Source of the DNA: Burkholderia sp. lig30 | GTDB taxonomy: Bacteria; Pseudomonadota; Gammaproteobacteria; Burkholderiales; Burkholderiaceae | DNA: 64,000 nucleotides | Assembly (NCBI RefSeq): GCF_000687455.2 | Contig: NZ_JGVW01000053.1 | Location: 1 to 64,000 of the forward strand | Direction of reading: 5' to 3' | Shown: piece by piece, positions 1-64,000 of the stretch | Layout of the letters: every line of letters starts with the position of its first letter | How positions within the stretch are numbered: the stretch's first letter is position 1 | Translations under genes and position numbers: made by a program | Notes under the pieces: model-generated | Databases searched by the model: none | Told to the model about the DNA's origin: nothing | What the model saw: the letters and a program-made list of their open reading frames with translations, nothing else

Positions 1-16
1 TTAGCGTGAACAGGCC

Positions 17-1660
17 CTAGGCACGCATCGCGTGCCACGCGCCGCCGTCGAGCCGCCGCACGTCGTGCGTCAGCGCGTAGTGATTGACGTCGCCCGTCAG
101 CCACGCCACCAGCGAAAAAGCCGGCAATTCACCCTGATCGATCCGGTCGCGCGCCCGCCCCGGCGTCTCGAACACCACCATCCCCGCCGGCGCGTCGAAC
201 GGCACCGCGTCCGGCGACAGGTTCAGCGCGATGCTGAGCGTCTCGCCGTCGGACAGCCGCCACGCCGCCAGCAGCGCATCGGCCTCGCCGGTGCCGTCGG
301 TGCGCAGCGTATGGGCGTCCTGCGGCCGGCAGTCGGCCAGGCGCGGCGCGATCAGCTTCGCGCGCACCGCGAGCGCCGATTGCACGAAGTGCGCGCGTTC
401 GAGATCGCGCGCGGTCTCATCGAAGATCAGCGGAATCTGCGGCGTCAGCAGCGACAACGCGAGCGCGGCGAGTCCCGCCTCGCTGCCCTGCCGCGTGTCC
501 TGCCACGCGCCGTCGGACAGCACGAGCGAGGTCAGCGGCAGCGTGGTGTCGCCGGCTTCGCCCGGCGACGCCGCCGGCTGGAACACCGAGCCGGCCGCCG
601 TCAACGCGCGCGCGAGCGCATGGATCGACTGGTGCGGCGAGATGCCGTCGCTGCCGGCCGGTTCGCGGCCGGTCAGCCGATGCAATGCGCGCTCGCCGCA
701 GCCGTTCCATTGCGCGTCGAAATGCGTGTCGACCAGATGCGCCGGATGCCGCTCGCTGCCGAGCACCAGATGGATCATCCGGTCGGACGGCACCGCCGCC
801 CGCACCCGGTCGGCAATCTCCCGCAGCCATGCGCTGCCGATGCGGTCGGCCTCACGCAGCCGCAAGCCGTCGCAGCGGAATTCCTCGATCCAGTACAGCG
901 CGTTGTCGGAGAAGAAGTCGCATACGTCCGGATGATCGAGTGCGAGCGGTGGAGCCTGCAGCGGGTCGTCGCGCGTGTGGAAGAACGGCGCCGCGTAATG
1001 GCGCAGTGCTTCGCTGCCGCTGCCGAAGCGCGCGTAGTCGAGCTCGAGCAGCACCGCGAGGCCGTAACCGTGCGCCTCGTCGATCAGCGCCTTCAGCGCG
1101 TCGGGGCCGCCGTCGGCCGCGAGCGGCGCGAACGGCAGGCTGTCGTGCGGCGACGCGAGCAGTTCGAGCGCGGTCACGCCGAGGTGGGCGAGCTGCGGCA
1201 GGCGGCGGCGCACGCCGTCGAAGCCGCCCGCCGCGTGCGGCTGGATCGCGTACAGCGCGATGCCCTCCCACGGACGCCCGCACCAGAACGTGTGGCGCCA
1301 CGTGAACGCGCGCGGATCGATCACCTCGCTCGGCCCGTTCAGCCCTTCGGGCTGCGAACGGGATGCGGGATCGGGAATCGACACGGTGTCGTCGAGGCAG
1401 TAGCGGTAGCGCGCGCCGGCGCCGCAGTCGGCGAACACCTCGAACCAGTCCGGCCCGGCGGACGCCATCGGAATCGTGCGCGGACCGTCGCCGGTATCGA
1501 GTTCGAGCTGGACCTGAACGCTGCCCGGCGCCCAGACGCGGAAATGCGTGCGCGGCGTGGCGCCCGTCGCGCCGCACGGCTGCGCGCCGAACGGCTGCGC
1601 GCCGAACGGCAGGCAGTGGATGTAATGATGCGCATACGGATCGTGCGGGCAATCGGACAT
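17..1660 (-). CDS. TreZ-like GH13 protein, probably catalytically degenerate
   Basis: Resembles malto-oligosyltrehalose trehalohydrolase, which releases trehalose from maltooligosyl-trehalose in the TreY/TreZ pathway. An N-terminal CBM48-like domain (FRVWAPGSVQVQLEL, about residues 40-110) precedes a TIM-barrel region with the family blocks WRHTFWCGRPWEG, LAHLGVTALEL and FFSDNALYWIEEF. The nucleophile block reads DGLRLREADRIG where active TreZ has DGLRLDA, giving Arg at about residue 269 instead of Asp. The acid block reads HLVLGSERH instead of HLVLEND, and the NHDQ block is not visible. The ATG at 1660 was chosen over an upstream in-frame ATG at 1726 because GAGGAG lies just before it. The resulting 547 aa is slightly shorter than typical TreZ. 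It may be a pseudoenzyme; active treY/treZ genes could lie beyond the left edge. Confidence 0.75.
   Translation of the reverse strand: MSDCPHDPYAHHYIHCLPFGAQPFGAQPCGATGATPRTHFRVWAPGSVQVQLELDTGDGPRTIPMASAGPDWFEVFADCGAGARYRYCLDDTVSIPDPASRSQPEGLNGPSEVIDPRAFTWRHTFWCGRPWEGIALYAIQPHAAGGFDGVRRRLPQLAHLGVTALELLASPHDSLPFAPLAADGGPDALKALIDEAHGYGLAVLLELDYARFGSGSEALRHYAAPFFHTRDDPLQAPPLALDHPDVCDFFSDNALYWIEEFRCDGLRLREADRIGSAWLREIADRVRAAVPSDRMIHLVLGSERHPAHLVDTHFDAQWNGCGERALHRLTGREPAGSDGISPHQSIHALARALTAAGSVFQPAASPGEAGDTTLPLTSLVLSDGAWQDTRQGSEAGLAALALSLLTPQIPLIFDETARDLERAHFVQSALAVRAKLIAPRLADCRPQDAHTLRTDGTGEADALLAAWRLSDGETLSIALNLSPDAVPFDAPAGMVVFETPGRARDRIDQGELPAFSLVAWLTGDVNHYALTHDVRRLDGGAWHAMRA
1578..1607. repeat. 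2 x 15 bp in-frame tandem repeat in the TreZ-like gene
   Basis: The unit GGCTGCGCGCCGAAC occurs twice in tandem and encodes the repeated pentapeptide PFGAQ near the N-terminus, followed by the degenerate PCGAT. It is in frame, so copy-number change would add or remove five residues without a frameshift. Confidence 0.9.
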
Positions 1661-1820
1661 GATTGCGCTCCTCATGCGTGCCGGGCTGCGCGGCTGCGCC
1701 GTCGACGCGGCGCAGTGGCCTGGCATGCGTTGGCCAAGCGGAAGGGATCAACAGTATGCGCCGGTTTCTCCACGGGCGAGCCCGGCTGACGGCACTTTTT
1801 AAACGTGTCTTGACCCCGGC

Positions 1821-1883
1821 CGGCTCGGCTCGGCTCGGCTCGGCTCGGCTCGGCTCGGCTCGGCTCGGCTCGGCTCGGCTCGG
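1821..1883. repeat. Pentanucleotide microsatellite, 12 copies of CGGCT
   Basis: Twelve perfect consecutive CGGCT units (1821-1880) plus a partial unit lie in the 320 bp gap between the TreZ-like gene and the DUF1345 gene, both on the minus strand. No gene is seen in this gap (1661-1980). The tract is upstream of the TreZ-like start (1660) and downstream of the DUF1345 stop, so length changes could alter promoter spacing or readthrough but not a reading frame. Confidence 0.95.
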
Positions 1884-1980
1884 TGCGCTGCGGCCTGATG
1901 CGCGGCAACACGCGGCCGGCGGCGTGCCCGCCGTGCGTGCGCCCGCATCCCGGCAGGCAGGCCCGGCGAAGCGATGCCGC

Positions 1981-2637
1981 TCAGCCGAGCAATCCGGCCG
2001 CGACGTTGATCGACAGCCCCAGCACGGCCATGTTGAAGTAGAACGACAGGATCGACTGCGACAGCACCGCGCGCCGTGCGGAGCGGTTCGCGAGCGACAC
2101 GTCGGCCGTCTGCGACGCGACCGCGATCGTGAACGAGAAATACAGGAAGTCCCAGTAGTCCGGCTCGGCGTGGCGATCCGGAAACTTCAGCGCCGGCTCG
2201 CCGCCCGGCGACGCGTAGTAGAGCCGCGCGTAATGCAGCGTGAAGATCGTCGGGATCAGGAACCACGCGCCGAACAGCGTCGCACCGGTCACGACGTAAT
2301 GGCCGAGTCCCGCCCGAAAGCCGACGTTCTTCGCGGTTGCCAGCTCGATCGCGATTGCCGCGACGCTCGCGATCGTCGCGATGCAGATGATCGTCAGCAC
2401 GGTCGTCGCGCTCTCGTCCTCGCGGACCGCGATCTCGCGCACGCGGTGATGATGCGCCGTCACCATGCGCACCCACATCAGCACGAGATACAGCCAGATC
2501 GCGCCATCCCAGCCGATCAGCGCGCGCACGGTCGGGCGCAGTGAAAAAGGCATCAGGAGCGCGAACAGCACGCCCGCGACGAGCGCCGCGACCATGCGCG
2601 GCCGGTTGCGTAACACTTGCGGATAGAGCGTCATCAT
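1981..2637 (-). CDS. DUF1345 family inner-membrane protein
   Basis: A 218 aa integral membrane protein of the DUF1345 family, function unknown. About six hydrophobic segments are visible, including [52 protein letters not shown] and a C-terminal [20 protein letters not shown]. The characteristic block [14 protein letters not shown] is present before the last helix. An in-frame extension upstream to 2769 runs through a 14 bp repeat array and looks non-coding, so the ATG ATG pair at 2637/2634 was taken as the start; the ribosome binding site is weak. It is a single gene between the phosphatase (divergent) and the TreZ-like gene. Confidence 0.8.
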
Positions 2638-2690
2638 GCGTGTCGAAAGTGAAGGGAAAGGTGCCGGCCCGCTCGTGCTGCCGGCGGCGG

Positions 2691-2732
2691 GCGACCGGCT
2701 TCGGGCGACCGGCTTCGGGCAACCGGCTTCGG
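2691..2732. repeat. 3 x 14 bp tandem repeat
   Basis: The unit GCGACCGGCTTCGG occurs three times in tandem, the third copy with one change (GCAACC). It sits in the roughly 200 bp divergent region between the DUF1345 gene and the phosphatase gene, where promoters for both would be expected. Confidence 0.9.
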
Positions 2733-2840
2733 GCCGGCCCCACAGGGTAGCGCCCCCGATTATCGCCAATCCACCATGACGGCGTCACACACAAAGCGCC
2801 GGAGCCTGTTCCCGCCGGCAACAGGCTCTACCATAAAGGC

Positions 2841-3572
2841 ATGAGCGCCGCTCCCCAACTCCGCCGCCACGCCGCCAACGCCGCCGGCCGCGATTTCGTC
2901 GTCGGCGACCTGCACGGCTGTCTCGACGCGCTGCGGGCGCTGCTGCACGATGTCCGCTTCGATCCGGCGCGTGACCGCCTGTTTTGCGTCGGCGATCTCG
3001 TCGACCGCGGTCCGGAATCCGAAGCGGCGCTCGATCTGCTTGACCGTCCGTGGTGCCACGTCGTGCGCGGCAACCACGAGGAAGTGCTGTCCCTCGTCGC
3101 GCGCGGCAAGCTGCCCGCCGATGCATGGCGGGGCATCGGCGGCGACTGGGGCGTCGACCTGCCGCCCGAGCGCCTGCGCGCGCATGCGGCGCGCGTCGAG
3201 ACGCTGCCGCTCGTGCGCGTGATCGGCGACGGGCCGGCGCGCTTCAATGTGCTGCACGCGGAGTTTTTCGGATCGGATGTCGAACTGGATGCGGGCAGCT
3301 ACTCGGCCGCGGTACGCGAGCGCCTGATCTGGGGGCGCGATCTCGTGCAAGGCCTTGCCGATCCGGACTGGCAACGCGGCCTGTCGCTGACCTGCAGCGG
3401 CCATACGCCGGTGCGCGCGCCGCTCAGGATCGGTTCGCAGTGGTTCATCGACACCGGCGCGTTCGCGCCCGCCGGGCGACTCACGCTCGTCGAGCCGCGC
3501 ACCGGCGCGAGCTGGTCGGTGTCGCTGGCGGATGCCCGCGCGCGGCGGGCGGGCGACTGGCCGTTGCCGTGA
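2841..3572 (+). CDS. PP2A-like serine/threonine protein phosphatase (metallophosphoesterase)
   Basis: A 243 aa cytosolic dimetal phosphoesterase resembling the bacterial PrpA/PphA and lambda phosphatase group. The three metal-binding signatures are present in order: GDLHG (about residue 22), GDLVDRGP (about 51) and GNHE (about 77). A C-terminal SGHTPVRAP block supplies the last histidine ligand. Length fits the family (215-250 aa). Substrates cannot be read from sequence: proteins, diadenosine polyphosphates and small phosphoesters are all known for relatives. It is transcribed alone, divergent from DUF1345 and convergent with the RES toxin gene. Confidence 0.88.
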
Positions 3573-3637
3573 AGCCCGTGTGGTGCCCGGTGGCCGGTAC
3601 TCGGCACGCTTCGTCGACGCGATCCGGCGGCGCCGCC

Positions 3638-4342
3638 CTATCCCACCTGATGCAGTTCGAACACCGCATCGATCGCCGTGCCGTTCCACGCGTATTCCAG
3701 ATAGGCCTCGTGACGGCAGTCGCGCAACACCGTCGAGTGGAACGCCGCGACGCATTCGCCGTGCGCGTCGTGCACGGACGGATAGACAATCCCCGCCCCG
3801 CCCGCGTCGCGCACTGCGCGCCCGAGCGCCCGCGCCGCGCCTCCGTCCAGCGGATCGAGCAGGACCGGACCGTGCTGCACGCGCGGCGCCCGCACGTCGA
3901 CCACTTCGCCCTGCACCGTCAACGCGTACAGCCGCATCTGCTGGCGCATCGGCGGCGCCTTCGTCGCGGCGAGGAACCGGCTGCAGTGATCGCGCGTTTC
4001 GGCGATTGCCGTGTCGCGCGAATGCGCGCAATAGAACACGCCGTAGCTGCCATCGGAAAAGCGGCCGCCCTGCGGATCCGGATGCGTGAACGCCGCCATC
4101 ACCGGCCCCCAGCCGGGACCGTACCGGCGCTCGGCGGGCGGGACCAGATTCAGCACGCCGATCTCGTCCCGGATGCGATCGTCCGTCAGCGCTTCGAGCG
4201 CGTGGAGCGCGTCGAGATCCCCGGCGGGGGCGACACGGTCGAACAGGCCAGCCGCCGGAAAACGAGTGGGAACGACCCGATAGGCGGGCGTCCAGTCGAG
4301 GGCCGCCGTAGGCCAGCGCGTCAGGATTTCCGGATCGTTCAC
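3638..4342 (-). CDS. RES-domain toxin of a type II toxin-antitoxin pair
   Basis: A 234 aa RES family protein. Characterised RES toxins degrade NAD+ and arrest growth. The core blocks are visible: YRVVPTRF near the N-terminus with the conserved Arg, GRFSDGSYGVFYCAHS followed by TAIAET with the conserved Glu, and GIVYPSVHDAHGECVAAF with the conserved Ser. The start is a GTG at 4342, whose GTGA overlaps the antitoxin stop codon, so translation is probably coupled to the antitoxin. An ATG-started reading further upstream would run through the antitoxin gene in another frame and was rejected. Confidence 0.88.
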   Translation of the reverse strand: MNDPEILTRWPTAALDWTPAYRVVPTRFPAAGLFDRVAPAGDLDALHALEALTDDRIRDEIGVLNLVPPAERRYGPGWGPVMAAFTHPDPQGGRFSDGSYGVFYCAHSRDTAIAETRDHCSRFLAATKAPPMRQQMRLYALTVQGEVVDVRAPRVQHGPVLLDPLDGGAARALGRAVRDAGGAGIVYPSVHDAHGECVAAFHSTVLRDCRHEAYLEYAWNGTAIDAVFELHQVG

Positions 4343-4758
4343 GCCCACCCGCCCCGCATCGCGTCGAGATATTGCCGCACCGCGACGAGATCGCTGACGT
4401 TGCCCGCCAGCATCCGGTCCAGCGCGCGCTTGCCGCCGAACGGCGGGGCGTCGTTCGGGCACTTGACCCATGCGTCGGCGGCGGCCGGTTGCGGCAGCAG
4501 GATTTGCAGTGCCTTGTAGATGCCGAGCAGCAGCGACAGGCGCTCGAGCGTGTCGCGCGGCACGCGCGCCGATTCCGGCGACGCCTTCCATTTGAAGAAG
4601 GTCGAACGGCCCGGCGAGCCGAGCAGGACGATCTGTTCGTCGGCGGACAGCGCCCAGTCGCGCGCGATGTTGAAGAATGCGCGCAGGCCGGCTGCCGACA
4701 TCTGCGATATCGACGCTCGCGACGAAGTGCGGCGCGGACTGTGAGCGGGTTCGGACAT
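4339..4758 (-). CDS. Xre/MbcA/ParS-type antitoxin partner of the RES toxin
   Basis: A 139 aa antitoxin. The C-terminal toxin-binding domain is clear: PPFGGKRALDRMLAG followed by NVSDLVAVRQYLDAM, the typical Xre/MbcA/ParS signature. The N-terminal half (SAAGLRAFFNIARDWALSAD, then LGSPGRSTFFKWK) is the Xre-like helix-turn-helix part that normally binds the operon's own promoter. It is the first gene of the pair and overlaps the RES gene by 4 bp. Autorepression is expected from the family but no operator was identified. Confidence 0.9.
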   Translation of the reverse strand: MSEPAHSPRRTSSRASISQMSAAGLRAFFNIARDWALSADEQIVLLGSPGRSTFFKWKASPESARVPRDTLERLSLLLGIYKALQILLPQPAAADAWVKCPNDAPPFGGKRALDRMLAGNVSDLVAVRQYLDAMRGGWA

Positions 4759-4982
4759 GACAGTGAGTCTCTAAGCGAATTTACTCAGAAGGTTAGTCCA
4801 TTTTCGTATTTCCACAAGGGGCGCCGCGATCGCCGCCGACGAAAGCGATATTTTTTCCATTCTGGACTCTTATTTTATTTTCTGCGTATATTTCCGATAC
4901 GGACGCGCCGCTGGAGATCGCGCCGATCGGGCGAACAGCTCGGGCCGGGGCGCGGGCGAGCAGCCTTCGTCTCCGCCTGAGC

Positions 4983-5038
4983 GGCCGTGTCTGACCGGCC
5001 GTGTCTGACCGACCGCGTCTGACCGACCGTGTCCAACC
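4983..5038. repeat. 4 x 14 bp tandem repeat upstream of the binding-protein gene
   Basis: Four consecutive 14 bp units of the form GGCCGTGTCTGACC (units 1 and 2 identical, units 3 and 4 with one to three changes) end 44 bp before the ATG of the amino-acid binding protein. The 324 bp gap 4759-5082 holds no gene. Its left half is AT-richer (4780-4900) and probably carries the antitoxin promoter. Confidence 0.9.
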
Positions 5039-5082
5039 AACCGTGCCGTATTGAACCGGATTGACCTTCCAAGGAACGCACA

Positions 5083-5865
5083 ATGAAGAGACTGATTGCA
5101 GCCGTATCGATCGCCCTGCTCGCGGTTTCGGCAGGCCCCGCCGCCGCGAAGGACTGGACCACGATCCGTTTCGGCACCGACGCCAGCTACGCGCCGTTCG
5201 AATCGAAGGCGCCCGACGGCAAGCTCGTCGGTTTCGACATCGACCTCGGCAACGAGATCTGCGCGCGCGTGAAGGCGAAATGCGTGTGGCTCGAAAACGA
5301 TTTCGACGGGATGATTCCGGCGCTGAAGGCGAAGAAGTTCGACGCTGTGCTGTCGTCGATGTCGATCACGCCGCAGCGCGCGGAACAGATCGGCTTCACG
5401 ACCAAGATCTACAATCAGCCGACCCGTCTCGTCGTGAAGAAGGGCTCGCCGCTGCTGCCGACCGCCGAATCGCTGAAGGGCAAGTCGATCGGCGTCGAAC
5501 AGGGCACGACCCAGGAAGCGTACGCGAAGGCGTACTGGGCGAAGCAAGGCGCGAACGTGGTGTCGTACCAGAACCAGGACGGCGTCTACGCCGACCTGAT
5601 CGCCGGCCGGCTCGACGCCGCGCTGCAGGACGAGGTGCAGGCCGCGATCGGCTTCCTGAAGTCGCCGCGCGGCGCGAACTACCAGTTCGTCGGCCCGGAG
5701 CTCGTCGACGAAAAGATGCTCGGCATCGGCGCCGGCATCGGCCTGCGCAAGGAGGACGCCGACCTGAAGGCGAAAATCGACCGCGCGATCCTCGACATCG
5801 TGAAGGACGGCACGTACAAGCGGCTCGCGTCGAAGTACTTCGATTTCGACATCTACGGCGGCTGA
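5083..5865 (+). CDS. Periplasmic polar amino-acid binding protein of an ABC importer (LAO/ArgT-HisJ type)
   Basis: A 260 aa family 3 solute-binding protein. A Sec signal peptide (MKRLIAAVSIALLAVSAG then PAAA, cleavage about residue 22) precedes the mature start WTTIRFGTDASYAPFESK. The family block GFDIDLGNEICARVKAKC follows, and then DGMIPALKAKKFDAVLSSMS. Similarity to lysine/arginine/ornithine or histidine binding proteins suggests a basic or polar amino acid ligand. No permease or ATPase gene is adjacent, so it is an orphan component or is shared with a transporter elsewhere. The start is fixed by AAGGAACGCACA before the ATG. Confidence 0.88.
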   Translation: MKRLIAAVSIALLAVSAGPAAAKDWTTIRFGTDASYAPFESKAPDGKLVGFDIDLGNEICARVKAKCVWLENDFDGMIPALKAKKFDAVLSSMSITPQRAEQIGFTTKIYNQPTRLVVKKGSPLLPTAESLKGKSIGVEQGTTQEAYAKAYWAKQGANVVSYQNQDGVYADLIAGRLDAALQDEVQAAIGFLKSPRGANYQFVGPELVDEKMLGIGAGIGLRKEDADLKAKIDRAILDIVKDGTYKRLASKYFDFDIYGG

Positions 5866-5882
5866 CACCTACGGCGGCTGAC
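5851..5882. repeat. 2 x 16 bp tandem duplication across a stop codon
   Basis: ATCTACGGCGGCTGAC (5851-5866) is followed directly by ACCTACGGCGGCTGAC. The first copy encodes the last residues IYGG and the TGA stop of the binding protein; the second lies outside the gene. The remaining gap to tadC (5883-6073) has a GC-rich hairpin around 5995-6015 but no gene. Confidence 0.9.
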
Positions 5883-6073
5883 GTCGCGCGGCGCGCATCG
5901 CGTGAGCGCGCGGCGCACCGCCGCCGGAACCTTACGTCATGCGGCGCCATACCCGGCGCCGCGCCATCCGGGCATCACGCACAGACAAGGCAATGCGGCC
6001 GGACATGCCGGCCGCTCCGCTCCCGCACCTAACCCGCCGCCGACGCATCCGGCGGCGTGCGCGTTCCTGCCGG

Positions 6074-7045
6074 TCAGCCGCCCGTCCCCGCGAACGTCGG
6101 CAGCAGAATCCGGTAGATATGCAGGAACGCCGGCCCGAGCAGCACCGTCAGCAGCGCCGGGAAGATGCAGAAGATCAGCGGGAACAGCAGCTTCAGCGCG
6201 ATCTTCGCCGCGCGCTCCTCCGCGCGCATGCGCCGCCGCGTGCGCAGCATGTCCGACAGCACGCGCAGCGACTCGCCGATGCTCGTGCCGAAGCGTTCGG
6301 CCTGGATCAGCATCGCGCAGAACGAGTCGATGTCCTCGACGCCGGTGCGCAGCGCGAGATTGTGCAGCGCCGCCTCCTTCGTGAAGCCCGAACGCATCTC
6401 GAGCAGCATCAGCTCGAGCTCGCGCGCCACCACCGGGCTGCGAAAGCGCAATTCGTCGCACACTTTCATCAGCGCCGCATCGAGGCTCAGGCCGGCTTCG
6501 ACGCACACGGTCAACAGGTCGAGCGTGTCCGGGAAATCCTCGAAGATCGCCTGCTGCCGCAACGCGACGCGGCGCGACAGCACGACGTTCGGCAGGTAAT
6601 AGCCGATCGCGCAGAGCAGCACCAGCACCATCGACAGCGCGTAGCGGCTGTCGCCGAGCTTCGTCGCGATCAACGCGGGCAGCGCGATCGCAGGCAGCAC
6701 GAGCGCGAGGAAAGTCTTCGCGGCGAAATAGATGCTGGCCGCGTTCGCCGTGCGCCAGCCGGCATTCATCATCCGGATGCGCAGCGGCGAACTCTCCCAT
6801 CCTTCCTTCGGCAGCGACAGCTTCGAGATCGGCTGCGCAATCTCCGCGAGCTTCGTGGTCCACGTCGGCCCGCCATCGGCCGGCGCGCCGCCGCCACCGA
6901 GTGCGGCCGCCCCGCCGCTCGCCTGCAGGATACGGCGCTGCATGCTGCGCGGCACGAACACGAGCATGGCGACCAGCGCGCCGGCGAACACGATGGCGAA
7001 CAGGCCGGCGAGTATGACGATTTGCGTAACGTTCAGGTTATCCAT
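6074..7045 (-). CDS. tadC: Tad pilus inner-membrane platform protein TadC
   Basis: A 323 aa type II secretion F-family protein and last gene of the tad operon. With TadB it forms the inner-membrane platform for Flp pilus assembly. An N-terminal membrane segment (VTQIVILAGLFAIVFAGALV) and two more helices (around LALVLPAIALPALI and LVLLCAIGYYLPNVV) precede the GspF-like domain, where FPDTLDLLTVCVEAGLSLD and QAERFGTSIGESLRVLSDML are typical. A final hydrophobic segment is at the C-terminus. The start at 7045 has GAGGAAA just upstream. A longer open frame to 8002 is the tadB gene read in another frame. Confidence 0.93.
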   Translation of the reverse strand: MDNLNVTQIVILAGLFAIVFAGALVAMLVFVPRSMQRRILQASGGAAALGGGGAPADGGPTWTTKLAEIAQPISKLSLPKEGWESSPLRIRMMNAGWRTANAASIYFAAKTFLALVLPAIALPALIATKLGDSRYALSMVLVLLCAIGYYLPNVVLSRRVALRQQAIFEDFPDTLDLLTVCVEAGLSLDAALMKVCDELRFRSPVVARELELMLLEMRSGFTKEAALHNLALRTGVEDIDSFCAMLIQAERFGTSIGESLRVLSDMLRTRRRMRAEERAAKIALKLLFPLIFCIFPALLTVLLGPAFLHIYRILLPTFAGTGG

Positions 7046-7098
7046 GACTTTCCTCGAACAGATCGTGAGGCATCCGGTTGCGCGACGCCTGTCGCGGA

Positions 7099-8076
7099 TC
7101 AGACATGAATCCGGATGATGCGGCGCATCCAGAGCACGCCGAAGGCCATCATCGTCAGCATCACGCCGATGATCTTGAGGCCTGCCGGATCGGTCCACAG
7201 CACCGACAGGAAATCGCGGTTCAGCAGCATCATCACCCCGCCGGTGCCGAACGGCAGGCACCCGAGCACCCATGCCGACATGCGCCCTTCGGCCGACAGC
7301 ACGCGAATCTTGTCGAACAGCTTGAAGCGCTCGCGGATCAGCGCCGCGATGCTGTCGAGCAGCTCCGCGAGGTTGCCGCCGGTCTCGCGCTGGATCAGCA
7401 CGGCGATCACGAAGTAGCGCAGGTCGCGCACCGGCACGCGTGTCGCGAGGTTCATCAGCGCGTCGTGCAGCGAGACGCCGTAGTTGATCTCGTCGAACGT
7501 GATGCGGAATTCGCTGCCCATCGGCTCGGAGAACTCGTCGCTGACCATCCCGATCGCGCTCGTGAACGCATGCCCGGAGCGCAGCGCGCGCGCGATCATG
7601 TCGCACACGTCCGGCAATTGCCGTTCGAGCTTGCTCATCCGCTTCCTGCGGCAGCGCATCACGCGCAGCGTCGGCAGGATCGCGAAGCCCAGCGCGATCG
7701 GCAGCGTCACCAGAAACGGCAGCGGCGTGAACGTCAGCACGAAAAGCGCGATCGGCGGCATCGCGAGGCTGATGCCGATCAGCTTCGCGACCGACCAGGT
7801 CAGGCCCGACTGCTGCAGCAGCAGATCGAGCGACTGCACGCGCGGCACGCGCATCAGCCAGCGGTCGAACGGCCGCGCGTCGTTGAGCATCCGCTCCTTG
7901 AGGATCGACAGCCGCTCCTGCTGCACCTGCCCGCCGGCCGACATCGCGCGGATGCGCGCCTCGATGCGTTGCGCCGCGGCGCCGTGCCGCGCGTTCCACC
8001 ACTGATACAGGCCCTCGAACGTCAGCACGACCGCGACGAACAGAAGGATCACAAATGCGTAGAAGATCGGGTCCAT
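7099..8076 (-). CDS. tadB: Tad pilus inner-membrane platform protein TadB
   Basis: A 325 aa GspF-family platform protein, partner of TadC. An N-terminal helix (MDPIFYAFVILLFVAVVLTF) and paired central helices (KLIGISLAMPPIALFVLTF, then FLVTLPIALGFAILPTL) precede the GspF domain with LERQLPDVCDMIARALRSGH and QRETGGNLAELLDSIA. C-terminal helices finish the protein. The ATG at 8076 was preferred to one at 8082 because GAGGA sits 6 bp before it. The gene follows tadA by 49 bp and precedes tadC by 53 bp in the same operon. Confidence 0.93.
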   Translation of the reverse strand: MDPIFYAFVILLFVAVVLTFEGLYQWWNARHGAAAQRIEARIRAMSAGGQVQQERLSILKERMLNDARPFDRWLMRVPRVQSLDLLLQQSGLTWSVAKLIGISLAMPPIALFVLTFTPLPFLVTLPIALGFAILPTLRVMRCRRKRMSKLERQLPDVCDMIARALRSGHAFTSAIGMVSDEFSEPMGSEFRITFDEINYGVSLHDALMNLATRVPVRDLRYFVIAVLIQRETGGNLAELLDSIAALIRERFKLFDKIRVLSAEGRMSAWVLGCLPFGTGGVMMLLNRDFLSVLWTDPAGLKIIGVMLTMMAFGVLWMRRIIRIHV

Positions 8077-8125
8077 GGTCATTCCTCGTCTTCGAACGAC
8101 GGCCGGCACGCGCCGGCCGCGGCCT

Positions 8126-9493
8126 TCAGTTCGCGTCGTAGCGACGCGACGGGTCGTACAGCGAATCGGGCAGGTTGATGCCGAACGCCTGCAGCCGCTC
8201 GGCGAATTTCGGGCGTACGCCCGTGGCGCAGAAGTGCCCGCGCACCGCGCCGTTGTCGGCCATGCCGGTCCGCTTGAACGTGAAGATTTCCTGCATGTTG
8301 ATGATGTCGCCTTCCATGCCGGTCAGCTCCGAGATGCTGACGATCTTGCGCTTGCCGTCCGTCAGGCGCGCCGCCTGCACGACGACCGAAATCGCCGACG
8401 CGATCTGCTGGCGCATCGTCTTCGTCGGCAGCGACAGGCCCGCGATGCTGATCATGTTCTCGAGGCGCGTGAGCGCGTCGCGCGGCGTGTTCGCGTGGAT
8501 CGTCGCGAGCGAGCCTTCATGGCCGGTGTTCATCGCGTTCAGCATGTCGAGCGCCTCGGCGCCGCGCACTTCGCCGAGGATGATGCGGTCCGGGCGCATC
8601 CGCAGCGCGTTGCGCACCAGCGTGCGCTGCGTGATCTCGCCCTTGCCCTCGATGTTCGGCGGACGCGTTTCGAGGCGCAGCACGTGCGGCTGCTGCAGTT
8701 GCAGTTCGGCCGCGTCCTCGATCGTGACGATCCGCTCGTTCGGCGGGATGAAACCGGACAGGATGTTGAGCAGCGTCGTCTTGCCGCTGCCGGTGCCGCC
8801 CGACACCAGCACGTTCACCTTCGCGCGCGCCAGCGCATCGAGCAGCTCGGCCATCGGCGGCGTGAGGCTCTGATAGCGCACGAGGTCGTCCATCTTCAGC
8901 GGGCACACCGCGAAGCGCCGGATCGACATCAGCGGCCCGTCGATCGCCGACGGCGGGATGATCGCGTTCACGCGCGAGCCGTCCGGCAGGCGCGCGTCGA
9001 CCATCGGGCTCGATTCGTCGATGCGGCGGCCAACGCGCGACACGATCTTCTCGATCACCTTCATCAGGTGCGCGTCGTCGTAGAACGTGACCTCGGTCAG
9101 CTCAAGCTGCCCGTGGCGCTCGACGTATACCTGCTTGTACGTGTTGACCAGGATGTCCGACACGCCCGGGTCGCGCAGCAGCGCTTCGAGCGGCCCGAAC
9201 CCGAACATCTCGTCGTACACGTCGATCGCGAGCTGACGCCGCTCGATGTCGTTCGCGGGCAGCTTGTCCTCGTCGAGAATGCGCGAGATCAGCGTGGTGA
9301 TTTCCTGACGCACCTGATCCTGCGGCAGCCGGGACAGGCGCTCGAGTTCGACCCGTTCGAGCACCGCCGCGTGGATTTCTCGGCGCAGCTTCTGGTAGGC
9401 CTCGCGCACCATCGAGCCCGCGGCGCCGCCCTGTTCGGCGCGTGACGTGAAGGTTGGCGCCCGTTGCAACGACATCTGTTCGCGCAGTGACAT
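8126..9493 (-). CDS. tadA: Tad pilus assembly/secretion ATPase TadA (CpaF)
   Basis: A 455 aa hexameric secretion ATPase of the CpaF/VirB11 group that powers Flp pilus assembly at the cytoplasmic face. The N-terminal domain (about 60-200) ends in [20 protein letters not shown]. Walker A is [13 protein letters not shown], and the Asp box and Walker B are in [16 protein letters not shown]. The His box is in [16 protein letters not shown]. The start at 9493 has GGGGAG before it; the longer frame running upstream overlaps tadZ in another frame. The stop is 49 bp from tadB. Confidence 0.95.
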
Positions 9494-9513
9494 GATGGAC
9501 TCCCCGAGTGATT

Positions 9514-10722
9514 TCACATGGACTTGAGTTTCGGCGTGGCGCCGCGCCCGAACAACCTCGCGATCAGCGGCTCGCTGCGATGTGCTCCGTGCGCCGTGCG
9601 CGAATCGCCGTCGACCAGTTGCTTCGCGCAGCTCTGCAGTGCGCGCGCGACCGCGCTGTTGCGCGCGAGGCGCGACACCGGATGGCCCTGGTTCACCGAT
9701 TCGAGCACGACGTCGCTGTCTTCCGGAATCACGCATGCCGCGCGCATCCCGAGCACTTCCTCGAGCGCCGCGCGCGCGCGGTCGCTCGACCGGGTGTTGC
9801 GGTTCAGCACGAGACGCAGACGGTCGAGCGGGCAACCGAGCGACATCAGGATTTCCTGCAGCCGGCGCCCCGCGCGCACGTTCGGCATCGTCGGCTGCAA
9901 GACGAGCTCGATCTGGTCGCTGCGGTCGAGCGCGACCATCGACAGCGGATTGAGATTCAGGCCGAGATCGAAGATCACGAAGTCGTAGCGCGGCGCGGCG
10001 ACGCCGAGAATCCATTCGAGCGCGTCTTCGCGCATCTCGGCGGCCTTGACGGGATCGCCCGCGCCCGCGAGCACGTGGAAGGTTTCGCTGACGCGCGCGA
10101 CGCTCGCGTCGAGGAACGCGCCGTCGAGACGCTCCAGTTGCGCGCACAGTTGCGGCAACGTGGACGGCGGCGTTTCGTCGGTCACGAGGAAGGCTGCGTC
10201 GGCGAACTGCTGGTTCAGGTCGATCAGCAGCACGCGGCGCTTGTAGCCTTCGGCGATCTCGTACGCGACGTTGCTGGCGATGAAGCTGGTGCCGGTGCCG
10301 CCCTTGCACGACATGAACGACACGATGCGGGTGTCGCCGCTGTCGCGCCGCGTGCTCTGCGCAGCGGCGCGCTGTAGCGCATCGCCGAGTGCATTCATTT
10401 CGAGCGGCCAGGAAAGCACGTCGCGCACGCCGGCGCGCATCGCGTCGAGCAGCGTATGCGGCGACGCATCCGCGCTGATCAGCATGCAGGTCACGCCCGC
10501 GTGCAGCCGGCACATCCGCTCGATCGCCGACAGCTCGGCCGCATCGATGGACGCGCAGTCGATCATCAGCACGTCGAATGCATCGAGGCCGTCGGTGCGA
10601 TGTTCGATCTGCGACGGGCGGCCCGTCGCGCGCGTGACGCGATAATTGCCGCAGTCGCCGACGAGCCGTGCGACTTGTGCCAGATGTCCTGTATCGTCGG
10701 ACGCCACGAGGATGTTGATCAT
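9514..10722 (-). CDS. tadZ: TadZ/CpaE-type MinD-like ATPase
   Basis: A 402 aa pilus localisation factor. An atypical receiver-like domain fills residues 1-130 ([20 protein letters not shown]), followed by a ParA/MinD domain. The deviant Walker A is [14 protein letters not shown], and [18 protein letters not shown] carries the Walker A' Asp. Switch-like [13 protein letters not shown] and [11 protein letters not shown] follow. TadZ proteins mark the pole where the Tad machine is built. The gene lies 20 bp before tadA, so the two are co-transcribed. Confidence 0.92.
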
Positions 10723-10744
10723 GTTGTTCGCCTCGCCTGTTCGT

Positions 10745-11206
10745 TCATTGACAAACCGTGCCGCCCGTCGACGTCGCCAGGCTTTCGCGCGGCAGCGTCG
10801 TCGTGAAAGGCGGCATCGTCACCGCGACTTTCACGAACGGAATCAGCGTCGTGATGGTGACGTTCGTGACCTTGACGGTGACGAACGAGCAGGTGCTGCG
10901 CGCGGTCGTCGCATCGGCGTCGCAACCGGCCGGCAGGTAGCTGAGCGACACGTTCGAGTTCGCGAGTACCGGCAGCAGCGACGTGATGCGCGTCTTGATG
11001 ACCGACGCATCCGCATCGCACACCGTCGCGGTGCGCGCGCCGAGGCGCATTGCCTCGCTCGCGGTGTTCCAGTAGAACAGCACGCGCCCGAACTCGCAGA
11101 TGCCGATCAGCAGCGTGCAGAAGATCGACGCGATCAGCGCGAACTCGACCGCGGTCGCGCCGCGTTCGGCGCGGCGGCGCAGCAGGGACAGGGAGCGCGG
11201 TTTCAT
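10745..11206 (-). CDS. tadE: TadE-like pseudopilin
   Basis: A 153 aa minor pseudopilin. The prepilin-type motif RRRAERGATAVEFALIAS gives a predicted TadV cleavage after the Gly, with the conserved Glu at position +5 of the mature protein. A 20-residue hydrophobic helix (IASIFCTLLIGICEFGRVLF) follows. The C-terminal region is periplasmic and contains three to four Cys. Its ATG overlaps the stop of the upstream tadE-like gene (ATGA), indicating translational coupling. It is the smaller of two adjacent TadE-domain genes. Confidence 0.88.
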   Translation of the reverse strand: MKPRSLSLLRRRAERGATAVEFALIASIFCTLLIGICEFGRVLFYWNTASEAMRLGARTATVCDADASVIKTRITSLLPVLANSNVSLSYLPAGCDADATTARSTCSFVTVKVTNVTITTLIPFVKVAVTMPPFTTTLPRESLATSTGGTVCQ

Positions 11207-11736
11207 GACACTTGCCTCATCACGGTGATGATGTCGCCGAACGTCAGCTGCTGCAGGCCGCTGAACGCGGGAATCGGCTGATACTGGTAGCCGGTGATCT
11301 TCACCTCGACGAGGTTGATGCTCCCCGCCGGCGTGCCGCCCGACGAGCCGTTGTTCGAGTCGTAGATCGGCACGTTCGCGAACTGCGCGGGATCGTTCGT
11401 CCCGCCGCAACCGGACGTGTGCGACGCGTCGCACACCACCACCATCGTCGTCGTGAGGCCCGGCGCGAGCTCGGTGCCCGATGCGCCGCAGGTCGTGCTG
11501 CCGTAGACCACGAGACACTGCGCGGCCGCCACCGGGTACGCGGGATCGCTCGACTTGTACGTCGACAGGTAGCGCGCGGCATCGCGCGTCGCCTTGGTCA
11601 GCGCTTCGTACTGGTAGATCGCGCGCCCGAATTCGGAGACGCCGGTGACGAGCAGGATCATCGGGATCATCACGATCGCGAACTCGACCGCTGCCACGCC
11701 TCGCATCCGCGACCGAAGAGTCAGATGTTTTTTCAT
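11203..11736 (-). CDS. Second TadE-like pseudopilin (TadE/TadF type)
   Basis: A 177 aa pseudopilin paralogue of the next gene. The motif RMRGVAAVEFAIVMIPMILL matches TadE/TadF prepilins, with predicted cleavage after the Gly and the Glu at +5. The extracytoplasmic part has several Cys, including CLVVYGSTTC and CDASHTSGC, which could form disulfides. It is probably the partner called TadF in other loci, but TadE and TadF cannot be separated here by eye. The start at 11736 is 11 bp after the tadG stop, and it overlaps the following gene by 4 bp. Confidence 0.85.
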   Translation of the reverse strand: MKKHLTLRSRMRGVAAVEFAIVMIPMILLVTGVSEFGRAIYQYEALTKATRDAARYLSTYKSSDPAYPVAAAQCLVVYGSTTCGASGTELAPGLTTTMVVVCDASHTSGCGGTNDPAQFANVPIYDSNNGSSGGTPAGSINLVEVKITGYQYQPIPAFSGLQQLTFGDIITVMRQVS

Positions 11737-11747
11737 GATCGCCTCTT

Positions 11748-13034
11748 CTACTGGATGAGCACCGGCACCTGCGGGCCGACCGAGCTGCCGCTGCCCGGCA
11801 CGCCTTCGGTCGCGCACGGGCTGCCCGGCGTGCTCGACGAACCGAGATACTCGACATGCGCGACGATGCTTCCCGCGCCGCCGCTCCCCGCGTTCGCATC
11901 CATCGGCTCGAGCATCAGCACGCAGTCCCACTGCAGCACGGCCGTCTTGTGCGAGCCGCCCCCGCTCAGCGCCGAGCAGTCGACCTCGGGCGCGAGCGCG
12001 ATGCGGCGGTCCGCGCCATAAGTCTGGTAATCGCTCTTGCCGAGCGCCGTGCCGCCGGTGTTGATCTGGGTAGTCTTATCGCCCTGATACAGCGTGTTCT
12101 GGAGCCGGTCCTGCACGAAGCGCGAGTAGGCATCGGTGGAACCATAAATGTTCGACGTCTGCGACACGCCCGTCGCGGTGTTGTAGGTCGCGCCCGTGAA
12201 GTCCGGCGTGTTGTCGGGCGTGCCGGCCGCCGGCGCCTTGAAGCCGTGGCCGTAGATGCCGAAGCGCGTGTTCCATGCGTCGGCACTCGCGGCCTTCTGG
12301 CCCGGCGAGCCGATCTGCGCGCCGGTCGCCGGCAGGCTGCAGTAATTGCCCGTCAGCTCGTTGGTGACCTCCGAATTGCTGTTCGATCCGTCGAGCGCCG
12401 CCCAGCCGAAATTCCCGCTGCCCCACGACGTCGTGTTGCCGAGCGCGCTCAGCCACTCGCCGGGCGTATGGCCGCCGCTCTTCTGGCACAGGAACACCGG
12501 AATCGCACAGGTCGTCTGCGCCGCGCCGACGGTCGCCACCGCGGTCGCCGACACCGCCGCATTCGCGATGCTCACGCCCGGCATGAAGTTCAGTACCTGC
12601 ATGAACCAGTTCGCGATGTTGGTGACCGACGTCGTGCATTTCGCGTACTTGATGCTCGACGGCGACGACACCGCACTCTTCGTCACGAACGGATTGCTCA
12701 GCGAGTCGCTGTAGGTCACGTTCGAATCCGTCAGCAGCTGCACCGCCGATCTCTGAAACATCGCGTAATTCAGGTGGCCGGCAGTGATGCCGGCCGCCTC
12801 CGAAACCGACAGGTTCGCGATCGCCCCTGTCAGGTCGCGCGCGGCCGCCAACGCGCAAGCGTCGGCGCTGTTCTGTAGTTCGCTCCGCGCGACGTACAGC
12901 TTGCCGAGATCCAGCGCGAGGCCGACGAATCCGATCAGCACCGCCAGCGTCAGCGCGACGATGATCGAGACCACGCCGCGCTGACGGTGGATGCCGCGAG
13001 CGGCGGTGAGCGGGTGTTGGACGACACTGGACAT
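11748..13034 (-). CDS. tadG: TadG-like pilus assembly protein
   Basis: A 428 aa protein with the Tad N-terminal domain: RQRGVVSIIVALTLAVLIGF (a prepilin-like hydrophobic helix) and GLALDLGKLYVARSELQNSA with the typical DACALAAARDL. The rest is a secreted, Ser/Thr/Asn/Gly-rich region with scattered Cys and no clear von Willebrand MIDAS motif. TadG proteins are membrane-anchored and thought to act in the periplasm in pilus assembly. The start has AGGGAGAACGCC before it. It is followed at 11 bp by the TadE-like genes. Confidence 0.88.
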   Translation of the reverse strand: MSSVVQHPLTAARGIHRQRGVVSIIVALTLAVLIGFVGLALDLGKLYVARSELQNSADACALAAARDLTGAIANLSVSEAAGITAGHLNYAMFQRSAVQLLTDSNVTYSDSLSNPFVTKSAVSSPSSIKYAKCTTSVTNIANWFMQVLNFMPGVSIANAAVSATAVATVGAAQTTCAIPVFLCQKSGGHTPGEWLSALGNTTSWGSGNFGWAALDGSNSNSEVTNELTGNYCSLPATGAQIGSPGQKAASADAWNTRFGIYGHGFKAPAAGTPDNTPDFTGATYNTATGVSQTSNIYGSTDAYSRFVQDRLQNTLYQGDKTTQINTGGTALGKSDYQTYGADRRIALAPEVDCSALSGGGSHKTAVLQWDCVLMLEPMDANAGSGGAGSIVAHVEYLGSSSTPGSPCATEGVPGSGSSVGPQVPVLIQ

Positions 13035-13059
13035 GGCGTTCTCCCTGAGCGTTCCGTCG

Positions 13060-13359
13060 TTATTGGCCGCTGGCCTTGCTGATGCCGATCACGAACGCAT
13101 TCGCCTTCGGCTCGCTGTGCTCGAACGACTTGTCGTAGTTGTCGAGCGCCGCAGCGGCGGAGTGGCCCGGCATGCCGGGGTCGGACTGCGTGTGTTCGGC
13201 GGCGTGCGGATCGATGATCTGCGCTTGCATCACGGTGCGCACCGATTCGCCGAACCGGCCGTCCCACACCGGTGTCGACACCGAGCAGCCGGCCAGCGCG
13301 GCGGCGAGCGGCACGGCCAGCGCCGCGCGGCGCACAAAAAAGAGGTAGGCGGATTTCAT
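13060..13359 (-). CDS. Small tad-locus lipoprotein
   Basis: A 99 aa putative lipoprotein. The signal sequence ends in a lipobox LAGC (Cys at residue 25). The mature part contains WDGRFGESVRTVMQAQIIDP and a His/Asp/Pro-rich middle. It lies 18 bp after the rcpA secretin gene and 25 bp before tadG. It may fill the role of the secretin-associated lipoproteins (pilotin or CpaD/RcpB type) found in other tad loci; this is inferred from position and lipobox, not from strong sequence similarity. Confidence 0.8.
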   Translation of the reverse strand: MKSAYLFFVRRAALAVPLAAALAGCSVSTPVWDGRFGESVRTVMQAQIIDPHAAEHTQSDPGMPGHSAAAALDNYDKSFEHSEPKANAFVIGISKASGQ

Positions 13360-13377
13360 GAGTTTCCCCTTGATGTC

Positions 13378-15504
13378 TCAGTGATCGGTGGACGACGGCG
13401 CCGCGCTCGAGCGGGCGACCTGCTGCACGCGATGCTTCGTCGTGCCGTGCGAACCGGCCTGGCTGGCCGCGGCGATCCGCGCCGCTGCCGCTTCGATGCG
13501 TGCGATGCGTGCCGCGGTCGCGTCATCCTGCGCCTTGACTGCCGGCGGCGCGGACTCCGCCGCTGGCGCGGCTGCCGGTGCCTCGGCTGCGGGCGCTGCC
13601 GCAGCAGCAGCTTCTGGTGCCGGCGCCGCCGCGGGCACCGCAGCCGCCACGACAGGCGCCTGCGCGGGGGCCGTCGGCGCCGCCGTCACCGGCGCGTGTG
13701 CGGTGGCCATCGCAAGCGGCTGGGCGGACACGTTCTGCACCGGCACCGGCATCACCGAAGTCGCTGGCTGCGCCGCCGCGTCGGCCGGCTGGGTGGCGCG
13801 CGGCGCCGGCAGCGCGGCTGCCGGGCCGCTCTGCTCGCCCTGCGGCGGAACCGGAGCCGGCGTCGGCGTCGGCGCCGGAGCGGGTGCCCGGGACTGCGGC
13901 ATCGGGGCAGTGTCGCTGGCGGGCTGTTGCTGCTTGCCGTGCTTGCGCAAGCCGCCGCGCCCTTCCATGTTGCCGGTCGCGTACACGTCCGCTTCGTTCG
14001 GCTTCGTGAAGCTGTCGGTCGGCAGCGGCACGTCGGCGGTCTGCAGCGGCTTCACCAGGTGCGGCGTGATCACGAAGATCAGCTCGGTGCGATCCTGCTG
14101 GAACGACGTGCTGCGGAACAGCGCGCCCAGCACCGGAATCTCGCCGAGGCCCGGCACCGACTTCAGCGTGCCCGCCGCGTTGTCCTTGATCAGCCCGCCG
14201 ATCGCGAACGTTTCGCCGTCGGCCATCTGCACGGTCGTCGACGCACGCCGCGTGGTGATCAGCGGCAGGATGGTCTGGCCGCTGATGTTGGTCGCGGTGA
14301 GCGTCACGCCCGTCTGCGACAGCTCCGACACTTCCGGCGCGACCCGCAGGCTGATGCGGCCGTTCGACAGCACCGTCGGCATGAACTTCAGCGCGACGCC
14401 GAACTCCTCTTCCTGCAGCGTGATCGTCGTGCCGCCGTTCGAGTTGCTCTGCGGCACCGGGATGAAGATCTTGCCGCCGGCGAGGAACGTCGCTTCCTGG
14501 CCGCTGATCGTCACCAGGTTCGGCTCGGCGAGGATCTTGACGGGGTTGTCGGTGTCCTGCGCGTCGACCGCGACGTTGAACGGCTTGTTGTTCGCCTTGC
14601 TGACCGCGATACCGTTCGCAACGCCGGCGAGCAGGCTGCTCACCAGCATGCCGCTCCACGAGCCGAAGCCGCCCTGGATGTTGAACGCCGAGCCGAGCTG
14701 GTTGATCAGCGTCTTCGACACCTCGGCGACCTTCACCTCGAGCATCACCTGCTGCGGCGCCGTCACGCTCAGCATGTTGAGCACGTTGCCGACCTTCCCG
14801 CTGTCGCCGTTTCCGCCGCTTCCGCCGTTGCCGGCATTGGCGTAGGCCTTCGCGATCGCCGCCGCCTGCTGCGCGGCCTGCGAGTTCGACACGTTGCCGG
14901 CGAGCACGATCGTGTCGGCCGCGGTCGACACGTGGATGTCGCGCTCGTTCGGCATCAGCTGCGCGAGCGACGCCTGAAGCCCGCCCGCGTCGGCGCCGAC
15001 CGCCACGTCGATGATCCGGCACGCGCCGCTCCTGCCCTGCACGATCATGTTGGTCGTGCCGACCGACAGCCCGAGGATGTAGAGCGTCTGCGGCGACACC
15101 ATCGTCGCCTGCGCGACGGCCGGATTGCCGATCGTGCGGTTGCGGACCGCCTCGGGCATCGGCACGAGCAGCGACTTGCCGAGCGGCACGCTCACCGACG
15201 TCGACTCACGCACGGCGCCGACGCAGTTCGGACCCCGCAGCGGCCCGGAGGCCGCCGCCGCGCCCGCCGCCCCCGCGGCGGGAACCGGCGTCATGCTGAT
15301 CGTCATCTGCATCGGCCCCTTGCCCATCGCGGCGGGCGCCGTTGCGGCGCCGCCCTTGACGAGGGCGCCGGCTTCCGCGCCTTCCTGCGCGACCGCGCTG
15401 TAGACGTTGAACCATCCGGCGCAGAGCATCGCCACCACCATCGTGCCGTGGAATGCGCGCAGGCGCGCCGGCCCGGCTCCAGAAGTTTGCGGTTTGATCT
15501 TCAT
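13378..15504 (-). CDS. rcpA: Outer-membrane secretin of the Tad pilus (RcpA/CpaC) with long Ala/Pro tail
   Basis: A 708 aa secretin. An N-terminal signal peptide (MVVAMLCAGWFNVYSAVAQ) precedes the pilus-type N-domain (STSVSVPLGKSLLVPMPEAV). A BON-like region (about 180-240) and the secretin domain follow, with VKILAEPNLVTISGQEATFL and the signature VPGLGEIPVLGALFRS. The core ends at about residue 500 with ITPHLVKPL. The final ~190 residues are a low-complexity Ala/Pro tail, far longer than usual for CpaC (about 450-550 aa in total). A short Gly/Asn run (GNGGSGGNGDSG) interrupts the N-domains. The gene follows rcpC by about 100 bp. Confidence 0.92.
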   Translation of the reverse strand: MKIKPQTSGAGPARLRAFHGTMVVAMLCAGWFNVYSAVAQEGAEAGALVKGGAATAPAAMGKGPMQMTISMTPVPAAGAAGAAAASGPLRGPNCVGAVRESTSVSVPLGKSLLVPMPEAVRNRTIGNPAVAQATMVSPQTLYILGLSVGTTNMIVQGRSGACRIIDVAVGADAGGLQASLAQLMPNERDIHVSTAADTIVLAGNVSNSQAAQQAAAIAKAYANAGNGGSGGNGDSGKVGNVLNMLSVTAPQQVMLEVKVAEVSKTLINQLGSAFNIQGGFGSWSGMLVSSLLAGVANGIAVSKANNKPFNVAVDAQDTDNPVKILAEPNLVTISGQEATFLAGGKIFIPVPQSNSNGGTTITLQEEEFGVALKFMPTVLSNGRISLRVAPEVSELSQTGVTLTATNISGQTILPLITTRRASTTVQMADGETFAIGGLIKDNAAGTLKSVPGLGEIPVLGALFRSTSFQQDRTELIFVITPHLVKPLQTADVPLPTDSFTKPNEADVYATGNMEGRGGLRKHGKQQQPASDTAPMPQSRAPAPAPTPTPAPVPPQGEQSGPAAALPAPRATQPADAAAQPATSVMPVPVQNVSAQPLAMATAHAPVTAAPTAPAQAPVVAAAVPAAAPAPEAAAAAAPAAEAPAAAPAAESAPPAVKAQDDATAARIARIEAAAARIAAASQAGSHGTTKHRVQQVARSSAAPSSTDH

Positions 15505-15605
15505 TTCGTCTGATCCCCCGAGTTCCCGGCGAAACGCCGGGCTTGACTGTCAAAGGTCGCCGCGCATCGCGAACGGCCTGGATACTTCCCGTCTTGTTGA
15601 TGAAT

Positions 15606-16445
15606 TCAGAAGCACTCGACGCTGCCCCTGACGCCGCTCAGCACACCGATGCAGTCACGGCCCGCCGAAGGCGCCGCATGCGACACGACCCGCACCCGCA
15701 CGGGCTTGGCGCGAACCGGCGCAGGCGCGGCTGCCGGTGCTGCCGGCGTGCCGAGCAACGTCACCTTGGTCGCGCCGTCGGTGTTCATCGTCTGCTTGTC
15801 GATCTGGTTGCGCAGCACGAGCGACAGCGTGCCGACGCTGCGCGCGAGGTCGAGCTTCTCGGCCTGTTCGGGCGACACTTCCAGCGTCACCGCGTTGACG
15901 ACCTTCGGCGCCGTGTCGTCGCGGCTGACCTGCTGCGCGACGGCCAGCACCAGGATGTGCTCGAGCACGATCTTCGAGATGCTCTGCTGGTTGTCAGTCT
16001 TGCCCGGTTCCTGCGTGTTGACGATCACGTCGACGTAGTTGCCCGGCAGCGCGAAGCCCGCCACGCCGACGACGTCGTTGACGCGCACCGTGATCGCACG
16101 GTTGCCCGCGCCGATCACGGCGGACAGCCCGCCCTTCGTGCCGAGCGGCGCGAGTTTCGACTCGAGCACCGGCTCGCCGCGCGACAGGCTCGTGCGCACG
16201 ACGCGCCCTTCGAGCGATTTCACGTCGTTGAACGAGCCGGGCGGCACGCTGGCGGTCGGCCAGCTGACGGCGTGGATCTGGTTCGGCCCGAGCGGCTCGC
16301 CCAGGTTCAGGTCGGTGGCCGCGACGGCGACCTGCGTGACGGCGCTGGAGGACGTCCTCACGAGCCAGCGCGATGCGAATGCGACGGCGGCGAGACCCGC
16401 CACCATGGCGATGACCAGCATCGTGATTGCGCGACTGTTTTTCAT
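15606..16445 (-). CDS. rcpC: Flp pilus assembly protein RcpC/CpaB
   Basis: A 279 aa protein. It has an N-terminal membrane anchor (ITMLVIAMVAGLAAVAFASRWL) and then the SAF domain (AATDLNLGEPLGPNQI). The RcpC/CpaB-specific domain carries NRAITVRVNDVVGVAGFALPGNYVDV, followed by VTLEVSPEQAEKLDLARSVG. RcpC is periplasmic and acts with the RcpA secretin. The start at 16445 follows GAGGAGCATTGCC; a longer open frame upstream to 16571 lacks a good ribosome binding site. Confidence 0.92.
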   Translation of the reverse strand: MKNSRAITMLVIAMVAGLAAVAFASRWLVRTSSSAVTQVAVAATDLNLGEPLGPNQIHAVSWPTASVPPGSFNDVKSLEGRVVRTSLSRGEPVLESKLAPLGTKGGLSAVIGAGNRAITVRVNDVVGVAGFALPGNYVDVIVNTQEPGKTDNQQSISKIVLEHILVLAVAQQVSRDDTAPKVVNAVTLEVSPEQAEKLDLARSVGTLSLVLRNQIDKQTMNTDGATKVTLLGTPAAPAAAPAPVRAKPVRVRVVSHAAPSAGRDCIGVLSGVRGSVECF

Positions 16446-16480
16446 GGCAATGCTCCTCGACAGATCATGAATGGAACGGC

Positions 16481-17881
16481 TCAACCGGAGACCAGCGTGC
16501 GGCCGATGCGATCGGCCGACGGCGGATGCGGGCTCTCGCGTTCGGGCGCGGAGCCGAAGTACGCGGTCCACGCCTCGTGCAACGCGTCATGCGTGACTTC
16601 GGGCGGGTCGCCGCGATAACGCGCCGACGCCGCGACGAGACGCAGCAGGTCGCCCGGGAAACAGGCGAGGAATGCCTTGCCGGTCGGCAGGTGCAGCTTG
16701 TGCGCGAGATAATCGAACGCGTCGGCGGCCGGCACGAGGCCGAGCGTCCCGCACATTGCGTCGAACACCGCGTGGTAGTCCTCGATCTCCAGCGGGCCGA
16801 CGTAGAGCTTCGAGCCGAGGCGGCGCAGGAATGCGTCGTCGCCGAACTGCGACGGCGCGATGTTGCTCGAGAACACCGGCCACACGTCGAACGGCACGAT
16901 GAAGCGGTTGCCGGTGCCGAGCGTCAGCAGGTCGATGCCACGATCGAGCGGCCGCAGCCAGCGGTTGAGCAGGTCGCGCGGCTCGACGCGCTGGCGGCCG
17001 AGGTCGTCGACGATGTACATCCCCATGTTGGCCTTCACGTGGGGCGGCGCCTGGTAGAAGCCCGACCCTTCGTCGCGCCGCAGTTCCAGCTCGTCGAGCG
17101 TCAGCTCGCCGCCCGACATCACGATCGGGCGCTCGCAGAGGCGCCAGCGGCGGTCCACCGACTGGCCTTCCGGCTGCACTTCCGCATCGACGTGCACCAG
17201 CGGGTCGTAGATCTGGATGACCTCGCCGGCCGCGTAGATCGCGTAGGGCACCGGCACCTCGCCGCGCATCAGCGAACCGAGCCGCTCCGCGAAGTACGTC
17301 TTGCCGCTGCCGGCGGGCCCGTGGATCAGGAGCGGCCGCCCCGAATTCAGCGACGCGGCCGCGGCGTCGAGCAACGCGGCGTCGAACACCATGCCCTCGA
17401 ATGCGGCCATCACTTCGTCGCGCGAGATGCGCAGCTTGCGCACCGAGTGCGCGGCGATGATCTCGAGGTATGCGTCGAGCGTCACCGGCGCCGGGCCGCC
17501 GTAGTTGCTGCGCGCCTTTTCCTCGATCGCGAGCACGCGGCCCGCGTCGGTGAGCCGGAACGACACGTCGAGGTCGGTCGTGCCGCGATGCGTGATCTCG
17601 ACGAGATGCTCGCGCACGAGAAACGCGAGCACGTCGTCGAGCACCGAGATCGGCAGGCAATGCCGCTCGATCAGGTCGCCGTACTCCGAACGCCCGTGCA
17701 TCAGCGTGGACTTCAGCACCAGCCCCGCGAGAAACGTCTCGCTCAGCCCGGTGTCGGCCACCGTGCGCGGCGCACGCGGCATGCGCGGGAAGCGCTTCGT
17801 ATGCGACTCGCGAGACGGCGCCGGATCGGGCAGATGGGCGATCTGCGCGTCGCGTCGCGATTCCGTATGGTCTTCGTTCAT
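16481..17881 (-). CDS. AAA-type ATPase embedded in the tad operon
   Basis: A 466 aa cytosolic ATPase. Residues 40-150 form an N-terminal region with winged-helix-like segments (VLDDVLAFLVREHLVEITHRG). The AAA core has Walker A LIHGPAGSGKTYFAERL (about 185-200) and Walker B MGMYIVDDLG. Arg-finger candidates are in DAFLRRLGSKLYVGPLE, and the C-terminal helical part contains AFLACFPGDLLRLV. It is distinct from the TadA and TadZ ATPases and is not part of the minimal tad gene set. Its place between tadV and rcpC, with 30-35 bp gaps, implies a role in pilus biogenesis or its control, but no function is known to me. Confidence 0.75.
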   Translation of the reverse strand: MNEDHTESRRDAQIAHLPDPAPSRESHTKRFPRMPRAPRTVADTGLSETFLAGLVLKSTLMHGRSEYGDLIERHCLPISVLDDVLAFLVREHLVEITHRGTTDLDVSFRLTDAGRVLAIEEKARSNYGGPAPVTLDAYLEIIAAHSVRKLRISRDEVMAAFEGMVFDAALLDAAAASLNSGRPLLIHGPAGSGKTYFAERLGSLMRGEVPVPYAIYAAGEVIQIYDPLVHVDAEVQPEGQSVDRRWRLCERPIVMSGGELTLDELELRRDEGSGFYQAPPHVKANMGMYIVDDLGRQRVEPRDLLNRWLRPLDRGIDLLTLGTGNRFIVPFDVWPVFSSNIAPSQFGDDAFLRRLGSKLYVGPLEIEDYHAVFDAMCGTLGLVPAADAFDYLAHKLHLPTGKAFLACFPGDLLRLVAASARYRGDPPEVTHDALHEAWTAYFGSAPERESPHPPSADRIGRTLVSG

Positions 17882-17911
17882 GATCGCTCCGTATGCGGTA
17901 TCCGGCCCGTG

Positions 17912-18451
17912 TCACACGGACGCCGCGAACAACATGCTCATCGTCCCCACGGCGATCGCGACGCCATACGGCAACGCGCCCACCGACTCGGCCTGCGCCG
18001 TCGTGCCCGCCGCGCCGGCTTGCCGGCGGATCGCGGCGTGCATCGCGAGGCCGCGAACGTTTGCGAACAACTGCAGCACGCGGCCCCGCCAGATCACGAC
18101 CGCCAGCGCGCAGATGCCGCCGGCCACGAACGTCGCGAGCACGATGCAGGTCGTCAGCGCCGGTCCCACCCACGCGCCGATCGCGAGCATCAGCTTGACG
18201 TCGCCCGCCGCCATCCCGCGCAGCAGGTAGAGCGGCAGCAGCAGCAACAGGCCGGTCACGGCGCCCGCCAGCCACGCGATCGAGCCTTCGCCGACGCCGC
18301 GCAGCATGCATTGCGCGATCAGCGCGCCTGCGAGTGCGATCGCGATCAGGCGATTCGGAATCCGGCGGCTGGTGATGTCCGTGCTGGCTGCGATGATCAC
18401 GAGCACGGTGACGCACAGCGGAATCGGATGCGGCGGCGCGACTGGCAACAT
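17912..18451 (-). CDS. tadV: Prepilin peptidase TadV/CpaA
   Basis: A 179 aa polytopic aspartyl peptidase that cleaves Flp, TadE and TadF prepilins. The two catalytic Asp motifs are visible: ASTDITSRRIPN near the N-terminus and RGMAAGDVKLMLAIG in the middle. Hydrophobic helices cover most of the rest, with no N-methylation domain, as expected for CpaA. The ATG at 18451 has GAGG seven bases upstream; an in-frame ATG at 18466 is possible. The gene stands between the flp genes and the AAA ATPase gene. Confidence 0.88.
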   Translation of the reverse strand: MLPVAPPHPIPLCVTVLVIIAASTDITSRRIPNRLIAIALAGALIAQCMLRGVGEGSIAWLAGAVTGLLLLLPLYLLRGMAAGDVKLMLAIGAWVGPALTTCIVLATFVAGGICALAVVIWRGRVLQLFANVRGLAMHAAIRRQAGAAGTTAQAESVGALPYGVAIAVGTMSMLFAASV

Positions 18452-18479
18452 GGCGGACCTCGTCATCAGGAATTCGGAT

Positions 18480-18665
18480 TCAGGACATCGCGGCGGTGAC
18501 CCGCGACGCCAGGTTGTCGTAAAGGTCGCCAAGCGAGCCACCGAGCGTATAGATGCCGCCCAGGACGGCGATCGCGATCAGCGAGCCGAGCAGCGCATAC
18601 TCGATCGACGTCACCCCCTGCTCTTCGCCGATCCACTCCCTGATCACGTGCACACTGGTTTGCAT
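18480..18665 (-). CDS. flp: Flp-type pilin (divergent paralogue)
   Basis: A 61 aa type IVb prepilin. The leader ends in GEEQG and cleavage is predicted before VTSIEYALLGSLIAIAVLGG; the mature protein is about 44 aa. It differs from its two neighbours (ALLG rather than GLIA, and a different tail ending YDNLASRVTAAMS), so it may be a minor or alternative pilin. It is the third flp gene in transcription order and lies 28 bp before tadV. Confidence 0.88.
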   Translation of the reverse strand: MQTSVHVIREWIGEEQGVTSIEYALLGSLIAIAVLGGIYTLGGSLGDLYDNLASRVTAAMS

Positions 18666-18771
18666 GGCGATCTCCGTTCTTTTCTAGAGCCGCAGTACAT
18701 GAGCACCGGGTCCGCCGATACGCATTCCGCCGTCATGGCCGGAATGCCGGATGGCGCTTCACGTATGCGCG

Positions 18772-18984
18772 TTACAGGTCTGTCGCGATGGAGCTGAAAA
18801 CCGAGTTGAGGTCGGTTCCCACCACATAGGCTCCGCCGATGATCGCTACCCCGATCAACGACGCGATCAGACCGTACTCGATCGCCGTCACGCCCCGCTC
18901 ATCGCTCACGCACCGTGCATCACGCACGGATGCAATCAATTCGAACAAGCCGTTCAGTGCTTCAGAAAAATATGTCGACACCAT
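18772..18984 (-). CDS. flp: Flp-type pilin with extended leader
   Basis: A 70 aa prepilin from the ATG at 18984, which follows GAGGAGCATGTC. The open frame upstream to 19047 has no such signal. The mature part VTAIEYGLIASLIGVAIIGG is nearly identical to that of the first flp gene, and the C-terminus reads AYVVGTDLNSVFSSIATDL. The leader of about 31 residues (MVSTYFSEALNGLFELIASV) is longer than the usual 10-20 and is amphipathic. It is the second flp gene of three. Confidence 0.85.
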   Translation of the reverse strand: MVSTYFSEALNGLFELIASVRDARCVSDERGVTAIEYGLIASLIGVAIIGGAYVVGTDLNSVFSSIATDL

Positions 18985-19026
18985 GACATGCTCCTCGCCG
19001 AGTACCGTATACGTCATCGCCCTTGG

Positions 19027-19064
19027 AAAAAATGACGGACGAATCAACCGGTGAGTCGTCCGTC
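19027..19064 (-). terminator. Intrinsic terminator or attenuator after the first flp gene
   Basis: On the minus strand a 9 bp stem (GACGGACGA pairing with TCGTCCGTC) with a 13-base loop is followed by ATTTTTT. It begins 8 bases after the stop of the first flp gene and precedes the second flp gene by about 40 bases. It probably stops most transcripts after the first pilin and lets a fraction read through into the assembly genes. Confidence 0.75.
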
Positions 19065-19071
19065 GGTGCGC

Positions 19072-19242
19072 TCAAAGATCGCCGCCGATCTTGGTGAACA
19101 CGGAGTTCAGATCCGTACCGACGGTGTAGGCTCCGCCAATGATGGCGACGCCGATCAGCGAGGCGATGAGGCCGTACTCGATGGCGGTCACGCCGTCTTG
19201 GTCACGGAGGAATTGCTTGACTTTCAGGATGATCTTCGACAT
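19072..19242 (-). CDS. flp: Major Flp pilin (first gene of the tad operon)
   Basis: A 56 aa type IVb prepilin. Leader MSKIILKVKQFLRDQDG; mature pilin from VTAIEYGLIASLIGVAIIGG, ending AYTVGTDLNSVFTKIGGDL. Cleavage by TadV is expected after the Gly, with Glu at +5 and Tyr at +6 as in all Flp pilins. AAGGAG seven bases upstream of the ATG is the best ribosome binding site in the operon. Together with the terminator directly downstream this marks it as the likely major subunit. Confidence 0.92.
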   Translation of the reverse strand: MSKIILKVKQFLRDQDGVTAIEYGLIASLIGVAIIGGAYTVGTDLNSVFTKIGGDL

Positions 19243-20300
19243 GGTATTTCTCCTTTTGGACGACTAAATAAAATCCCTTGCCACCCATTGGCTCGGGGCT
19301 TGCTGCCACTGCTACAAAAAACTCAGAACGCGAAGATTGGACGAAGCGGCACCGGCGCACGGGCGCACATTCCCTTGCGGGCCGATTCGATGACTGCGGA
19401 AGATCGTGCTGGCTGCGCGTGCGTGGCGATCAGCCGGACGCGCCGGCCGCCCGAAGCGGCCTGGATGCCGGACGACGCACGCCGTCCTGGCGAATGAAGA
19501 GCAGCCGCCCGGCGAGGTGCCGTGGCGCTGCGGTTGCGGCTCGCGTGCCGCGACGTGCTCTGGTCAATCATTTTTGTTACCCCCGACTTGCGTCATCTGT
19601 TTTCTATCGGCTGCCGGACGAAGCCGGCCTCCCGCTGGTCAGACGGCGACTGCCCAGTGAATCCGGTTGCGCTGACTACCCTCCCGCGCTCCGGACTCGA
19701 ACCCCGTGGGCCGCGCCGGCTTCGATCCTGAGTTTGTTGATTGTCTGGATCGGCCGGTCGTCACGTCGTCGACTTCCGCGTGCTCTCTTTCGCAAAGAGC
19801 GGGCCAGCTCGATGCGAACCCAGACGGCACAAGGGTGTCGGGCGAGACGGCCTGCGTGCGCGGCAGGTCCGGCAGGCGGAAAGTTACGCTTCTGATACAT
19901 CCGTCGCTTCGGCGGCGCGCCGGCAACCGCCGCAAAGCCCCGTCAGGCAAGGCGCAAAGAATTTTCTCGGGATTTTCCCCAGTCCCCCCCTCGAGCGGCC
20001 CGACGCGATCAGTGTGCAGGTTTGCATCACCCCGAATCGCGAAATGTTTCAGGTCCGTAACACGAATGCGCGCCGAACGGCGATTTCGGCCTGCCGAGAG
20101 ACCGTTTTTCCGTCGCCGGACGTTTTTAAACGCCTGGTGAACCCGGCGCCGGTTTGCATCGGCGCGCGTTTTTTTCTAACAATGAATGCAACGAATGGCC
20201 GGACGATGCCAGAAAGCGAACATGCTTCGATGTCCGGACGACACCACAACACAGGTTCGGGCCGCAGCGACATCGCGGCCCCCACTGCAGGCAGGACATC
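19243..20300. other. Long divergent intergenic region between tad and the glycosylation cassette
   Basis: About 1.06 kb with no convincing gene. It should hold the tad promoter (the AT-rich 19255-19275, GACTAAATAAAATCCC, lies just upstream of flp) and the promoter of the GT87 cassette. Lower-GC patches occur around 19560-19610 and 19960-20180. Short open frames here show no ribosome binding site or family resemblance. Confidence 0.6.
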
Positions 20301-21539
20301 ATGTACGTAGCGAATCGGGGATCGCGCCATGACACGTGGCGCACTGCTTACTGGCTGACGGCCGAACGGATCGTGCCGTACAGCTGCGCGATGCTGTTCC
20401 TCTGCCTCGTCACGCTCGGCACGTGGGCATGGACGACGCACGGCTTCAGCGCCGACAGCGCGGCGCGGCCCGCGATCGATTTCGCCGTGTTCTGGACGGC
20501 ATCCGACCTGACGCTGCATGGCCAGGTCGCGTCGATCTACGATTTCAGACAGTTCGCGCACGCCGAACTGACACGGTTCGGCCCCTATCTCCATCGCGGC
20601 TTCCTGCCGTGGCTGTATCCGCCGACGATGCTGCTGCTCGTCGCGCCGCTCGCTTTCGTGCCGTTTCTGCCCGCCCTCCTCCTCTTTTTCGCGGGCAGCT
20701 TTCTATGCTATGCGCGTGCCGTCACGGGATTGTCCGGGCTGCGCGCGCACCTGCCGCAACCGCGCCTCGCCGCGCTCGCGGTGCTGGCGTTCCCCGGCGT
20801 GTTCACCGCCGCCGTGGCGGGGCAGAACGCGATCCTGACCGCCGCGATCGCCGCGTTCGCGCTTCGCCATCTCGAGCGGCGGCCCGTGGTCGCGGGGCTG
20901 CTCATCAGCCTGCTCGCGGTCAAACCGCAAATGGCCGTGCTGTTTCCGCTCGTGCTGATCGCCGCGCGCGCGTGGCGCGCGTTCGCCGCCGCCGCGGCCG
21001 GCACGGTGCTGCTCGTCGCGACAAGCGCGGCGCTCTGCGGCAGCGCCGCGCTGCACGGGTTCTTCGACGGCATGTCGACGGTGCGGGAAATCATGCTGAC
21101 GCAGGCTGTCGACTACTGGCGGGCCTCGCCGACGCCGTTCGCCGTGCTGCGCCTCGCCGGCGCGTCGATGCCGGCCGCGTATGCGGCGCAGATCTCGGTC
21201 GCGCTGGTCGCGGCCGCTTCCGCCTGCCACGTCTGGCGCCGCACGCACGACGTGCGCCTGCGCGGCGCGGCGCTCGCGGTCGCCGCCCTGCTCTCGACGC
21301 CCTATCTGTGGCATTACGAACTGGCATGGCTCGGCATCGCGATCTTCTGCGTTGCCGCGTACGGCCTCGAAAACGGCTGGCTGCCGGGCGAACAGGGCGC
21401 GATCCTGCTCGCCTGGCTGCTGCCGATGTTCGAGTTCTTCAATCGCGCGGCGCATCTGCCCCAGATCGGACCGCTCGTGCTGCTCACGATGCTGTTCGTC
21501 GTCGTGCGTCGCGCCGCGCTCGCACCACGGGGGCCGTGA
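20301..21539 (+). CDS. GT87 (DUF2029) polyprenyl-phosphate-dependent membrane glycosyltransferase
   Basis: A 412 aa polytopic GT-C fold protein. The GT87 features are visible: an early extracytoplasmic acidic motif (AIDFAVFWTASDLTLHGQ), then GFLPWLYPPTMLLLVAPLAF and the GQNAILTAAIAAFAL helix. A LLSTPYLWHYELAW block sits near the C-terminus. About ten hydrophobic segments are seen. GT87 members transfer mannose or related sugars from polyprenyl phosphate on the periplasmic face. The start ATG at 20301 has AGGA upstream. Its stop overlaps the next start (TGATG), so the cassette is translationally coupled. Confidence 0.83.
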   Translation: MYVANRGSRHDTWRTAYWLTAERIVPYSCAMLFLCLVTLGTWAWTTHGFSADSAARPAIDFAVFWTASDLTLHGQVASIYDFRQFAHAELTRFGPYLHRGFLPWLYPPTMLLLVAPLAFVPFLPALLLFFAGSFLCYARAVTGLSGLRAHLPQPRLAALAVLAFPGVFTAAVAGQNAILTAAIAAFALRHLERRPVVAGLLISLLAVKPQMAVLFPLVLIAARAWRAFAAAAAGTVLLVATSAALCGSAALHGFFDGMSTVREIMLTQAVDYWRASPTPFAVLRLAGASMPAAYAAQISVALVAAASACHVWRRTHDVRLRGAALAVAALLSTPYLWHYELAWLGIAIFCVAAYGLENGWLPGEQGAILLAWLLPMFEFFNRAAHLPQIGPLVLLTMLFVVVRRAALAPRGP

Positions 21540-22921
21540 TGCACATCCGCCTTCCCGGCCGCCACGCGCTGCCCGCCTTCGACGCGCATCCCGAGCTGCC
21601 CGCGGCCGGCCCGCGGCGGCGCCCGCACTGGCTCACGCTGCGCCGCATGCGCCTGTACGCGTGCATCGCGCTGTGCTGCTACGCGCTGTTCGTCGGCATC
21701 TACGTCGTGCGCCTGTTCGGTCCGCACGGCGCCGCCATGAGCCCGCTCGGGCTCGATTTCGCGCCGACCTGGAGCGCCGCGTGGCTCGCCGCGCACGGCC
21801 GCGCGGTCGATGCATGGCATTTCGCGGCGCTGCGCGCGATCCAGGAGCAGGCGGTGCCCGCGATCCGCGGCACGCAGGGCGGCCTGCCGTGGCTGTATCC
21901 GCCCGCGATGCTGCTGATGGTGACGCCGCTCGGCTGGCTGCCCTACGCGCTCGCGGCCGTGCTCTGGATCGGCAGCGCGTATCTGCTGTTTGTCGTGGCG
22001 GTCGGCGCAACCGTGCATCGCCACTCGGCGATGCTGTGCGCGTTCGCCTTCCCCGGCGCGTTCCTCGCCGCGATCGTCGGGCAGAACAGCCTGCTGACCG
22101 CGGCAATGGCCGGCCTCGGCCTGTTGCTGCTGCAGCGCCGCCCCGTCGCCGCCGGCGTCTGCTTCGGCTGCCTGGCCATGAAGCCGCAGCTCGCCGCGCT
22201 GTTCCCGCTCGCGCTGCTGTGCGCCGCTCAATGGCGGGCGCTCGCCGCGTGGGCCGCGACGATCGCCGGCACTGCCGCGCTCGCGACGCTCGCGTTCGGC
22301 TCGGGCGCGTGGCTCGGCTTCCTGCACGGCGTCGCCGGCGCGTACCGGATCGTCGGCGACGGCCATGCGCTGCTCGCGCGGATGCCGAGCGCGTTCGCGA
22401 TGGCGACGCTCGCCGGCTGGCCGCCATTCGTCGGCGACGTGCTGCAGGCACTGTCCGCGCTGTTCGCGATCGGCGCGGTCTGCTACGCGTGGCGCGGCAG
22501 CTGCACCTATGCGCTGCGCGCCGCGACGCTCGCGTGCGCGACGCTGCTCGTGAGCCCGTACCTGTACGACTACGACCTCACGTGGTACGCGCTCGTGATG
22601 GCCTGGTACGCGCGTCACGCGTTCGCGCTCGGCTGGCGGCGCTTCGACCGCGAATGGCTCGCGCTGCTGTGGATGACGCCGCTCGCGGGCCTTCTCGTCG
22701 TCACGCACCTGAGGTTCCAGTTCATGCCGTTCGTCACGATCGTGTCGCTCGCGCTGCTGCTCGCACGCATCGCGCACGAACGCCACGAAGCGCCCTGCCT
22801 CCCGGACGCGCACGACAGCGCGACCGACACCGGCTTCACGCACGCCGCCCTGCCACACCACCCGGCGCCGCGGTTTCATCGACTCGACCGCCAGCGGCTG
22901 CCGCACGGCAGCCGCGACTAG
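21539..22921 (+). CDS. Second GT87 (DUF2029) membrane glycosyltransferase
   Basis: A 460 aa paralogue of the preceding gene, sharing LDFAPTWSAAWLAAHGRAVD, GLPWLYPPAMLLMVTPLGW, GQNSLLTAAMAGLGLLLLQ and LVSPYLYDYDLTWYAL in the same order. An N-terminal cytosolic stretch of about 40 residues and a hydrophilic His-rich C-terminal tail (about 40 residues, PHHPAPRFHRLDR) are extra. Having two related enzymes suggests two successive sugar transfers or two acceptors. The ATG overlaps the preceding stop by one base. Confidence 0.8.
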   Translation: MHIRLPGRHALPAFDAHPELPAAGPRRRPHWLTLRRMRLYACIALCCYALFVGIYVVRLFGPHGAAMSPLGLDFAPTWSAAWLAAHGRAVDAWHFAALRAIQEQAVPAIRGTQGGLPWLYPPAMLLMVTPLGWLPYALAAVLWIGSAYLLFVVAVGATVHRHSAMLCAFAFPGAFLAAIVGQNSLLTAAMAGLGLLLLQRRPVAAGVCFGCLAMKPQLAALFPLALLCAAQWRALAAWAATIAGTAALATLAFGSGAWLGFLHGVAGAYRIVGDGHALLARMPSAFAMATLAGWPPFVGDVLQALSALFAIGAVCYAWRGSCTYALRAATLACATLLVSPYLYDYDLTWYALVMAWYARHAFALGWRRFDREWLALLWMTPLAGLLVVTHLRFQFMPFVTIVSLALLLARIAHERHEAPCLPDAHDSATDTGFTHAALPHHPAPRFHRLDRQRLPHGSRD

Positions 22922-22944
22922 AGCGGACATTACAGGGGAACGTC

Positions 22945-24009
22945 ATGCACGCGCACATCCAGAAGCCGCTCATCTCGCTGGTCGCGCCTTTCTACAACGA
23001 AGGCGAAGCCGTCGGACGCTTTTTCGACGCCGTGCTGCCGCTGATGAGCGGGATCGACGGGATCCGCTTCGAGATCGTCTGCGTCAACGACGGCAGTCGC
23101 GACGACACGCTCGACCGGCTGATCGCGGTCAGCGCGCGAGACCCGCGCGTGCGCGTGATCGACCTCACGCGCAACTTCGGCAAGGAAGCGGCGCTGACGG
23201 CGGGCATCGACGAAGCGCTCGGCGACGCGGTGATCCCGATCGACGCCGACCTGCAGGACCCGCCGAGCCTGATCCCGGTGATGATCGCGCACTGGCGCGA
23301 CGGCGCGGAGGTGGTCGCGGCCAGGCGCAGCGACCGCGCCTGCGACTCGTTCGCGAAACGCACCGCCGCATCGCTCTACTATCGCGTGCACAACGCGCTG
23401 TCGGACGTGAAACTGCCCGAGAACGTCGGCGATTTCCGGCTGATGGACCGCCAGGTCGTCAATGCGCTGCGCAGCCTGCCGGAGCGGCGGCGCTTCATGA
23501 AGGGGCTGTTCGCGTGGGTCGGCTTCCGGACGGTGATCGTCGAATACCAGCGGGAGGCGCGCAGCGCCGGGCATTCGAAGTTCTCGGGATGGAAGCTGTG
23601 GAACTTCGCGCTCGAAGGCATCACGAGCTTCAGCACCGTGCCGCTGCGAAGCTGGACCTACATCGGGCTCGGCATCGCCGCGCTCGCGTTCCTGTACGGC
23701 GCGTTCATCGTCGGGCGCACGCTCGTGTTCGGCAATCCGGTGCCGGGCTACGCGTCGATCATCTCGGTGATGCTGTTCATCGGCGGCATCGAGCTGATCG
23801 GCATCGGCGTCGTCGGCGAATACATCGGACGGATCTACGACGAATCGAAGGAGCGGCCCGTGTATCTCGTGCGCCGCCGCTATCAGGCGCGCAGCAAGGT
23901 GACGACGCTGCCGGTCGCGCGCGATCCGGCGCGCCACGCGACGGTCGCCGCCCGTGCGGACGTCGCGCGGCGGCGTACGATGACCCGCCAACGGGTCGCC
24001 GCGCGGTGA
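22945..24009 (+). CDS. GT2 polyprenyl-phosphate glycosyltransferase (GtrB/DPM1-like)
   Basis: A 354 aa enzyme expected to load a sugar from a nucleotide donor onto undecaprenyl phosphate. The GT2 domain has SLVAPFYNEGEAVGRFFDAV, the donor-binding VNDGSRDDTL, and DADLQDPPSLIP, which supplies the metal-binding Asp. Two C-terminal membrane helices (IGLGIAALAFLYGAFIVGR and IISVMLFIGGIELIGIGVVG) and EYIGRIYDESKERPVYLV are typical of GtrB/ArnC relatives. A basic tail of about 40 residues is unusual. It lies 23 bp after the second GT87 gene and 26 bp before gtrA, as in gtrAB operons. Confidence 0.87.
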   Translation: MHAHIQKPLISLVAPFYNEGEAVGRFFDAVLPLMSGIDGIRFEIVCVNDGSRDDTLDRLIAVSARDPRVRVIDLTRNFGKEAALTAGIDEALGDAVIPIDADLQDPPSLIPVMIAHWRDGAEVVAARRSDRACDSFAKRTAASLYYRVHNALSDVKLPENVGDFRLMDRQVVNALRSLPERRRFMKGLFAWVGFRTVIVEYQREARSAGHSKFSGWKLWNFALEGITSFSTVPLRSWTYIGLGIAALAFLYGAFIVGRTLVFGNPVPGYASIISVMLFIGGIELIGIGVVGEYIGRIYDESKERPVYLVRRRYQARSKVTTLPVARDPARHATVAARADVARRRTMTRQRVAAR

Positions 24010-24035
24010 CGCGCGCCGCCTCACGGAGACTGCCG

Positions 24036-24422
24036 ATGATCCGCGCCCTCTATGCGGCCGAGCGCGACCGGCTCGTGCGCTTCGGCGTGTCGGGCCTCTG
24101 CTCGACGGCGATTCACGCGCTCATCGCGTCCGCGATGTTTGCGCTCGCCGATGCGACGCCCGTCGCCGCAAACGCGGCGGCGTTCGTCTGCGCGACGGTG
24201 TTCTCGTACCTGGCCAATACGCTGTGGAGTTTCTCCGCGACGGTGCGATGGGGCAATCTGCTGCGCTTCCTGACGGTTGCGCTGTCGGGCCTCGTCGAGA
24301 CGATGCTGCTTGCCCGCGGCACCGAGGCGCTGGGCCTCGCTGCCGCGTGGAGCATCGTCGCGGTCGTTCTTTTCGTGCCCCCGGTGACGTTCGTGCTGCA
24401 CCGGCTCTGGACCTACCGGTGA
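24036..24422 (+). CDS. GtrA-like lipid-linked sugar flippase
   Basis: A 128 aa protein with four hydrophobic helices, the GtrA layout. The family start RFGVSGLCSTAIHALIAS and the block FVCATVFSYLANTLWSFSA are clear, and HRLWTYR at the C-terminus is the usual ending. GtrA proteins move undecaprenyl-phosphate-linked sugars to the periplasmic side. As the last gene of the cassette it completes a loader (GT2), flippase (GtrA) and transferase (GT87) set. It converges with the sigma-54 activator gene 7 bp away. Confidence 0.88.
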   Translation: MIRALYAAERDRLVRFGVSGLCSTAIHALIASAMFALADATPVAANAAAFVCATVFSYLANTLWSFSATVRWGNLLRFLTVALSGLVETMLLARGTEALGLAAAWSIVAVVLFVPPVTFVLHRLWTYR

Positions 24423-24429
24423 GCGCCGC

Positions 24430-25926
24430 TCAGCCGACCTGCTGGCGGCCTGCGTCGTCCGGCGGGTCGCCGTCCTTGCCGTCCTTGACTTCCTTCCCGC
24501 CGTTGTCCCCGTTGTCGCTCAGGCCGTGCTCGATCATCATCCGGTAGAGCGTGACCCGCGAGATGCCCAGTTCCGCCGCGGCCTTGTTGATCCGGTGATC
24601 GTTGCGCAACAGCGCGTTCTCGATCGCGGTGCGCTCCGCCATCGCGCGCGCCTGCTCGAGCGTCACGGGCTCGCTTTCGCCCGGCGTCTCGAGGCCGAGG
24701 TCGTGCGGCGTCAGGAGCCGGCTCTCGGCCATCACGATCGCGCGCCGCACCCGGTTGATCAGCTCGCGCACGTTGCCGGGCCATTCGTAACGACGCATCG
24801 CGTCGAGCGCCGACGACGTGAAGCCGCTGATCTTGCGGCCGCTGTCGCTCTTGTGTTTCTGCAGCACGTAATGCGCGAGGATCTCGATGTCCTTGCCGCG
24901 CGCACGCAGCGGCGGCTCGTGAATCCGCAGCACGCACAGCCGGTGATAGAGGTCCGAGCGGAAGCGCCCGTCCTGCACCGCGCCGTCGAGATCGACGTGC
25001 GTGGCCGACACGATCCGCACGTCGACGGCCATCGATTCGTTGCCGCCGAGCCGCTCGATCTTGCGGATTTCGAGGAAGCGCAGCAGGCTCGCCTGCGCTT
25101 CCAGCGGCATGTCGCCGATTTCGTCGAGGAACAGCGTGCCGCCGTTCGCGGCCTCGATGCGGCCCGCGCGCCGCTGGCTCGCGCCGGTGAACGCGCCGCG
25201 TTCGTAGCCGAACAGCTCGGACTGCAGCAGATGGTGCGGAATCGCGCCGCAGTTGATCGCGACGAACGGCCCCTTGCTGCGCGCCGAGCGCTCGTGGATC
25301 GCGAGCGCGGTCAGCTCCTTGCCGGTGCCGGACTCGCCGGAGATGAACACGCTGGCGTCGGTCTTCGCGACCTTGCGGATCGTGCTGAAGAGTTGCTGCA
25401 TCGCCTCGCAGTTGCCGATCATCCCGTGCTCGCCGATCGACGCGGCATAGGCCGCGCCGTCCACGCGATCGAGCGCGGCCATGCCGCGCGCATGCCCGAG
25501 CACGTGCGAGATCCATTCGTACGGGAGCGGCAGCGTCACGTAATCGAAACAATAGCTGCGGATCAGCTCGCGCACCGCCGGGCCGATCGACGCGCCGGCC
25601 CTCGCGATCGAGATCCAGCCGATCGCCGACTGGCTCAGGCACCCCTTGAGCGCCGGAAAATCGCGCGCGCTAAAGCCCGTGAAATCGACGAGACCGGCGG
25701 CGACGCCTGCGCCGGCCGTCATGTTCTGCGCCGCGCCCGCCGTCTTCGCGACGGTGATGTCCCAGCCGAGCGTGCGCAACTGCTCGAGCAGCGATTCCTC
25801 GGGCGAACGCGCGATCACGAACAGCCGCCGCCCCGCTTCCGGCGCCGTGATCGACGCGAGCGGCACGTCGTCGCCGCGTGCGGCAGATGCCGACCCGCTG
25901 GCCGTCTCGGGTGATTTTGCAACCAT
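24430..25926 (-). CDS. Sigma-54-dependent activator with VpsR-like N-terminal domain
   Basis: A 498 aa bacterial enhancer-binding protein. Residues 25-160 form a degenerate receiver-like domain of the VpsR type (LFVIARSPEESLLEQLRTLG), without an obvious phosphoacceptor. The AAA+ core has Walker A GESGTGKE, the sigma-54 contact loop GAFTGA (in ELFGYERGAFTGASQ) and Walker B TLFLDEIGD. The C-terminal Fis-type helix-turn-helix is INKAAAELGISRVTLYRMM. VpsR-like proteins often control exopolysaccharide or surface genes, so the adjacent glycosylation cassette and tad operon are candidate targets. A start at 25926 (GGGGAACAACG upstream) was preferred to the longer frame to 26046. Confidence 0.88.
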   Translation of the reverse strand: MVAKSPETASGSASAARGDDVPLASITAPEAGRRLFVIARSPEESLLEQLRTLGWDITVAKTAGAAQNMTAGAGVAAGLVDFTGFSARDFPALKGCLSQSAIGWISIARAGASIGPAVRELIRSYCFDYVTLPLPYEWISHVLGHARGMAALDRVDGAAYAASIGEHGMIGNCEAMQQLFSTIRKVAKTDASVFISGESGTGKELTALAIHERSARSKGPFVAINCGAIPHHLLQSELFGYERGAFTGASQRRAGRIEAANGGTLFLDEIGDMPLEAQASLLRFLEIRKIERLGGNESMAVDVRIVSATHVDLDGAVQDGRFRSDLYHRLCVLRIHEPPLRARGKDIEILAHYVLQKHKSDSGRKISGFTSSALDAMRRYEWPGNVRELINRVRRAIVMAESRLLTPHDLGLETPGESEPVTLEQARAMAERTAIENALLRNDHRINKAAAELGISRVTLYRMMIEHGLSDNGDNGGKEVKDGKDGDPPDDAGRQQVG

Positions 25927-26532
25927 CGTTGTTCCCCGCTTAGCGTTGGTATCGCGCTTCGGCTTGCCAATTGCTCGACGTGCGGCAGGCCAGGCGTTTG
26001 AACCGACATATTGGCCGGAAATCCGTCTGAATAAAATACCCTGCATCCCGCCTGGCCAACCGAAGCCTGCCCTGAGCGGTATAACGATGCCCGCGAGTCG
26101 CGACTAGATGGGTGTTTTCCCGGTGGCGCCGCGCGGCGAACGCGAGCAGCCGATCCCGGCGACGCGCCGCAAGCGGGGCGCGAACGCTCGGCCCGCCCGG
26201 CAGGAAAGAGGGTGCGGCCGGACATGGCCGGGCGGCGCGGGAGAGCGCGCGAGCACGGCCCGGCCATGCCGATATCGCGCCGGATCGGCGCGGCGCGGCG
26301 CACGCGCGCTCGCGTGCCAACCCGGTCGGCTTTGCCCAATCCTCAGACATCGGCCATTGACGCGCCCGCGCAACACTCTCGCGGCGGTTGTCGCGCCGCT
26401 ACGGATGGAAACAGGGCCTGAAGAAACCCGGCCATTCACGCAGGACGGCCGCCGCCATGCACCGTCGTGCAGCATCGGCCCGCCCACTCCCCTACAATAC
26501 CGGTTTCCCCCCAACACACTCAGGAGCAAGTC
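25927..26532. other. Divergent intergenic region, 606 bp
   Basis: Separates the sigma-54 activator (minus) from the FKBP gene (plus). No gene is supported. Its middle (26110-26330) is very GC-rich with open frames on several strands but no ribosome binding sites. Promoters for both flanking genes should be at its two ends. Confidence 0.6.
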
Positions 26533-26874
26533 ATGTCAGTCATCACGACGGAATCGGGCCTCAAATACGAAGACCTGACCGAAGGCACCGGCGCCGAGGC
26601 CAGCGCGGGCCAGACGGTCAGCGTGCACTACACCGGCTGGCTGACCGACGGTCAGAAGTTCGATTCGAGCAAGGACCGCAACGATCCGTTCGCGTTCGTG
26701 CTCGGCGGCGGCATGGTCATCAAGGGCTGGGACGAAGGCGTGCAGGGCATGAAAGTCGGCGGCGTGCGTCGTCTGACGATCCCGCCGCAACTCGGCTACG
26801 GTGTGCGCGGCGCAGGTGGCGTGATTCCGCCGAACGCGACGCTCGTCTTCGAAGTCGAGCTGCTCGACGTCTGA
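26533..26874 (+). CDS. FKBP-type peptidyl-prolyl cis-trans isomerase
   Basis: A 113 aa single-domain FKBP that speeds prolyl isomerisation in protein folding. The fold is complete: [38 protein letters not shown] and [12 protein letters not shown], ending [15 protein letters not shown]. Active-site residues Tyr, Asp, Trp and Tyr are conserved. There is no signal peptide, so it is cytosolic. CAGGAG precedes the ATG. An AraC regulator starts 22 bp after its stop and may be co-transcribed. Confidence 0.95.
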
Positions 26875-26896
26875 CGCGGTCCGCACCGTTCTCCCG

Positions 26897-27670
26897 ATGG
26901 AACGCATCCCGTCTCCGGCTATCGCGCTGCGCCGCTACGGCGCATCGGAAGCGTCTGACGTCCACGACTTTCATCAGGTCGTGCTCGGCATCGACGGTGC
27001 GATGGTGATGTCGGTGGACGGTGTCGGCCAGCGCATCGACCGGCATGCCGCCTGGCTGATTCCGGCCGGTGCGCGGCACGACTACGCCGGCCTCGGCGAG
27101 AACTGCCAACTGGTGCTCGACCTGCCGGCCGCGTCGCTCGCGGTGCCGCAGCGCCTGTTCGACACCGCGCGCGCCGTGACGATCGATCCCGGCCTGACGA
27201 CGCTCGTCGCACAGGTCGCGGCGGCCGCGACACGGCTCGACGACGCGGCGGGCGACGCGCAGCGGGCCGCCGCGCACCGCTTCCAATGGCAGGCGGCCGC
27301 GCGGCTGTGCGGCGCGCTCGTCGGCGACAGCGGGATCGCCGCGCCGGTGTCGGGCCTCGATTTCGCGCGCATCGACCGCTGGCTGCGCGCGCGGCTCGCC
27401 GAACCGCTGCGGATCGCCGATCTCGCCGCGCACTGCGGCTTCGGCATGCGCCGCTTTCATCAATTGTTCGTCGACGCGTTCGGCGAAACCCCTCACCGCT
27501 ATCTGCAACGGCTGCGGCTCGACGCCGCCGTGATCCTGCTCGCCGACGGGCGGCATACGCTCGCGGACGTCGCCTGCGAAGTCGGCTTCGCGGACCAGAG
27601 CGCGTTCACGCACGCGTTTTCCAGGCGCTTCGGCGTCGCGCCCGGCCGCTGGCGGGACGCGCAGCACTGA
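26897..27670 (+). CDS. AraC family transcriptional regulator (cupin plus HTH)
   Basis: A 257 aa regulator. An N-terminal cupin-like sensor (GAMVMSVDGVGQRIDRHAAW, then LIPAGARHDYAG) is followed by two C-terminal helix-turn-helix motifs: LRIADLAAHCGFGMRRFHQL, and LADVACEVGFADQSAFTHAF with the AraC signature ending FSRRFGVAPGRWR. The ligand is unknown. The 22 bp gap from the FKBP gene suggests a shared transcript. Confidence 0.88.
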   Translation: MERIPSPAIALRRYGASEASDVHDFHQVVLGIDGAMVMSVDGVGQRIDRHAAWLIPAGARHDYAGLGENCQLVLDLPAASLAVPQRLFDTARAVTIDPGLTTLVAQVAAAATRLDDAAGDAQRAAAHRFQWQAAARLCGALVGDSGIAAPVSGLDFARIDRWLRARLAEPLRIADLAAHCGFGMRRFHQLFVDAFGETPHRYLQRLRLDAAVILLADGRHTLADVACEVGFADQSAFTHAFSRRFGVAPGRWRDAQH

Positions 27671-27764
27671 CCGGAGGGACGCGAGCGCGCACCCGGCGCA
27701 TGCGGGGGCGCTGCTGCGCTCGCGCGCCGGCCAGCGACGCCCCGCGTGTGAACAGCCGCCCGGC

Positions 27765-28346
27765 TCAGCGCAGATCCGCCGCGAGCGACGCGGCCACCTC
27801 GGGATCGACCGGCTGCGGCGGCACCGTGTAACCGGGATGATCGCAGCCGATCGACAGCGGCACGCCGCCCCTGAGCGCCTCGCGCATCGGCGGGCTCAGC
27901 TCGAAGCGCACGAAATGCACGGCGGAGGTCTTCTCGGCGGTGTCGCGCGCCAGATCCTCGTCGGCGATCGCATAGACGGGCGCATGCCCGTCGACCTGGA
28001 CGAACACGCGATCCTCGACACCGATCAGCCGCGACAGCGCCGCGCGGCGCTCGATCTCGTTTTCGTATTCGATCTGCATCGTCGCCTTCAGGTTGGTGCC
28101 GTCGGGAACGAGCGGCAGATACGCGCCCAGCTCGCCGTCGATGCCCGCCTCGTCGAAGATCTTCTCGATGTGCAGCATCTCCTGGATCTGGTAGCGGATC
28201 GTCGTTTCGTCTTCGAACAGGAAGCGCAGATGATTGCCGAGCGGCACCGCGCGGCGCCGTTTGTGCTCGATGAGCCGGGCATGCTCGGCCTTGCGGATCT
28301 TCGCGTACGCTTCGAGCGTCAGCAGGGAATCACGAGTGAGCGTCAT
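27765..28346 (-). CDS. DUF3501 family protein
   Basis: A 193 aa DUF3501 protein of unknown biochemical role. Typical blocks are LLTLEAYAKIRKAEHARLIE, IRYQIQEMLHIEKIFDEAGI and PLVPDGTNLKATMQIEYENE. No signal peptide or membrane helix. It is the last gene of a minus-strand set with an Fe-S oxidoreductase (24 bp upstream) and rubrerythrin, an arrangement that recurs for this family. A part in the same redox process is therefore inferred. Confidence 0.85.
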   Translation of the reverse strand: MTLTRDSLLTLEAYAKIRKAEHARLIEHKRRRAVPLGNHLRFLFEDETTIRYQIQEMLHIEKIFDEAGIDGELGAYLPLVPDGTNLKATMQIEYENEIERRAALSRLIGVEDRVFVQVDGHAPVYAIADEDLARDTAEKTSAVHFVRFELSPPMREALRGGVPLSIGCDHPGYTVPPQPVDPEVAASLAADLR

Positions 28347-28370
28347 GGCGCGTCCTTGGCGAAGCGGAGC

Positions 28371-29708
28371 TCAGATGCCGTATGCGCGGCGCAGCAGCGT
28401 CAGCGGATGGGCGAGCGGTGCCTGCGGCAGCCCGCCCTCGTCGATGCCCTGCACGATGTGGTGGCCGGCGAGCGCGCAGTCGGACGACACATAGTCGGGC
28501 GCGGCCTCGGCCATCGCCTTGAACACGGGCTTGCCGATCCGCATCGCGTCCGCGTGGAAGCCCTTCTTCACGCCGAACGTGCCCGCATGCCCCGAGCAGC
28601 GCTCGACGACGTTCACGCGCGTTTCCGGCACGAGCGACAGCACGTCGGCGGTCTTGCGGCCGATGTTCTGCACGCGCGCATGGCACGGCACATGGTACGA
28701 AACCGTGCCCAGACCGGTCTTGAAATCGGTCTTCAACAGGCCGTCGCGATGCCGCGCGATCACGTATTCGAACGGATCCCAGAACGCGTCGGCGACGGCG
28801 CGCACCGCGTCGTCGTCCGGAAACATCAACGGCAGCTCGCTCTTGTACATCAGCACGCAGCTCGGGATCGCGCCGATCAGCGCATAACCTTCGCGCGCGT
28901 AGCGTTCGAGCACCGGGATGTTCTGCGCCTTCTTCGCCGCGACGCCGGCCAGATTGCCCTGCTCCAGCAGCGGCATCCCGCAGCACGCCTCGCGCGTCAC
29001 CAGCTCGTACGGAATCTCGTTGTGCGCGAGGATCGCGAGCAGGTCGTGGCCGATGCCCGGCTCGTTGAAGTTGACGTAGCAGGTCGCGTAGATCGCGACC
29101 TTGCCCGGCGTGCGCGCGCCGTCGCGCACCGGATGGCCGCCCGAGGGCGTCGCGGCGCGCCGGAACTTGCGCGGCGCGAACTCGGGCAGCCATGCGCTGC
29201 GATCGACGCCGAGCGCCGCTTCGAGCGCGTGGCGCGCGGGTGGCGTGCGATTTACCGCGTTGACCGTCTGCGTGACGATCGGAATGCCCGCGAAATAGCC
29301 GAGCGCGTCGGTGTTCGACAGCACCTTGTCGCGCAGCGGCACCTCGCCGCGCCGGTAACGCGCCGCCTTGCCGCGCAGCATCAGGTGCGGGAAGTCGACG
29401 TTCCACGCGTGCGGCGGCACGTACGGGCACTTCGTCATGTAGCAGAGATCGCACAGATAGCACTGGTCGACCACCTGTGCGAACGCCGCCTTCTGCACTT
29501 CATGGATATCGCCGGTCGGCGTCTCGTCGACCAGGTCGAACAGTTTCGGGAACGCGCCGCACAGCGACACGCAGCGCCGGCAGCCCGCGCAGATATCGAA
29601 CACGCGGGTCATCTCGGCGTCGATCGCCTCCTGATCGTAGAACGTGTCCGACTGCCAGTCGAGCGGATGCCGGGTGGGGGCTTCGAGACTGCCTTCCTTG
29701 TGTGGCAT
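28371..29708 (-). CDS. GlpC/HdrD-like Fe-S oxidoreductase
   Basis: A 445 aa cytosolic or peripheral electron-transfer protein. Two N-terminal ferredoxin-type clusters are visible, CAGCRRCVSLCGAFP and CYLCDLCYMTKCPYVPP. They are followed by two cysteine-rich CCG-like domains (IYATCYVNFNEPG with TREACCGMP, and SYHVPCHARVQNIG with VVERCSGHAG). This is the layout of GlpC and heterodisulfide reductase D subunits. The redox partner is probably the neighbouring rubrerythrin, with electrons delivered to peroxide; this is inferred from the gene order, not shown. Confidence 0.87.
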   Translation of the reverse strand: MPHKEGSLEAPTRHPLDWQSDTFYDQEAIDAEMTRVFDICAGCRRCVSLCGAFPKLFDLVDETPTGDIHEVQKAAFAQVVDQCYLCDLCYMTKCPYVPPHAWNVDFPHLMLRGKAARYRRGEVPLRDKVLSNTDALGYFAGIPIVTQTVNAVNRTPPARHALEAALGVDRSAWLPEFAPRKFRRAATPSGGHPVRDGARTPGKVAIYATCYVNFNEPGIGHDLLAILAHNEIPYELVTREACCGMPLLEQGNLAGVAAKKAQNIPVLERYAREGYALIGAIPSCVLMYKSELPLMFPDDDAVRAVADAFWDPFEYVIARHRDGLLKTDFKTGLGTVSYHVPCHARVQNIGRKTADVLSLVPETRVNVVERCSGHAGTFGVKKGFHADAMRIGKPVFKAMAEAAPDYVSSDCALAGHHIVQGIDEGGLPQAPLAHPLTLLRRAYGI

Positions 29709-29852
29709 GGGACGCTCCAGCAGGACGAAAATGCGCGCGCCGGCACGCCGCTCGCGCCATGCGGCAAGCCACGCGCCGCCGCGGCGCGGCGACGGCAGGC
29801 ACGCGCGGTGCCACAGCCGGCGCGCCGGAACCGGATGCCGGCGCTTCCCGGG

Positions 29853-30275
29853 TCAGTCGACGAGCGCGTCGAGCGCCTTCGTGTAGCGGTTCGCGTGACT
29901 GCGTTCGGCCTTCGCGAGCGTCTCGAACCAGTTCGCGATCTCTTCGAAACCCTCCTCGCGCGCGGTCTTCGCCATGCCGGGATACATGTCGGTGTATTCG
30001 TGGGTCTCGCCGGCGATCGCCGACTGCAGGTTCTGCCGCGACGAGCCGAACGGCAGGCCGGTCGCCGGATCACCGACCGCTTCGAGATACTCGAGATGGC
30101 CGTGCGCATGCCCGGTTTCGCCCTCGGCGGTCGAGCGGAACAGTGCGGCGACGTCGTTCTGGCCTTCGACGTCCGCCTTCGACGCGAAATACAGATAACG
30201 CCGGTTCGCCTGCGATTCGCCCGCGAACGCGTACTTCAGGTTCTCTTCGGTTTTGCTGCCTTTGAGCTGAGCCAT
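29853..30275 (-). CDS. Rubrerythrin-type diiron protein
   Basis: A 140 aa ferritin-like diiron protein. The metal ligands sit in [16 protein letters not shown] (Glu), [14 protein letters not shown] (Glu and His), [14 protein letters not shown] and [14 protein letters not shown]. There is no C-terminal rubredoxin domain, so an external electron donor is needed; the Fe-S protein 144 bp downstream is the obvious candidate. Relatives reduce hydrogen peroxide. The ATG at 30275 was chosen because GGAGG lies just before it, although an in-frame ATG exists at 30287. Confidence 0.9.
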
Positions 30276-30541
30276 CTGCGCCTCCATACACGCCGGCGCG
30301 GCCGAGCGCCGAGCCGGGCCGATGATTGTGGGGAACGATGCACGAGGCGCGATGCGCCCGGCGCCGTGCTTATTAATCTAGGCGCAGTCGCACGCATCCC
30401 CCAATAGGCTTTTTCAATCCTGGCGATAGCCGCGAGGCGGCGATGCCGCCTCGGCCGGACGGCATAATCCGGCCGATTCATGACACTTTCCCGTCAACAT
30501 GCGTGACCGAACTCCCCCCTTCCACTCGTCCGGATCGCGCC

Positions 30542-32371
30542 ATGCCTGCCTTGCTGCCATTGTTCGCACTCGCCGTCTCTCTCGCCGCCTGGGCCTCGGC
30601 CGGCATAGCCGCGCCGCCGGCCAGCGCCGCACCTCCCGTCAGAACGGCGCCGCCGGTCAGCCGCGGCTGCGGCGGCGCCAGCACGCCGATCGCCGATCTC
30701 AGGGGTGACGACGGCCCTTCGCCGCGGGCCGGACAGACGGTGTCGATCGAGGCCGTCGTCACGGCGGACTTCGGCGGTGCCGACGGCTTCGGCGGTTTCT
30801 TCGTGCAGCAGGCCGACGCGCAGCGGCGGCGGCCCGGCGTGTCGGACGGGCTGTTCGTGTACGCGCCGAAAGCGCGCGCAACCGCCGGCGATCTCGTGCA
30901 TGTCACCGGCACGCTCGACGAGAAATACGGCCAGACGCAACTCACGCTGTCCGGGCCAATCGCGGTCTGCGCGCGCGGCCGGACCGTCACGCCGGCGACG
31001 CTCACGCTGCCCGTCGCGCACCCGTCGGTATTCCGTGCGCACGAGGGCATGTTCGTGCGCCTGCCGCAGACGCTCACGGTCAGCGAGACCTGGGAGCTGG
31101 GCCGCTACGGCAGCCTTCTGCTCAGCAACGGCCGGCTCCGCGCGCCGACCCACCTCGCCATGCCGGCGTCGGCCGGCGCGCAGGCCGACGCCAACGCGCG
31201 CAACCGAATCGTCCTCGACGACGGGTCGAGCAGACAGAATCCCGCCACGGTGCCCTACCCGTCGCCCGGGCTCAGCGCCGCGAACACGCTGCGCGCCGGC
31301 TATACGGCGAGCGGTGTCGAGGGCGTGCTGGAGATGCGCTACCACGCATGGCGGCTGCAACCGGTGCCGGGCGCGGCGCCCCCCGCATTCCACGCGGCGA
31401 CCAATCCGCGGAGCGATGCGCCCGCGCGGCACCCCGGCGCCGACGTGCGCGTCGCCGCGTTCAACGTGCTGAACTACTTCAACGGCGACGGCCGCGGCGG
31501 CGGCTTCGACGCGCCCGGCAATCGCGGCGCGAAGACGCCCGCCGCGTTCGCGCGACAGGAAGCCAAGACCGTCGCCGCGCTGCGTGCGCTGCGAGCCGAC
31601 GTGATCGGCCTGATGGAAGTCGCGAACAACGGCTATGGCGACACGAGCGCGGTGCGCCGCCTCGCATCGCGACTCGGCGCCGGCTGGCGCGTCGTCGAAC
31701 CGGGCAGCGCGCGCCTCGGCGGGGACGCGATCGCGGTCGCGCTGCTGTACGACAGCCAGGCGGTCGAGCCGACCGGGCGCGCCGCGACGCTCGCGATCGG
31801 CAACCTGAGCCGCCCGCCGCTCGCGCAGACATTCCGGCGCATCGGCGGCACGCGCGCGGTCACGGTCGCGGTCAACCACCTCAAATCGAAGAACTGCCCG
31901 AACGCGGCGGGCGCCGATCTCGATCAGCGCGACGGCCAGGGCTGCTGGAATGCGACCCGCGTGCGCGCCGCCACGCGTGTCGCGGACTGGCTCGCGCGCG
32001 GGCCGACGGGGGCCGTATCGGACGGCGTGCTGCTGATCGGCGACCTGAACAGCTACGCGAAGGAAGACCCGATTCGCGCGCTCGAGGCGCGCAGCTACGT
32101 GAATCTCGTCGCGCGCTTCGTCGGCGACGATGCCTACAGCTTCGTGTATGGCGGCGAGGCGGGCTACCTCGACCATGCGCTCGCGACGCCGGCGCTCGCC
32201 GCCCGCGTCAAGGCCGTGCACGAATGGCACATCAATGCCGACGAGCCGGTCGCGCTGCAATACACGCCGGATTACAAGACAGCCGATCAGCAATCCCGCT
32301 ACTACGCGCCGGACGCATACCGTTCGTCGGATCACGATCCGGTTCTGATCGACATCGCGCTCGACGGGTGA
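30542..32371 (+). CDS. Secreted endonuclease/exonuclease/phosphatase family nuclease (ExeM/NucH-like)
   Basis: A 609 aa protein. A signal peptide (MPALLPLFALAVSLAAWASA) precedes a low-complexity Pro/Ala linker. An OB-fold-like domain follows (VSIEAVVTADFGGADGFGGF, about 75-200). The EEP catalytic domain starts at VRVAAFNVLNYFNGDG, with VIGLMEVANNGYG (metal-binding Glu), LLIGDLNSYAKEDP (catalytic Asp and Asn) and SSDHDPVLIDIA (catalytic Asp and His). Homologues are extracellular DNases linked to phosphate scavenging or biofilm DNA turnover. The gene is transcribed divergently from rubrerythrin. Confidence 0.88.
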   Translation: MPALLPLFALAVSLAAWASAGIAAPPASAAPPVRTAPPVSRGCGGASTPIADLRGDDGPSPRAGQTVSIEAVVTADFGGADGFGGFFVQQADAQRRRPGVSDGLFVYAPKARATAGDLVHVTGTLDEKYGQTQLTLSGPIAVCARGRTVTPATLTLPVAHPSVFRAHEGMFVRLPQTLTVSETWELGRYGSLLLSNGRLRAPTHLAMPASAGAQADANARNRIVLDDGSSRQNPATVPYPSPGLSAANTLRAGYTASGVEGVLEMRYHAWRLQPVPGAAPPAFHAATNPRSDAPARHPGADVRVAAFNVLNYFNGDGRGGGFDAPGNRGAKTPAAFARQEAKTVAALRALRADVIGLMEVANNGYGDTSAVRRLASRLGAGWRVVEPGSARLGGDAIAVALLYDSQAVEPTGRAATLAIGNLSRPPLAQTFRRIGGTRAVTVAVNHLKSKNCPNAAGADLDQRDGQGCWNATRVRAATRVADWLARGPTGAVSDGVLLIGDLNSYAKEDPIRALEARSYVNLVARFVGDDAYSFVYGGEAGYLDHALATPALAARVKAVHEWHINADEPVALQYTPDYKTADQQSRYYAPDAYRSSDHDPVLIDIALDG

Positions 32372-32671
32372 AGCGACTTGGCTGCCACGCGCGATCAGAA
32401 ATCAATCGAATTTACCGATTCATCGCCAGGCAACGTCATTTTTACCGCATTCGTTCAAACCGCCGCGTGAATCCGCCTCCGCGCGATCCGGCCGCGTGCG
32501 GCGCGCATAAAAAAATCCAAACCCGCCAGGCCAGATGCGGCAAGGCTGTGCGCGCAACCGGCCGACAAAAGGCCGCGCGTCGCGAAACTCGCCCGGGCCG
32601 CGGGAATCAGACTGGTTGCAGCGATCCGTCTTATCTTCAAACTGGCTCGATTCATCAGGAGAACAACTACC

Positions 32672-33046
32672 ATGGCGCTGACCGACACCGTCGAATACAA
32701 GCTTGACCGAGGCCTCTCCGAAGTCCGCCGCACCGGCCGTCACGTCGCGCGCACCACGCGCACGGCCGCGAACGACATCCATGCCGACCTGCGCGCGCTG
32801 GTCGACGAACTGGAAGCGTTGCTGAAGCAGGACGGCGGCGGCGACACCGCGACCTTGCAGCAACGCGTGCAGGATCGCCTCGCCGACGCCCGCCGCTCGC
32901 TCGACCACGCGTCGCACGCTGCGACGGGGACGCTGCGCGACTCCGCGGGGCGCGTATCGCAGGTCGTCCGCGACAATCCGTGGAAGACGGCGGGCGTCGT
33001 CGCCGGCCTCGCGCTCGTCGCGGGCGCGCTCCTGAGTCGCCGCTGA
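32672..33046 (+). CDS. DUF883 / ElaB-YqjD family inner-membrane protein
   Basis: A 124 aa protein with a long amphipathic N-terminal part (coiled-coil prone, about 30-75) and the family ending VVRDNPWKTAGVVAGLALVA then GALLSRR, a single C-terminal membrane anchor. The E. coli homologues YqjD, ElaB and YgaM bind ribosomes and are stationary-phase proteins under RpoS control; whether that holds here is not visible. CAGGAG lies before the start. A strong terminator follows at 33070. The upstream gap (32372-32671, 300 bp) has no gene. Confidence 0.9.
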   Translation: MALTDTVEYKLDRGLSEVRRTGRHVARTTRTAANDIHADLRALVDELEALLKQDGGGDTATLQQRVQDRLADARRSLDHASHAATGTLRDSAGRVSQVVRDNPWKTAGVVAGLALVAGALLSRR

Positions 33047-33069
33047 CCGCACCGCGCCCGCATCCCGGC

Positions 33070-33098
33070 AACGCCGCGGCTTCGGCCGCGGCGTTTTC
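33070..33098 (+). terminator. Strong intrinsic terminator after the DUF883 gene
   Basis: An 11 bp perfect stem (AACGCCGCGGC pairing with GCCGCGGCGTT) closed by a TTCG tetraloop and followed by TTC. It begins 24 bases after the DUF883 stop codon. The A-rich left arm would also allow weak function on the other strand. Confidence 0.9.
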
Positions 33099-33222
33099 AT
33101 GTGGCGCCCGGCGCGACACACGCCTATGACGGTCATGCCTTTGCGGGCATACTCCGGTTCTGGCCGAGCCGGGCATGCCGCCCGGATACCGAAACATTCC
33201 CATCCGACACGCGAACGACACC

Positions 33223-34275
33223 ATGGTTAGCGGACACGACCATCAAAAATTCTTCCATCTCCTGCTGTTCGTCGTCACGGTCGGGCTCTGCTGGATTCTC
33301 GCGCCGTTCTTCGGCGCGGTCTTCTGGGGGACCATTCTGGCGATCCTGTTCATGCCGGTCCAGCGCTGGCTCGCCGCCCGCTTCGGCAAGCGGCGCAATC
33401 TCGCCGCACTCCTCACGATGTCGCTGGTCGTGCTGGTCGTGATCCTGCCGCTCGTGTTCGTCGCGGCCACGCTGGTGCAGGAGATCGCGTTCATCTACCA
33501 GGAGCTCAAGAACGCCCCGCCGAACTACATGCACTATTTCCAGGAGGTCGTCCATGCGCTGCCGGCTTCGATCCAGCGCCTGCTCGGCCGATACGGGCTG
33601 ACCGACCTCCCCGGCATCCAGCGGAAGCTGACCGACGGTGCCGGCCAGATCAGCCAGTTCGTCGCGACCCAGGCGTTCAGCATCGGCCAGAACACGTTCC
33701 AGTTCATCGTGAGCTTCGGCGTGATGCTGTACCTGGTGTTCTTCCTGCTGCGCGACGGCGGCGAGATCGGCCGCCGCGTGCGCCGCGCGCTGCCGCTCGA
33801 CGAGGAGCACAAGCAGTTGCTGCTGACGAAATTCACGACGGTCGTGCGCGCGACCGTGAAGGGCAACATCGCGGTCGCGCTCGTGCAGGGCGCGCTCGGC
33901 GGGTTGATCTTCTGGATTCTCGGCATTCAGGGCGTGGTGCTGTGGGGCTCGCTGATGGCCTTCCTGTCGCTGTTGCCCGCGATCGGCGCGGGTCTCGTGT
34001 GGGTGCCGGCCGCCCTCTATTTCCTGATGATCGGCGAGATCGTGAAATGCGTGATCCTGGTCGCGTTCTGCGTCGGTGTGATCGGGCTCGTCGACAACCT
34101 GCTGCGCCCGATCCTCGTCGGCAAGGACACCAAGATGCCGGACTGGGTCGTGCTGATCTCGACGCTCGGCGGCATGGCGCTGTTCGGCATCACCGGCTTC
34201 GTGATCGGGCCGCTCGTCGCCGCGCTGTTCATGGCGAGCTGGGACATCTTCGCGCGCGCCGAACAGGGCGAATGA
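33223..34275 (+). CDS. AI-2E family transporter (UPF0118 membrane protein)
   Basis: A 350 aa polytopic membrane protein. N-terminal helix pair LLLFVVTVGLCWILAPFFGA and VFWGTILAILFMPVQRWLA; the family-specific central loop; a C-terminal helix bundle including VALVQGALGGLIFWILGIQG, LMAFLSLLPAIGAGLVWVPA and LVDNLLRPILVGKDTKMPDW. Members are exporters of varied substrates, including sodium/proton exchange and AI-2 export; the substrate here is unknown. The ATG at 33223 was preferred to an upstream in-frame start at 33175, although neither has a strong ribosome binding site. Confidence 0.88.
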   Translation: MVSGHDHQKFFHLLLFVVTVGLCWILAPFFGAVFWGTILAILFMPVQRWLAARFGKRRNLAALLTMSLVVLVVILPLVFVAATLVQEIAFIYQELKNAPPNYMHYFQEVVHALPASIQRLLGRYGLTDLPGIQRKLTDGAGQISQFVATQAFSIGQNTFQFIVSFGVMLYLVFFLLRDGGEIGRRVRRALPLDEEHKQLLLTKFTTVVRATVKGNIAVALVQGALGGLIFWILGIQGVVLWGSLMAFLSLLPAIGAGLVWVPAALYFLMIGEIVKCVILVAFCVGVIGLVDNLLRPILVGKDTKMPDWVVLISTLGGMALFGITGFVIGPLVAALFMASWDIFARAEQGE

Positions 34276-34348
34276 CGGCGCGCGGCGCCATGCCGGCGCA
34301 CGCGCGATGCGGCATGCGCCACACGCCGCGCGGCATGCCGCATCAGCG

Positions 34349-35137
34349 TCAGACCGCGCGCATGCCGCCGTCGATCACCAGCTCCGCCGCCGTGACGAAA
34401 CGGCTCTCGTCGGACGCCAGATAGACGACTGCATGCGCGACGTCGTCCGGCTCGCCGAGCCGCCGCATCGGGATGCCGCGCGCGAGCTTGCGCGTCGCGT
34501 CGCGCTCGCCGAGCTGCCGGAACAGCGGCTCGACGATCCCCGTGCGGATGAAGGCGGGGTGGATCGAGTTGCAGCGCACGTCGATCTCCTGGCGCGCGCA
34601 GTCGATCGCGACCGACTTGGTCAGCATCGCGACGGCGGCCTTCGACGTGTTGTAGGCGGTGAACTCCGGCTCGACCTTGAATGCCGCGACCGACGAGATG
34701 TTGATGATCGACGCGGGCTGGCTCGCGCGCAGATACGGCAGCGCATGCTTGCAGCCGAGCATGATGCTCTCGACGTTGATCTCCATCACGCGCCGCCATT
34801 CGTTCTGCTCGATCTGCTCGACCGTGCCCCTCGAGCCCACGCCCGCGTTGTTGACGAGCACCGACAGGCCGCCCATCACGTCGTTCGCCTGCGCGAGCAG
34901 CGCCTCCCAGCGCGCCTCGTCGCGCACATCCTGCACCGCGCCGAATGCGACCGGCGCGTCGAGCCCGTCGTTGAGCTCCTGCACGAACGCGTCGAGCACG
35001 GCCGCGTCGACCACGTCGGTCAGGAACACCCGCGCCCCCTGTTCGACCATGCGACGGGCGATCGCGCGGCCGAGGCCGCCCGATGCGCCCGTGACGTACG
35101 CGCACTTGCCCGCGAGACGGGAAGAAACGACTTTCAT
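34349..35137 (-). CDS. Short-chain dehydrogenase/reductase (classical SDR)
   Basis: A 262 aa NAD(P)-dependent oxidoreductase. The cofactor motif is [12 protein letters not shown] (TGxxxGxG), followed by [10 protein letters not shown] (NNAG). The catalytic residues are in INISSVAAF (Ser) and YNTSKAA (YxxxK). The C-terminus [20 protein letters not shown] is standard. An Asp after the second strand (FLTDVVDA) suggests NAD rather than NADP preference. AGGAG precedes the ATG at 35137. Substrate unknown. The reading frame continues upstream into a fragment of another SDR. Confidence 0.87.
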
Positions 35138-35194
35138 GTTGCACACACTCCTGGAAAAAGAATTGCCGGCGCGCATTCGAACGCGAACGCGTTG

Positions 35195-35302
35195 GTCATC
35201 GAAATACGGGGTCGCCGCCGCATTGTCGACGAGTATATCGAGGCGGCCGTGCGTTGCGGCAGGCGTGTCGAACAACGCGCCGGCCTGTGCAAGCACTGTC
35301 AC
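35195..35302 (-). pseudogene. Remnant of a second SDR gene
   Basis: Just upstream of the SDR gene, the same strand encodes [20 protein letters not shown] followed by [16 protein letters not shown]. This corresponds to the middle of an SDR (before and including the NNAG motif, here DNAA). There is no dinucleotide-binding start, no catalytic Tyr, and the frame passes straight into the intact gene's leader. It looks like the remains of a deleted or recombined SDR gene. Confidence 0.65.
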
Positions 35303-35355
35303 GTTGACGGAGCGGAATCGTAAGATGTCGGAATGAAGAAGACGAAATCGCCCTA

Positions 35356-35772
35356 TCACAGTCCCGCAAGTTTCATCAATCGGGCCACCTGATTCACGCC
35401 GCACCATTCGCCGGCCGCACGCAAATCATGCCAGACGCGAGGGCTTCCATAGGTCCTGTCGCTCAGTTCGAAACTTTCTCGAACCATGCGGATAAGCCGG
35501 GAATTTTCCTGTGCGCGTTTGCCGGGGGCGCGGCCAAACCATTCATAGAAGCCGCTATGCGAGACGCCGAGCAGCCGGCACATCACCCCAGTCGGCCAGA
35601 CACCACGCTGCCGAGCTATCCAGGCGTACTTCACTCCGGGTCTTTCGCAAAGTAGCCGAGCGATTTTTTTAGGATGTCGCGCTCCATCGTTACCTTCTTC
35701 AATTCGCGCTGTAGGCGTTGAACCTCCGAGAGAGCCTCTGCTCGCAACGGCTTGCTGGCATCCATTTCCATG
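35356..35772 (-). mobile_element. Truncated IS3-family insertion sequence
   Basis: The right part (about 35641-35772) encodes an OrfA C-terminus: EVQRLQRELKKVTMERDILK then KSLGYFAKDPE, with the leucine-zipper character of IS3 OrfA. OrfB starts in the -1 frame at an overlapping GTG (KYAWIARQRGVWPTGVMCRL) and contains the HTH_21 blocks GVSHSGFYEWFGR and [15 protein letters not shown]. It stops after LMKLAGL, so the DDE catalytic domain is missing. The OrfA N-terminus is missing too. An A-rich slip site (CTAAAAAAATCG) lies in the overlap region. The element cannot transpose by itself. Confidence 0.85.
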
Positions 35773-35800
35773 GCACCAGACAGAGCACGAGCCGGAACAC

Positions 35801-35835
35801 GTTACGTAACACGCAATCGAAATTCGTTACGTAAC
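35801..35835. promoter_or_regulatory. Pair of identical 10 bp palindromes (operator-like)
   Basis: GTTACGTAAC occurs at 35801-35810 and again at 35826-35835, 25 bp centre to centre. Both are perfect palindromes in an AT-rich stretch between the IS3 remnant and the GlxA-type regulator. Such paired sites look like binding sites for a dimeric regulator; the gene they served may have been replaced by the IS fragment. Confidence 0.5.
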
Positions 35836-35912
35836 GGGCATCAACACAACCGTTTTGCGTCGCTGCATATAAATCCAGCTGCGGCACTAAAAGGTGTTCC
35901 AACGCCTTCTTT

Positions 35913-36863
35913 CTAGCGCGCCATGCCGCACAGCTGCATGCCCAACGTGGCCCACGTAAGACTGATGCCGACATTCGCAATCCGATCCCGCTCTGCCGCA
36001 CGGTATTCGGTCGGCGACATCGCCATCCGCTGGCGAAACAGCTTCGCAAGGCGCTCGCCGCTGCCGAGCCCCGCACGCCGCGCGACCTTGTCCGCGGGAA
36101 GCGTGGTATGAATCAGCATGTGGCACGCACGCTCGAGACGCACGTTCAGCACGAATTCCGTCGGCGTAACGCCGATTTCACTCTTGAAGCGTCGAAGGAA
36201 ATTGCGCTCGCTCATCGCAACGGCCCGTGCCGCATTCGCGATCGAAATGCGACCGGTGCTTTCATTTCTCAGCTGCTGCAACGAAGTCCGGATCGACGGG
36301 CTTGCACTCAATTCGCGGACAGCCCAGGCCGACTGGACGAATTGCTCGTCAGTGGAGCGCGACATGCTCCGGGCAATCTCGCGGGCCGCCGACTCGCCGA
36401 GGTCGTACTCGACCAGAGACATTGCTGCTTCATACACGTCTTCCCGCGCGGGTGACGTGGAAATCCGGACAGCGTGATCCGGCGCCGACACCCGCTTCGA
36501 ATTCGCGATTGCCGCAAGATTCGCTCCGACGACGATCATGCGGGCATTCGCCTCGATCTCGCGCAGGCGGCGGGAAAAAACCTCGCTCCAGACCGCCGGC
36601 GCAAAATCGCCGTGCAGGTGAAAGAATGCGTAAACGCGCCGGCAATGATCGTCGCCCAACGCATCGGTAGCAACTTGAACGCCTGTCGACGACTGGAGCA
36701 GTCCGCCGCTCGCGGAGAGGAACTGCAAATTGTAGGCGGTGTAGAAAGTCTGCAATCGGTTCGCCAGATTGAAAACTTCCACCACGCGCCCGGCCTCCGC
36801 CAAGGAAAATCCGGTGCTCAGGAAAATAACGATAATTCGTTGATCATTTGCGTTCACTTGCAT
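35913..36863 (-). CDS. GlxA-type AraC family transcriptional regulator
   Basis: A 316 aa regulator. The N-terminal DJ-1/PfpI-like (GATase1-like) domain starts RIIVIFLSTGFSLAEAGRVV and lacks an evident nucleophilic Cys. The C-terminal HTH_18 domain has ISIANAARAVAMSERNFLRR followed by FKSEIGVTPTEFVLNVRLER and ending RQRMAMSPTEYR. Target genes are not evident. It is isolated, with AT-rich non-coding DNA on its upstream side. A promoter-like TTGTCA with a downstream TATGAT lies on the minus strand near 36950-36980. Confidence 0.85.
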   Translation of the reverse strand: MQVNANDQRIIVIFLSTGFSLAEAGRVVEVFNLANRLQTFYTAYNLQFLSASGGLLQSSTGVQVATDALGDDHCRRVYAFFHLHGDFAPAVWSEVFSRRLREIEANARMIVVGANLAAIANSKRVSAPDHAVRISTSPAREDVYEAAMSLVEYDLGESAAREIARSMSRSTDEQFVQSAWAVRELSASPSIRTSLQQLRNESTGRISIANAARAVAMSERNFLRRFKSEIGVTPTEFVLNVRLERACHMLIHTTLPADKVARRAGLGSGERLAKLFRQRMAMSPTEYRAAERDRIANVGISLTWATLGMQLCGMAR

Positions 36864-37690
36864 CGCCCCCGACTCTTTGGTTTTCTCTCAAGCCACCGAC
36901 GCTTATATGTTAGTTCGCCGCGTTCGCGCCATGGGTTATCTCATATTCACCCACATCATATCCCCCAATGAAATATTGTTGACAATGCTGTCCGACATAG
37001 ACAAGGTTATGACGGATAAGAACAACCCTTCACCGCCCGCGCGGCAGCACCCCATTTGAGCAACTCGAACGTCAATATCAATGAAATCAATCACTTTTCA
37101 TGCAATTCTATCGCCAACCGAATTTCATTCGACGTTCGTTAGCACTACTTTAATTTTCTCAACATTCGAAGTCGCCACTTGACAAGACGATTTCAAGTCG
37201 CCGCCATTGCAAAGCGCGCGCGCCTGCAACCGTTGCGCGGGTGTTGTCACAAACGCATTCCGGCTCTCTTGCCCGGCACCGCCCTGGCAGTCAATCGCCT
37301 GTCTGGCAAGCACTGCGCCGCCGCCGGCACGCTGCGCGCAGATAGAACAAGTATTCTAAAAACAGCCGGCGCATGGCGGATAACACAAACCATGACGGAA
37401 GCATCCGTGTGCACTCACCACCGGCCACGCCATCCGCCTGACATGACATTGGGCCTCAACCTGTCCCGATCAAAAAAAATCGCAATTATTTTTTTGAGAA
37501 AAACACAATTCATCACTTCGCAACATGCCGGCATCGGTCGCCCGCGACCTGGGCGCAACACATCTCCACGTAATCGTCATGCTCGATAAATCTCAACCGG
37601 CATCGGAAATGGCATTTCATTGGCCGGCATTACACGCGGATTGTCCGAACCCGACAGGGCGTTAACATTCCTACAACGCGACCTTGCCCT
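36864..37690. other. AT-rich non-coding region upstream of the GlxA-type regulator
   Basis: More than 800 bp clearly lower in GC than the rest of the window, with no supported gene. It contains T- and A-runs (for example around 37468-37500). The base composition and lack of genes suggest imported or decaying DNA beside the IS3 remnant. It ends at the promoter of a small-RNA candidate. Confidence 0.6.
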
Positions 37691-37691
37691 A

Positions 37692-37697
37692 TATAAT
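37692..37697 (+). promoter_or_regulatory. Perfect -10 box (TATAAT) for a small-RNA candidate
   Basis: TATAAT at 37692-37697 is a consensus sigma-70 -10 element, rare in this GC-rich DNA. No good -35 lies at 16-18 bp (the region reads TTCCTACAA), so an activator may help. Predicted transcription start is about 37704. Confidence 0.6.
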
Positions 37698-37703
37698 CGC
37701 CTC

Positions 37704-37823
37704 ACCCGAATCGCTCAAATTCGAGTTGATGCTCGAATGAGCTGATTTCCCGGCCTGGTTCTGACTCTTACCTCGTGATGTCAGAACCTGTTCCGCCGAC
37801 CGGTAACCGGTCGGCTTTTTTTT
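37704..37823 (+). ncRNA. Candidate structured small RNA, about 120 nt
   Basis: Between a perfect TATAAT and a strong terminator there is no open frame but three hairpins. Hairpin 1: GCTCA and TTCGAG (37713-37725) pair with CTCGAA and TGAGC (37732-37742). Hairpin 2: GGTTCTGAC (37757-37765) pairs perfectly with GTCAGAACC (37780-37788). Hairpin 3 is the terminator. The loop of hairpin 2 (TCTTACCTCGTGAT) is a plausible pairing seed. No known RNA family was recognised. The nearest genes are the GlxA-type regulator and an orphan flhD, neither in a position to make this a leader. Confidence 0.7.
37795..37823 (+). terminator. Intrinsic terminator of the small-RNA candidate
   Basis: A 9 bp perfect GC-rich stem (GCCGACCGG and CCGGTCGGC) with a 3-base TAA loop is followed by eight T residues (37816-37823). 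It is the best intrinsic terminator in the window by stem and U-tract. Confidence 0.93.
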
Positions 37824-38019
37824 ATCCGTCACTTCAAGGTGAAACGCTGTTTCGTTAGATATATGGAACGGCACATCAGGGTTCGGGCATCCGCCTGGAA
37901 GGCACCCGGGCAAAGCGGAGCCTCACGGCCCGAACCGGGTTCCTGCGCCGGGGATCGTACGACAATCAAGGCCGGCCGCCTCCCCCTCGCAAGATCGCAG
38001 AATCAGCCGCCTCGCGCCG

Positions 38020-38253
38020 TCACCCGCGGCCGATGGGCATATCGCTCCGGAAACGGCAGACGAGCGCCGTGCCGTCGGCCAGTCGATCGGCATGCTCGGG
38101 CGTCAGGCCGATGACCGCGTCAGCGGTTTCGTCGGAAATGCCGAGCATCAATTTGCCGTGCTCGCGATCGGCCAGCAACAAACGTTGTGCCAGCCGCACA
38201 TACGCGCAGTTGAATTCGCTGACGGCATTCATCAGGTGTGCATCGTCTTCCAT
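38020..38253 (-). CDS. Orphan short FlhD-family regulator
   Basis: A 77 aa protein matching the N-terminal two thirds of FlhD: FNCAYVRLAQRLLLADREHG, LMLGISDETADAVIGLTPEH and ADRLADGTALVCRFRSD align with the FlhD dimer core. FlhD normally works as an FlhD4C2 complex activating class II flagellar genes and is 100-120 aa long; here the C-terminal segment is short and no flhC is adjacent. It may form heteromers with the chromosomal FlhDC or act alone. GGAGAG precedes the ATG. The 277 bp gap upstream (38254-38530) holds no gene. Confidence 0.78.
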   Translation of the reverse strand: MEDDAHLMNAVSEFNCAYVRLAQRLLLADREHGKLMLGISDETADAVIGLTPEHADRLADGTALVCRFRSDMPIGRG

Positions 38254-38530
38254 CCAGGTCTCTCCATCCGGCCGCGATTGTCGGCTATCCGGAAAGCAGG
38301 GGCTCCGTCGCCGGTCTGTCTTGTGTCATATCGCAGTGCAACATGGAAAGCATAAATGATTCTCGCATTCGCACAGCGGCCGGCTCTTGGTCAAATCCGC
38401 CATTTCGGCTCATGAGACACGCGGCGGCATCCGCGATGCGATCGCGATCGATTCACACGCAACCGCCAGTGACGGCCGCGGAGGGCGGGAACCACCACCC
38501 GGCCGCGTCCGTATTTCGCACGCGCGATGC

Positions 38531-39412
38531 TCAGAGGCCGAGCGCAGACAGGTCCGGCTTCCCGTCCTTCATCGGCGGACACCAGAAATACGCGCCCGTC
38601 AGCGGACGCGTGAAGCGGAACAGCCCGTCGACGATTCCGTCGTCCGCACCGAGCATGCGCCGCATCTGCACCTCGAACGCACGGAACGAGTGCGCGAACG
38701 CGACGAAATACAGTCCGGCGCGGCGCGCATCCGACCACGGCGCGGAACGGCGCAGCATGAACGCCTCCGGCGTGAAGCTCTCCTGCGCGGTGCGCTTCAC
38801 GTGCGCAGACGGCGGCGCGTCATCCAGCTCTTCGTTGTCCGCTTTGCGGCGGCCGATGATGTTGTCCATCTCGTCCGACGGGATCGCTTCCATCCTGTCG
38901 AAATCGTGCAGCCACTGCTGCACCGCAACGAAGCTCCCGCCATCGCGCCCTGCCCCCTGCCCGGCGACGAACGCCGTGTCGAATGCATCGTCGCCGGTCG
39001 GGTTCTCGGTGCCGTCCTCGTAGCCGGACAGGTCGAGATCGTCGCCATAGCGGAACGCGTCGACCGCGCTCTGCAATTCGAACGCGGCCGCGAGCAGGCG
39101 CTCGATCCGGCGCGCGCGCAACGTGATTTCGCCGCGATCGTCGGAGCGCAGCCAGACCCACAGGTCGGCCGGCGTGACGGGCACCGCGACGCCGTTCGCG
39201 GACATCTCGGGAAAGGCTGTCAAACCGTCGACCGGCCGGCCGATGCGGGCCGCGAGCGAATGCCCGATGCCGATCACCGTGTCGCGGCCGTCGACGGCTT
39301 CGCGCAGCGCGCTCAGTGCCGCCGCGACCTGATCCTCGTTCGAGATCGTGAAAGTGAGGTATCGGGCCGCCGCATCGATCGGAGCCAGAATGCCTTGCTG
39401 AACGTTGCTCAT
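38531..39412 (-). CDS. DyP-type heme peroxidase
   Basis: A 293 aa cytosolic dye-decolorising peroxidase. The signature GYEDGTENP carries the catalytic Asp (GxxDG). The proximal heme His is expected in the RTAQESFTPEAFMLRRSAPW region or just before it (SAHVKR). The Arg near the distal side and the C-terminal block GLYFVAFAHSFRAFEVQMRR are typical of the YfeX-like class. No Tat signal is present. It is a single gene; the upstream gap 39413-39751 holds no gene. Confidence 0.9.
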   Translation of the reverse strand: MSNVQQGILAPIDAAARYLTFTISNEDQVAAALSALREAVDGRDTVIGIGHSLAARIGRPVDGLTAFPEMSANGVAVPVTPADLWVWLRSDDRGEITLRARRIERLLAAAFELQSAVDAFRYGDDLDLSGYEDGTENPTGDDAFDTAFVAGQGAGRDGGSFVAVQQWLHDFDRMEAIPSDEMDNIIGRRKADNEELDDAPPSAHVKRTAQESFTPEAFMLRRSAPWSDARRAGLYFVAFAHSFRAFEVQMRRMLGADDGIVDGLFRFTRPLTGAYFWCPPMKDGKPDLSALGL

Positions 39413-39751
39413 CGTTTCCTCAGGGTGTCACGTGAATGTGGCCGGCGACACGCGGCCGTAGAGGCCCGCACACCGCGAGCCCGGCGCCCATGCGGCGGGC
39501 GCCGGCCCGGCGCCCGCGCCGGAAGCGTCAGGCAGTTTAATCGATGCGGCCGCCCACGGCCCGCGCCGCCTTCGCTCGGCATGCCGAACGGAAGCCTCGA
39601 AGACGAAACGTATCCCGGCGGCAACAGCGCATTCGCCTGACGTTGCCGCCGATCCTGCACGGCTGATAGAATCCGCCGTCTTTCTTTCAATATCATTTCA
39701 TTTGCATGAAAGAGGGGTGCCTGATGCCTCGAATGCAGCCCGCCTCGCCTG

Positions 39752-40955
39752 GGCGGGGCGCTCGCCGACGCGGTCAGCTGCAACGCGGTCGTCAAGGCGT
39801 TCGGCGCGGAAACCCGCGAGGAGGCGCGTCTCACGCGCGTGATCGGCAAATGGCGGCAGCGTACGCGCCGCACCTGGGTGCGCGGCACGCTCAACGGCGG
39901 CGTGCAGGGCATGATGCTCGTCGCGATGCGGGCGGCAATCATCGGCGTGGCGCTCATGTTGTGGGCGCATGGCGAAGCGAGCGTCGGCGACGTCACGTTC
40001 GCGCTGACGATGTTCTTCATGCTGCAAGGCTATCTGCGCGACGTCGGCATGCACATCCGCAACCTGCAGCGCTCGGTCGACGACATGGAGGAGCTCGTCG
40101 CGCTCGATCGCCAGCCGTTCGGCATCGAGGACCGTCCCGGCGCGCCGCCGATCCGGATCACGCGCGGCGACATCCGTTTCGAGCATGTGACGTTCCGCTA
40201 TGGCGGGCATGCGGCGCCGCTGTACGACGACTTCTCGATGCACATCGCGCCCGGCGAGCGAATCGGGCTCGTCGGCCACTCCGGCTCCGGCAAGACGACG
40301 TTCATCAAGCTGATCCAGCGGCTCTACGACGTATCGGGCGGCCGCATCACGATTGACGGGCAGGACATCGCGCAGGTGCGTCAGGGTTCGCTGCGCGGCC
40401 AGATCGCGATCGTCCAGCAGGAGCCGGTGCTGTTCCATCGCACGCTTGCAGAAAACATCGCGTATGCGCGCCCGGACGCGAGCCGTGCGGACATCGAGCG
40501 CGCACGATTTCATCGCGGCGCTGCCGGAGGGCTACGACACCCTCGTCGGCGAACGCGGCATCAAGCTGTCCGGCGGCGAACGCCAGCGCGTCGCCATTGC
40601 GAGGGCGTTTCTCGCCGATGCGCCGCTCCTGATCCTCGACGAAGCGACGTCGAGCCTCGACAGCGAAAGCGAGGTGCTGATCCAGCAGGCAATGGAGCGG
40701 CTCATGGAGGGACGCACGACGCTCGTCGTCGCGCATCGGCTGTCGACGGTGCGCGCGCTCGACCGGCTGCTCGTACTGGATCGCGGCAAAGTGATCGAGG
40801 AAGGCAGCCACGACGCACTGATCCGGCGCGAGGGCGGCGTCTATCGCCGGCTGTTCGAACGTCAGGCGCTCGAACTGGCGAGGGGGCTCGGCGCCGCGAC
40901 TGCGCACGGCGAGCCCGCCAGCACGCGCTCGCGTGAGCAGCCCGCGGAAACGTGA
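39752..40955 (+). pseudogene. ABC exporter (MsbA-like) pseudogene, 5'-truncated and frameshifted
   Basis: The frame opens inside the transmembrane domain (GGALADAVSCNAVVKAFGAE), so roughly the first 200 residues are missing. It continues through a helix (TFALTMFFMLQGYLRDVG) into the nucleotide-binding domain with Walker A GLVGHSGSGKTTFIKL and the Q-loop [20 protein letters not shown]. Near 40500, after DIERA, the frame changes. The remainder is in the next frame: [20 protein letters not shown], signature [15 protein letters not shown], Walker [15 protein letters not shown] and the His loop [10 protein letters not shown] small deletion removing a few codons explains the shift. Confidence 0.88.
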
Positions 40956-41075
40956 CGTGCCCGGCGGCACGCCGGACCGCAAGGCACGCCGCCGGCGCGA
41001 CGCACTCGTCTCGCGACCCGCGTGGCCCGCATCACCCGCATCACCCGCGGCGGGCGCAGGCCACGCGCCGTCACG

Positions 41076-41210
41076 TCACACCGGGGCGCCGCTGCTGCCG
41101 CTGCCACCGCTTCCGCCGGTGCCGCCCGTCGGCTGGCGTGACGCGTTGCCCGCCGACGTCACGTCATTGTTCTCATCGATTTTCTCCGGTAGATCGTCAC
41201 GTTCAGTCAT
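41076..41210 (-). CDS. Small Gly/Ser-rich hypothetical protein
   Basis: A 44 aa open frame too short for usual gene calls. It has a charged start (MTERDDLPEKIDENNDV) and a low-complexity tail of Gly, Ser and Thr (TGGTGGSGGSGSSGAPV). CGGAG lies about five bases before the ATG. It follows the YjbH-like gene by 49 bp on the same strand. It could be a genuine small protein of unknown function or a chance frame; the rest of the gap 40956-41259 shows nothing else. Confidence 0.4.
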   Translation of the reverse strand: MTERDDLPEKIDENNDVTSAGNASRQPTGGTGGSGGSGSSGAPV

Positions 41211-41259
41211 CTAACTCCGCGGTTCTTACTTCCTTCAGAGCGCCCTGCACGCACTCGTC

Positions 41260-42225
41260 TTACGGTTGCGCCCCGCCCGACGGCGCCTGCGACGCCGACG
41301 CGCCGGCGGCCGGCTGCGCATACCGCTTGTATGCGTCGCGCATCCGGTAGAGCCGGGTCGCGAAATATTCGGCGCTGAAGCGCCCCTGGTTGAGCAGGAA
41401 CTGTTGCGGGTTGTAGGCGAAGCCGAGGTTCTCCGAGCCGGTGTCCGACAGATAATTGGTCGAGCCGACCCGTGTGCGGAAATTGAGTGCGAACTGCTCT
41501 GCACCATTGATCTGCGCGACGCCAGGCTTCATGCCCTGGCGCGGCGTCAGCGGGAAGCTGATCGACGCGTCGACGAACGATCCGCGGCCGCTGTGCAATG
41601 CCTCGACGCTGAAAGAGACATCGTCGAACCACCGCGTCAGCACGATCAGCGGCCCCTTGTCCCCGCGGACGTAGCGGGCGACACCGGCCTCCACCCACAT
41701 CTTCCACGTCGGCTGCACCCAGCGGTACGTCAGCACGGCGTTCTTCTCCGCCGGCAGCGCGTCCTTGCCGGGTTCCGCATGCAGGTACGCGAGCTTCAGC
41801 CGCACCACGTCCGGACGGCCCGGCACGAACAGGGGCGTCTCGTTTTCCACGCCGACGTATTGCAGATCGAACTTGCCGAGCGCGGTGACGTTGAATACGC
41901 GCGGCGCGATCCAGAAGCTCTGCGTCAGCGCAACGGTGGACAGCCCGCCGCGCAGCCGGGACTGCCTGTAGATCCGGCCGTTGTCCATGTTCCGGCTGTT
42001 CGCGAGCGGCACGATCACGCTCGTATACAACTCGGCGCCACGCCACAGCGGCACGAAGCCCTGGATGTTGGCGCCGACCGAGTAGTCGAAATTGCCGTAC
42101 TCGGTGCCGTACAGATAGCAGGGGACGGGCGCGATCTGCACGCGCATCCAGCCGTGCTTGCGCGCGTTGCCCGTCCACGCGACCGAATCGCTGTCGAGCC
42201 GGTCGCCGCGTCCATAGCCAATCCG
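41260..42225 (-). pseudogene. C-terminal remnant of a YjbH-like outer-membrane exopolysaccharide protein
   Basis: An open frame of about 320 codons matches the C-terminal half of YjbH-domain proteins (FDYSVGANIQGFVPLWRGAE, FVDASISFPLTPRQGMKPG and LARYVRG-like beta-strand patterns). Full-length members are about 700 aa with a signal peptide; here the homology starts at GYGRGDRLDSDSVAWTGN directly after an in-frame TGA near 42225. An ATG at 42147 could still give a 295 aa product, but without export signal. YjbH proteins act in exopolysaccharide production in the outer membrane. The GC-rich, His-less C-terminus ends QAPSGGAQP. Confidence 0.65.
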
Positions 42226-42344
42226 GATTCACACGAAGCCATCGAGAGCCGCGCCCCGGGCAAACGATCCACGCCGTCATGCTGAGCGGCCGGAATCGAC
42301 GGCTCGTTCGCCCCATCCATCTATCAGGACTACAAAGCAATATG

Positions 42345-42364
42345 CATACCTGAATGCAGGTATG
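42345..42364. promoter_or_regulatory. Perfect 8+4+8 inverted repeat (operator-like)
   Basis: CATACCTG and CAGGTATG flank AATG. The element lies about 120 bp upstream of the truncated YjbH-like gene and 208 bp beyond the stop of the CLC gene, in a gap (42226-42571) otherwise without genes. It could be a regulator site left from the deleted 5' part of the YjbH-like locus. Confidence 0.4.
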
Positions 42365-42571
42365 GTTGAATGTCGTGCCGGCCGGCCAGGAAATCATCCA
42401 CGCTGCCGCAGCTACACCCTCGTGATTCGGCCGTCACCGCCAGCCAATCGGAAAACGGGATCGCCCGATACGGCCATTTTTCAGGCGATCACTTTCCGCG
42501 GCCAAGCTTAATTGATCTCGACGCAACAAGCGGTGTCAGATTCCTGGCTGAATCCGCCACATTCAAAATAC

Positions 42572-43819
42572 TTACGTTTCCGCTACGGCCGACTCCTCCG
42601 CCCGCTTGCCGACGGCGACCCGCTGCGCGCGGTAAATCCCCGCATGCCCGGAGAACAGATAAGCGACGACGCACGCGACCATCGCATAGATGCCGACGTC
42701 CGCGCCAAACAACTCGATCGCCATGATCGTCGACGCGATGGGCGTATTGGCCGCCCCCGCGAACACGGCGACGAAGCCGAGCCCGGCCAGCAGCGGAACC
42801 GGCAGCGCGAGCACCTGCCCGAGCGCATTGCCGAGCGTCGCGCCGATATAGAACAGAGGCGTCACCTCACCGCCCTTGAAGCCCGACGCCAGCGTAACGA
42901 CCGTGAACGCGAACTTCCCGGCGAAGTCGTATGCCGGCAGCGCGCCGTGAAACGCCGCTTCGATCGTCGGGATGCCAAGGCCGAGATACTGCGGCACGTT
43001 CAACACGGTCGCCGCGCCGGCGACGAGCACGCCGCCGAGCACCGGCTGCAGCGGCGCATAGCGGACGTGACGCCGGAACGCGGCAGCCAGCGCGTGCGTC
43101 GCCTGCGCAAACAGCCGCCCGACGACGCCGAACGCGATGCCCGCGACGACGGTGACGCCGAGTCCCGCCGCGGTGACGGCCGGCACGAACGGAACCGCGT
43201 ATACGGTGTGATGCACGCCCCAGAGCCGGCACACGGCATCCGCGACGATCGCCGACGCGACGCAGGTCAGCAGCGCGTCGTAGCGCACCCGTCCGATCGC
43301 GAGGACTTCGAGGCCGAACACCGCGCCCGCGAGCGGCGTGCCGAACACCGACGCGAAGCCCGCCGCGATGCCGCCCATCAGCAGCACGCGCCGGTCACTG
43401 CGATTCAGGCGGAATACGTGCGTGACGCGGTCGGCGAGCGCGCCGCCCATCTGCACGGCCGTGCCTTCCCGCCCCGCCGAGCCGCCGAACAGGTGCGTGA
43501 CGACGGTTGCGGCCAGCACGAGCGGGGCCATCCGCTTCGGCACGAGCGCCTTCGGATCGTGGATCTCGTCGATCAGCAGGTTGTTGCCGCGCGCGACCGA
43601 CTGGCCGAAGCGGTGGTAGACCCAGCCGGTCGCGAAGCCCGCCGCAGGCAGCCCCCACACCAGCCACGGATGGGCGACGCGCGCGTCGGTCGCCCGGTCG
43701 AGCGCGACCAGGAAGAGCGCGGACGCCGATCCAGCGAGCGCGCCGAGCACGGACGAGAGCGCGAGCCAGCGGCACAGGTAGCGCGCGGTCGCGAACAGGT
43801 CGACAGTCGTGAATTTCAT
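42572..43819 (-). CDS. CLC-F type fluoride/proton antiporter
   Basis: A 415 aa CLC-family antiporter. The selectivity-filter region reads GGSAGREGTAVQMGGALAD, the GREGT form typical of the fluoride-specific CLC-F clade rather than the GREGP form of chloride exchangers. The N-terminal part has GNNLLIDEIHDP, and later SGFKGGEVTPLFYIGATLGN supplies a conserved filter loop. About ten to twelve hydrophobic segments are visible. Preceding it on the same strand is a fluoride riboswitch, which strongly supports export of fluoride. The role is detoxification at the inner membrane. The ATG at 43819 follows a 130-base leader. Confidence 0.9.
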   Translation of the reverse strand: MKFTTVDLFATARYLCRWLALSSVLGALAGSASALFLVALDRATDARVAHPWLVWGLPAAGFATGWVYHRFGQSVARGNNLLIDEIHDPKALVPKRMAPLVLAATVVTHLFGGSAGREGTAVQMGGALADRVTHVFRLNRSDRRVLLMGGIAAGFASVFGTPLAGAVFGLEVLAIGRVRYDALLTCVASAIVADAVCRLWGVHHTVYAVPFVPAVTAAGLGVTVVAGIAFGVVGRLFAQATHALAAAFRRHVRYAPLQPVLGGVLVAGAATVLNVPQYLGLGIPTIEAAFHGALPAYDFAGKFAFTVVTLASGFKGGEVTPLFYIGATLGNALGQVLALPVPLLAGLGFVAVFAGAANTPIASTIMAIELFGADVGIYAMVACVVAYLFSGHAGIYRAQRVAVGKRAEESAVAET

Positions 43820-43895
43820 GATTTCCAGATTCGACAGAACATCAAACCTGGGCGGCAGGACACCGCAAGGACGGCCTACGACCTCCTGAGACCCA

Positions 43896-43953
43896 GGAAC
43901 GCGCAGGCATCATCAGCCGGGCTACCGGCGGTTAAGGGAGGCATGCCATCTCC
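43896..43953 (-). ncRNA. Fluoride riboswitch (crcB motif)
   Basis: On the minus strand the leader of the CLC-F gene contains the crcB-motif blocks in order: GGAGATGG, CCTCCC, AACCGCC and GGCTGATGATGCCT. These match the consensus GGNGATGG...CNCC...AACCGCC...GGCTGATGATGCCTAC. Stem 1 forms from GGAG and CTCC and the pseudoknot partners are present. Downstream, TCCTG and CAGGA near 43880 could form the switching hairpin. Fluoride-bound aptamers usually turn on the exporter gene behind them. Confidence 0.92.
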
Positions 43954-43962
43954 GAAGCGCGA

Positions 43963-43992
43963 ATTGTACGCGACGCCGCTCACGGCACGCAA
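43963..43992 (-). promoter_or_regulatory. Promoter of the fluoride-responsive leader
   Basis: On the minus strand, -35 TTGCGT (43992-43987) and -10 TACAAT (43968-43963) are spaced by 18 bp. The predicted start is about 43956, immediately in front of the riboswitch aptamer. The promoter sits just beyond the stop codon (44004) of the upstream kinase gene. Confidence 0.75.
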
Positions 43993-44003
43993 CGCCGGTG
44001 CAT

Positions 44004-45137
44004 TCACCGTTCCGGCCGGGCCGGCAGCCGGAGCGCCGCCATGAAGCCACGCGCGGAATCGCGCATCAGCACCTGCCCGCGATGCCGCGCGGCCGTCGCG
44101 CGCACGAACGCCAGCCCAAGGCCGAAGCCGTCGCGCGGCAGCCCGCAGGACAGCGCAAGCCGGTCAAACGCCCCGGCCGCCGCCGCGCGCCGCGCCGGCG
44201 CGATGCCCGCTCCGGCGTCCTCGACGGCGATCAGCCACGCGCCGCCGTCGGCGCGCAGCGTGCAATGCACGTCCGAACGCGCCGGACCGTGCTTCAGCGC
44301 GTTGTCGATCAGGTTCGCGACCGCGCGCGTCAGCATCATGCGGTCGCCCGTCGTCACGCATTCCGCATCCGGCACCTGCGCGACCACCCGGCTGTCGAAA
44401 CAGGCGGCCTTCTCCCACAGCTGGTCCGCCGCATCGAACACGATTTCGTTGAGGCTCACGGCGTCGTGTGCGCACAGCTCCGATTGCGCGCGAGTCAGAT
44501 GGATGAAGCCGTCGGCGAGCGCCAGCGCCCGCCGCGCATGGCCGGCGATCCGCTCGAGCAGCGGCGGCATCTCGCCATGCTCGCTCCGGTAGGCGTTCAG
44601 CAATGCAAGAATCGACGTCTGCGGCAAACGCATGTCGTGCGACAGGAAATCGAGCGCTTCGTCGCGCTGACGCGACATCAGGTACGCGTTTGCGTGATAG
44701 CGGATACGCGCCGCCACCTCGATGGCGTCGGGCAGCGTGACGAGATAGTCGCTTGCGCCCGCGAGGAACGCCTCCCGCTTGATCGCCGGCGCGTCCTCCG
44801 CGGACAGCACGATGACCGGCACACGCGACGCCGCCGCGCCGGCGCGCCATGCGCGCACCAGGTCCAGCCCGTCGATGTCCGGCATCGCGAGATCCTGCAG
44901 GATCACCGCGGGCCGGACTTCGCGCGCCGCCGCCATTGCTCCGTGCGCGTCCGCGCAAACGTGCAGGTCGAGATCGTGCTCGGCGCGCAACGCGCGCCTG
45001 AGGATCTCCGCGACGAGAACCCGATCGCTCACCAGCAGCACCGGAATGCCGGATTCTGCGCCGTCAGCCGGTTCTTCAACGCAAGATTCATGCACGCACG
45101 ACGATCCTAAAACCGAATCTTTATTCGATTCTTTCAT
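44004..45137 (-). CDS. Hybrid response regulator-histidine kinase (REC then HATPase)
   Basis: A 377 aa soluble signalling protein in REC-HisKA-HATPase order. The receiver has acidic DAHGAMAAAREVRPAVILQD with phospho-Asp in ILQDLAMPDIDGLDLV and Lys-like switch residues later (IVLSAEDAPAIKREAFLAGA). The phospho-His is in LDFLSHDMRLPQTSILALL. The ATP-binding N and G boxes are VANLIDNALKHGP, VEDAGAGIAP and GFGLGLAFVRATAARHRG. No membrane segments, so it takes its input from other proteins through the receiver. No partner regulator is adjacent. Confidence 0.87.
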   Translation of the reverse strand: MKESNKDSVLGSSCVHESCVEEPADGAESGIPVLLVSDRVLVAEILRRALRAEHDLDLHVCADAHGAMAAAREVRPAVILQDLAMPDIDGLDLVRAWRAGAAASRVPVIVLSAEDAPAIKREAFLAGASDYLVTLPDAIEVAARIRYHANAYLMSRQRDEALDFLSHDMRLPQTSILALLNAYRSEHGEMPPLLERIAGHARRALALADGFIHLTRAQSELCAHDAVSLNEIVFDAADQLWEKAACFDSRVVAQVPDAECVTTGDRMMLTRAVANLIDNALKHGPARSDVHCTLRADGGAWLIAVEDAGAGIAPARRAAAAGAFDRLALSCGLPRDGFGLGLAFVRATAARHRGQVLMRDSARGFMAALRLPARPER

Positions 45138-45468
45138 GTTCGTTGTTTATCGGGTTAATCCGCCCGTCTCTCAGGTGGACGCAGATGCCGCCTGCCATCG
45201 GCGATACCGAGCGGCGGGCGCAGACCGCCCGCCACGCGGGATGCAGGCGCTTCCCGCCGGCGCGCCGTTTCTCGTTAACCGATTGCTCTCGATGAATATA
45301 ATCAAGCGATTCTAAATGAAAATATAAGACGACGCCCACACCGCTCCCATTTGATTTCGCCATGCATATAAATCGGCGGGAAAACGAAAAAGGATTCAGC
45401 GGAAATACTTGATTTGGAGTCGCCAACACCGGTGGACGAGACAGCGAACCAGAAGGCTCGTTTGGTGC
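45138..45468. other. Intergenic region between the hybrid kinase and the IS5 remnant
   Basis: A 331 bp gap with a lower-GC part (45285-45420: ATGAATATAATCAAGCG and neighbouring A/T runs). It may carry the kinase promoter. No gene or repeat is supported here. Confidence 0.55.
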
Positions 45469-45775
45469 ATGGAGAGAAGGAAAGTCAGCAACGCGTTGTG
45501 GGCGGCGCTGGAGCCGTCGGTTCCGCAATTTGTGCCGCCACCGAAAGGCGGGCGTCGCCGTTCAGTTGATGAGCGCGCGGCCCTGAACGGCATTCCGTAC
45601 ATGCTGCACACGGGGATTCCACGGGAGCACCTGGCGCGGGAGCAGGGAGTCCGCGGCGGCATTTGCGCGACGGGGAAACGGCCAGCGCACAGGAAACGTT
45701 GCACCGGCCATGTCAACGACGCCGCGTGAGCATGACCAGATCGACTGAAAACGGGCCAGCATCAATCGATGCTCG
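45469..45775 (+). pseudogene. Decayed IS5-family transposase fragment
   Basis: The first 65 codons read like the N-terminus of an IS5-family DDE transposase: MERRKVSNALWAALEPSVPQ, then VDERAALNGIPYMLHTGIPR with EHLAREQG. The frame then shifts. In the next frame LRDGETASAQETLHRPCQ and MTRSTENGPASIDA resemble the following part (LRDW...LH...DQIDW...ASIDA). No catalytic DDE residues remain. Several substitutions in invariant positions show it is an old remnant. Confidence 0.75.
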
Positions 45776-45877
45776 GGCTGGAGCAGCCTGTCGCGAATGG
45801 CGAGTCCGTTGCGACAGGCAGCGAACGCGCGCTGCAAATCACCCTGCTGCGTCAGGGGAGGCGAGCACGACTTCGCG

Positions 45878-46672
45878 TCAGGCCGCTTTGGGCGCGCGCG
45901 TACGCCGGCTGTCTGCGGGCGTTGCCGCGATTGCGCGAATGGCAACTTCCCTGGCTTCGTCCAGCCGCGAGGCTGCAAGAGAAACCAGCAGTTTGCTGTC
46001 TCGCTTGATCGCGGCCTTTTGCAGCTCGCGCCAGTCCTTCAACGATGCGCGAATCGATTGTGGCGCAGCCACGAATCCCAGCCGGACATAACGCAGCGTT
46101 CGCAATGAGATGGAGTGCAGGATATCGACCAGAAGCCGATTGCGGCACAGGTTGATCGTGGAGAAATTCAGAAGGAAGCTTTCGACAGCATAAGCGTCTG
46201 CCGACTCCTCGGCGGCCTTGGTCAGTTTAGGCATGTACTCGGCCAGCAACGCCTCGAGCTCGGCCGGGCTTTCGTGCGCCACCTGTTCCAGCATCGTCAG
46301 ATAAAGCACGCTGCGCACACGAAAGATGTCCCGAAGCTCGTTTTCGTCGGGCGCCGTGACGATCGCCCCGCGTCTCGCCTGAAACTCGATCAGGCGATCC
46401 CGCTCCAGTATGCGCATCGCTTCGCGCACTGGCGCACGGCTGACGTGCAGCACCTCGCTGATATCCTTCTCCAGCAAACGCTGCCCCGCTTGCACCAGGT
46501 CGAGCGTAATGACGCCGGCCAGCCGGACAGCGATCTGCTCGGCAATCGGCGCCGAGGCGTACGCCCATTCCTGCCCGCGCAGCACCGCCCGTTCGACCGC
46601 CAACATCAGTGAATTCCTGGGCGTAAGGAGCGCGGAGAGATCGGGAAGGTTTTGCGTTTTATTTCGGGCCAT
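45878..46672 (-). CDS. GntR family (FadR/FCD subfamily) transcriptional regulator
   Basis: A 264 aa regulator. The winged-helix domain has PIAEQIAVRLAGVITLDLVQ and AGQRLLEKDISEVLHVSRAP with the GntR block VREAMRILERDRLIEFQARRG. The C-terminal FCD ligand-binding domain contains ELRDIFRVRSVLYLTMLEQV and the expected metal-binding Asp/His region. A perfect -10 TATAAT (46721-46716, minus) with TTGTCG at -35 gives a good promoter, and TTGTCGA sites overlap both the -35 and the start region, suggesting autorepression. Likely targets are the neighbouring tauD and porin genes, which carry the same sites. Confidence 0.88.
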   Translation of the reverse strand: MARNKTQNLPDLSALLTPRNSLMLAVERAVLRGQEWAYASAPIAEQIAVRLAGVITLDLVQAGQRLLEKDISEVLHVSRAPVREAMRILERDRLIEFQARRGAIVTAPDENELRDIFRVRSVLYLTMLEQVAHESPAELEALLAEYMPKLTKAAEESADAYAVESFLLNFSTINLCRNRLLVDILHSISLRTLRYVRLGFVAAPQSIRASLKDWRELQKAAIKRDSKLLVSLAASRLDEAREVAIRAIAATPADSRRTRAPKAA

Positions 46673-46690
46673 AACGTGTCGCGAGCTCGG

Positions 46691-46707
46691 TTTTTGTCGA
46701 ATTTAAC
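46691..46707 (+). promoter_or_regulatory. Operator-like site A1 at the gntR transcription start
   Basis: TTTTTGTCGAATTTAAC, sharing TTGTCGA..TTAA with the sites by tauD and the porin. It lies at the predicted gntR start of transcription (about 46709) and is an inverted copy (TTTTTGTCGA) of site A2. Confidence 0.5.
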
Positions 46708-46736
46708 TCGTTCACATTATAGTCTCCGCGTTGTAC

Positions 46737-46750
46737 GGTCGACAAAAATT
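46737..46750 (-). promoter_or_regulatory. Operator-like site A2 over the gntR -35 box
   Basis: AATTTTTGTCGACC on the minus strand. It overlaps the -35 element TTGTCG of the gntR promoter, whose -10 TATAAT is 18 bp downstream. Together with A1 it brackets the promoter. Confidence 0.5.
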
Positions 46751-46875
46751 CAGGGCTGCCTTGTTCGGGCTCAACCTTGCCATGACCGGTTAAAACCGAT
46801 GCGACTCACCTGCGGCGGCCGGCCGAGCCCGATACCGCACGCCATCGGAAAAGCATCGCGCGGATGGGCAAGCCA

Positions 46876-47721
46876 TCAATACGGCGTATCGCCTTCGATA
46901 CCCGCTCGCTCCATCTTGCGCGGAGCCGGCCAATAATCCATGACCGCGTAATGCTGCGTTGACCGGTTGTCCCAGATCGCAACACTGTTCGGCTTCCAGC
47001 GGAAACGAACCTGATACTCGGGGATCGATGCCTGGCTTTGCAGGTAGTTCAGGAGAAGGCTCGCCCCTGGCGTCTTGTCCAGGCCGTAACGCACATTCTC
47101 GGCCGTATGGTAGTTGGCGAAATGCGTTGTGAAGCTCCCGACGTACAGGATCTTCTCGCCAGTCTCCGGGTGCGTCCGCACGACCGGGTGTTCCACCTCC
47201 GGATTCTGTGCCGCGAGCTTTCTTCGCTCGTCCAGATCCATGACCGCGCCGAACGAGTGCTCGATGCTGCTTTTTGCTCTCAATCCGGCGATGCGTTTCT
47301 TGATGTCTTCAGGCAGTTTCCTGTACGCCTCGACCATGTTGACCCAGATGGTGTCACCGCCGACCTCCGGACACTCGATGCAGCGCAATACGGCACCCAT
47401 GGAGGGTTTCGCCCGCCAAAGCCCGTCGGTGTGGTAGTTGTTTTCATAAGGGTTTTTCTCGTCCGATCGATAGATCCGCACGAGGCCCGGATGCTCCGGA
47501 TCGCTTCCCGCAACGGGATGATCTTCCAGCTTGCCGAAGCCGCTCGCAAAGGCGACATGCTCCTCTCGAGAGATATCCTGATCCCGGAAAAAGAGGACTC
47601 GGTGCTTAAGCAGCAGCGCCTTGATTTCTGCGAACAGCGACGCGTCCCTGGATGCCTCCCCCAAATTCACACCGAACACCTCGGCACCGATGCAAGCCGT
47701 CAATCTTTCTACTTTGATCAT
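46876..47721 (-). CDS. TauD/TfdA family Fe(II)/2-oxoglutarate-dependent dioxygenase
   Basis: A 281 aa non-heme iron oxygenase. Start motif VFGVNLGEASRDASLFAEI, then HRVLFFRDQDISREEHVAFA. The iron-binding HxD is in NNYHTDGLWRAKPS; the distal His is in NRSTQHYAVMDYWP and the 2-oxoglutarate Arg follows in APRKMERAGIEG. Family members hydroxylate sulfonates (taurine), aryloxyacetates (2,4-D) or other compounds; the substrate here is not readable. AGGAG precedes the ATG at 47721; the open frame continues upstream to 47751 without a better start. An operator-like site lies 134 bp upstream. Confidence 0.9.
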   Translation of the reverse strand: MIKVERLTACIGAEVFGVNLGEASRDASLFAEIKALLLKHRVLFFRDQDISREEHVAFASGFGKLEDHPVAGSDPEHPGLVRIYRSDEKNPYENNYHTDGLWRAKPSMGAVLRCIECPEVGGDTIWVNMVEAYRKLPEDIKKRIAGLRAKSSIEHSFGAVMDLDERRKLAAQNPEVEHPVVRTHPETGEKILYVGSFTTHFANYHTAENVRYGLDKTPGASLLLNYLQSQASIPEYQVRFRWKPNSVAIWDNRSTQHYAVMDYWPAPRKMERAGIEGDTPY

Positions 47722-48124
47722 GAGCGATATCTCCTGGTATTTGGCAGGCATTTCATCAAGTCACCACGATCCCTGTCAGGCGCCGCCGCTCTGCGAAACC
47801 GTGGAACATTGCTGCCTGTCCTTCTGCCTGACAAGATAGCACCCAGCTCAATTCTTGTCGACATTAATGTTGGATTCTCAGCCGCGGCAGGTCCGGAACG
47901 GCAATGGGCAGCAATGGCTGGAAGTCCGACTGACGGCACCCGTCCAATCTGGACTCCTATACTTGCAAGGTGGCGCGCATGAAACAGAATCGGATTTTCC
48001 CGGCCCGGTTTCGCTGCCGGGTTCGCCTTCACGACAATCAGCACTGAATTCGATATGCGATTCTTCGCATACGTCCGCCCAATGAACGCGCCCGCACCGC
48101 TGGCGGGCCGGATCGAATTGCAGA
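47722..48124. other. Intergenic region between the tauD and porin genes
   Basis: A 403 bp gap holding the promoter region of the dioxygenase gene and the end of the porin gene. The GTCGAC of the operator-like site at 47855-47869 can serve as a -35 for a TATCTT -10 at 47838-47833 (minus strand, 18 bp spacing). No gene is seen. Confidence 0.6.
47855..47869. promoter_or_regulatory. Operator-like site B in front of the dioxygenase gene
   Basis: TTGTCGACATTAATG, the best copy of the shared motif, 134 bp upstream of the dioxygenase ATG. It contains the palindrome TGTCGACA, the type of half-site pair used by GntR/FCD regulators. Confidence 0.6.
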
Positions 48125-49246
48125 TCAGAAGGTGTGGCGAATGCCTATCTCGAGGCCGACCTGATTCGACCCGTGGAACGGGGCCGCGGGAACCGCGGTA
48201 CCCGCGGAGACAGAATAAATGGCACCCTTGCCATTGTTTTTCATATACCCAGCCACCCCATACACCGCCGTTCGCTTGCTGAGGTTGTAGTTCGCCCTCA
48301 AAACACCAAGCGTGCCGTTTGCGTCGTCCCCGCTGTTGCCGATATGCGAAACCTGGGCATCAAACTGCCACACGCCGTATAGCAGGGAGGCGCCCAGATA
48401 TTCGATATCGGTCTTGGCCGATCGGATGTCGCCGCGAAGGAGCCGATGGATCCAGCCTACGCCGAAGCGCACCGGCCCGGTCGTAAGATGGGCGTTCAAT
48501 TGATAGCGGCGGTCGGTGTCTCCGGAGTGGGCAAACCCGACGCCCGGTGCGCCCGGGACGACGGAGATCGACGCTGAGCCCGGCCCGCCTCGCAACTCTT
48601 CGTACGTCGCGGCGACTCCCCAGTTATTCGCGTCATATTTCAGCATCGCGGACAGCCCCCGGCAGGCGAGGAAATCGTTTCCGGTCTGACCGGCGCAGTT
48701 CCCGGCAGCCGAGGCGTCCCGGCCAAACGAATAACTCGCCCCCACGGTCAGCCCTGAGAAGGTTCCCATATAGGCAACGGAGCTGTCGAAGCGATCCGCC
48801 AGCAGGGCACTGTCGAGCGACCCCACGCCGCCCATCCCCGCGGCCCCCATGATATTCGCGTCGATCATCCCCCACGTCTGCATGCTGTACTGTCGGCCAA
48901 ACGTGAGCTTTCCCCACGGGCCGCTCAAACCGACGTAGGCCTGCCGGCCAAACAAACGATTGGCCTGCAGCAACGTCCCGTTCGACGCGGAAAAGCCACT
49001 TTCCAGCGTGAAGATGGCCTTCAGGCCTCCGCCGAGGTCTTCTGCGCCTTTCAGCCCCCATCGTGACGGCGTGTCTCCGGCCCCGATGACGGGCATCCGG
49101 GCCAGTGATCCGCCGGTCGGCGTCGCGTGAGTAATGAACTCGATGCCGGTATCCACGACGCCGTACAAAATGACGGAGCTCTGCGCAAATGCCGGTGCCG
49201 ACACGGCGGTGGTCGTCAGTAACAACGCAAGTCCCGCTTTCTTCAT
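48125..49246 (-). CDS. Outer-membrane general porin (OmpC/Gram-negative porin family)
   Basis: A 373 aa porin with signal peptide MKKAGLALLLTTTAVSAPAF (then AQ, cleavage about residue 21). The mature start QSSVILYGVVDTGIEFITH, the second strand FTLESGFSASNGTLLQANRL, and LFGRQAYVGLSGPWGKLTFG with RQYSMQ are typical of Burkholderia and Neisseria-type porins. The C-terminus GLEIGIRHTF ends in Phe, as required for outer-membrane insertion. It forms trimeric 16-strand channels. Placed beside a dioxygenase and a GntR regulator, it may be the uptake pore for the same substrate. Two operator-like sites lie upstream (49626 and 49773). Confidence 0.92.
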   Translation of the reverse strand: MKKAGLALLLTTTAVSAPAFAQSSVILYGVVDTGIEFITHATPTGGSLARMPVIGAGDTPSRWGLKGAEDLGGGLKAIFTLESGFSASNGTLLQANRLFGRQAYVGLSGPWGKLTFGRQYSMQTWGMIDANIMGAAGMGGVGSLDSALLADRFDSSVAYMGTFSGLTVGASYSFGRDASAAGNCAGQTGNDFLACRGLSAMLKYDANNWGVAATYEELRGGPGSASISVVPGAPGVGFAHSGDTDRRYQLNAHLTTGPVRFGVGWIHRLLRGDIRSAKTDIEYLGASLLYGVWQFDAQVSHIGNSGDDANGTLGVLRANYNLSKRTAVYGVAGYMKNNGKGAIYSVSAGTAVPAAPFHGSNQVGLEIGIRHTF

Positions 49247-49625
49247 CTCGTCTCCTCTTGTCTTGAGTCAACGCCAATGGCGTTTCGCTAATCCCGTGCG
49301 TGAGGAGGCTGCCGGCAATCACGCTGACCCAAAACGGTCCGGCCTGACGCCCGCCAGTTCTCCGCAGCTTTGATACGTCGGTATCCAGGGCGATGGCAGT
49401 CAGTGCATCGAGCCCGATACGGCGTGACCGACGACCGCGCCTACGCGCCGTCGCGCAATGACGACAACACCTCGATACCCATGACTTTTCGCTTCACGGT
49501 GTCCCCTTGTCGCGCCAACCACCTGCGTGAGTCGATGAGCACCCGACGATTCGGCGGCCTCCTGTAACGCCCCTTCTGTCTGCTGCCCGAACACCGACGG
49601 CGCCCATCATCCTCCAGAAATATTG

Positions 49626-49640
49626 ATGTCGACATTAATA
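49626..49640. promoter_or_regulatory. Operator-like site C between porin and plus-strand genes
   Basis: ATGTCGACATTAATA, sharing GTCGACATTAAT with site B. It is 380 bp upstream of the porin ATG, with TATACT close downstream on the plus strand. Confidence 0.55.
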
Positions 49641-49772
49641 CTTATACTGAGTCGACCTGGCATGCATGAACGAACGTGGTTGGTTGGAGCGCACTTCGGG
49701 GCCTCGGCGGCCCCGCCTCGTGGAGTCAATGACCGTCTGCCTCGCCCGGCGACAGGCCGTCCACTTGCATTA

Positions 49773-49787
49773 TTGTCGACTTTAATG
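49773..49787. promoter_or_regulatory. Operator-like site D upstream of the quinone oxidoreductase gene set
   Basis: TTGTCGACTTTAATG, differing from site B at one base. It is followed by TATAGACC and TATACTT on the plus strand, so it probably sits in the promoter of the downstream plus-strand genes. Confidence 0.55.
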
Positions 49788-49867
49788 CAGTATAGACCTA
49801 TACTTGAAATTCCGACGGCCTCATCGCTGCCGCGTCCGGCGTGAAGTCAATGAATGGAGGAAATCCA

Positions 49868-50134
49868 ATGCTGTCGACACGGTTGGCAGCGAAGACATGG
49901 GGGAACACGCCTCATGCCGCTCGACGGCTTGCGGCGCGGATCGCCTCGGCGTTTGTGCCCAAGGCGCATCTCGCGCCGTTGACTTGCGAAGCACTTTGCT
50001 ATGGGTGCATGGCCGGCATTGTGATGACCATGCACGCGACGTGCGAAGCCGACACCCGCCGGTCCATGCGCAACCGAATGACGCATACGGGTCCGCGGGC
50101 TACTGTCATGAGCAGCAAAGTTCAAGGCATCTGA
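49868..50134 (+). CDS. Small hypothetical protein downstream of operator site D
   Basis: An 88 aa open frame whose ATG follows GGAGGAAATCCA, a near-perfect ribosome binding site. The sequence (MLSTRLAAKTWGNTPHAARR, later TCEALCYGCMAGIVMTMHAT) is basic and Cys/Met-containing but matches no family known to me. The promoter-like site D is 95 bp upstream. It may be a real small protein or a leader frame; confidence is low because no homologue was recognised. The next gap 50135-50281 has no gene. Confidence 0.35.
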   Translation: MLSTRLAAKTWGNTPHAARRLAARIASAFVPKAHLAPLTCEALCYGCMAGIVMTMHATCEADTRRSMRNRMTHTGPRATVMSSKVQGI

Positions 50135-50281
50135 AGTAAAGCAGGACATGGCGCGAGACGAGAGGATTCACTCGTCGGCATCGACACCCCTCTTGATTCG
50201 CTTGTTGCCGAGATCAAGGGTGAAGCAAGGGCTGGCGATCCGTACAAAAACTGTAGTAGTCCATATATAACTGGAGACGAT

Positions 50282-51262
50282 ATGGCGAAAGTCGTTAAAT
50301 TCCACGAAACCGGCGGCCCCGAGGTCCTTCGTTTTGAGGACGTCGACGTTGGAGAGCCGGGGCCGGGAGAGGTGCGCGTCCGCCACGTGGCGGTAGGGCT
50401 CAATTTTGCCGATACTTACTTCCGCGGAGGCACCTACACGGTTCCGCTCCCCAGCGGCCTTGGCAACGAGGCGGCAGGTGTGGTCGAGTCCGTCGGGGCC
50501 GGCGTCACCGATCTGGCGGTCGGCGACCGTGTGACCTACACGGGCTTCATCAACACGCTGGGCGCCTACAGCACCGAGCGGCTGATTGCTGCCGATCTTC
50601 TGATCAAGCTGCCTGACGCCATCAGCTGCGAGACCGCGGCGGCCATGACCATGCGGGGCTTGTCCGCCGCCTACCTGGTGCGCCGGATCTATCCTTTCAA
50701 GGCGGGCGACGCCGTGCTGCTTCATGCTGCAGCGGGCGGTGTGGGATTGATCGTTTCGCAATGGGCGAAACTGGTCGGGCTGACGGTGATCGGCACGGTG
50801 TCGACCGACGCCAAAGCTGAAGTCGCGCGCGCTCACGGTTGCGATCACACGATCAACTACAGTCATGAGGATGTGGCCACGCGCGTGCGCGAACTGACCG
50901 GCGGGGTGGGTGTATCCGTGGTCTTTGACAGCGTGGGCAAGGCCACTTTCATGTCGTCGCTCGATTCCCTCAAGCGTCGCGGCCTGATGGTCTGTGTCGG
51001 CACTGCATCCGGCAAGATCCCGCCGTTCGATCCGCAAATTCTGGCGCGCAAGGGCTCGCTGTACCTGACCCGCCCGGGCCTGGCCGACTACATCGCCGAT
51101 CCGGCCGAAAAGGCGGAACTGGTCGACGAGCTATTCGGCCATGTAGCGGCAGGCCGGATCCGCATCGAGATCAATCAACGGTATGAACTGCAGGACGCGG
51201 TCCAGGCACATCGAGACCTGGAGGCTCGAAAAACCACGGGCTCCTCCATTTTCGTGCTTTGA
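50282..51262 (+). CDS. NADPH:quinone oxidoreductase (zinc-free MDR, QorA-like)
   Basis: A 326 aa medium-chain reductase. The N-terminal fold begins VKFHETGGPEVLRFEDVDVG and has VGLNFADTYFRGG with the typical Asn/Asp of quinone reductases and no zinc ligands. The nucleotide motif is LLHAAAGGVGLIVSQWAKL (AAGGVG). The C-terminus ISRYELQDAVQAHRDLEARK-like region (RYELQDAVQAHRDLEARKTT) is standard. Family members carry out one- or two-electron reduction of quinones and enals with NADPH. GGAGACGAT lies before the start. A hydrolase gene follows after 257 bp. Confidence 0.9.
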   Translation: MAKVVKFHETGGPEVLRFEDVDVGEPGPGEVRVRHVAVGLNFADTYFRGGTYTVPLPSGLGNEAAGVVESVGAGVTDLAVGDRVTYTGFINTLGAYSTERLIAADLLIKLPDAISCETAAAMTMRGLSAAYLVRRIYPFKAGDAVLLHAAAGGVGLIVSQWAKLVGLTVIGTVSTDAKAEVARAHGCDHTINYSHEDVATRVRELTGGVGVSVVFDSVGKATFMSSLDSLKRRGLMVCVGTASGKIPPFDPQILARKGSLYLTRPGLADYIADPAEKAELVDELFGHVAAGRIRIEINQRYELQDAVQAHRDLEARKTTGSSIFVL

Positions 51263-51519
51263 GCGTTCCACTCGCGGGGAAACACGCGCCATCCGGCGCG
51301 TTTGCCCCGCGAGACCCGTCCGGCATCCCGGCACGTCGGGCCGGACACACTGCCGCAGTGGCCCTGCCGGCAGAGCGGCACGTCTTCGACGACAGGCTCT
51401 TGCCGCCAGATATCCCGGTTCCGCGAGCGCGGCGCAGCCGCGATGCGAAAGCCCTGCGCCATCTTGACGGAGTGCACGGCCATTCCCCCCCAATTGATAT
51501 TTCTCAGGTTCCCTGGCTC

Positions 51520-52080
51520 ATGACATCTTCTTCGTCAGCAACCGTATTGATCGTTCCCGGCCTTCGGGATCACGTCGAGGATCACTGGCAAACGATTCTT
51601 GCAAGCACACTGCCGAATGCGCGCGTGGTGCCGCCGCTGGAACACGACAAGCTGCGCTGCGCGGCGAGAGTCGAGGCGCTCGATCACGCACTCGCCAGTA
51701 TCGCCGGTCCGGTGGTGCTTGTATCGCACAGTGCCGGGGTGATAACAACCGTGCACTGGGCACAACATCGCAGGCGCGAAATAAAGGGCGCGTTGCTCGC
51801 GGCTCCGCCGGATTTCGATTCGCCGCTGCCGGACGGCTATCCGACGATGGATGTCTTGCGTCAGCAAGGTTGGTTACCGGTGCCACGGAGCCCGCTCCCG
51901 TTCCCGAGCATCGTGGCGGCCAGCACGAATGATCCGCTCGCGCGCATGGAACACGTCAGGGAACTGGCGAGCGCCTGGGGCAGCCGTTTGATTGACGTCG
52001 GCGCCGTCGGTCACCTCAACCCCGCCTCGGGGTTCGGTGAGTGGCCACGTGCGCTGGAATTCGTCAACGAACTCAGTTAA
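51520..52080 (+). CDS. RBBP9/YdeN-like alpha/beta hydrolase
   Basis: A 186 aa serine hydrolase. N-terminal TVLIVPGLRDHVEDHWQTIL is the YdeN/RBBP9 oxyanion region. The nucleophile Ser is in VLVSHSAGVITTVHW (SHSAG), and the acidic residue and His are in VAASTNDPLARMEHV and VGHLNPASGFGEWP. Length fits the family. Physiological substrates are not known for bacterial members. It ends 10 bp before the DsbA-like gene, so these two are an operon. Confidence 0.88.
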   Translation: MTSSSSATVLIVPGLRDHVEDHWQTILASTLPNARVVPPLEHDKLRCAARVEALDHALASIAGPVVLVSHSAGVITTVHWAQHRRREIKGALLAAPPDFDSPLPDGYPTMDVLRQQGWLPVPRSPLPFPSIVAASTNDPLARMEHVRELASAWGSRLIDVGAVGHLNPASGFGEWPRALEFVNELS

Positions 52081-52089
52081 GGAGCCAAC

Positions 52090-52866
52090 GTGGCCAGTCG
52101 TAGCATTCACTTCATGACATGCGAGAAAGAACGCGCTGCGCACGTCGCTCAAGTACCGGGACATCGCAAGACGGCGACGGCGCCAGTGGCCGATGCGCAC
52201 AAGCCTTTTCTGGGGATCCAGGTTTTCGTGGATTTCATCTGCCCGTGGTGCCTGATCGGCACGCGGCATCTGCATGCTGCCATCAAACGTTTAGCCGAGC
52301 TGAGGCCGGAGATCGAACCCAAAGTGGTGTGGCGCTCGGTTCAGCTATTGCCGGACACGCCCCTCTCAGGCGAGCCCTACCAGGCTTTCTACCTGGCACG
52401 CCTGGGTGGCGCCGAGGCGGTCGTGGCGAGAAGAGCACAGTTGCAGCAGGCCGGGCGCCCGGCCGGAATAACGTTCTCCTTCGACGATATCCCGTTGCTT
52501 CCGAACACGGCAGCGGCACATCGACTATTGGCGTACGCATGTACGCATGAGACTGATGAAAAGCAGGCCGCGTTGGTAGAACGGCTTCTGACCGCCTTTT
52601 TCGTCGACTGCGAGAACATCGGCGACCCAGCGGTGCTGAAGCGGCTTGGACTCGAGTGCGGGCTGAGCGACGACGGCATGAGCGAGCACGCCTGCACCAC
52701 CGGCGGTCGTGCCGGACCGGACGCGGATCCACGCCGGGCAGAATCCCGCTCCGTCAGCGGCGTCCCGTTCATGGTGTTCAACGGAGCGCGTTACCTTTCA
52801 GGAGCCTATCCCGCCGACGCCATAGTGGAAGTCATGCTCGATTCGATTCCAGCGAGGACGAAATGA
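52090..52866 (+). CDS. DsbA-family thiol oxidoreductase (FrnE-like)
   Basis: A 258 aa thioredoxin-fold protein. After a 35-residue N-terminal stretch, the active site is VDFICPWCLIGTRHL (CPWC). LLPNTAAAHRLLAYACTHET matches the conserved helical insertion block, and the cis-Pro loop is SVSGVPFMVFNGARYLSGAY. FrnE-like proteins are cytosolic disulfide or polyketide-related oxidoreductases and resemble 2-hydroxychromene-2-carboxylate isomerases. A GTG start was chosen because AAGGAG lies just before it; ATG at 52114 is the alternative. Confidence 0.85.
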   Translation: MASRSIHFMTCEKERAAHVAQVPGHRKTATAPVADAHKPFLGIQVFVDFICPWCLIGTRHLHAAIKRLAELRPEIEPKVVWRSVQLLPDTPLSGEPYQAFYLARLGGAEAVVARRAQLQQAGRPAGITFSFDDIPLLPNTAAAHRLLAYACTHETDEKQAALVERLLTAFFVDCENIGDPAVLKRLGLECGLSDDGMSEHACTTGGRAGPDADPRRAESRSVSGVPFMVFNGARYLSGAYPADAIVEVMLDSIPARTK

Positions 52867-53042
52867 CGGCCTCCCCATTCAGTGCGACAGATCGATACAC
52901 AGTGACGGAAACCGATCACGAACGAAAGACTGAAACACCGGCCACACGCACGCCCAGATCGAATTGGGCCTGGTCACCCGGTTCCGGACACTTCGACTGG
53001 ATGGACTGGCATACCCTCACGGCATACGCGAACACCCGATAG
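52863..53042 (+). CDS. Small hypothetical protein overlapping the DsbA-like gene
   Basis: A 59 aa open frame starting with ATGA inside the stop of the DsbA-like gene, an overlap typical of translationally coupled genes. The product is polar with many Thr/Arg and a Trp-rich C-terminal part (SNWAWSPGSGHFDWMDWHTL). No family recognised and no separate ribosome binding site is needed. It could also be a chance frame. Confidence 0.35.
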   Translation: MTASPFSATDRYTVTETDHERKTETPATRTPRSNWAWSPGSGHFDWMDWHTLTAYANTR

Positions 53043-53204
53043 TTCTTGCCGTAACAACACCTGCGATCGCAAGCCTCAATGGAATCGCATACATGCGCCG
53101 AGGCCGGTCGGAATCGGCAAAGCGACGCACAAACGACCGTGGCGCGCATTCCGGCGATGAGACCGATCGCCCAACACGCGCCATTCCGTGCCTTTTCCCG
53201 GTGC

Positions 53205-54779
53205 TTACGCCACTCCGGCACCGGCGTGATGCGAAACGTCCAGCCTGAACATCGAAACGGCGGCTTTCAGACCGTCCGCCTGGGACTCGAGCGAGCTGGC
53301 CGCTGCCGCGGCCTCTTCGACCAACGCCGCGTTTTTCTGCGTGGCTTCGTCCATCTGCGTCACGGCCTGGCTAACCTGGCCGATGCCCTTGCTCTGTTCC
53401 TGCGACGCCGTGGTGATTTCCCCCACGATGTCGGCCACGCGCCGAATCTCCTGAGTGATCTCGCGCATCTTCGTTCCGGCTTCCTGTACACGACCGGCGC
53501 CAGTCCGCACCCGCTCCACGGAATCGTGAATCAGCGCCTTGATTTCCTTGGCTGCCGCCGAAGAACGCTGTGCCAGCGAACGCACTTCAAACGCCACCAC
53601 CGCAAAACCCCGCCCTTGCTCGCCCGCCCGCGCCGCTTCGACGGCTGCATTCAACGCAAGGATATTGGTCTGGAAGGCGATGCCCTCGATGAGGCCGACA
53701 ATGTTCGCGATTCTGTCCGAACTGGCATTGATGCCTTCCATGGTTTCCACCGCGCGTGATGCCAAGGTACCGCCTTGCTCCGCCACGTCGGCGGCCTGCG
53801 CGGCGAGCTGGTTGACCTGACTTGCATTGTCGGCATTCCGGGTCACGGTAGAAGTCAGTTGCTCCATGCTGGACGCCGTTTCCTCTAACGAGGCGGCCTG
53901 CTCTTCCGTGCGTTGAGACAGGTCCTGGTTGCCCGCCACGATTTGATGGGTGGCGCTAACGATCGAATCGGTCGACATTCTGATGGCGCCGATCGTTTTC
54001 GCAAGTTGCTCCTGCATGCGCTTCATCGAGAACAGCAGGCTCGAGCGGTCACCCGGCGCCGTCTTCACCACGGCAGTCAGATCGTTGCCGGCAATGCGGT
54101 TGGCAATCTCGGCGGCGTAGGACGGTTCTCCGCCCAGCGAGCGGAAGATGCCACGGTTGAGCAGCACCACGACAACCGACAAGACGCCGGCCAATACCAT
54201 CAGAATCCGGAGGCTCTGATACAGCGACGAGCGGAATGCCGCATCGAGGTCATCGACGTAAAGCCCCGTCGTGAGAATCCAGTCCCATGGCTGATAGCGC
54301 ACGTTATAGGCAACTTTCGGGAACAGTCCGCTGGCTCCCGGCCTCGCGGCGCTATATGCGGTAAAGCCCTTTCCGTCGAGCTTGATGACAGCAAGCATAT
54401 CCCTGAAGACGTACACGCCGTTCGGATCCTTGTAGTCTCCTACACCCTTGCCGTTGAGCTCCGCTTTCGTCGGGTGCATCAGGACGACAGGCTGCGAATT
54501 GACGATCAGAAAATAGCCATCCTTTCCGTAACGCATGTTCCGGATGCTGTCCATTGCGCGCCGCTTCGCCTCCGCGACCGGCATCGAGCCGACTGCGGCC
54601 TGGTCGCCAAAGGTCTTGACGACACTCAACGCGAGCTCCGATGCGTGTTTCAGGTCCGCCTCGCGCTCGTTCAGCCGCATCTCTCTGGTCTGGTAAGCAT
54701 CGTAGATCGATATTCCGGCGAGACTGGACAGGCTCAGGATCAGCGGTAGCCAGAGCTTCTGGATAAAAGACAGCTTCAT
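53205..54779 (-). CDS. Methyl-accepting chemotaxis protein with sCache_2 sensor
   Basis: A 524 aa transmembrane chemoreceptor. An N-terminal helix ([20 protein letters not shown]) and a second helix ([20 protein letters not shown], about 190-210) flank a periplasmic single Cache domain with [20 protein letters not shown] and the [16 protein letters not shown] block. A HAMP-like stretch and a classic signalling hairpin follow, with [24 protein letters not shown] and methylation-type Glu/Gln pairs. No CheR-tethering pentapeptide is seen. The start at 54779 excludes an upstream in-frame extension to 55181. Ligands of sCache_2 receptors are often organic acids, which fits the catabolic neighbours. 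Confidence 0.92.
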
Positions 54780-55089
54780 ATGTTTGCGAACCCTCCGGAT
54801 CGATAGAAGGGAGCAGGCAATCGGCATGTCTGTCCGCCCCCCTTGCTGCACCTTGGCTTCGGTCTTCGGTTTCTCGACTCGCGTCTCCACGTCCGGCACC
54901 ATCACGCCCGATTCCTTCAGACGCATCGCCTCTGCAAGCGATTGGCTTGACCCGAATCGCGCTGCCCGAGGACTTTTCATTCGGCACCGCGGGTTGCCGA
55001 TTCGAGGCGTTCGATCAAGGGAGGCGTCCCCGGTTGTCGACCTCGCCGAACAATGCCCGGCAGTATCGACGCGACGGGTTTTCCCGCGC

Positions 55090-55117
55090 TTGACAATACA
55101 TGACACGGAATTATCAT
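55090..55117 (+). promoter_or_regulatory. Promoter of the AraC family regulator gene
   Basis: TTGACA (55090-55095) and TATCAT (55112-55117) with 16 bp spacing, 30 bp upstream of the ATG at 55147. The 367 bp gap 54780-55146 also holds the chemoreceptor promoter and no gene. Confidence 0.65.
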
Positions 55118-55146
55118 TCGGTGCCAGTCTTCTATTCAGTTCTCCG

Positions 55147-56157
55147 ATGTCTTCTCTTGTCCGCGCTGCGAGCCTGACCAACTACAGCGAAGTCGCGCGT
55201 GCAGCGGGACTGGACCCGGAGCGAATGCTCCGTGATGCGGGGTTGAGTCCGGATGTACTGCGCGATCCCGACTTCATGATTCCGGTCGAGCGTGTCGGGC
55301 AACTGCTCGCGACTTCCGCAGTCGCGTCAGGCAACGAGAGTTTCGGACTGTGCATGGCCGAATCGCGCCTCTTGTCCAACCTTGGGGCGGTCGGATTGCT
55401 GATTCGCGACCAGGCGACGTTGCGCGACTCGCTTGACATGCTGATGCGCTACCAGGCCTTGCTCAACGGTGCGCTTTCGCTGGCCGTCGAGGAGTGTGGC
55501 GATCTGGTCGTCATCCGTGAGGTGGTCATCGCCGGAAAGGCACATCAGCCCACGCGCCAAAGGGTCGAACTGGCGCTAGGGGTCATGGTGCGGTTGATAC
55601 GCCAGATTCTCAAGCCCGACTGGCAGCCGCGGCGCGTTTGCTTCGAGCACCCGGCGCCGCGCGACCTCAGTACGCACCATCGGTTTTTCGGCCCTTGCGT
55701 CGAGTTCGACTACGACTTCAACTGCATCATCTGCGCAAAAGCCGATCTCGATGCACGCAACCCGTCAGCGGACCCGGCGATGGTGCGCTACGCGCAGCAG
55801 TTGCTGGACACGTCGGTGATGTCGCAGCAGACGACCATGCTCGAGGATGTGCGGCGCGCGATCCTGCTGCTGTTGCCCAGCGGGCATTGCGGTGTTGAAC
55901 AGGTGGCCGAGCACATGGGCCTGGTATGCCGCACGGTCCAGCGCCGGCTGGCCGAACAGGGGCAGAGCTTCTCGTCGATCGTGAACGACCTCCGCAAGGA
56001 GCTCGCCACGCGCCATGTCATCGAGAGCGATCGTCCGTTGACCGAGGTGGCGACCCTGCTCGGATTTTCCGCGCCGAGCGCATTCTCGCGCTGGTATCAC
56101 ACGCAATTCGGTTGCAGTGCAAAGGATAGCCATGCCGCACACGGCAAAATGCACTGA
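55147..56157 (+). CDS. AraC family regulator with arabinose-binding-like N-terminal domain
   Basis: A 336 aa regulator. Residues 1-200 form an Arabinose_bd-type domain ([20 protein letters not shown], then [20 protein letters not shown]). The HTH domain is at the C-terminus with [20 protein letters not shown] then [20 protein letters not shown] and [20 protein letters not shown]. This OruR/AgmR-like subgroup often controls catabolic genes divergent from or downstream of it. An MFS/thiolase operon starts 790 bp downstream and is a likely target. Confidence 0.88.
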
Positions 56158-56945
56158 CACCAGGGCTTGCCTGCGCCGCCACTCGCCATCGCGCAGGGAG
56201 GCAACGTGCGCGCAGAACGACCGGTGAGCGACGCGAAGCACTGAGCGGCCGCATCACCGTCCATCACCGCGCCATGCTCGACTTCGCCTGCACGTCATCG
56301 GCGCGCTCGAGCACGCGCTGGCCGATCCGAATACCGCGGTGGAACCGGCGTTGACGCCGATCCGCCAGCGCATCCAGCTGCCCTGAACCATTCCTGCGCC
56401 GGAAGATCCAGGCACGAGCAGTTCGCCATTCCGACTTCCCTCATCAGACCATTGCGCGTTCCCGCCGTCCCGACACCGGACGAGCCCGATCCGGAGCGAG
56501 AGGCCATTTCGAGGATCGTCCCTGTCATGGCCGGGACATGACGAACCGTCGTTCCTCAACGGGTTTACGACGATTCGTAACACGTTGCTTCTGCGCGCCG
56601 GCGCGAGGGTCCCTGCGAGCATCGCAATTAATGTCGTCAAAAATAATTCCCGGTGCTATGCTGACGCCATTGTCTGTCGTCCGGAGTTTTTCGGCTGCAA
56701 CGGAGGCTCTGGTGCGATATGTCCATCGGCGCTTTTCCTCACAGCCACCACTGAAGTCCCCAGGATGTTTGAAACAGGTATCGAAGCCCAAAGCGCGCAC
56801 GGCGACACAAAGAAAGCGTCCGGCGCAGCTGGCGGCCAGCAGTAACCGCTGCCTGCCTTGGCGTGTGAGCCCTGCTTGACGGGGCCACACGACACCAGGC
56901 GGCACTAGTCACTACGATTTTCGTGAATCATTGGAGGAGACGGAA
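56158..56945. other. Intergenic region upstream of the MFS transporter operon
   Basis: A 788 bp gap with no intact gene. One frame around 56288-56386 ends with IGALEHALADPNTAVEPALT and a stop, which could be a gene remnant. An operator-like site lies at 56627. Base composition is mixed and somewhat lower in GC around 56620-56680. Confidence 0.5.
56627..56640 (-). promoter_or_regulatory. Operator-like site E upstream of the MFS operon
   Basis: On the minus strand TTGACGACATTAAT, one base different from TTGTCGACATTAAT of the gntR/tauD/porin sites. It lies about 305 bp upstream of the MFS start. Confidence 0.45.
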
Positions 56946-58241
56946 TTGAACCTGTATACGAGTGATGCCATGCCGGCCGATCCTGCCGCGGCGACAAATG
57001 GTGCCCGAGCTTATGCGTGGGTGGTATTTGCGTTGATGTTTTGCCTCTTGCTCTCCGACTACATGTCGCGGCAGGCGATCAATGCATTGTTTCCGATCCT
57101 GAAAGTGCAGTGGCAGATGTCCGACACGCAACTCGGCTCGATCAGCGGCGTGGTGCCGCTGGCAGTCGGCGTGCTGACCCTCCCGTTTTCCATCGTCGCG
57201 GACCGCTGGGGGCGCGTCAAAAGCATTGCACTCATGGCTGCGATGTGGAGTCTTGCCACGCTCGGGTGCGCCATGGCCAGCAGCTACCACGAGATGTTCA
57301 TCGCACGCATCTTCGTTGGTATCGGTGAGGCCGCCTACGGAAGCGTCGGCATCGCGATGCTCATGGGCATCTTTCCGAAGCATCTGCGGTCGACCATTGC
57401 CGGCGGGTTTACGTCTGCCGCCGCCTTCGGGTCCGTACTTGGCGTTTCCCTTTCCGGCATCATTGCAACGCACTTTGGCTGGCGCTGGTCGATGGGCCTG
57501 ATGGCGATCTTTGGTTTTGTGCTGGTGATCATTTATTACCTCGTCGTCACGGAAAAAAAGCTCGCCCGTGCGAACCCGGACAATGCAGGCGGAACGCCGG
57601 TGCGCGGCCAGGTGCAACTGTCGCCTCGGGCATTCTTGTCTGGCCTGTTCCCATCCCGCTCCGTCACGTGTGCGTACCTCGGCGGCGCCCTGCAGATCTT
57701 CATTCAGGGCACGCTCTTTGTGTGGCTGCCCAGCTACCTGAATCGCTGCTGGGGCATGCCTGTCAGCAAGGCGGCCGTTGTCGCGGCCGGCCTTGTGCTT
57801 GTCAGCGGTGTGGGCCAGCTCCTTTGCGGTGTATTGACCGACCGGATGAGCAGGAATTCGTCGGTTAATCGATGGAACATGGCCATTTGTTATTGCCTCT
57901 TGCTGGGCACCCTGCTGGAAATCGCGTTCCGCTTGCCGCCGGGCAATCTGCAACTCGCGTTCCTGGCGCCTGCCGTGTTCTTCCTGGCCAGTTCGTTCAG
58001 CACATGCGGTCCGCTCATTGCCGGCGCCACATCGCCATCTATCCATGGTTCGGCTTTCGCCACAATGGCGCTGTTCAACAATATATTGGGCCTTGCAGCC
58101 GGCCCGTTTCTCACCGGTGTGATAGCGGACGCAGTGGGTCTTCAAGTCGCGTTGCGCTGGCTTCCGGCCGCGGCCATTCTGCCCTTTGCCGCATACATCC
58201 TTGGCCGGTGGTTCTATGTAGCGGAAGGGCGACGCGGGTAA
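56946..58241 (+). CDS. Major facilitator superfamily transporter (organic anion type)
   Basis: A 431 aa permease with about twelve hydrophobic segments. The MFS signature after helix 2 reads FSIVADRWGRVKSIAL (GxxxDRxGRR type). Helix 1 begins YAWVVFALMFCLLLSDYMSR, helix 7 is CAYLGGALQIFIQGTLFVWL, and the second-half signature is GVLTDRMSRN. The style resembles the anion:cation symporter group that imports aromatic acids or hexuronates. Start is a TTG after GGAGGAGACGGAA; an ATG at 56970 is the alternative. It probably imports the substrate degraded by the thiolase-SDR-BKACE genes. Confidence 0.85.
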   Translation: MNLYTSDAMPADPAAATNGARAYAWVVFALMFCLLLSDYMSRQAINALFPILKVQWQMSDTQLGSISGVVPLAVGVLTLPFSIVADRWGRVKSIALMAAMWSLATLGCAMASSYHEMFIARIFVGIGEAAYGSVGIAMLMGIFPKHLRSTIAGGFTSAAAFGSVLGVSLSGIIATHFGWRWSMGLMAIFGFVLVIIYYLVVTEKKLARANPDNAGGTPVRGQVQLSPRAFLSGLFPSRSVTCAYLGGALQIFIQGTLFVWLPSYLNRCWGMPVSKAAVVAAGLVLVSGVGQLLCGVLTDRMSRNSSVNRWNMAICYCLLLGTLLEIAFRLPPGNLQLAFLAPAVFFLASSFSTCGPLIAGATSPSIHGSAFATMALFNNILGLAAGPFLTGVIADAVGLQVALRWLPAAAILPFAAYILGRWFYVAEGRRG

Positions 58242-58518
58242 GCGTGCTTTCGGGGTGGCGGACCGCATCGAACGGATGCCTTGTCATGTCCGTGTGCCGG
58301 CTGGTCCGCCTTGACGGGCCAGCCAAACCGCACCGGCACGCGAACCTGTACGTTTCGGCCGCGATCCGGCACGCGGTCGGCATGAAAAGCCGGAAGGTGA
58401 TTCCGGCCTTCGACCACGATCCGAATGCGGCGATTTTCAGCGCGGCTGCGTGTGGCCTCGAAGACGCTCTCCCTCCTCCGCAAGAATCAAGCCGGATCCT
58501 TCTCTTCAACCCCTTGTT

Positions 58519-58540
58519 CCGCTGATGAATTCATCAGCGG
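58519..58540. promoter_or_regulatory. 22 bp perfect palindrome upstream of the thiolase gene
   Basis: The half-site CCGCTGATGAA is followed directly by its reverse complement TTCATCAGCGG, 26 bp before the thiolase ATG. It may be a regulator operator or an RNA hairpin covering the leader. The rest of the gap 58242-58565 (324 bp) shows no supported gene. Confidence 0.65.
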
Positions 58541-58565
58541 ACTTTACTCATTCAGGAAAACCAAC

Positions 58566-59750
58566 ATGAAACGTGAAGTAGTGGTCGCAAGCGGCGTACG
58601 GACTGCGATCGGGACATTTGGCGGGAGCCTGAAAGACATTGCGCCGACGGAGTTGGGCGCACGCGTCGTGCGCGAGGCGCTCTCGCGTGCTGCCGTGGAC
58701 GGGTCGGAAGTCGGTCACGTCGTATTCGGCAACGTCATTCATACAGAGCCGAAGGATATGTATCTGGCACGCGTGGCCGCACTCGAGGGAGGTGTGGCGG
58801 AATCCGTGCCGGCGCTCACGTTGAACCGCCTTTGCGGTTCAGGATTACAGGCGGTTGTTTCCGCATCGCAAAGCATTCTGCTGGGTGACGCCGACATCGC
58901 CGTGGCGGGTGGCGCAGAGAGCATGAGTCGCGCCCCCTATATCGCGCGTCATGCGCGTTTTGGCGCGCGCATGGGTGACATCAGCCTCGTCGACATGATG
59001 CTCGGCTCGCTGACGGATCCGTTCCACCGCTTCCATATGGGCGTGACCGCGGAGAACGTCGCACGGCAGTTCGGTATCTCGCGAGAGCAGCAGGATGCGT
59101 TGGCACTCGAATCGCATCGTCGCGCTTCTCACGCCATTGCGCACGGCTATTTCAACGAGCAGATTCTGCCGGTCCACCTGAACGGGAAGCGGGGTGTCAC
59201 CGTTTTCGACACCGACGAGCACGTGCGCCTGGATGCGACGCTCGATGACTTCACTCGACTCAAACCCGTATTCGACCGCGAAGCCGGCACTGTGACCGCG
59301 GGTAACGCGTCGGGCCTCAACGACGGTGCGGCGGCCCTCGTGCTCATGGAGCGCGCGACCGCCGAACGACGCGGCGCGCGGCCGCTGGCCCGGCTGGTCG
59401 CATACGCGCATGCCGGCGTGGACCCGAAAATCATGGGCATCGGACCTGTGCCGGCGACCCGCGCGGCACTGGCGCGTGCGAACCTCACGGTCGATGATAT
59501 CGACGTGATCGAGTCGAACGAAGCATTCGCGGCGCAGGCATGCGCAGTGTCCACGGAGTTGAAGTTCGCCCCTGAAAAGACGAATCCGAATGGCTCCGGC
59601 ATATCGCTCGGCCATCCCATCGGCGCGACGGGCGCACTCGTTACCGTCAAGGCAATCTATGAACTGCACCGCGTGGGTGGGCGCTATGCGCTCGTCACGA
59701 TGTGCATTGGAGGCGGACAGGGCATTGCCGCCGTGTTCGAGCGGATGTGA
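58566..59750 (+). CDS. Acetyl-CoA acetyltransferase / beta-ketothiolase
   Basis: A 394 aa thiolase. The acylated nucleophile is in LNRLCGSGLQAVVSA; the second catalytic set is GHPIGATGA (His) and MCIGGGQGIAAVFE (Cys). NEAFAAQACAVSTEL is the Asn/Glu-containing substrate loop. Full length for the family. It could form acetoacetyl-CoA or cleave a beta-ketoacyl-CoA at the end of a catabolic pathway. AGGAAAACCAAC lies before the ATG. It is followed after 44 bp by an SDR, suggesting a joint transcript. Confidence 0.92.
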   Translation: MKREVVVASGVRTAIGTFGGSLKDIAPTELGARVVREALSRAAVDGSEVGHVVFGNVIHTEPKDMYLARVAALEGGVAESVPALTLNRLCGSGLQAVVSASQSILLGDADIAVAGGAESMSRAPYIARHARFGARMGDISLVDMMLGSLTDPFHRFHMGVTAENVARQFGISREQQDALALESHRRASHAIAHGYFNEQILPVHLNGKRGVTVFDTDEHVRLDATLDDFTRLKPVFDREAGTVTAGNASGLNDGAAALVLMERATAERRGARPLARLVAYAHAGVDPKIMGIGPVPATRAALARANLTVDDIDVIESNEAFAAQACAVSTELKFAPEKTNPNGSGISLGHPIGATGALVTVKAIYELHRVGGRYALVTMCIGGGQGIAAVFERM

Positions 59751-59794
59751 GTCTGGCGCCCGGCACGGTACAAAAAACTGCATGGAGGATAACG

Positions 59795-60586
59795 ATGAGT
59801 TCGATGAATAAACGTGTTGTCGACCGACACTTCAACCTGTCGGGTCTGACGGCCGTCGTCACCGGCGCGGGGTCGGGCCTTGGCCGGCAGGCGGCATGCA
59901 CGCTGGCCGCGGCGGGAGCCCAGGTCGCGTTGCTGGGCAGACGCGCCGATCCGTTGACGGAGACTGAAGACATCATCGTGCGGCAAGGCGGCGTCGCGCA
60001 CCATTTTCCGGTCGATGTGACGGATCAGGAGGCTGTCGGGCTCGTGTTTGACCAAATCGAGACAACGATGGCGCCTCTCTGGGCGCTCGTCAACAATGCC
60101 GGAGCAGGCGGTCGCGCCGCGTTGCTCGATGTCGACGCGTCATTGTTCGACCATGTGTTCGGCATCAATACGAAAGCGGCACTTTTCACGGCAACGGCAT
60201 TCGCGCGGCGGCTGGTCGCCCATGCGCTGCCGGGGCGCATCATCAACATCTGCTCGCTCGCCGCGCAATCTCACTCGCCGAATCTTTCGATCTATGGCGC
60301 GAGCAAGGCGGCGCTCGAGCACCTGACCCGATCGATGGCTCACGAATGGGCGAGCTACGGCATCAATGTCAACGCGATCAATCCGGGCTACATCGAGACC
60401 GACATCAATCGCGCGCTGTTTCAGACCCCTGCCGGCAAGAAGATTGTCGAAGGATTGCCGCGTCGACGGCTCGGCACACCCGAGGCGCTCGATGGTGCGT
60501 TGCTGCTGCTTGCATCGCCCGGAAACGATTTCATGACCGGCACGACGCTTTCCGTGGATGACGGGCAGCGCTTTGTGATGGGATGA
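59795..60586 (+). CDS. SDR family oxidoreductase (3-oxoacyl/3-hydroxyacyl type)
   Basis: A 263 aa classical SDR. Cofactor motif TGAGSGLGRQAA, NNAG in ALVNNAGAGG, catalytic Ser in INICSLAAQSHS and YxxxK in IYGASKAALEHL. The C-terminal LLLLASPGNDFMTGTTLSVD is standard. Adjacent to a thiolase it probably interconverts a 3-hydroxyacyl- and 3-oxoacyl-CoA, an inference from context. GGAGGATAACG is a strong ribosome binding site. It converges with the BKACE gene; the 262 bp between them holds no gene. Confidence 0.9.
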   Translation: MSSMNKRVVDRHFNLSGLTAVVTGAGSGLGRQAACTLAAAGAQVALLGRRADPLTETEDIIVRQGGVAHHFPVDVTDQEAVGLVFDQIETTMAPLWALVNNAGAGGRAALLDVDASLFDHVFGINTKAALFTATAFARRLVAHALPGRIINICSLAAQSHSPNLSIYGASKAALEHLTRSMAHEWASYGINVNAINPGYIETDINRALFQTPAGKKIVEGLPRRRLGTPEALDGALLLLASPGNDFMTGTTLSVDDGQRFVMG

Positions 60587-60848
60587 TTCGCACGAGTCGC
60601 ATGTCGAATGCAATCTGCTTTCGGATGCGTCATGCCGTTCCGGTAAAAGCGTCGACGGATCCACAACGCAAAAAAGCCGCGTGAACCGTCGGCCAGGTCT
60701 TGGCCCGTTGACTCCGGAAGTTGCGCCGTCGCCCAACGGCGGCCGGCGCATTCGTTTCGAGCGGCGGCTCGACATCCACGCTGCGATGCCGAAGCGCGCC
60801 GCCGCCATCATCTGCTCCCGCTTCGTCGATGACGCGTGTCAGCGAGAA

Positions 60849-61907
60849 TCAGGCCGGCTTGCGCAGGAACCCCTGGTTGCCACCGTTGCGATTGGGCGCA
60901 AAGCCATTGGCCTGAAGCGTCTCGTCCGCCGTGTCATAGAAGACCCCGATCTTCATGATTTCTCGCGCCTGTTTCGCTGTCGCAATGGGGCGGCCGAATT
61001 CGCCGGCGATACGCACCAGTTGCTTGATCTGTTCGACCGAGCTCATCTTGCCCGTGCGGGTCTGGTTCCAGAGCACATCCTCGATGCCGCACCGCACATG
61101 CAGGCCCAACGCGATACCGATCATGTTCACGGGCAGCACGTTGAGCACCGAGCTTTCCACCGTGACCACCGCGCCGTCCGGGACTGCACGCAGCATATTG
61201 GCCAGGTTGTAGATGTTCGCCTGGTCCATGCCGCCGCTGATCGCCACCCAGTTCATCACCAGCGGCCCCTTGTAGACGCCGCGGCGAATCATCCGCTCGA
61301 TCGTTTCGAAGCTGTTGATGTTGTAGACCTGGAACTCGCTCTGGATGCCGGCGGCCGACAGGCGTCGGATGTGCTCTTCGACCCAGCTGGGATTCGACGG
61401 CACGACCATGTCCTTGTAGGTTGCGTACAGGTGCGGGAATCCCCGCGAAACACCGTTGAAGTCATCCAGACCGGCATGCTCCGTCACGTTCATCTGCGTC
61501 GTGTTGACGGTCACCGTCACCTGGTCGGGCTTCGGATCGAGTTCGGCCAGCATGTGCCGGGTGTCGTCGCTCAGCCACTTGGCGGCGTCGCCCTCCGATT
61601 CGGGCGCGAAGCTGATGGAGCCGCCCACCTGGATGATCATTTCCGGCACGCGGGCACGCACCCCGGCGATCAGCTCGTTGAACATGGACAAGCGCTTGCT
61701 GCCCTTGCCGTCGGCTTCGCGCACATGCAGATGCAGCACCGTGGCGCCGGCTTCGTAGCAATCCACCGCCTTCTGGATCTGCTCCTCCATCGTGATGGGG
61801 ATGTCTTCCGGGAAGTCCGACGGAATCCAGCCCGGCGCATAGGGGGCGGCCGTGATGACCAGGGGCTGCTGGTTCTCGGGATACAGGTGGCCGTCGAGGA
61901 AGTTCAT
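60849..61907 (-). CDS. BKACE family beta-keto acid cleavage enzyme (DUF849)
   Basis: A 352 aa zinc-dependent Claisen-type lyase of the beta-keto acid cleavage (DUF849, Kce-like) family. These enzymes condense a beta-keto acid with acetyl-CoA and split it into acetoacetate and a CoA ester. Visible blocks are AVDCYEAGATVLHLHVREAD (metal-binding His), IIQVGGSISFAPESEG, LYATYKDMVVPSNPSW and IGIALGLHVRCGIEDVLWNQ. It is longer than the 270-310 aa of most members. GGAGACGCACCATC precedes the ATG. The acetoacetate could feed the nearby thiolase. Confidence 0.88.
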   Translation of the reverse strand: MNFLDGHLYPENQQPLVITAAPYAPGWIPSDFPEDIPITMEEQIQKAVDCYEAGATVLHLHVREADGKGSKRLSMFNELIAGVRARVPEMIIQVGGSISFAPESEGDAAKWLSDDTRHMLAELDPKPDQVTVTVNTTQMNVTEHAGLDDFNGVSRGFPHLYATYKDMVVPSNPSWVEEHIRRLSAAGIQSEFQVYNINSFETIERMIRRGVYKGPLVMNWVAISGGMDQANIYNLANMLRAVPDGAVVTVESSVLNVLPVNMIGIALGLHVRCGIEDVLWNQTRTGKMSSVEQIKQLVRIAGEFGRPIATAKQAREIMKIGVFYDTADETLQANGFAPNRNGGNQGFLRKPA

Positions 61908-62341
61908 GATGGTGCGTCTCCAGGGTGAGAGGTGAATAGTTGAAATGTCGCACCGGCACATCATCCGGATCGCCGTGCAGCCATTGCGGTCCGCAGCGCA
62001 CGGTTCAAATGATCGGAGTCCGTGATATTCCGGCCGCAAAGCGCTGTCGATGAAGGACGTGCAGCGCTTCGCGGAACGGTTGATGTCCAGGTATCCGGGG
62101 CGACGAATGCATCATCCTGCCTTGCCCCCCTTCACGCTTTACATTGGATGTCTTGAGCTTGACTTTTCATGACAACAGCACAGCTCTGTTCATCGAGCGA
62201 GCGTCAAGGCGATGCTGGCTCATGGCGTCACGCGCGAAGTGGCAGCCTGAACGTCGGCAGAGGCTGCGTGCGCTTCACGGCACCCGCGTGCTGGCCATCC
62301 TTGAACGGATGCGGGTCACGCATCCGTCGTCGGTCATGCCA

Positions 62342-62389
62342 TCAAGCCTGCTGGTGCTTGGGGAAGAGGTGGCCGTCGAGAAAATTCAT
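62342..62389 (-). pseudogene. 5' fragment of a second BKACE gene
   Basis: MNFLDGHLFPKHQQA, preceded by CCTGGAGACC, matches the start of the intact BKACE gene (MNFLDGHLYPENQQPL, preceded by CCTGGAGACG) and then ends at a TGA after 15 codons. Ribosome binding site and start are therefore duplicated while the body of the gene is gone. The surrounding gap 61908-62589 holds no intact gene. Confidence 0.75.
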
Positions 62390-62589
62390 GGCGGTCTCCA
62401 GGGGAATGGCTGCTGTCGATTCAGCAGCGGATGTCATCCGCGAGGCCGGCACGCACGGTCTTGCACCGCGCGTCCGGCTTCGATCCATTCCCCCTGTATC
62501 CGGAGTACCCGCCCGCCCCGCTTGTCGATCGGGGGCAATCACTGGCCTGGCTGGAACAGGGCCGCATGACGCGGCAATTCAGTCCGCGC

Positions 62590-63828
62590 TCAAGCAAGCG
62601 CGTCGCGGCCGATCTCGTCGACCGTAGTCGCGCCGAGCATCGCCATGTTTCTGTCGACTTCGTCCCGAAGCAGGCCGATCGCGTGTCGCACACCCGGTGC
62701 GCCGCCAACGGCCGCGGCATACATGAACGGGCGCCCGGCGAAGACGAAACGGGCCCCGAGTGCAAGCGCCTTCAATACATCCGCGCCACGCCGGATGCCG
62801 CTGTCCATCATCACGACCAGATCGTTTCCGACCGCATCACTGATGCCCGGCAGCACCTGCAACGGCTCGACCGCGCCATCCAGCTGGCGGCCGCCATGGT
62901 TCGAAATAATGATGCCGTCCGCGCCGATGGACGCCGCACGCCGTGCGTCCTCGACAGGCAGGATGCCCTTGATCACGAGGTTCCCGCGCCAGCGCTCGCG
63001 TATCCGGGCGATGTCCGCCCATGAAAGGTGATCGCGGCCCGTGGTATCACGTATGGCCGAAGCAGACAGCATCGGCGCACCCCGCGTCGCGAACGAATTT
63101 TCGAAGTGCGGCATCCCGTGGTTGATCAGCGTCCGCAGGAACGTGCCGCAGAGCCACCGCGGCCGGGCGAGCCCGTCCATCGCCAGGCGAAGCGACGGGC
63201 GTAGCGGCAGGGAGAAACCGGTGCGTACGTTGTTCTCCCGGTTCGCCCATACGGGAATGTCCACCGTGACGACGAGCGTCGGGAAGCCCGCGGCCTTGAC
63301 CCGGTCGATCAATGCGTCGCGGCGCGCGGCATCGCCGGGAAGATAGGCCTGAAACCAGGTTCCCGGCGCGGCGGCATGAACCGTCTCCATCGGAATCAGC
63401 GACGTGCCGCTCATGATCGCGGGAATATTGTCGTCCTGCGCGGCCTGAGCCAGCGCGATGTCGCCCCGATAGGCCGAAATGGCGCTGATCCCGACCGGAG
63501 CGATGCCGAACGGCGACGCGTAGGTACGGCCGAAGATCGTCGTTTCCTGCGATCGGCGAGACACGTCGACGAGCACCTTCGGACGGAATTTCAGGCGCTC
63601 GAATGCGTCGCGATTCGCCGCGAGGGACAGGCCGTCCTCGGCGGCGCCGGACACATACCCGAACAGCGGGCGGGGAAGAAAGCCCCGGGCTGCCGCCTCG
63701 AAGTCGGCCAATGACAGGATCTTGCGGAGCCGTGCAGGGGCATCGCGCTTCACACCGTACGCGGCCTGGCTTTGCTGCCCGGCAGGCGGGATCAGCTGGG
63801 CGCCGGTGGCGCCGGGGTGATCGTTCAT
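62590..63828 (-). CDS. FMN-dependent alpha-hydroxy-acid oxidase/dehydrogenase
   Basis: A 412 aa flavoprotein of the L-lactate dehydrogenase / glycolate oxidase / mandelate dehydrogenase group. N-terminal SLADFEAAARGFLPRPLFGY leads into the TIM barrel; PFGIAPVGISAISAYRGDIA binds FMN. The catalytic His and Arg are in GIIISNHGGRQLDGAVEPL, and the phosphate loop is VVMMDSGIRRGADVLKALAL. It oxidises an alpha-hydroxy acid to a keto acid, possibly making the keto-acid substrate for later steps here (inference). A start at 63828 with GGAG upstream was chosen over 63873. Confidence 0.9.
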   Translation of the reverse strand: MNDHPGATGAQLIPPAGQQSQAAYGVKRDAPARLRKILSLADFEAAARGFLPRPLFGYVSGAAEDGLSLAANRDAFERLKFRPKVLVDVSRRSQETTIFGRTYASPFGIAPVGISAISAYRGDIALAQAAQDDNIPAIMSGTSLIPMETVHAAAPGTWFQAYLPGDAARRDALIDRVKAAGFPTLVVTVDIPVWANRENNVRTGFSLPLRPSLRLAMDGLARPRWLCGTFLRTLINHGMPHFENSFATRGAPMLSASAIRDTTGRDHLSWADIARIRERWRGNLVIKGILPVEDARRAASIGADGIIISNHGGRQLDGAVEPLQVLPGISDAVGNDLVVMMDSGIRRGADVLKALALGARFVFAGRPFMYAAAVGGAPGVRHAIGLLRDEVDRNMAMLGATTVDEIGRDALA

Positions 63829-63913
63829 CTGTGTCTCCACGATCTGACTCTTCAAATGGCCAGGCGCCCGCATTCGATACGCTCGCCGCGCACCGAACCG
63901 GGCGCCTGCGCCG

Positions 63914-64000
63914 TCATTGCGCGAACGTGCCGCGTTGCCGCATCAATTCCCGGAACAGCGCTTCGTTTCGCTCGAACGGTGCGCGACCGTGGACGTAGAA
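63914..64000 (-). CDS. C-terminal end of a gene running off the window
   Basis: The minus strand is open from the right edge to a TGA at 63914 and encodes FYVHGRAPFERNEALFRELM then RQRGTFAQ. Only 28 residues are visible, too few to name a family. It lies 85 bp upstream of the hydroxy-acid oxidase on the same strand and could be in the same operon. Confidence 0.6.
   Translation of the reverse strand, partial: FYVHGRAPFERNEALFRELMRQRGTFAQ

Follow-up and report, generated by a model that had tools for sequence, protein, structure and literature searches.

The window analysed here, the whole stretch of 64,000 nucleotides of Burkholderia sp. lig30, carries a gene for a GntR/FCD regulator together with genes encoding a TauD/TfdA-family dioxygenase, a porin, a quinone reductase (qor) and an MFS transporter, among which six related palindromic sites, O1 to O6, are distributed (Table 1). 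An AraC-family protein is encoded within 54784-56157, and a glutarate-hydroxylation module (csiD-lldD) adjoins the cluster. Two conserved hypothetical genes received no family name in Pfam or NCBIfam, and a search for a BKACE remnant between O5 and qor found nothing at E values of 1 or below.

Table 1. Genes, putative operators and the predicted gntR promoter element, by position in the window (PWM, weight matrix built from relatives' sites).
Feature	Position	Strand	Basis
gntR, GntR/FCD transcriptional regulator, presumed repressor, 264 aa	45878..46672	-	
O1, gntR-proximal, weak	46690..46707	.	5th best PWM match in window, 15.9 bits
Predicted gntR -10 TATAAT	46716..46721	-	sequence; GACTATAAT in 8/17 aligned relatives
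O2, gntR-distal, weak, overlapping predicted gntR -35	46732..46749	.	6th best PWM match, 11.4 bits
TauD/TfdA-family Fe(II)/2-oxoglutarate dioxygenase	46876..47751	-	Pfam TauD (PF02668) 214.7 bits
O3, dioxygenase promoter	47851..47868	.	PWM 30.5 bits
Gram-negative porin	48125..49246	-	Pfam Porin_4 166.1 bits
O4, porin side of divergent region	49622..49639	.	PWM 31.7 bits, top in window
O5, qor side	49769..49786	.	PWM 29.3 bits
Candidate gene for an 88-aa protein with core ...EALCYGCMAGI, first frame past O5	49868..50134	+	
qor, NADPH:quinone reductase family	50282..51262	+	NCBIfam PRK10754 363.9 bits, cut-off 348
O6, upstream of MFS gene	56627..56644	.	PWM 27.8 bits
MFS transporter, start codon uncertain	56931..58241	+	Pfam MFS_1 145.8 bits

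The unit shared by these sites is an 18-bp palindrome, ATTWWTGTCGACAWWAAT, centred on TGT-CG-ACA, and not a 14-mer. The 14-mers described in an earlier note at 47855 (TTGTCGACATTAAT), 49626 (ATGTCGACATTAAT) and 49773 (TTGTCGACTTTAAT) are exactly as given there, and the window holds 10 matches to the 14-mer at up to three mismatches against 1.58 expected, a number reached in none of 100 shuffles. In the whole genome (5,508,180 bases) WTGTCGACWTTAAT occurs exactly three times, always at sites of that note; up to two mismatches, 41 matches have been found, comprising the three exact copies, three with one mismatch (49622 and 56627, both on the minus strand, and C60:61682) and 35 with two, 3 of them inside the window and 32 elsewhere. 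The genome-wide scan, set beforehand as a check on the motif, therefore did not find the 14-mer equally frequent elsewhere at 0-1 mismatch, and the reversed-motif control gave 0 matches in the same genome. The position at C60:61682 falls within a LysR reading frame and was rejected as a seventh target; the 18-mer with three mismatches is also present at C53:72633 (L099:12634). The bare core GTCGAC, with 65 copies in the window against 37 expected, is uninformative alone. Out of nine palindromic pairs, eight are formed at 49622, seven at both 47851 and 49769 and six at 56627; the two gntR sites are weak because they form only five and four. Spacings within operator pairs of the window (42 and 147 bp) correspond to 4.0 and 14.0 helical turns, but looping is not claimed, since the pair distances in relatives (44, 68, 73, 84, 85, 110, 113, 144 and 150 bp) are not all whole turns.

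A PWM trained on 91 distinct sites from the loci of 32 relatives, close and non-independent ones included, finds O1 to O6 as its six best matches in the window. The top four reach 27.8-31.7 bits, whereas 20 Markov shuffles (TC-/CG-centred positions scanned) never exceed 19.9. This test is not wholly blind: the window and the relatives had both been inspected before the 18-mer consensus by which the relatives' sites were gathered was chosen. The two gntR sites (15.9 and 11.4 bits) fall below the shuffle maximum. The 91 sites come from 595,559 bases of relatives, in which five shuffle sets yielded 0-1. Moreover, at least one 18-mer with at most one mismatch is present in 14/14 genomes of the family with a GntR orthologue and in 31/285 without (Fisher 4e-13), and at least two in 12/14 and 4/285, respectively (Fisher 2e-16), counts in which close relatives are again non-independent and which, as the cluster travels whole, cannot alone tell GntR from another cluster regulator. 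Within 600 bp upstream, a site has been found for gntR in 14/32 copies, tauD in 14/27, the porin in 7/9, MFS in 14/22, BKACE in 7/24 and qor in 4/21, and for none of the copies of araC (0/12), bktB (0/6), SDR (0/3) or lldD (0/3); likewise, no site at up to three mismatches precedes any of the 8 csiD copies, that of the own genome included, whose upstream DNA was long enough. The orthologous copies with no site within this distance (gntR 18/32, tauD 13/27, MFS 8/22) are explained in part by positions inside operons or by sites past the three-mismatch cut. In the other Burkholderia locus (L038) the sole remaining site of the piece covered is weak and belongs to gntR; tauD and MFS have none there, although its porin side, located on another contig (L095), has a good site. 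Footprints of the palindrome are seen in several genera, and its far flanks, ATT and AAT, are conserved on both sides.

From the perspective of promoter architecture, a -10-like box TANNNT (at least 4/6) lies 16-18 bp after TCGACA in 61 of the 90 palindromes of relatives, non-independent close relatives included, and at 17 bp in 46, compared with a mean of 4.2 and a maximum of 12 in 300 sets with shuffled flanks; the palindrome thus contains the -35-like hexamer of a sigma-70 promoter, transcription starts being predicted. The predicted gntR promoter has its -35, TTGTCG (46745-46740), inside O2, and an 18-bp spacer before TATAAT (46721-46716). The two TTTTTGTCGA copies said in the earlier note to overlap the -35 and the start of this promoter are both present, and the distal one does overlap the predicted -35; the proximal one lies past the predicted transcription start, before the ATG, the centre of O1 being 26.5 bp from that codon. 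At the place of O1, (G/A)TTAAATTCGAC(A/G)AAAA is found in 6/17 aligned relatives and weaker forms in others, while at that of O2 several relatives have stronger copies and L038 has lost it. The O3 promoter, on the minus strand, consists of -35 TCGACA (47856-47861), a spacer of 17 and -10 TATCTT (47833-47838), and in 8 aligned relatives the main conserved islands of the dioxygenase promoter are the palindrome and TGCTATCTTG or a near variant. O4 is kept in 5/5 aligned relatives, with a conserved right flank (ACTTATACTGAG) and a poor candidate porin -10, GATGAT (49606-49611). A leader peptide after O4, suggested by ATGATG behind a ribosome-binding site, was rejected, the sequence being ATGATC in 2/6 loci and the frames differing. 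On the plus strand, O5 provides -35 TCGACT (49776-49781), 17 bp before -10 TATACT (49799-49804), with TCGACA-17-TACACT in 5/5 aligned relatives; O6, the MFS site missed in the earlier note, provides -35 TCGTCA (56634-56639) 17 bp before -10 TATGCT (56657-56662), with ATTAATGTCG(T/C)CAAAAATAA in 7/7 relatives, aligned because each has a site there.

The regulator combines an N-terminal GntR winged helix with a C-terminal FCD domain, which places it in the FadR/FCD subfamily. It reaches no NCBIfam equivalog cut-off (the UxuR model gives 21.6 bits against 442), and the CsiR model, which we take to be part of that library, is absent from its matches. At the positions of the Asp/Asn and His ligands of metal-dependent FCD regulators, placed by eye from the spacing of published ligands, it has V163, L167, W214 and R236, of which W214 and R236 are invariant in this protein and 19 aligned relatives; its effector domain thus seems to be devoid of the usual FCD metal ligands. 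The TGT-CG-ACA palindrome of the window and of the 91 relatives' sites has the form NyGT...ACNy with GT and AC 2-3 nt apart, and it fits the consensus given for FadR-subfamily operators, NyGTM-N0-1-KACNy, in the available text (PMC4494728). The earlier assignment to a GntR/FCD palindrome consequently stands in form, with the GT/AC spacing of the 2-nt variant and not of the commoner 3-nt one.

The dioxygenase scores 231.2 bits with the taurine dioxygenase equivalog of NCBIfam, below the cut-off of 313, and its closest solved chain, 5vn6 (420.5 bits), is named taurine dioxygenase. Besides the TauD domain, it has H107, D109, H267, T134 and R278, presumably its Fe(II) and 2-oxoglutarate residues, and therefore belongs to the TauD/TfdA superfamily. 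It is not a taurine dioxygenase proper, since that cut-off is missed and four positions near taurine, according to our assumed list of contacts, are changed. The 88-aa frame after O5 is an uncertain protein gene: a ribosome-binding site precedes it in 5/5 cases and its mean dN/dS is 0.60 compared with 0.98 and 0.89 in the other frames, although not lower in every pair; strong matches occur in 5/299 genomes, all with a GntR orthologue and two with internal stops, and it has no Pfam match.

On the basis of the conserved sequence, its co-occurrence with the regulator and the promoter register, the six sites are very probably operators of the adjacent FadR/FCD-type GntR protein, which would be an autoregulated repressor blocking access to the -35; binding, and repression over activation, are what we infer from these observations. 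Bound as a dimer to the 18-bp palindrome at six places, GntR would govern gntR itself, the genes for the dioxygenase, the porin and the MFS transporter, and the qor transcript, which may include the small gene ahead of qor. The local regulon proposed earlier for gntR, dioxygenase, porin and qor is thus favoured by the conserved orthologous promoters, the GntR co-occurrence and the -35/-10 position, and is extended by the MFS transporter. Since the -35 hexamer TCGACA, with the -10 following 16-18 bp further on, lies inside the operator in most cases, sigma-70 RNA polymerase should be kept out by a bound dimer; gntR would have a second, weaker site just past its transcription start. A catabolic compound should release the repressor; a sulfonate or aryl acid, the inducers considered earlier, finds no support, the acid-binding His and Arg of TauD being kept, the taurine-specific residues changed and the FCD metal ligands seemingly absent.

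That the sites belong to another regulator of the cluster, AraC-family or the LysR beside csiD, with gntR merely one target, is very unlikely, even if AraC shares a good number of these loci, with 12 copies testable, so that co-occurrence at the level of the cluster does not separate the two. In fact, the palindrome is found upstream of none of these araC copies, compared with the 14/32 of gntR, and it is equally absent ahead of csiD, which lies opposite the LysR gene (0/8). AraC proteins usually bind direct repeats. The FadR-subfamily rule accommodates even-centred GT-CG-AC palindromes; these match neither such repeats nor the LysR rule T-N11-A, as worded in the source excerpt. A shared motif due to chance, composition or mere common promoter sequence is extremely improbable: the motif partly coincides with a -35 box and its core is over-represented in the window, but a -35 box fails to explain far flanks conserved on both sides, and the uniqueness of the motif genome-wide, the empty reversed control, the first ranks of the six sites in the PWM scan and the footprints in several genera all argue against it.

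Somewhat less remote, yet still unlikely, is a GntR that activates from these sites, or that requires its ligand for binding, rather than a simple ligand-released repressor. The FCD protein CitO, in the part of its description available, binds and induces its targets with citrate, so the family holds both signs, and with a pocket seemingly lacking the usual metal ligands the ligand logic of relatives is not transferable. The operators over the -35 in most promoters and the second site past the gntR start form, on the contrary, an occlusion geometry, which favours the ligand-released repressor.

As csiD-lldD adjoins the cluster, the pathway may feed glutarate. In a speculative scheme, to which we give little probability, an imported acid would undergo CoA-free beta-oxidation, finished by BKACE and csiD-lldD under a metal-less FCD repressor reading the -35 operator. 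The TauD-family enzyme would hydroxylate the acid and a dehydrogenase would yield the beta-keto acid, which BKACE would cleave with acetyl-CoA, giving acetoacetate and a shorter acyl-CoA, for instance glutaryl-CoA; csiD-lldD would turn glutarate into 2-oxoglutarate, used by both dioxygenases, and the invariant basic N-terminal arm of the repressor would read the ATT/AAT ends. Independently of this scheme, the GntR regulon favoured above joins loosely annotated genes (for a 'taurine dioxygenase', a porin, a quinone reductase and an MFS transporter) into one co-regulated uptake-and-breakdown unit, present in several Burkholderiaceae and related genera, with an operator ready for regulator tests and substrate screening. 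It also offers a clean natural case of an operator coinciding with the -35 element in a nearly fixed register.

No published description of the regulon, motif or parts was found in the literature searched. The GntR regulators CsiR and LhgR, described in the available text as controlling glutarate and L-2-hydroxyglutarate genes (PMC6667623, PMC8206213), act on csiD/lhgO genes like those adjoining the present cluster, but the LhgR sites (TTGTCTGACAA) have 3-nt spacing and csiD and lldD here are without this operator type; a glutarate regulator of this kind was rejected on the latter ground (0/8 and 0/3). The fit to the FadR-subfamily consensus and the A/T-rich palindrome are shared with the operators of PMC4494728, whereas the extended ATT/AAT ends and the invariant N-terminal arm are not described in the portion of that paper available. 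Compared with E. coli TauD (1gqw), the dioxygenase keeps the Fe ligands, the 2-oxoglutarate anchors and the equivalents of His70 and Arg270, but has Tyr73->Ala, Asp94->Tyr, Asn95->Glu and Val102->Gly. A VanR-subgroup FCD GntR repressor of Agrobacterium fabrum, Atu1419, with operator ATGTATACAT, offers a further parallel in its available account (PMC7797058): the GntR/FCD fold, autoregulation (here inferred), several operators over promoter elements of a catabolic cluster and an even-centred short palindrome, ATGTATACAT being built like ATGTCGACAT. It differs in an AT centre instead of CG, in a shorter conserved palindrome than the 18 bp found here, in its target genes and in the zinc of its effector domain, where the present protein appears to have the four residues named above. 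The type of switch is already familiar, and this cluster is a further case of it, for an uncharacterised pathway.

The predicted operator of the GntR regulator (FadR/FCD type) is an 18-bp palindrome, for which ATTWWTGTCGACAWWAAT, picked after inspection of both the window and its relatives, served as the consensus for collecting sites. With the GntR protein sequence, 33 loci (L031-L063) were retrieved from named records of Paraburkholderia, Caballeronia, Cupriavidus, Pandoraea, Verticiella, Hydrogenophaga, one Burkholderia (B. guangdongensis), a Burkholderiaceae isolate and MAGs; L063, at 29% identity, was excluded. The remaining 32 loci (595,559 bases) hold 91 distinct sites within three mismatches of the consensus, compared with 0-1 in each of five sets of Markov shuffles, but these sites are not all independent because L039 and L048 cover overlapping parts of a single contig and certain species are closely related. 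A matrix built from them ranks six window positions highest: 49622 (31.7 bits, porin), 47851 (30.5, tauD), 49769 (29.3, qor), 56627 (27.8, MFS), 46690 (15.9) and 46732 (11.4), the last two at gntR. Since the maxima of 20 shuffles, in which TC- or CG-centred positions were scanned, ranged from 4.7 to 19.9, the top four are clear of background and the two gntR sites are not by score alone; the case for these putative sites rests on their position and conservation.

The three 14-mers that an earlier note placed at 47855, 49626 and 49773 are present there. Allowing three mismatches, TTGTCGACATTAAT has 10 matches in the window where 1.58 are expected, a number reached by none of 100 shuffles. A scan of the whole genome (5,508,180 bases, up to two mismatches) for WTGTCGACWTTAAT gave 41 matches: three exact, found only at the sites of that note, three with one mismatch and 35 with two. 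The one-mismatch matches are 49622 and 56627, both on the minus strand of the window, and one on another contig (C60:61682) within a LysR reading frame; three of those with two mismatches lie in the window and 32 elsewhere.

The motif co-occurs with its putative regulator. Among 299 family genomes, 14, own genome included, carry a GntR orthologue at E < 1e-70, the next best reaching 2.7e-20. The 18-mer WTTWWTGTCGACAWWAAW, at one mismatch or fewer, occurs at least once in all 14 and in 31 of the 285 others, and in two or more copies in 12/14 versus 4/285 (Fisher, 4e-13 and 2e-16 respectively, relatedness ignored). All four copies of the own genome fall in the window, and a reversed control 18-mer has no match in that genome. 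Within the genus, only 2 of 41 genomes possess the orthologue, the second being B. guangdongensis, where the piece around gntR (L038) retains only a weak gntR site, with none at tauD or MFS, and another contig (L095) shows a one-mismatch operator directly upstream of a porin. G+C is 61-64% in 44000-64000 and 66-71% in 0-32000; on this contrast and the 2/41 distribution, the cluster in 44000-64000 was possibly acquired.

In upstream alignments of gntR (17 relatives), tauD (8), porin/qor (5) and MFS (7), picked from the 32 loci mostly for having a site there, the main conserved islands are the operators and -10 boxes. A TANNNT box (at least 4/6 to TATAAT) stands 16-18 bp after TCGACA on one strand in 61 of 90 palindromes, 46 of them at 17 bp, while shuffled flanks give a mean of 4.2 and a maximum of 12 in 300 (relatedness ignored); this register was originally detected with a stricter box. 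The porin promoter fits more poorly (GATGAT 15 bp after TCGACA). The conserved flank of its operator (49640-49655), which reads ACTTATACTGAGTCGA in four of the five relatives aligned and ACTTATACTGAG in the remaining one, contains a TATA-like box and, at a distance of about 10 nt, TCGACTC, which resembles a half-site. Suvorova et al. (PMC4494728) report additional half-sites at 7-12 nt from palindromes of the GntR family.

Predicted promoters and genes of the cluster
Feature	Position	Strand	Remarks
tauD promoter (predicted)			TCGACA-17-TATCTT
qor promoter (predicted)			TCGACT-17-TATACT
MFS promoter (predicted)			TCGTCA-17-TATGCT
gntR promoter (predicted)			TTGTCG-18-TATAAT; second site past predicted start
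Possible conserved small gene between the 49769 operator and qor	49868-50134	+	core ...HAARR(L/I)AAR...EALCYGCMAGI
BKACE (DUF849-type) enzyme	60849-62039	-	396 aa; weakly similar to members of solved structure (2y7d, 122.6 bits)
lldD-like gene behind glutarate dioxygenase (csiD/GlaH)	62590-63873 and G000:C53 63914-64897 (L099:3915-4898)	- for 62590-63873	

For the target count, a gene copy had to be at least 50% identical and to have 600 bp of its upstream region inside the locus; sites were allowed up to three mismatches. Sites precede gntR in 14/32 copies, tauD in 14/27, porin in 7/9, MFS in 14/22, BKACE in 7/24, qor in 4/21 and serine hydrolase in 2/17, the separate BKACE and qor counts being lowered because the two genes stand in tandem in many relatives. 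By the same measure araC (0/12), bktB (0/6), SDR (0/3), lldD (0/3), dsbA (0/1) and MCP (0/1) have none. Taken together, these genes account for 65 of 92 sites. The window BKACE stands apart from any operator, whereas several relatives' BKACE genes sit behind one. In the porin slot (48125-49246 in the window), two porin types are found behind the same operator: seven loci (L031-L033, L035, L036, L044, L046) have a different porin, of 27-29% identity to the window's, each with an operator upstream, as if the operator had stayed while the porin was exchanged.

The possible small gene is favoured by a ribosome-binding site in 5/5 sequences, by a lower mean dN/dS in frame and by strong matches in five of 299 genomes, all GntR-positive, three of which (G000, G040, G251) are, by coordinates, genomes of query rows. 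Against it stand stops in two of the five and a dN/dS that comes down only to 0.60. It has no Pfam match. Two adjacent small hypothetical genes (L033:7853-8374 and 8295-8669), with homologues in 9 of 32 loci, are conserved together near the regulon in relatives; they match neither the window gap 47752-48124 nor any Pfam or NCBIfam family.

The window dioxygenase keeps the residues for iron and 2-oxoglutarate and the His/Arg that bind the acid, and not those on the side of the taurine amine; it scores below the NCBIfam taurine equivalog cut-off, and Qor scores above its own family cut-off. The gene csiD begins at the very end of the window; NCBIfam classes its product as a glutarate dioxygenase (454.5 bits against a cut-off of 333). 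Next comes lldD, and opposite there is a LysR gene. Among the 32 loci csiD occurs in at least eight, L-2-hydroxyglutarate oxidase in at least five and a class III CoA-transferase in at least eight, lower bounds because the loci span at most about 21 kb. Since the oxidase takes the place of lldD in some relatives, LldD may be its non-orthologous replacement. The proximity of csiD and lldD suggests that the pathway feeds glutarate, though both are without an operator of this type: csiD has one in 0/8 copies (700 bp upstream, own genome included; a ninth, in L047, is too short upstream).

The regulon was not found in the literature searched. LhgR and CsiR, GntR regulators of glutarate genes, differ from the window GntR in site or target. 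The deoxyribonate pathway of related bacteria, which uses BKACE enzymes and an SDR dehydrogenase (PMC6365646), is a precedent for pairing a dehydrogenase with BKACE, and not for the dioxygenase. The operator itself agrees with the 2-nt-spaced form of the FadR-subfamily consensus (PMC4494728) and is constructed like ATGTATACAT of Atu1419 (PMC7797058). Overall, the GntR-motif regulon is well supported; it is new, and its kind is known.
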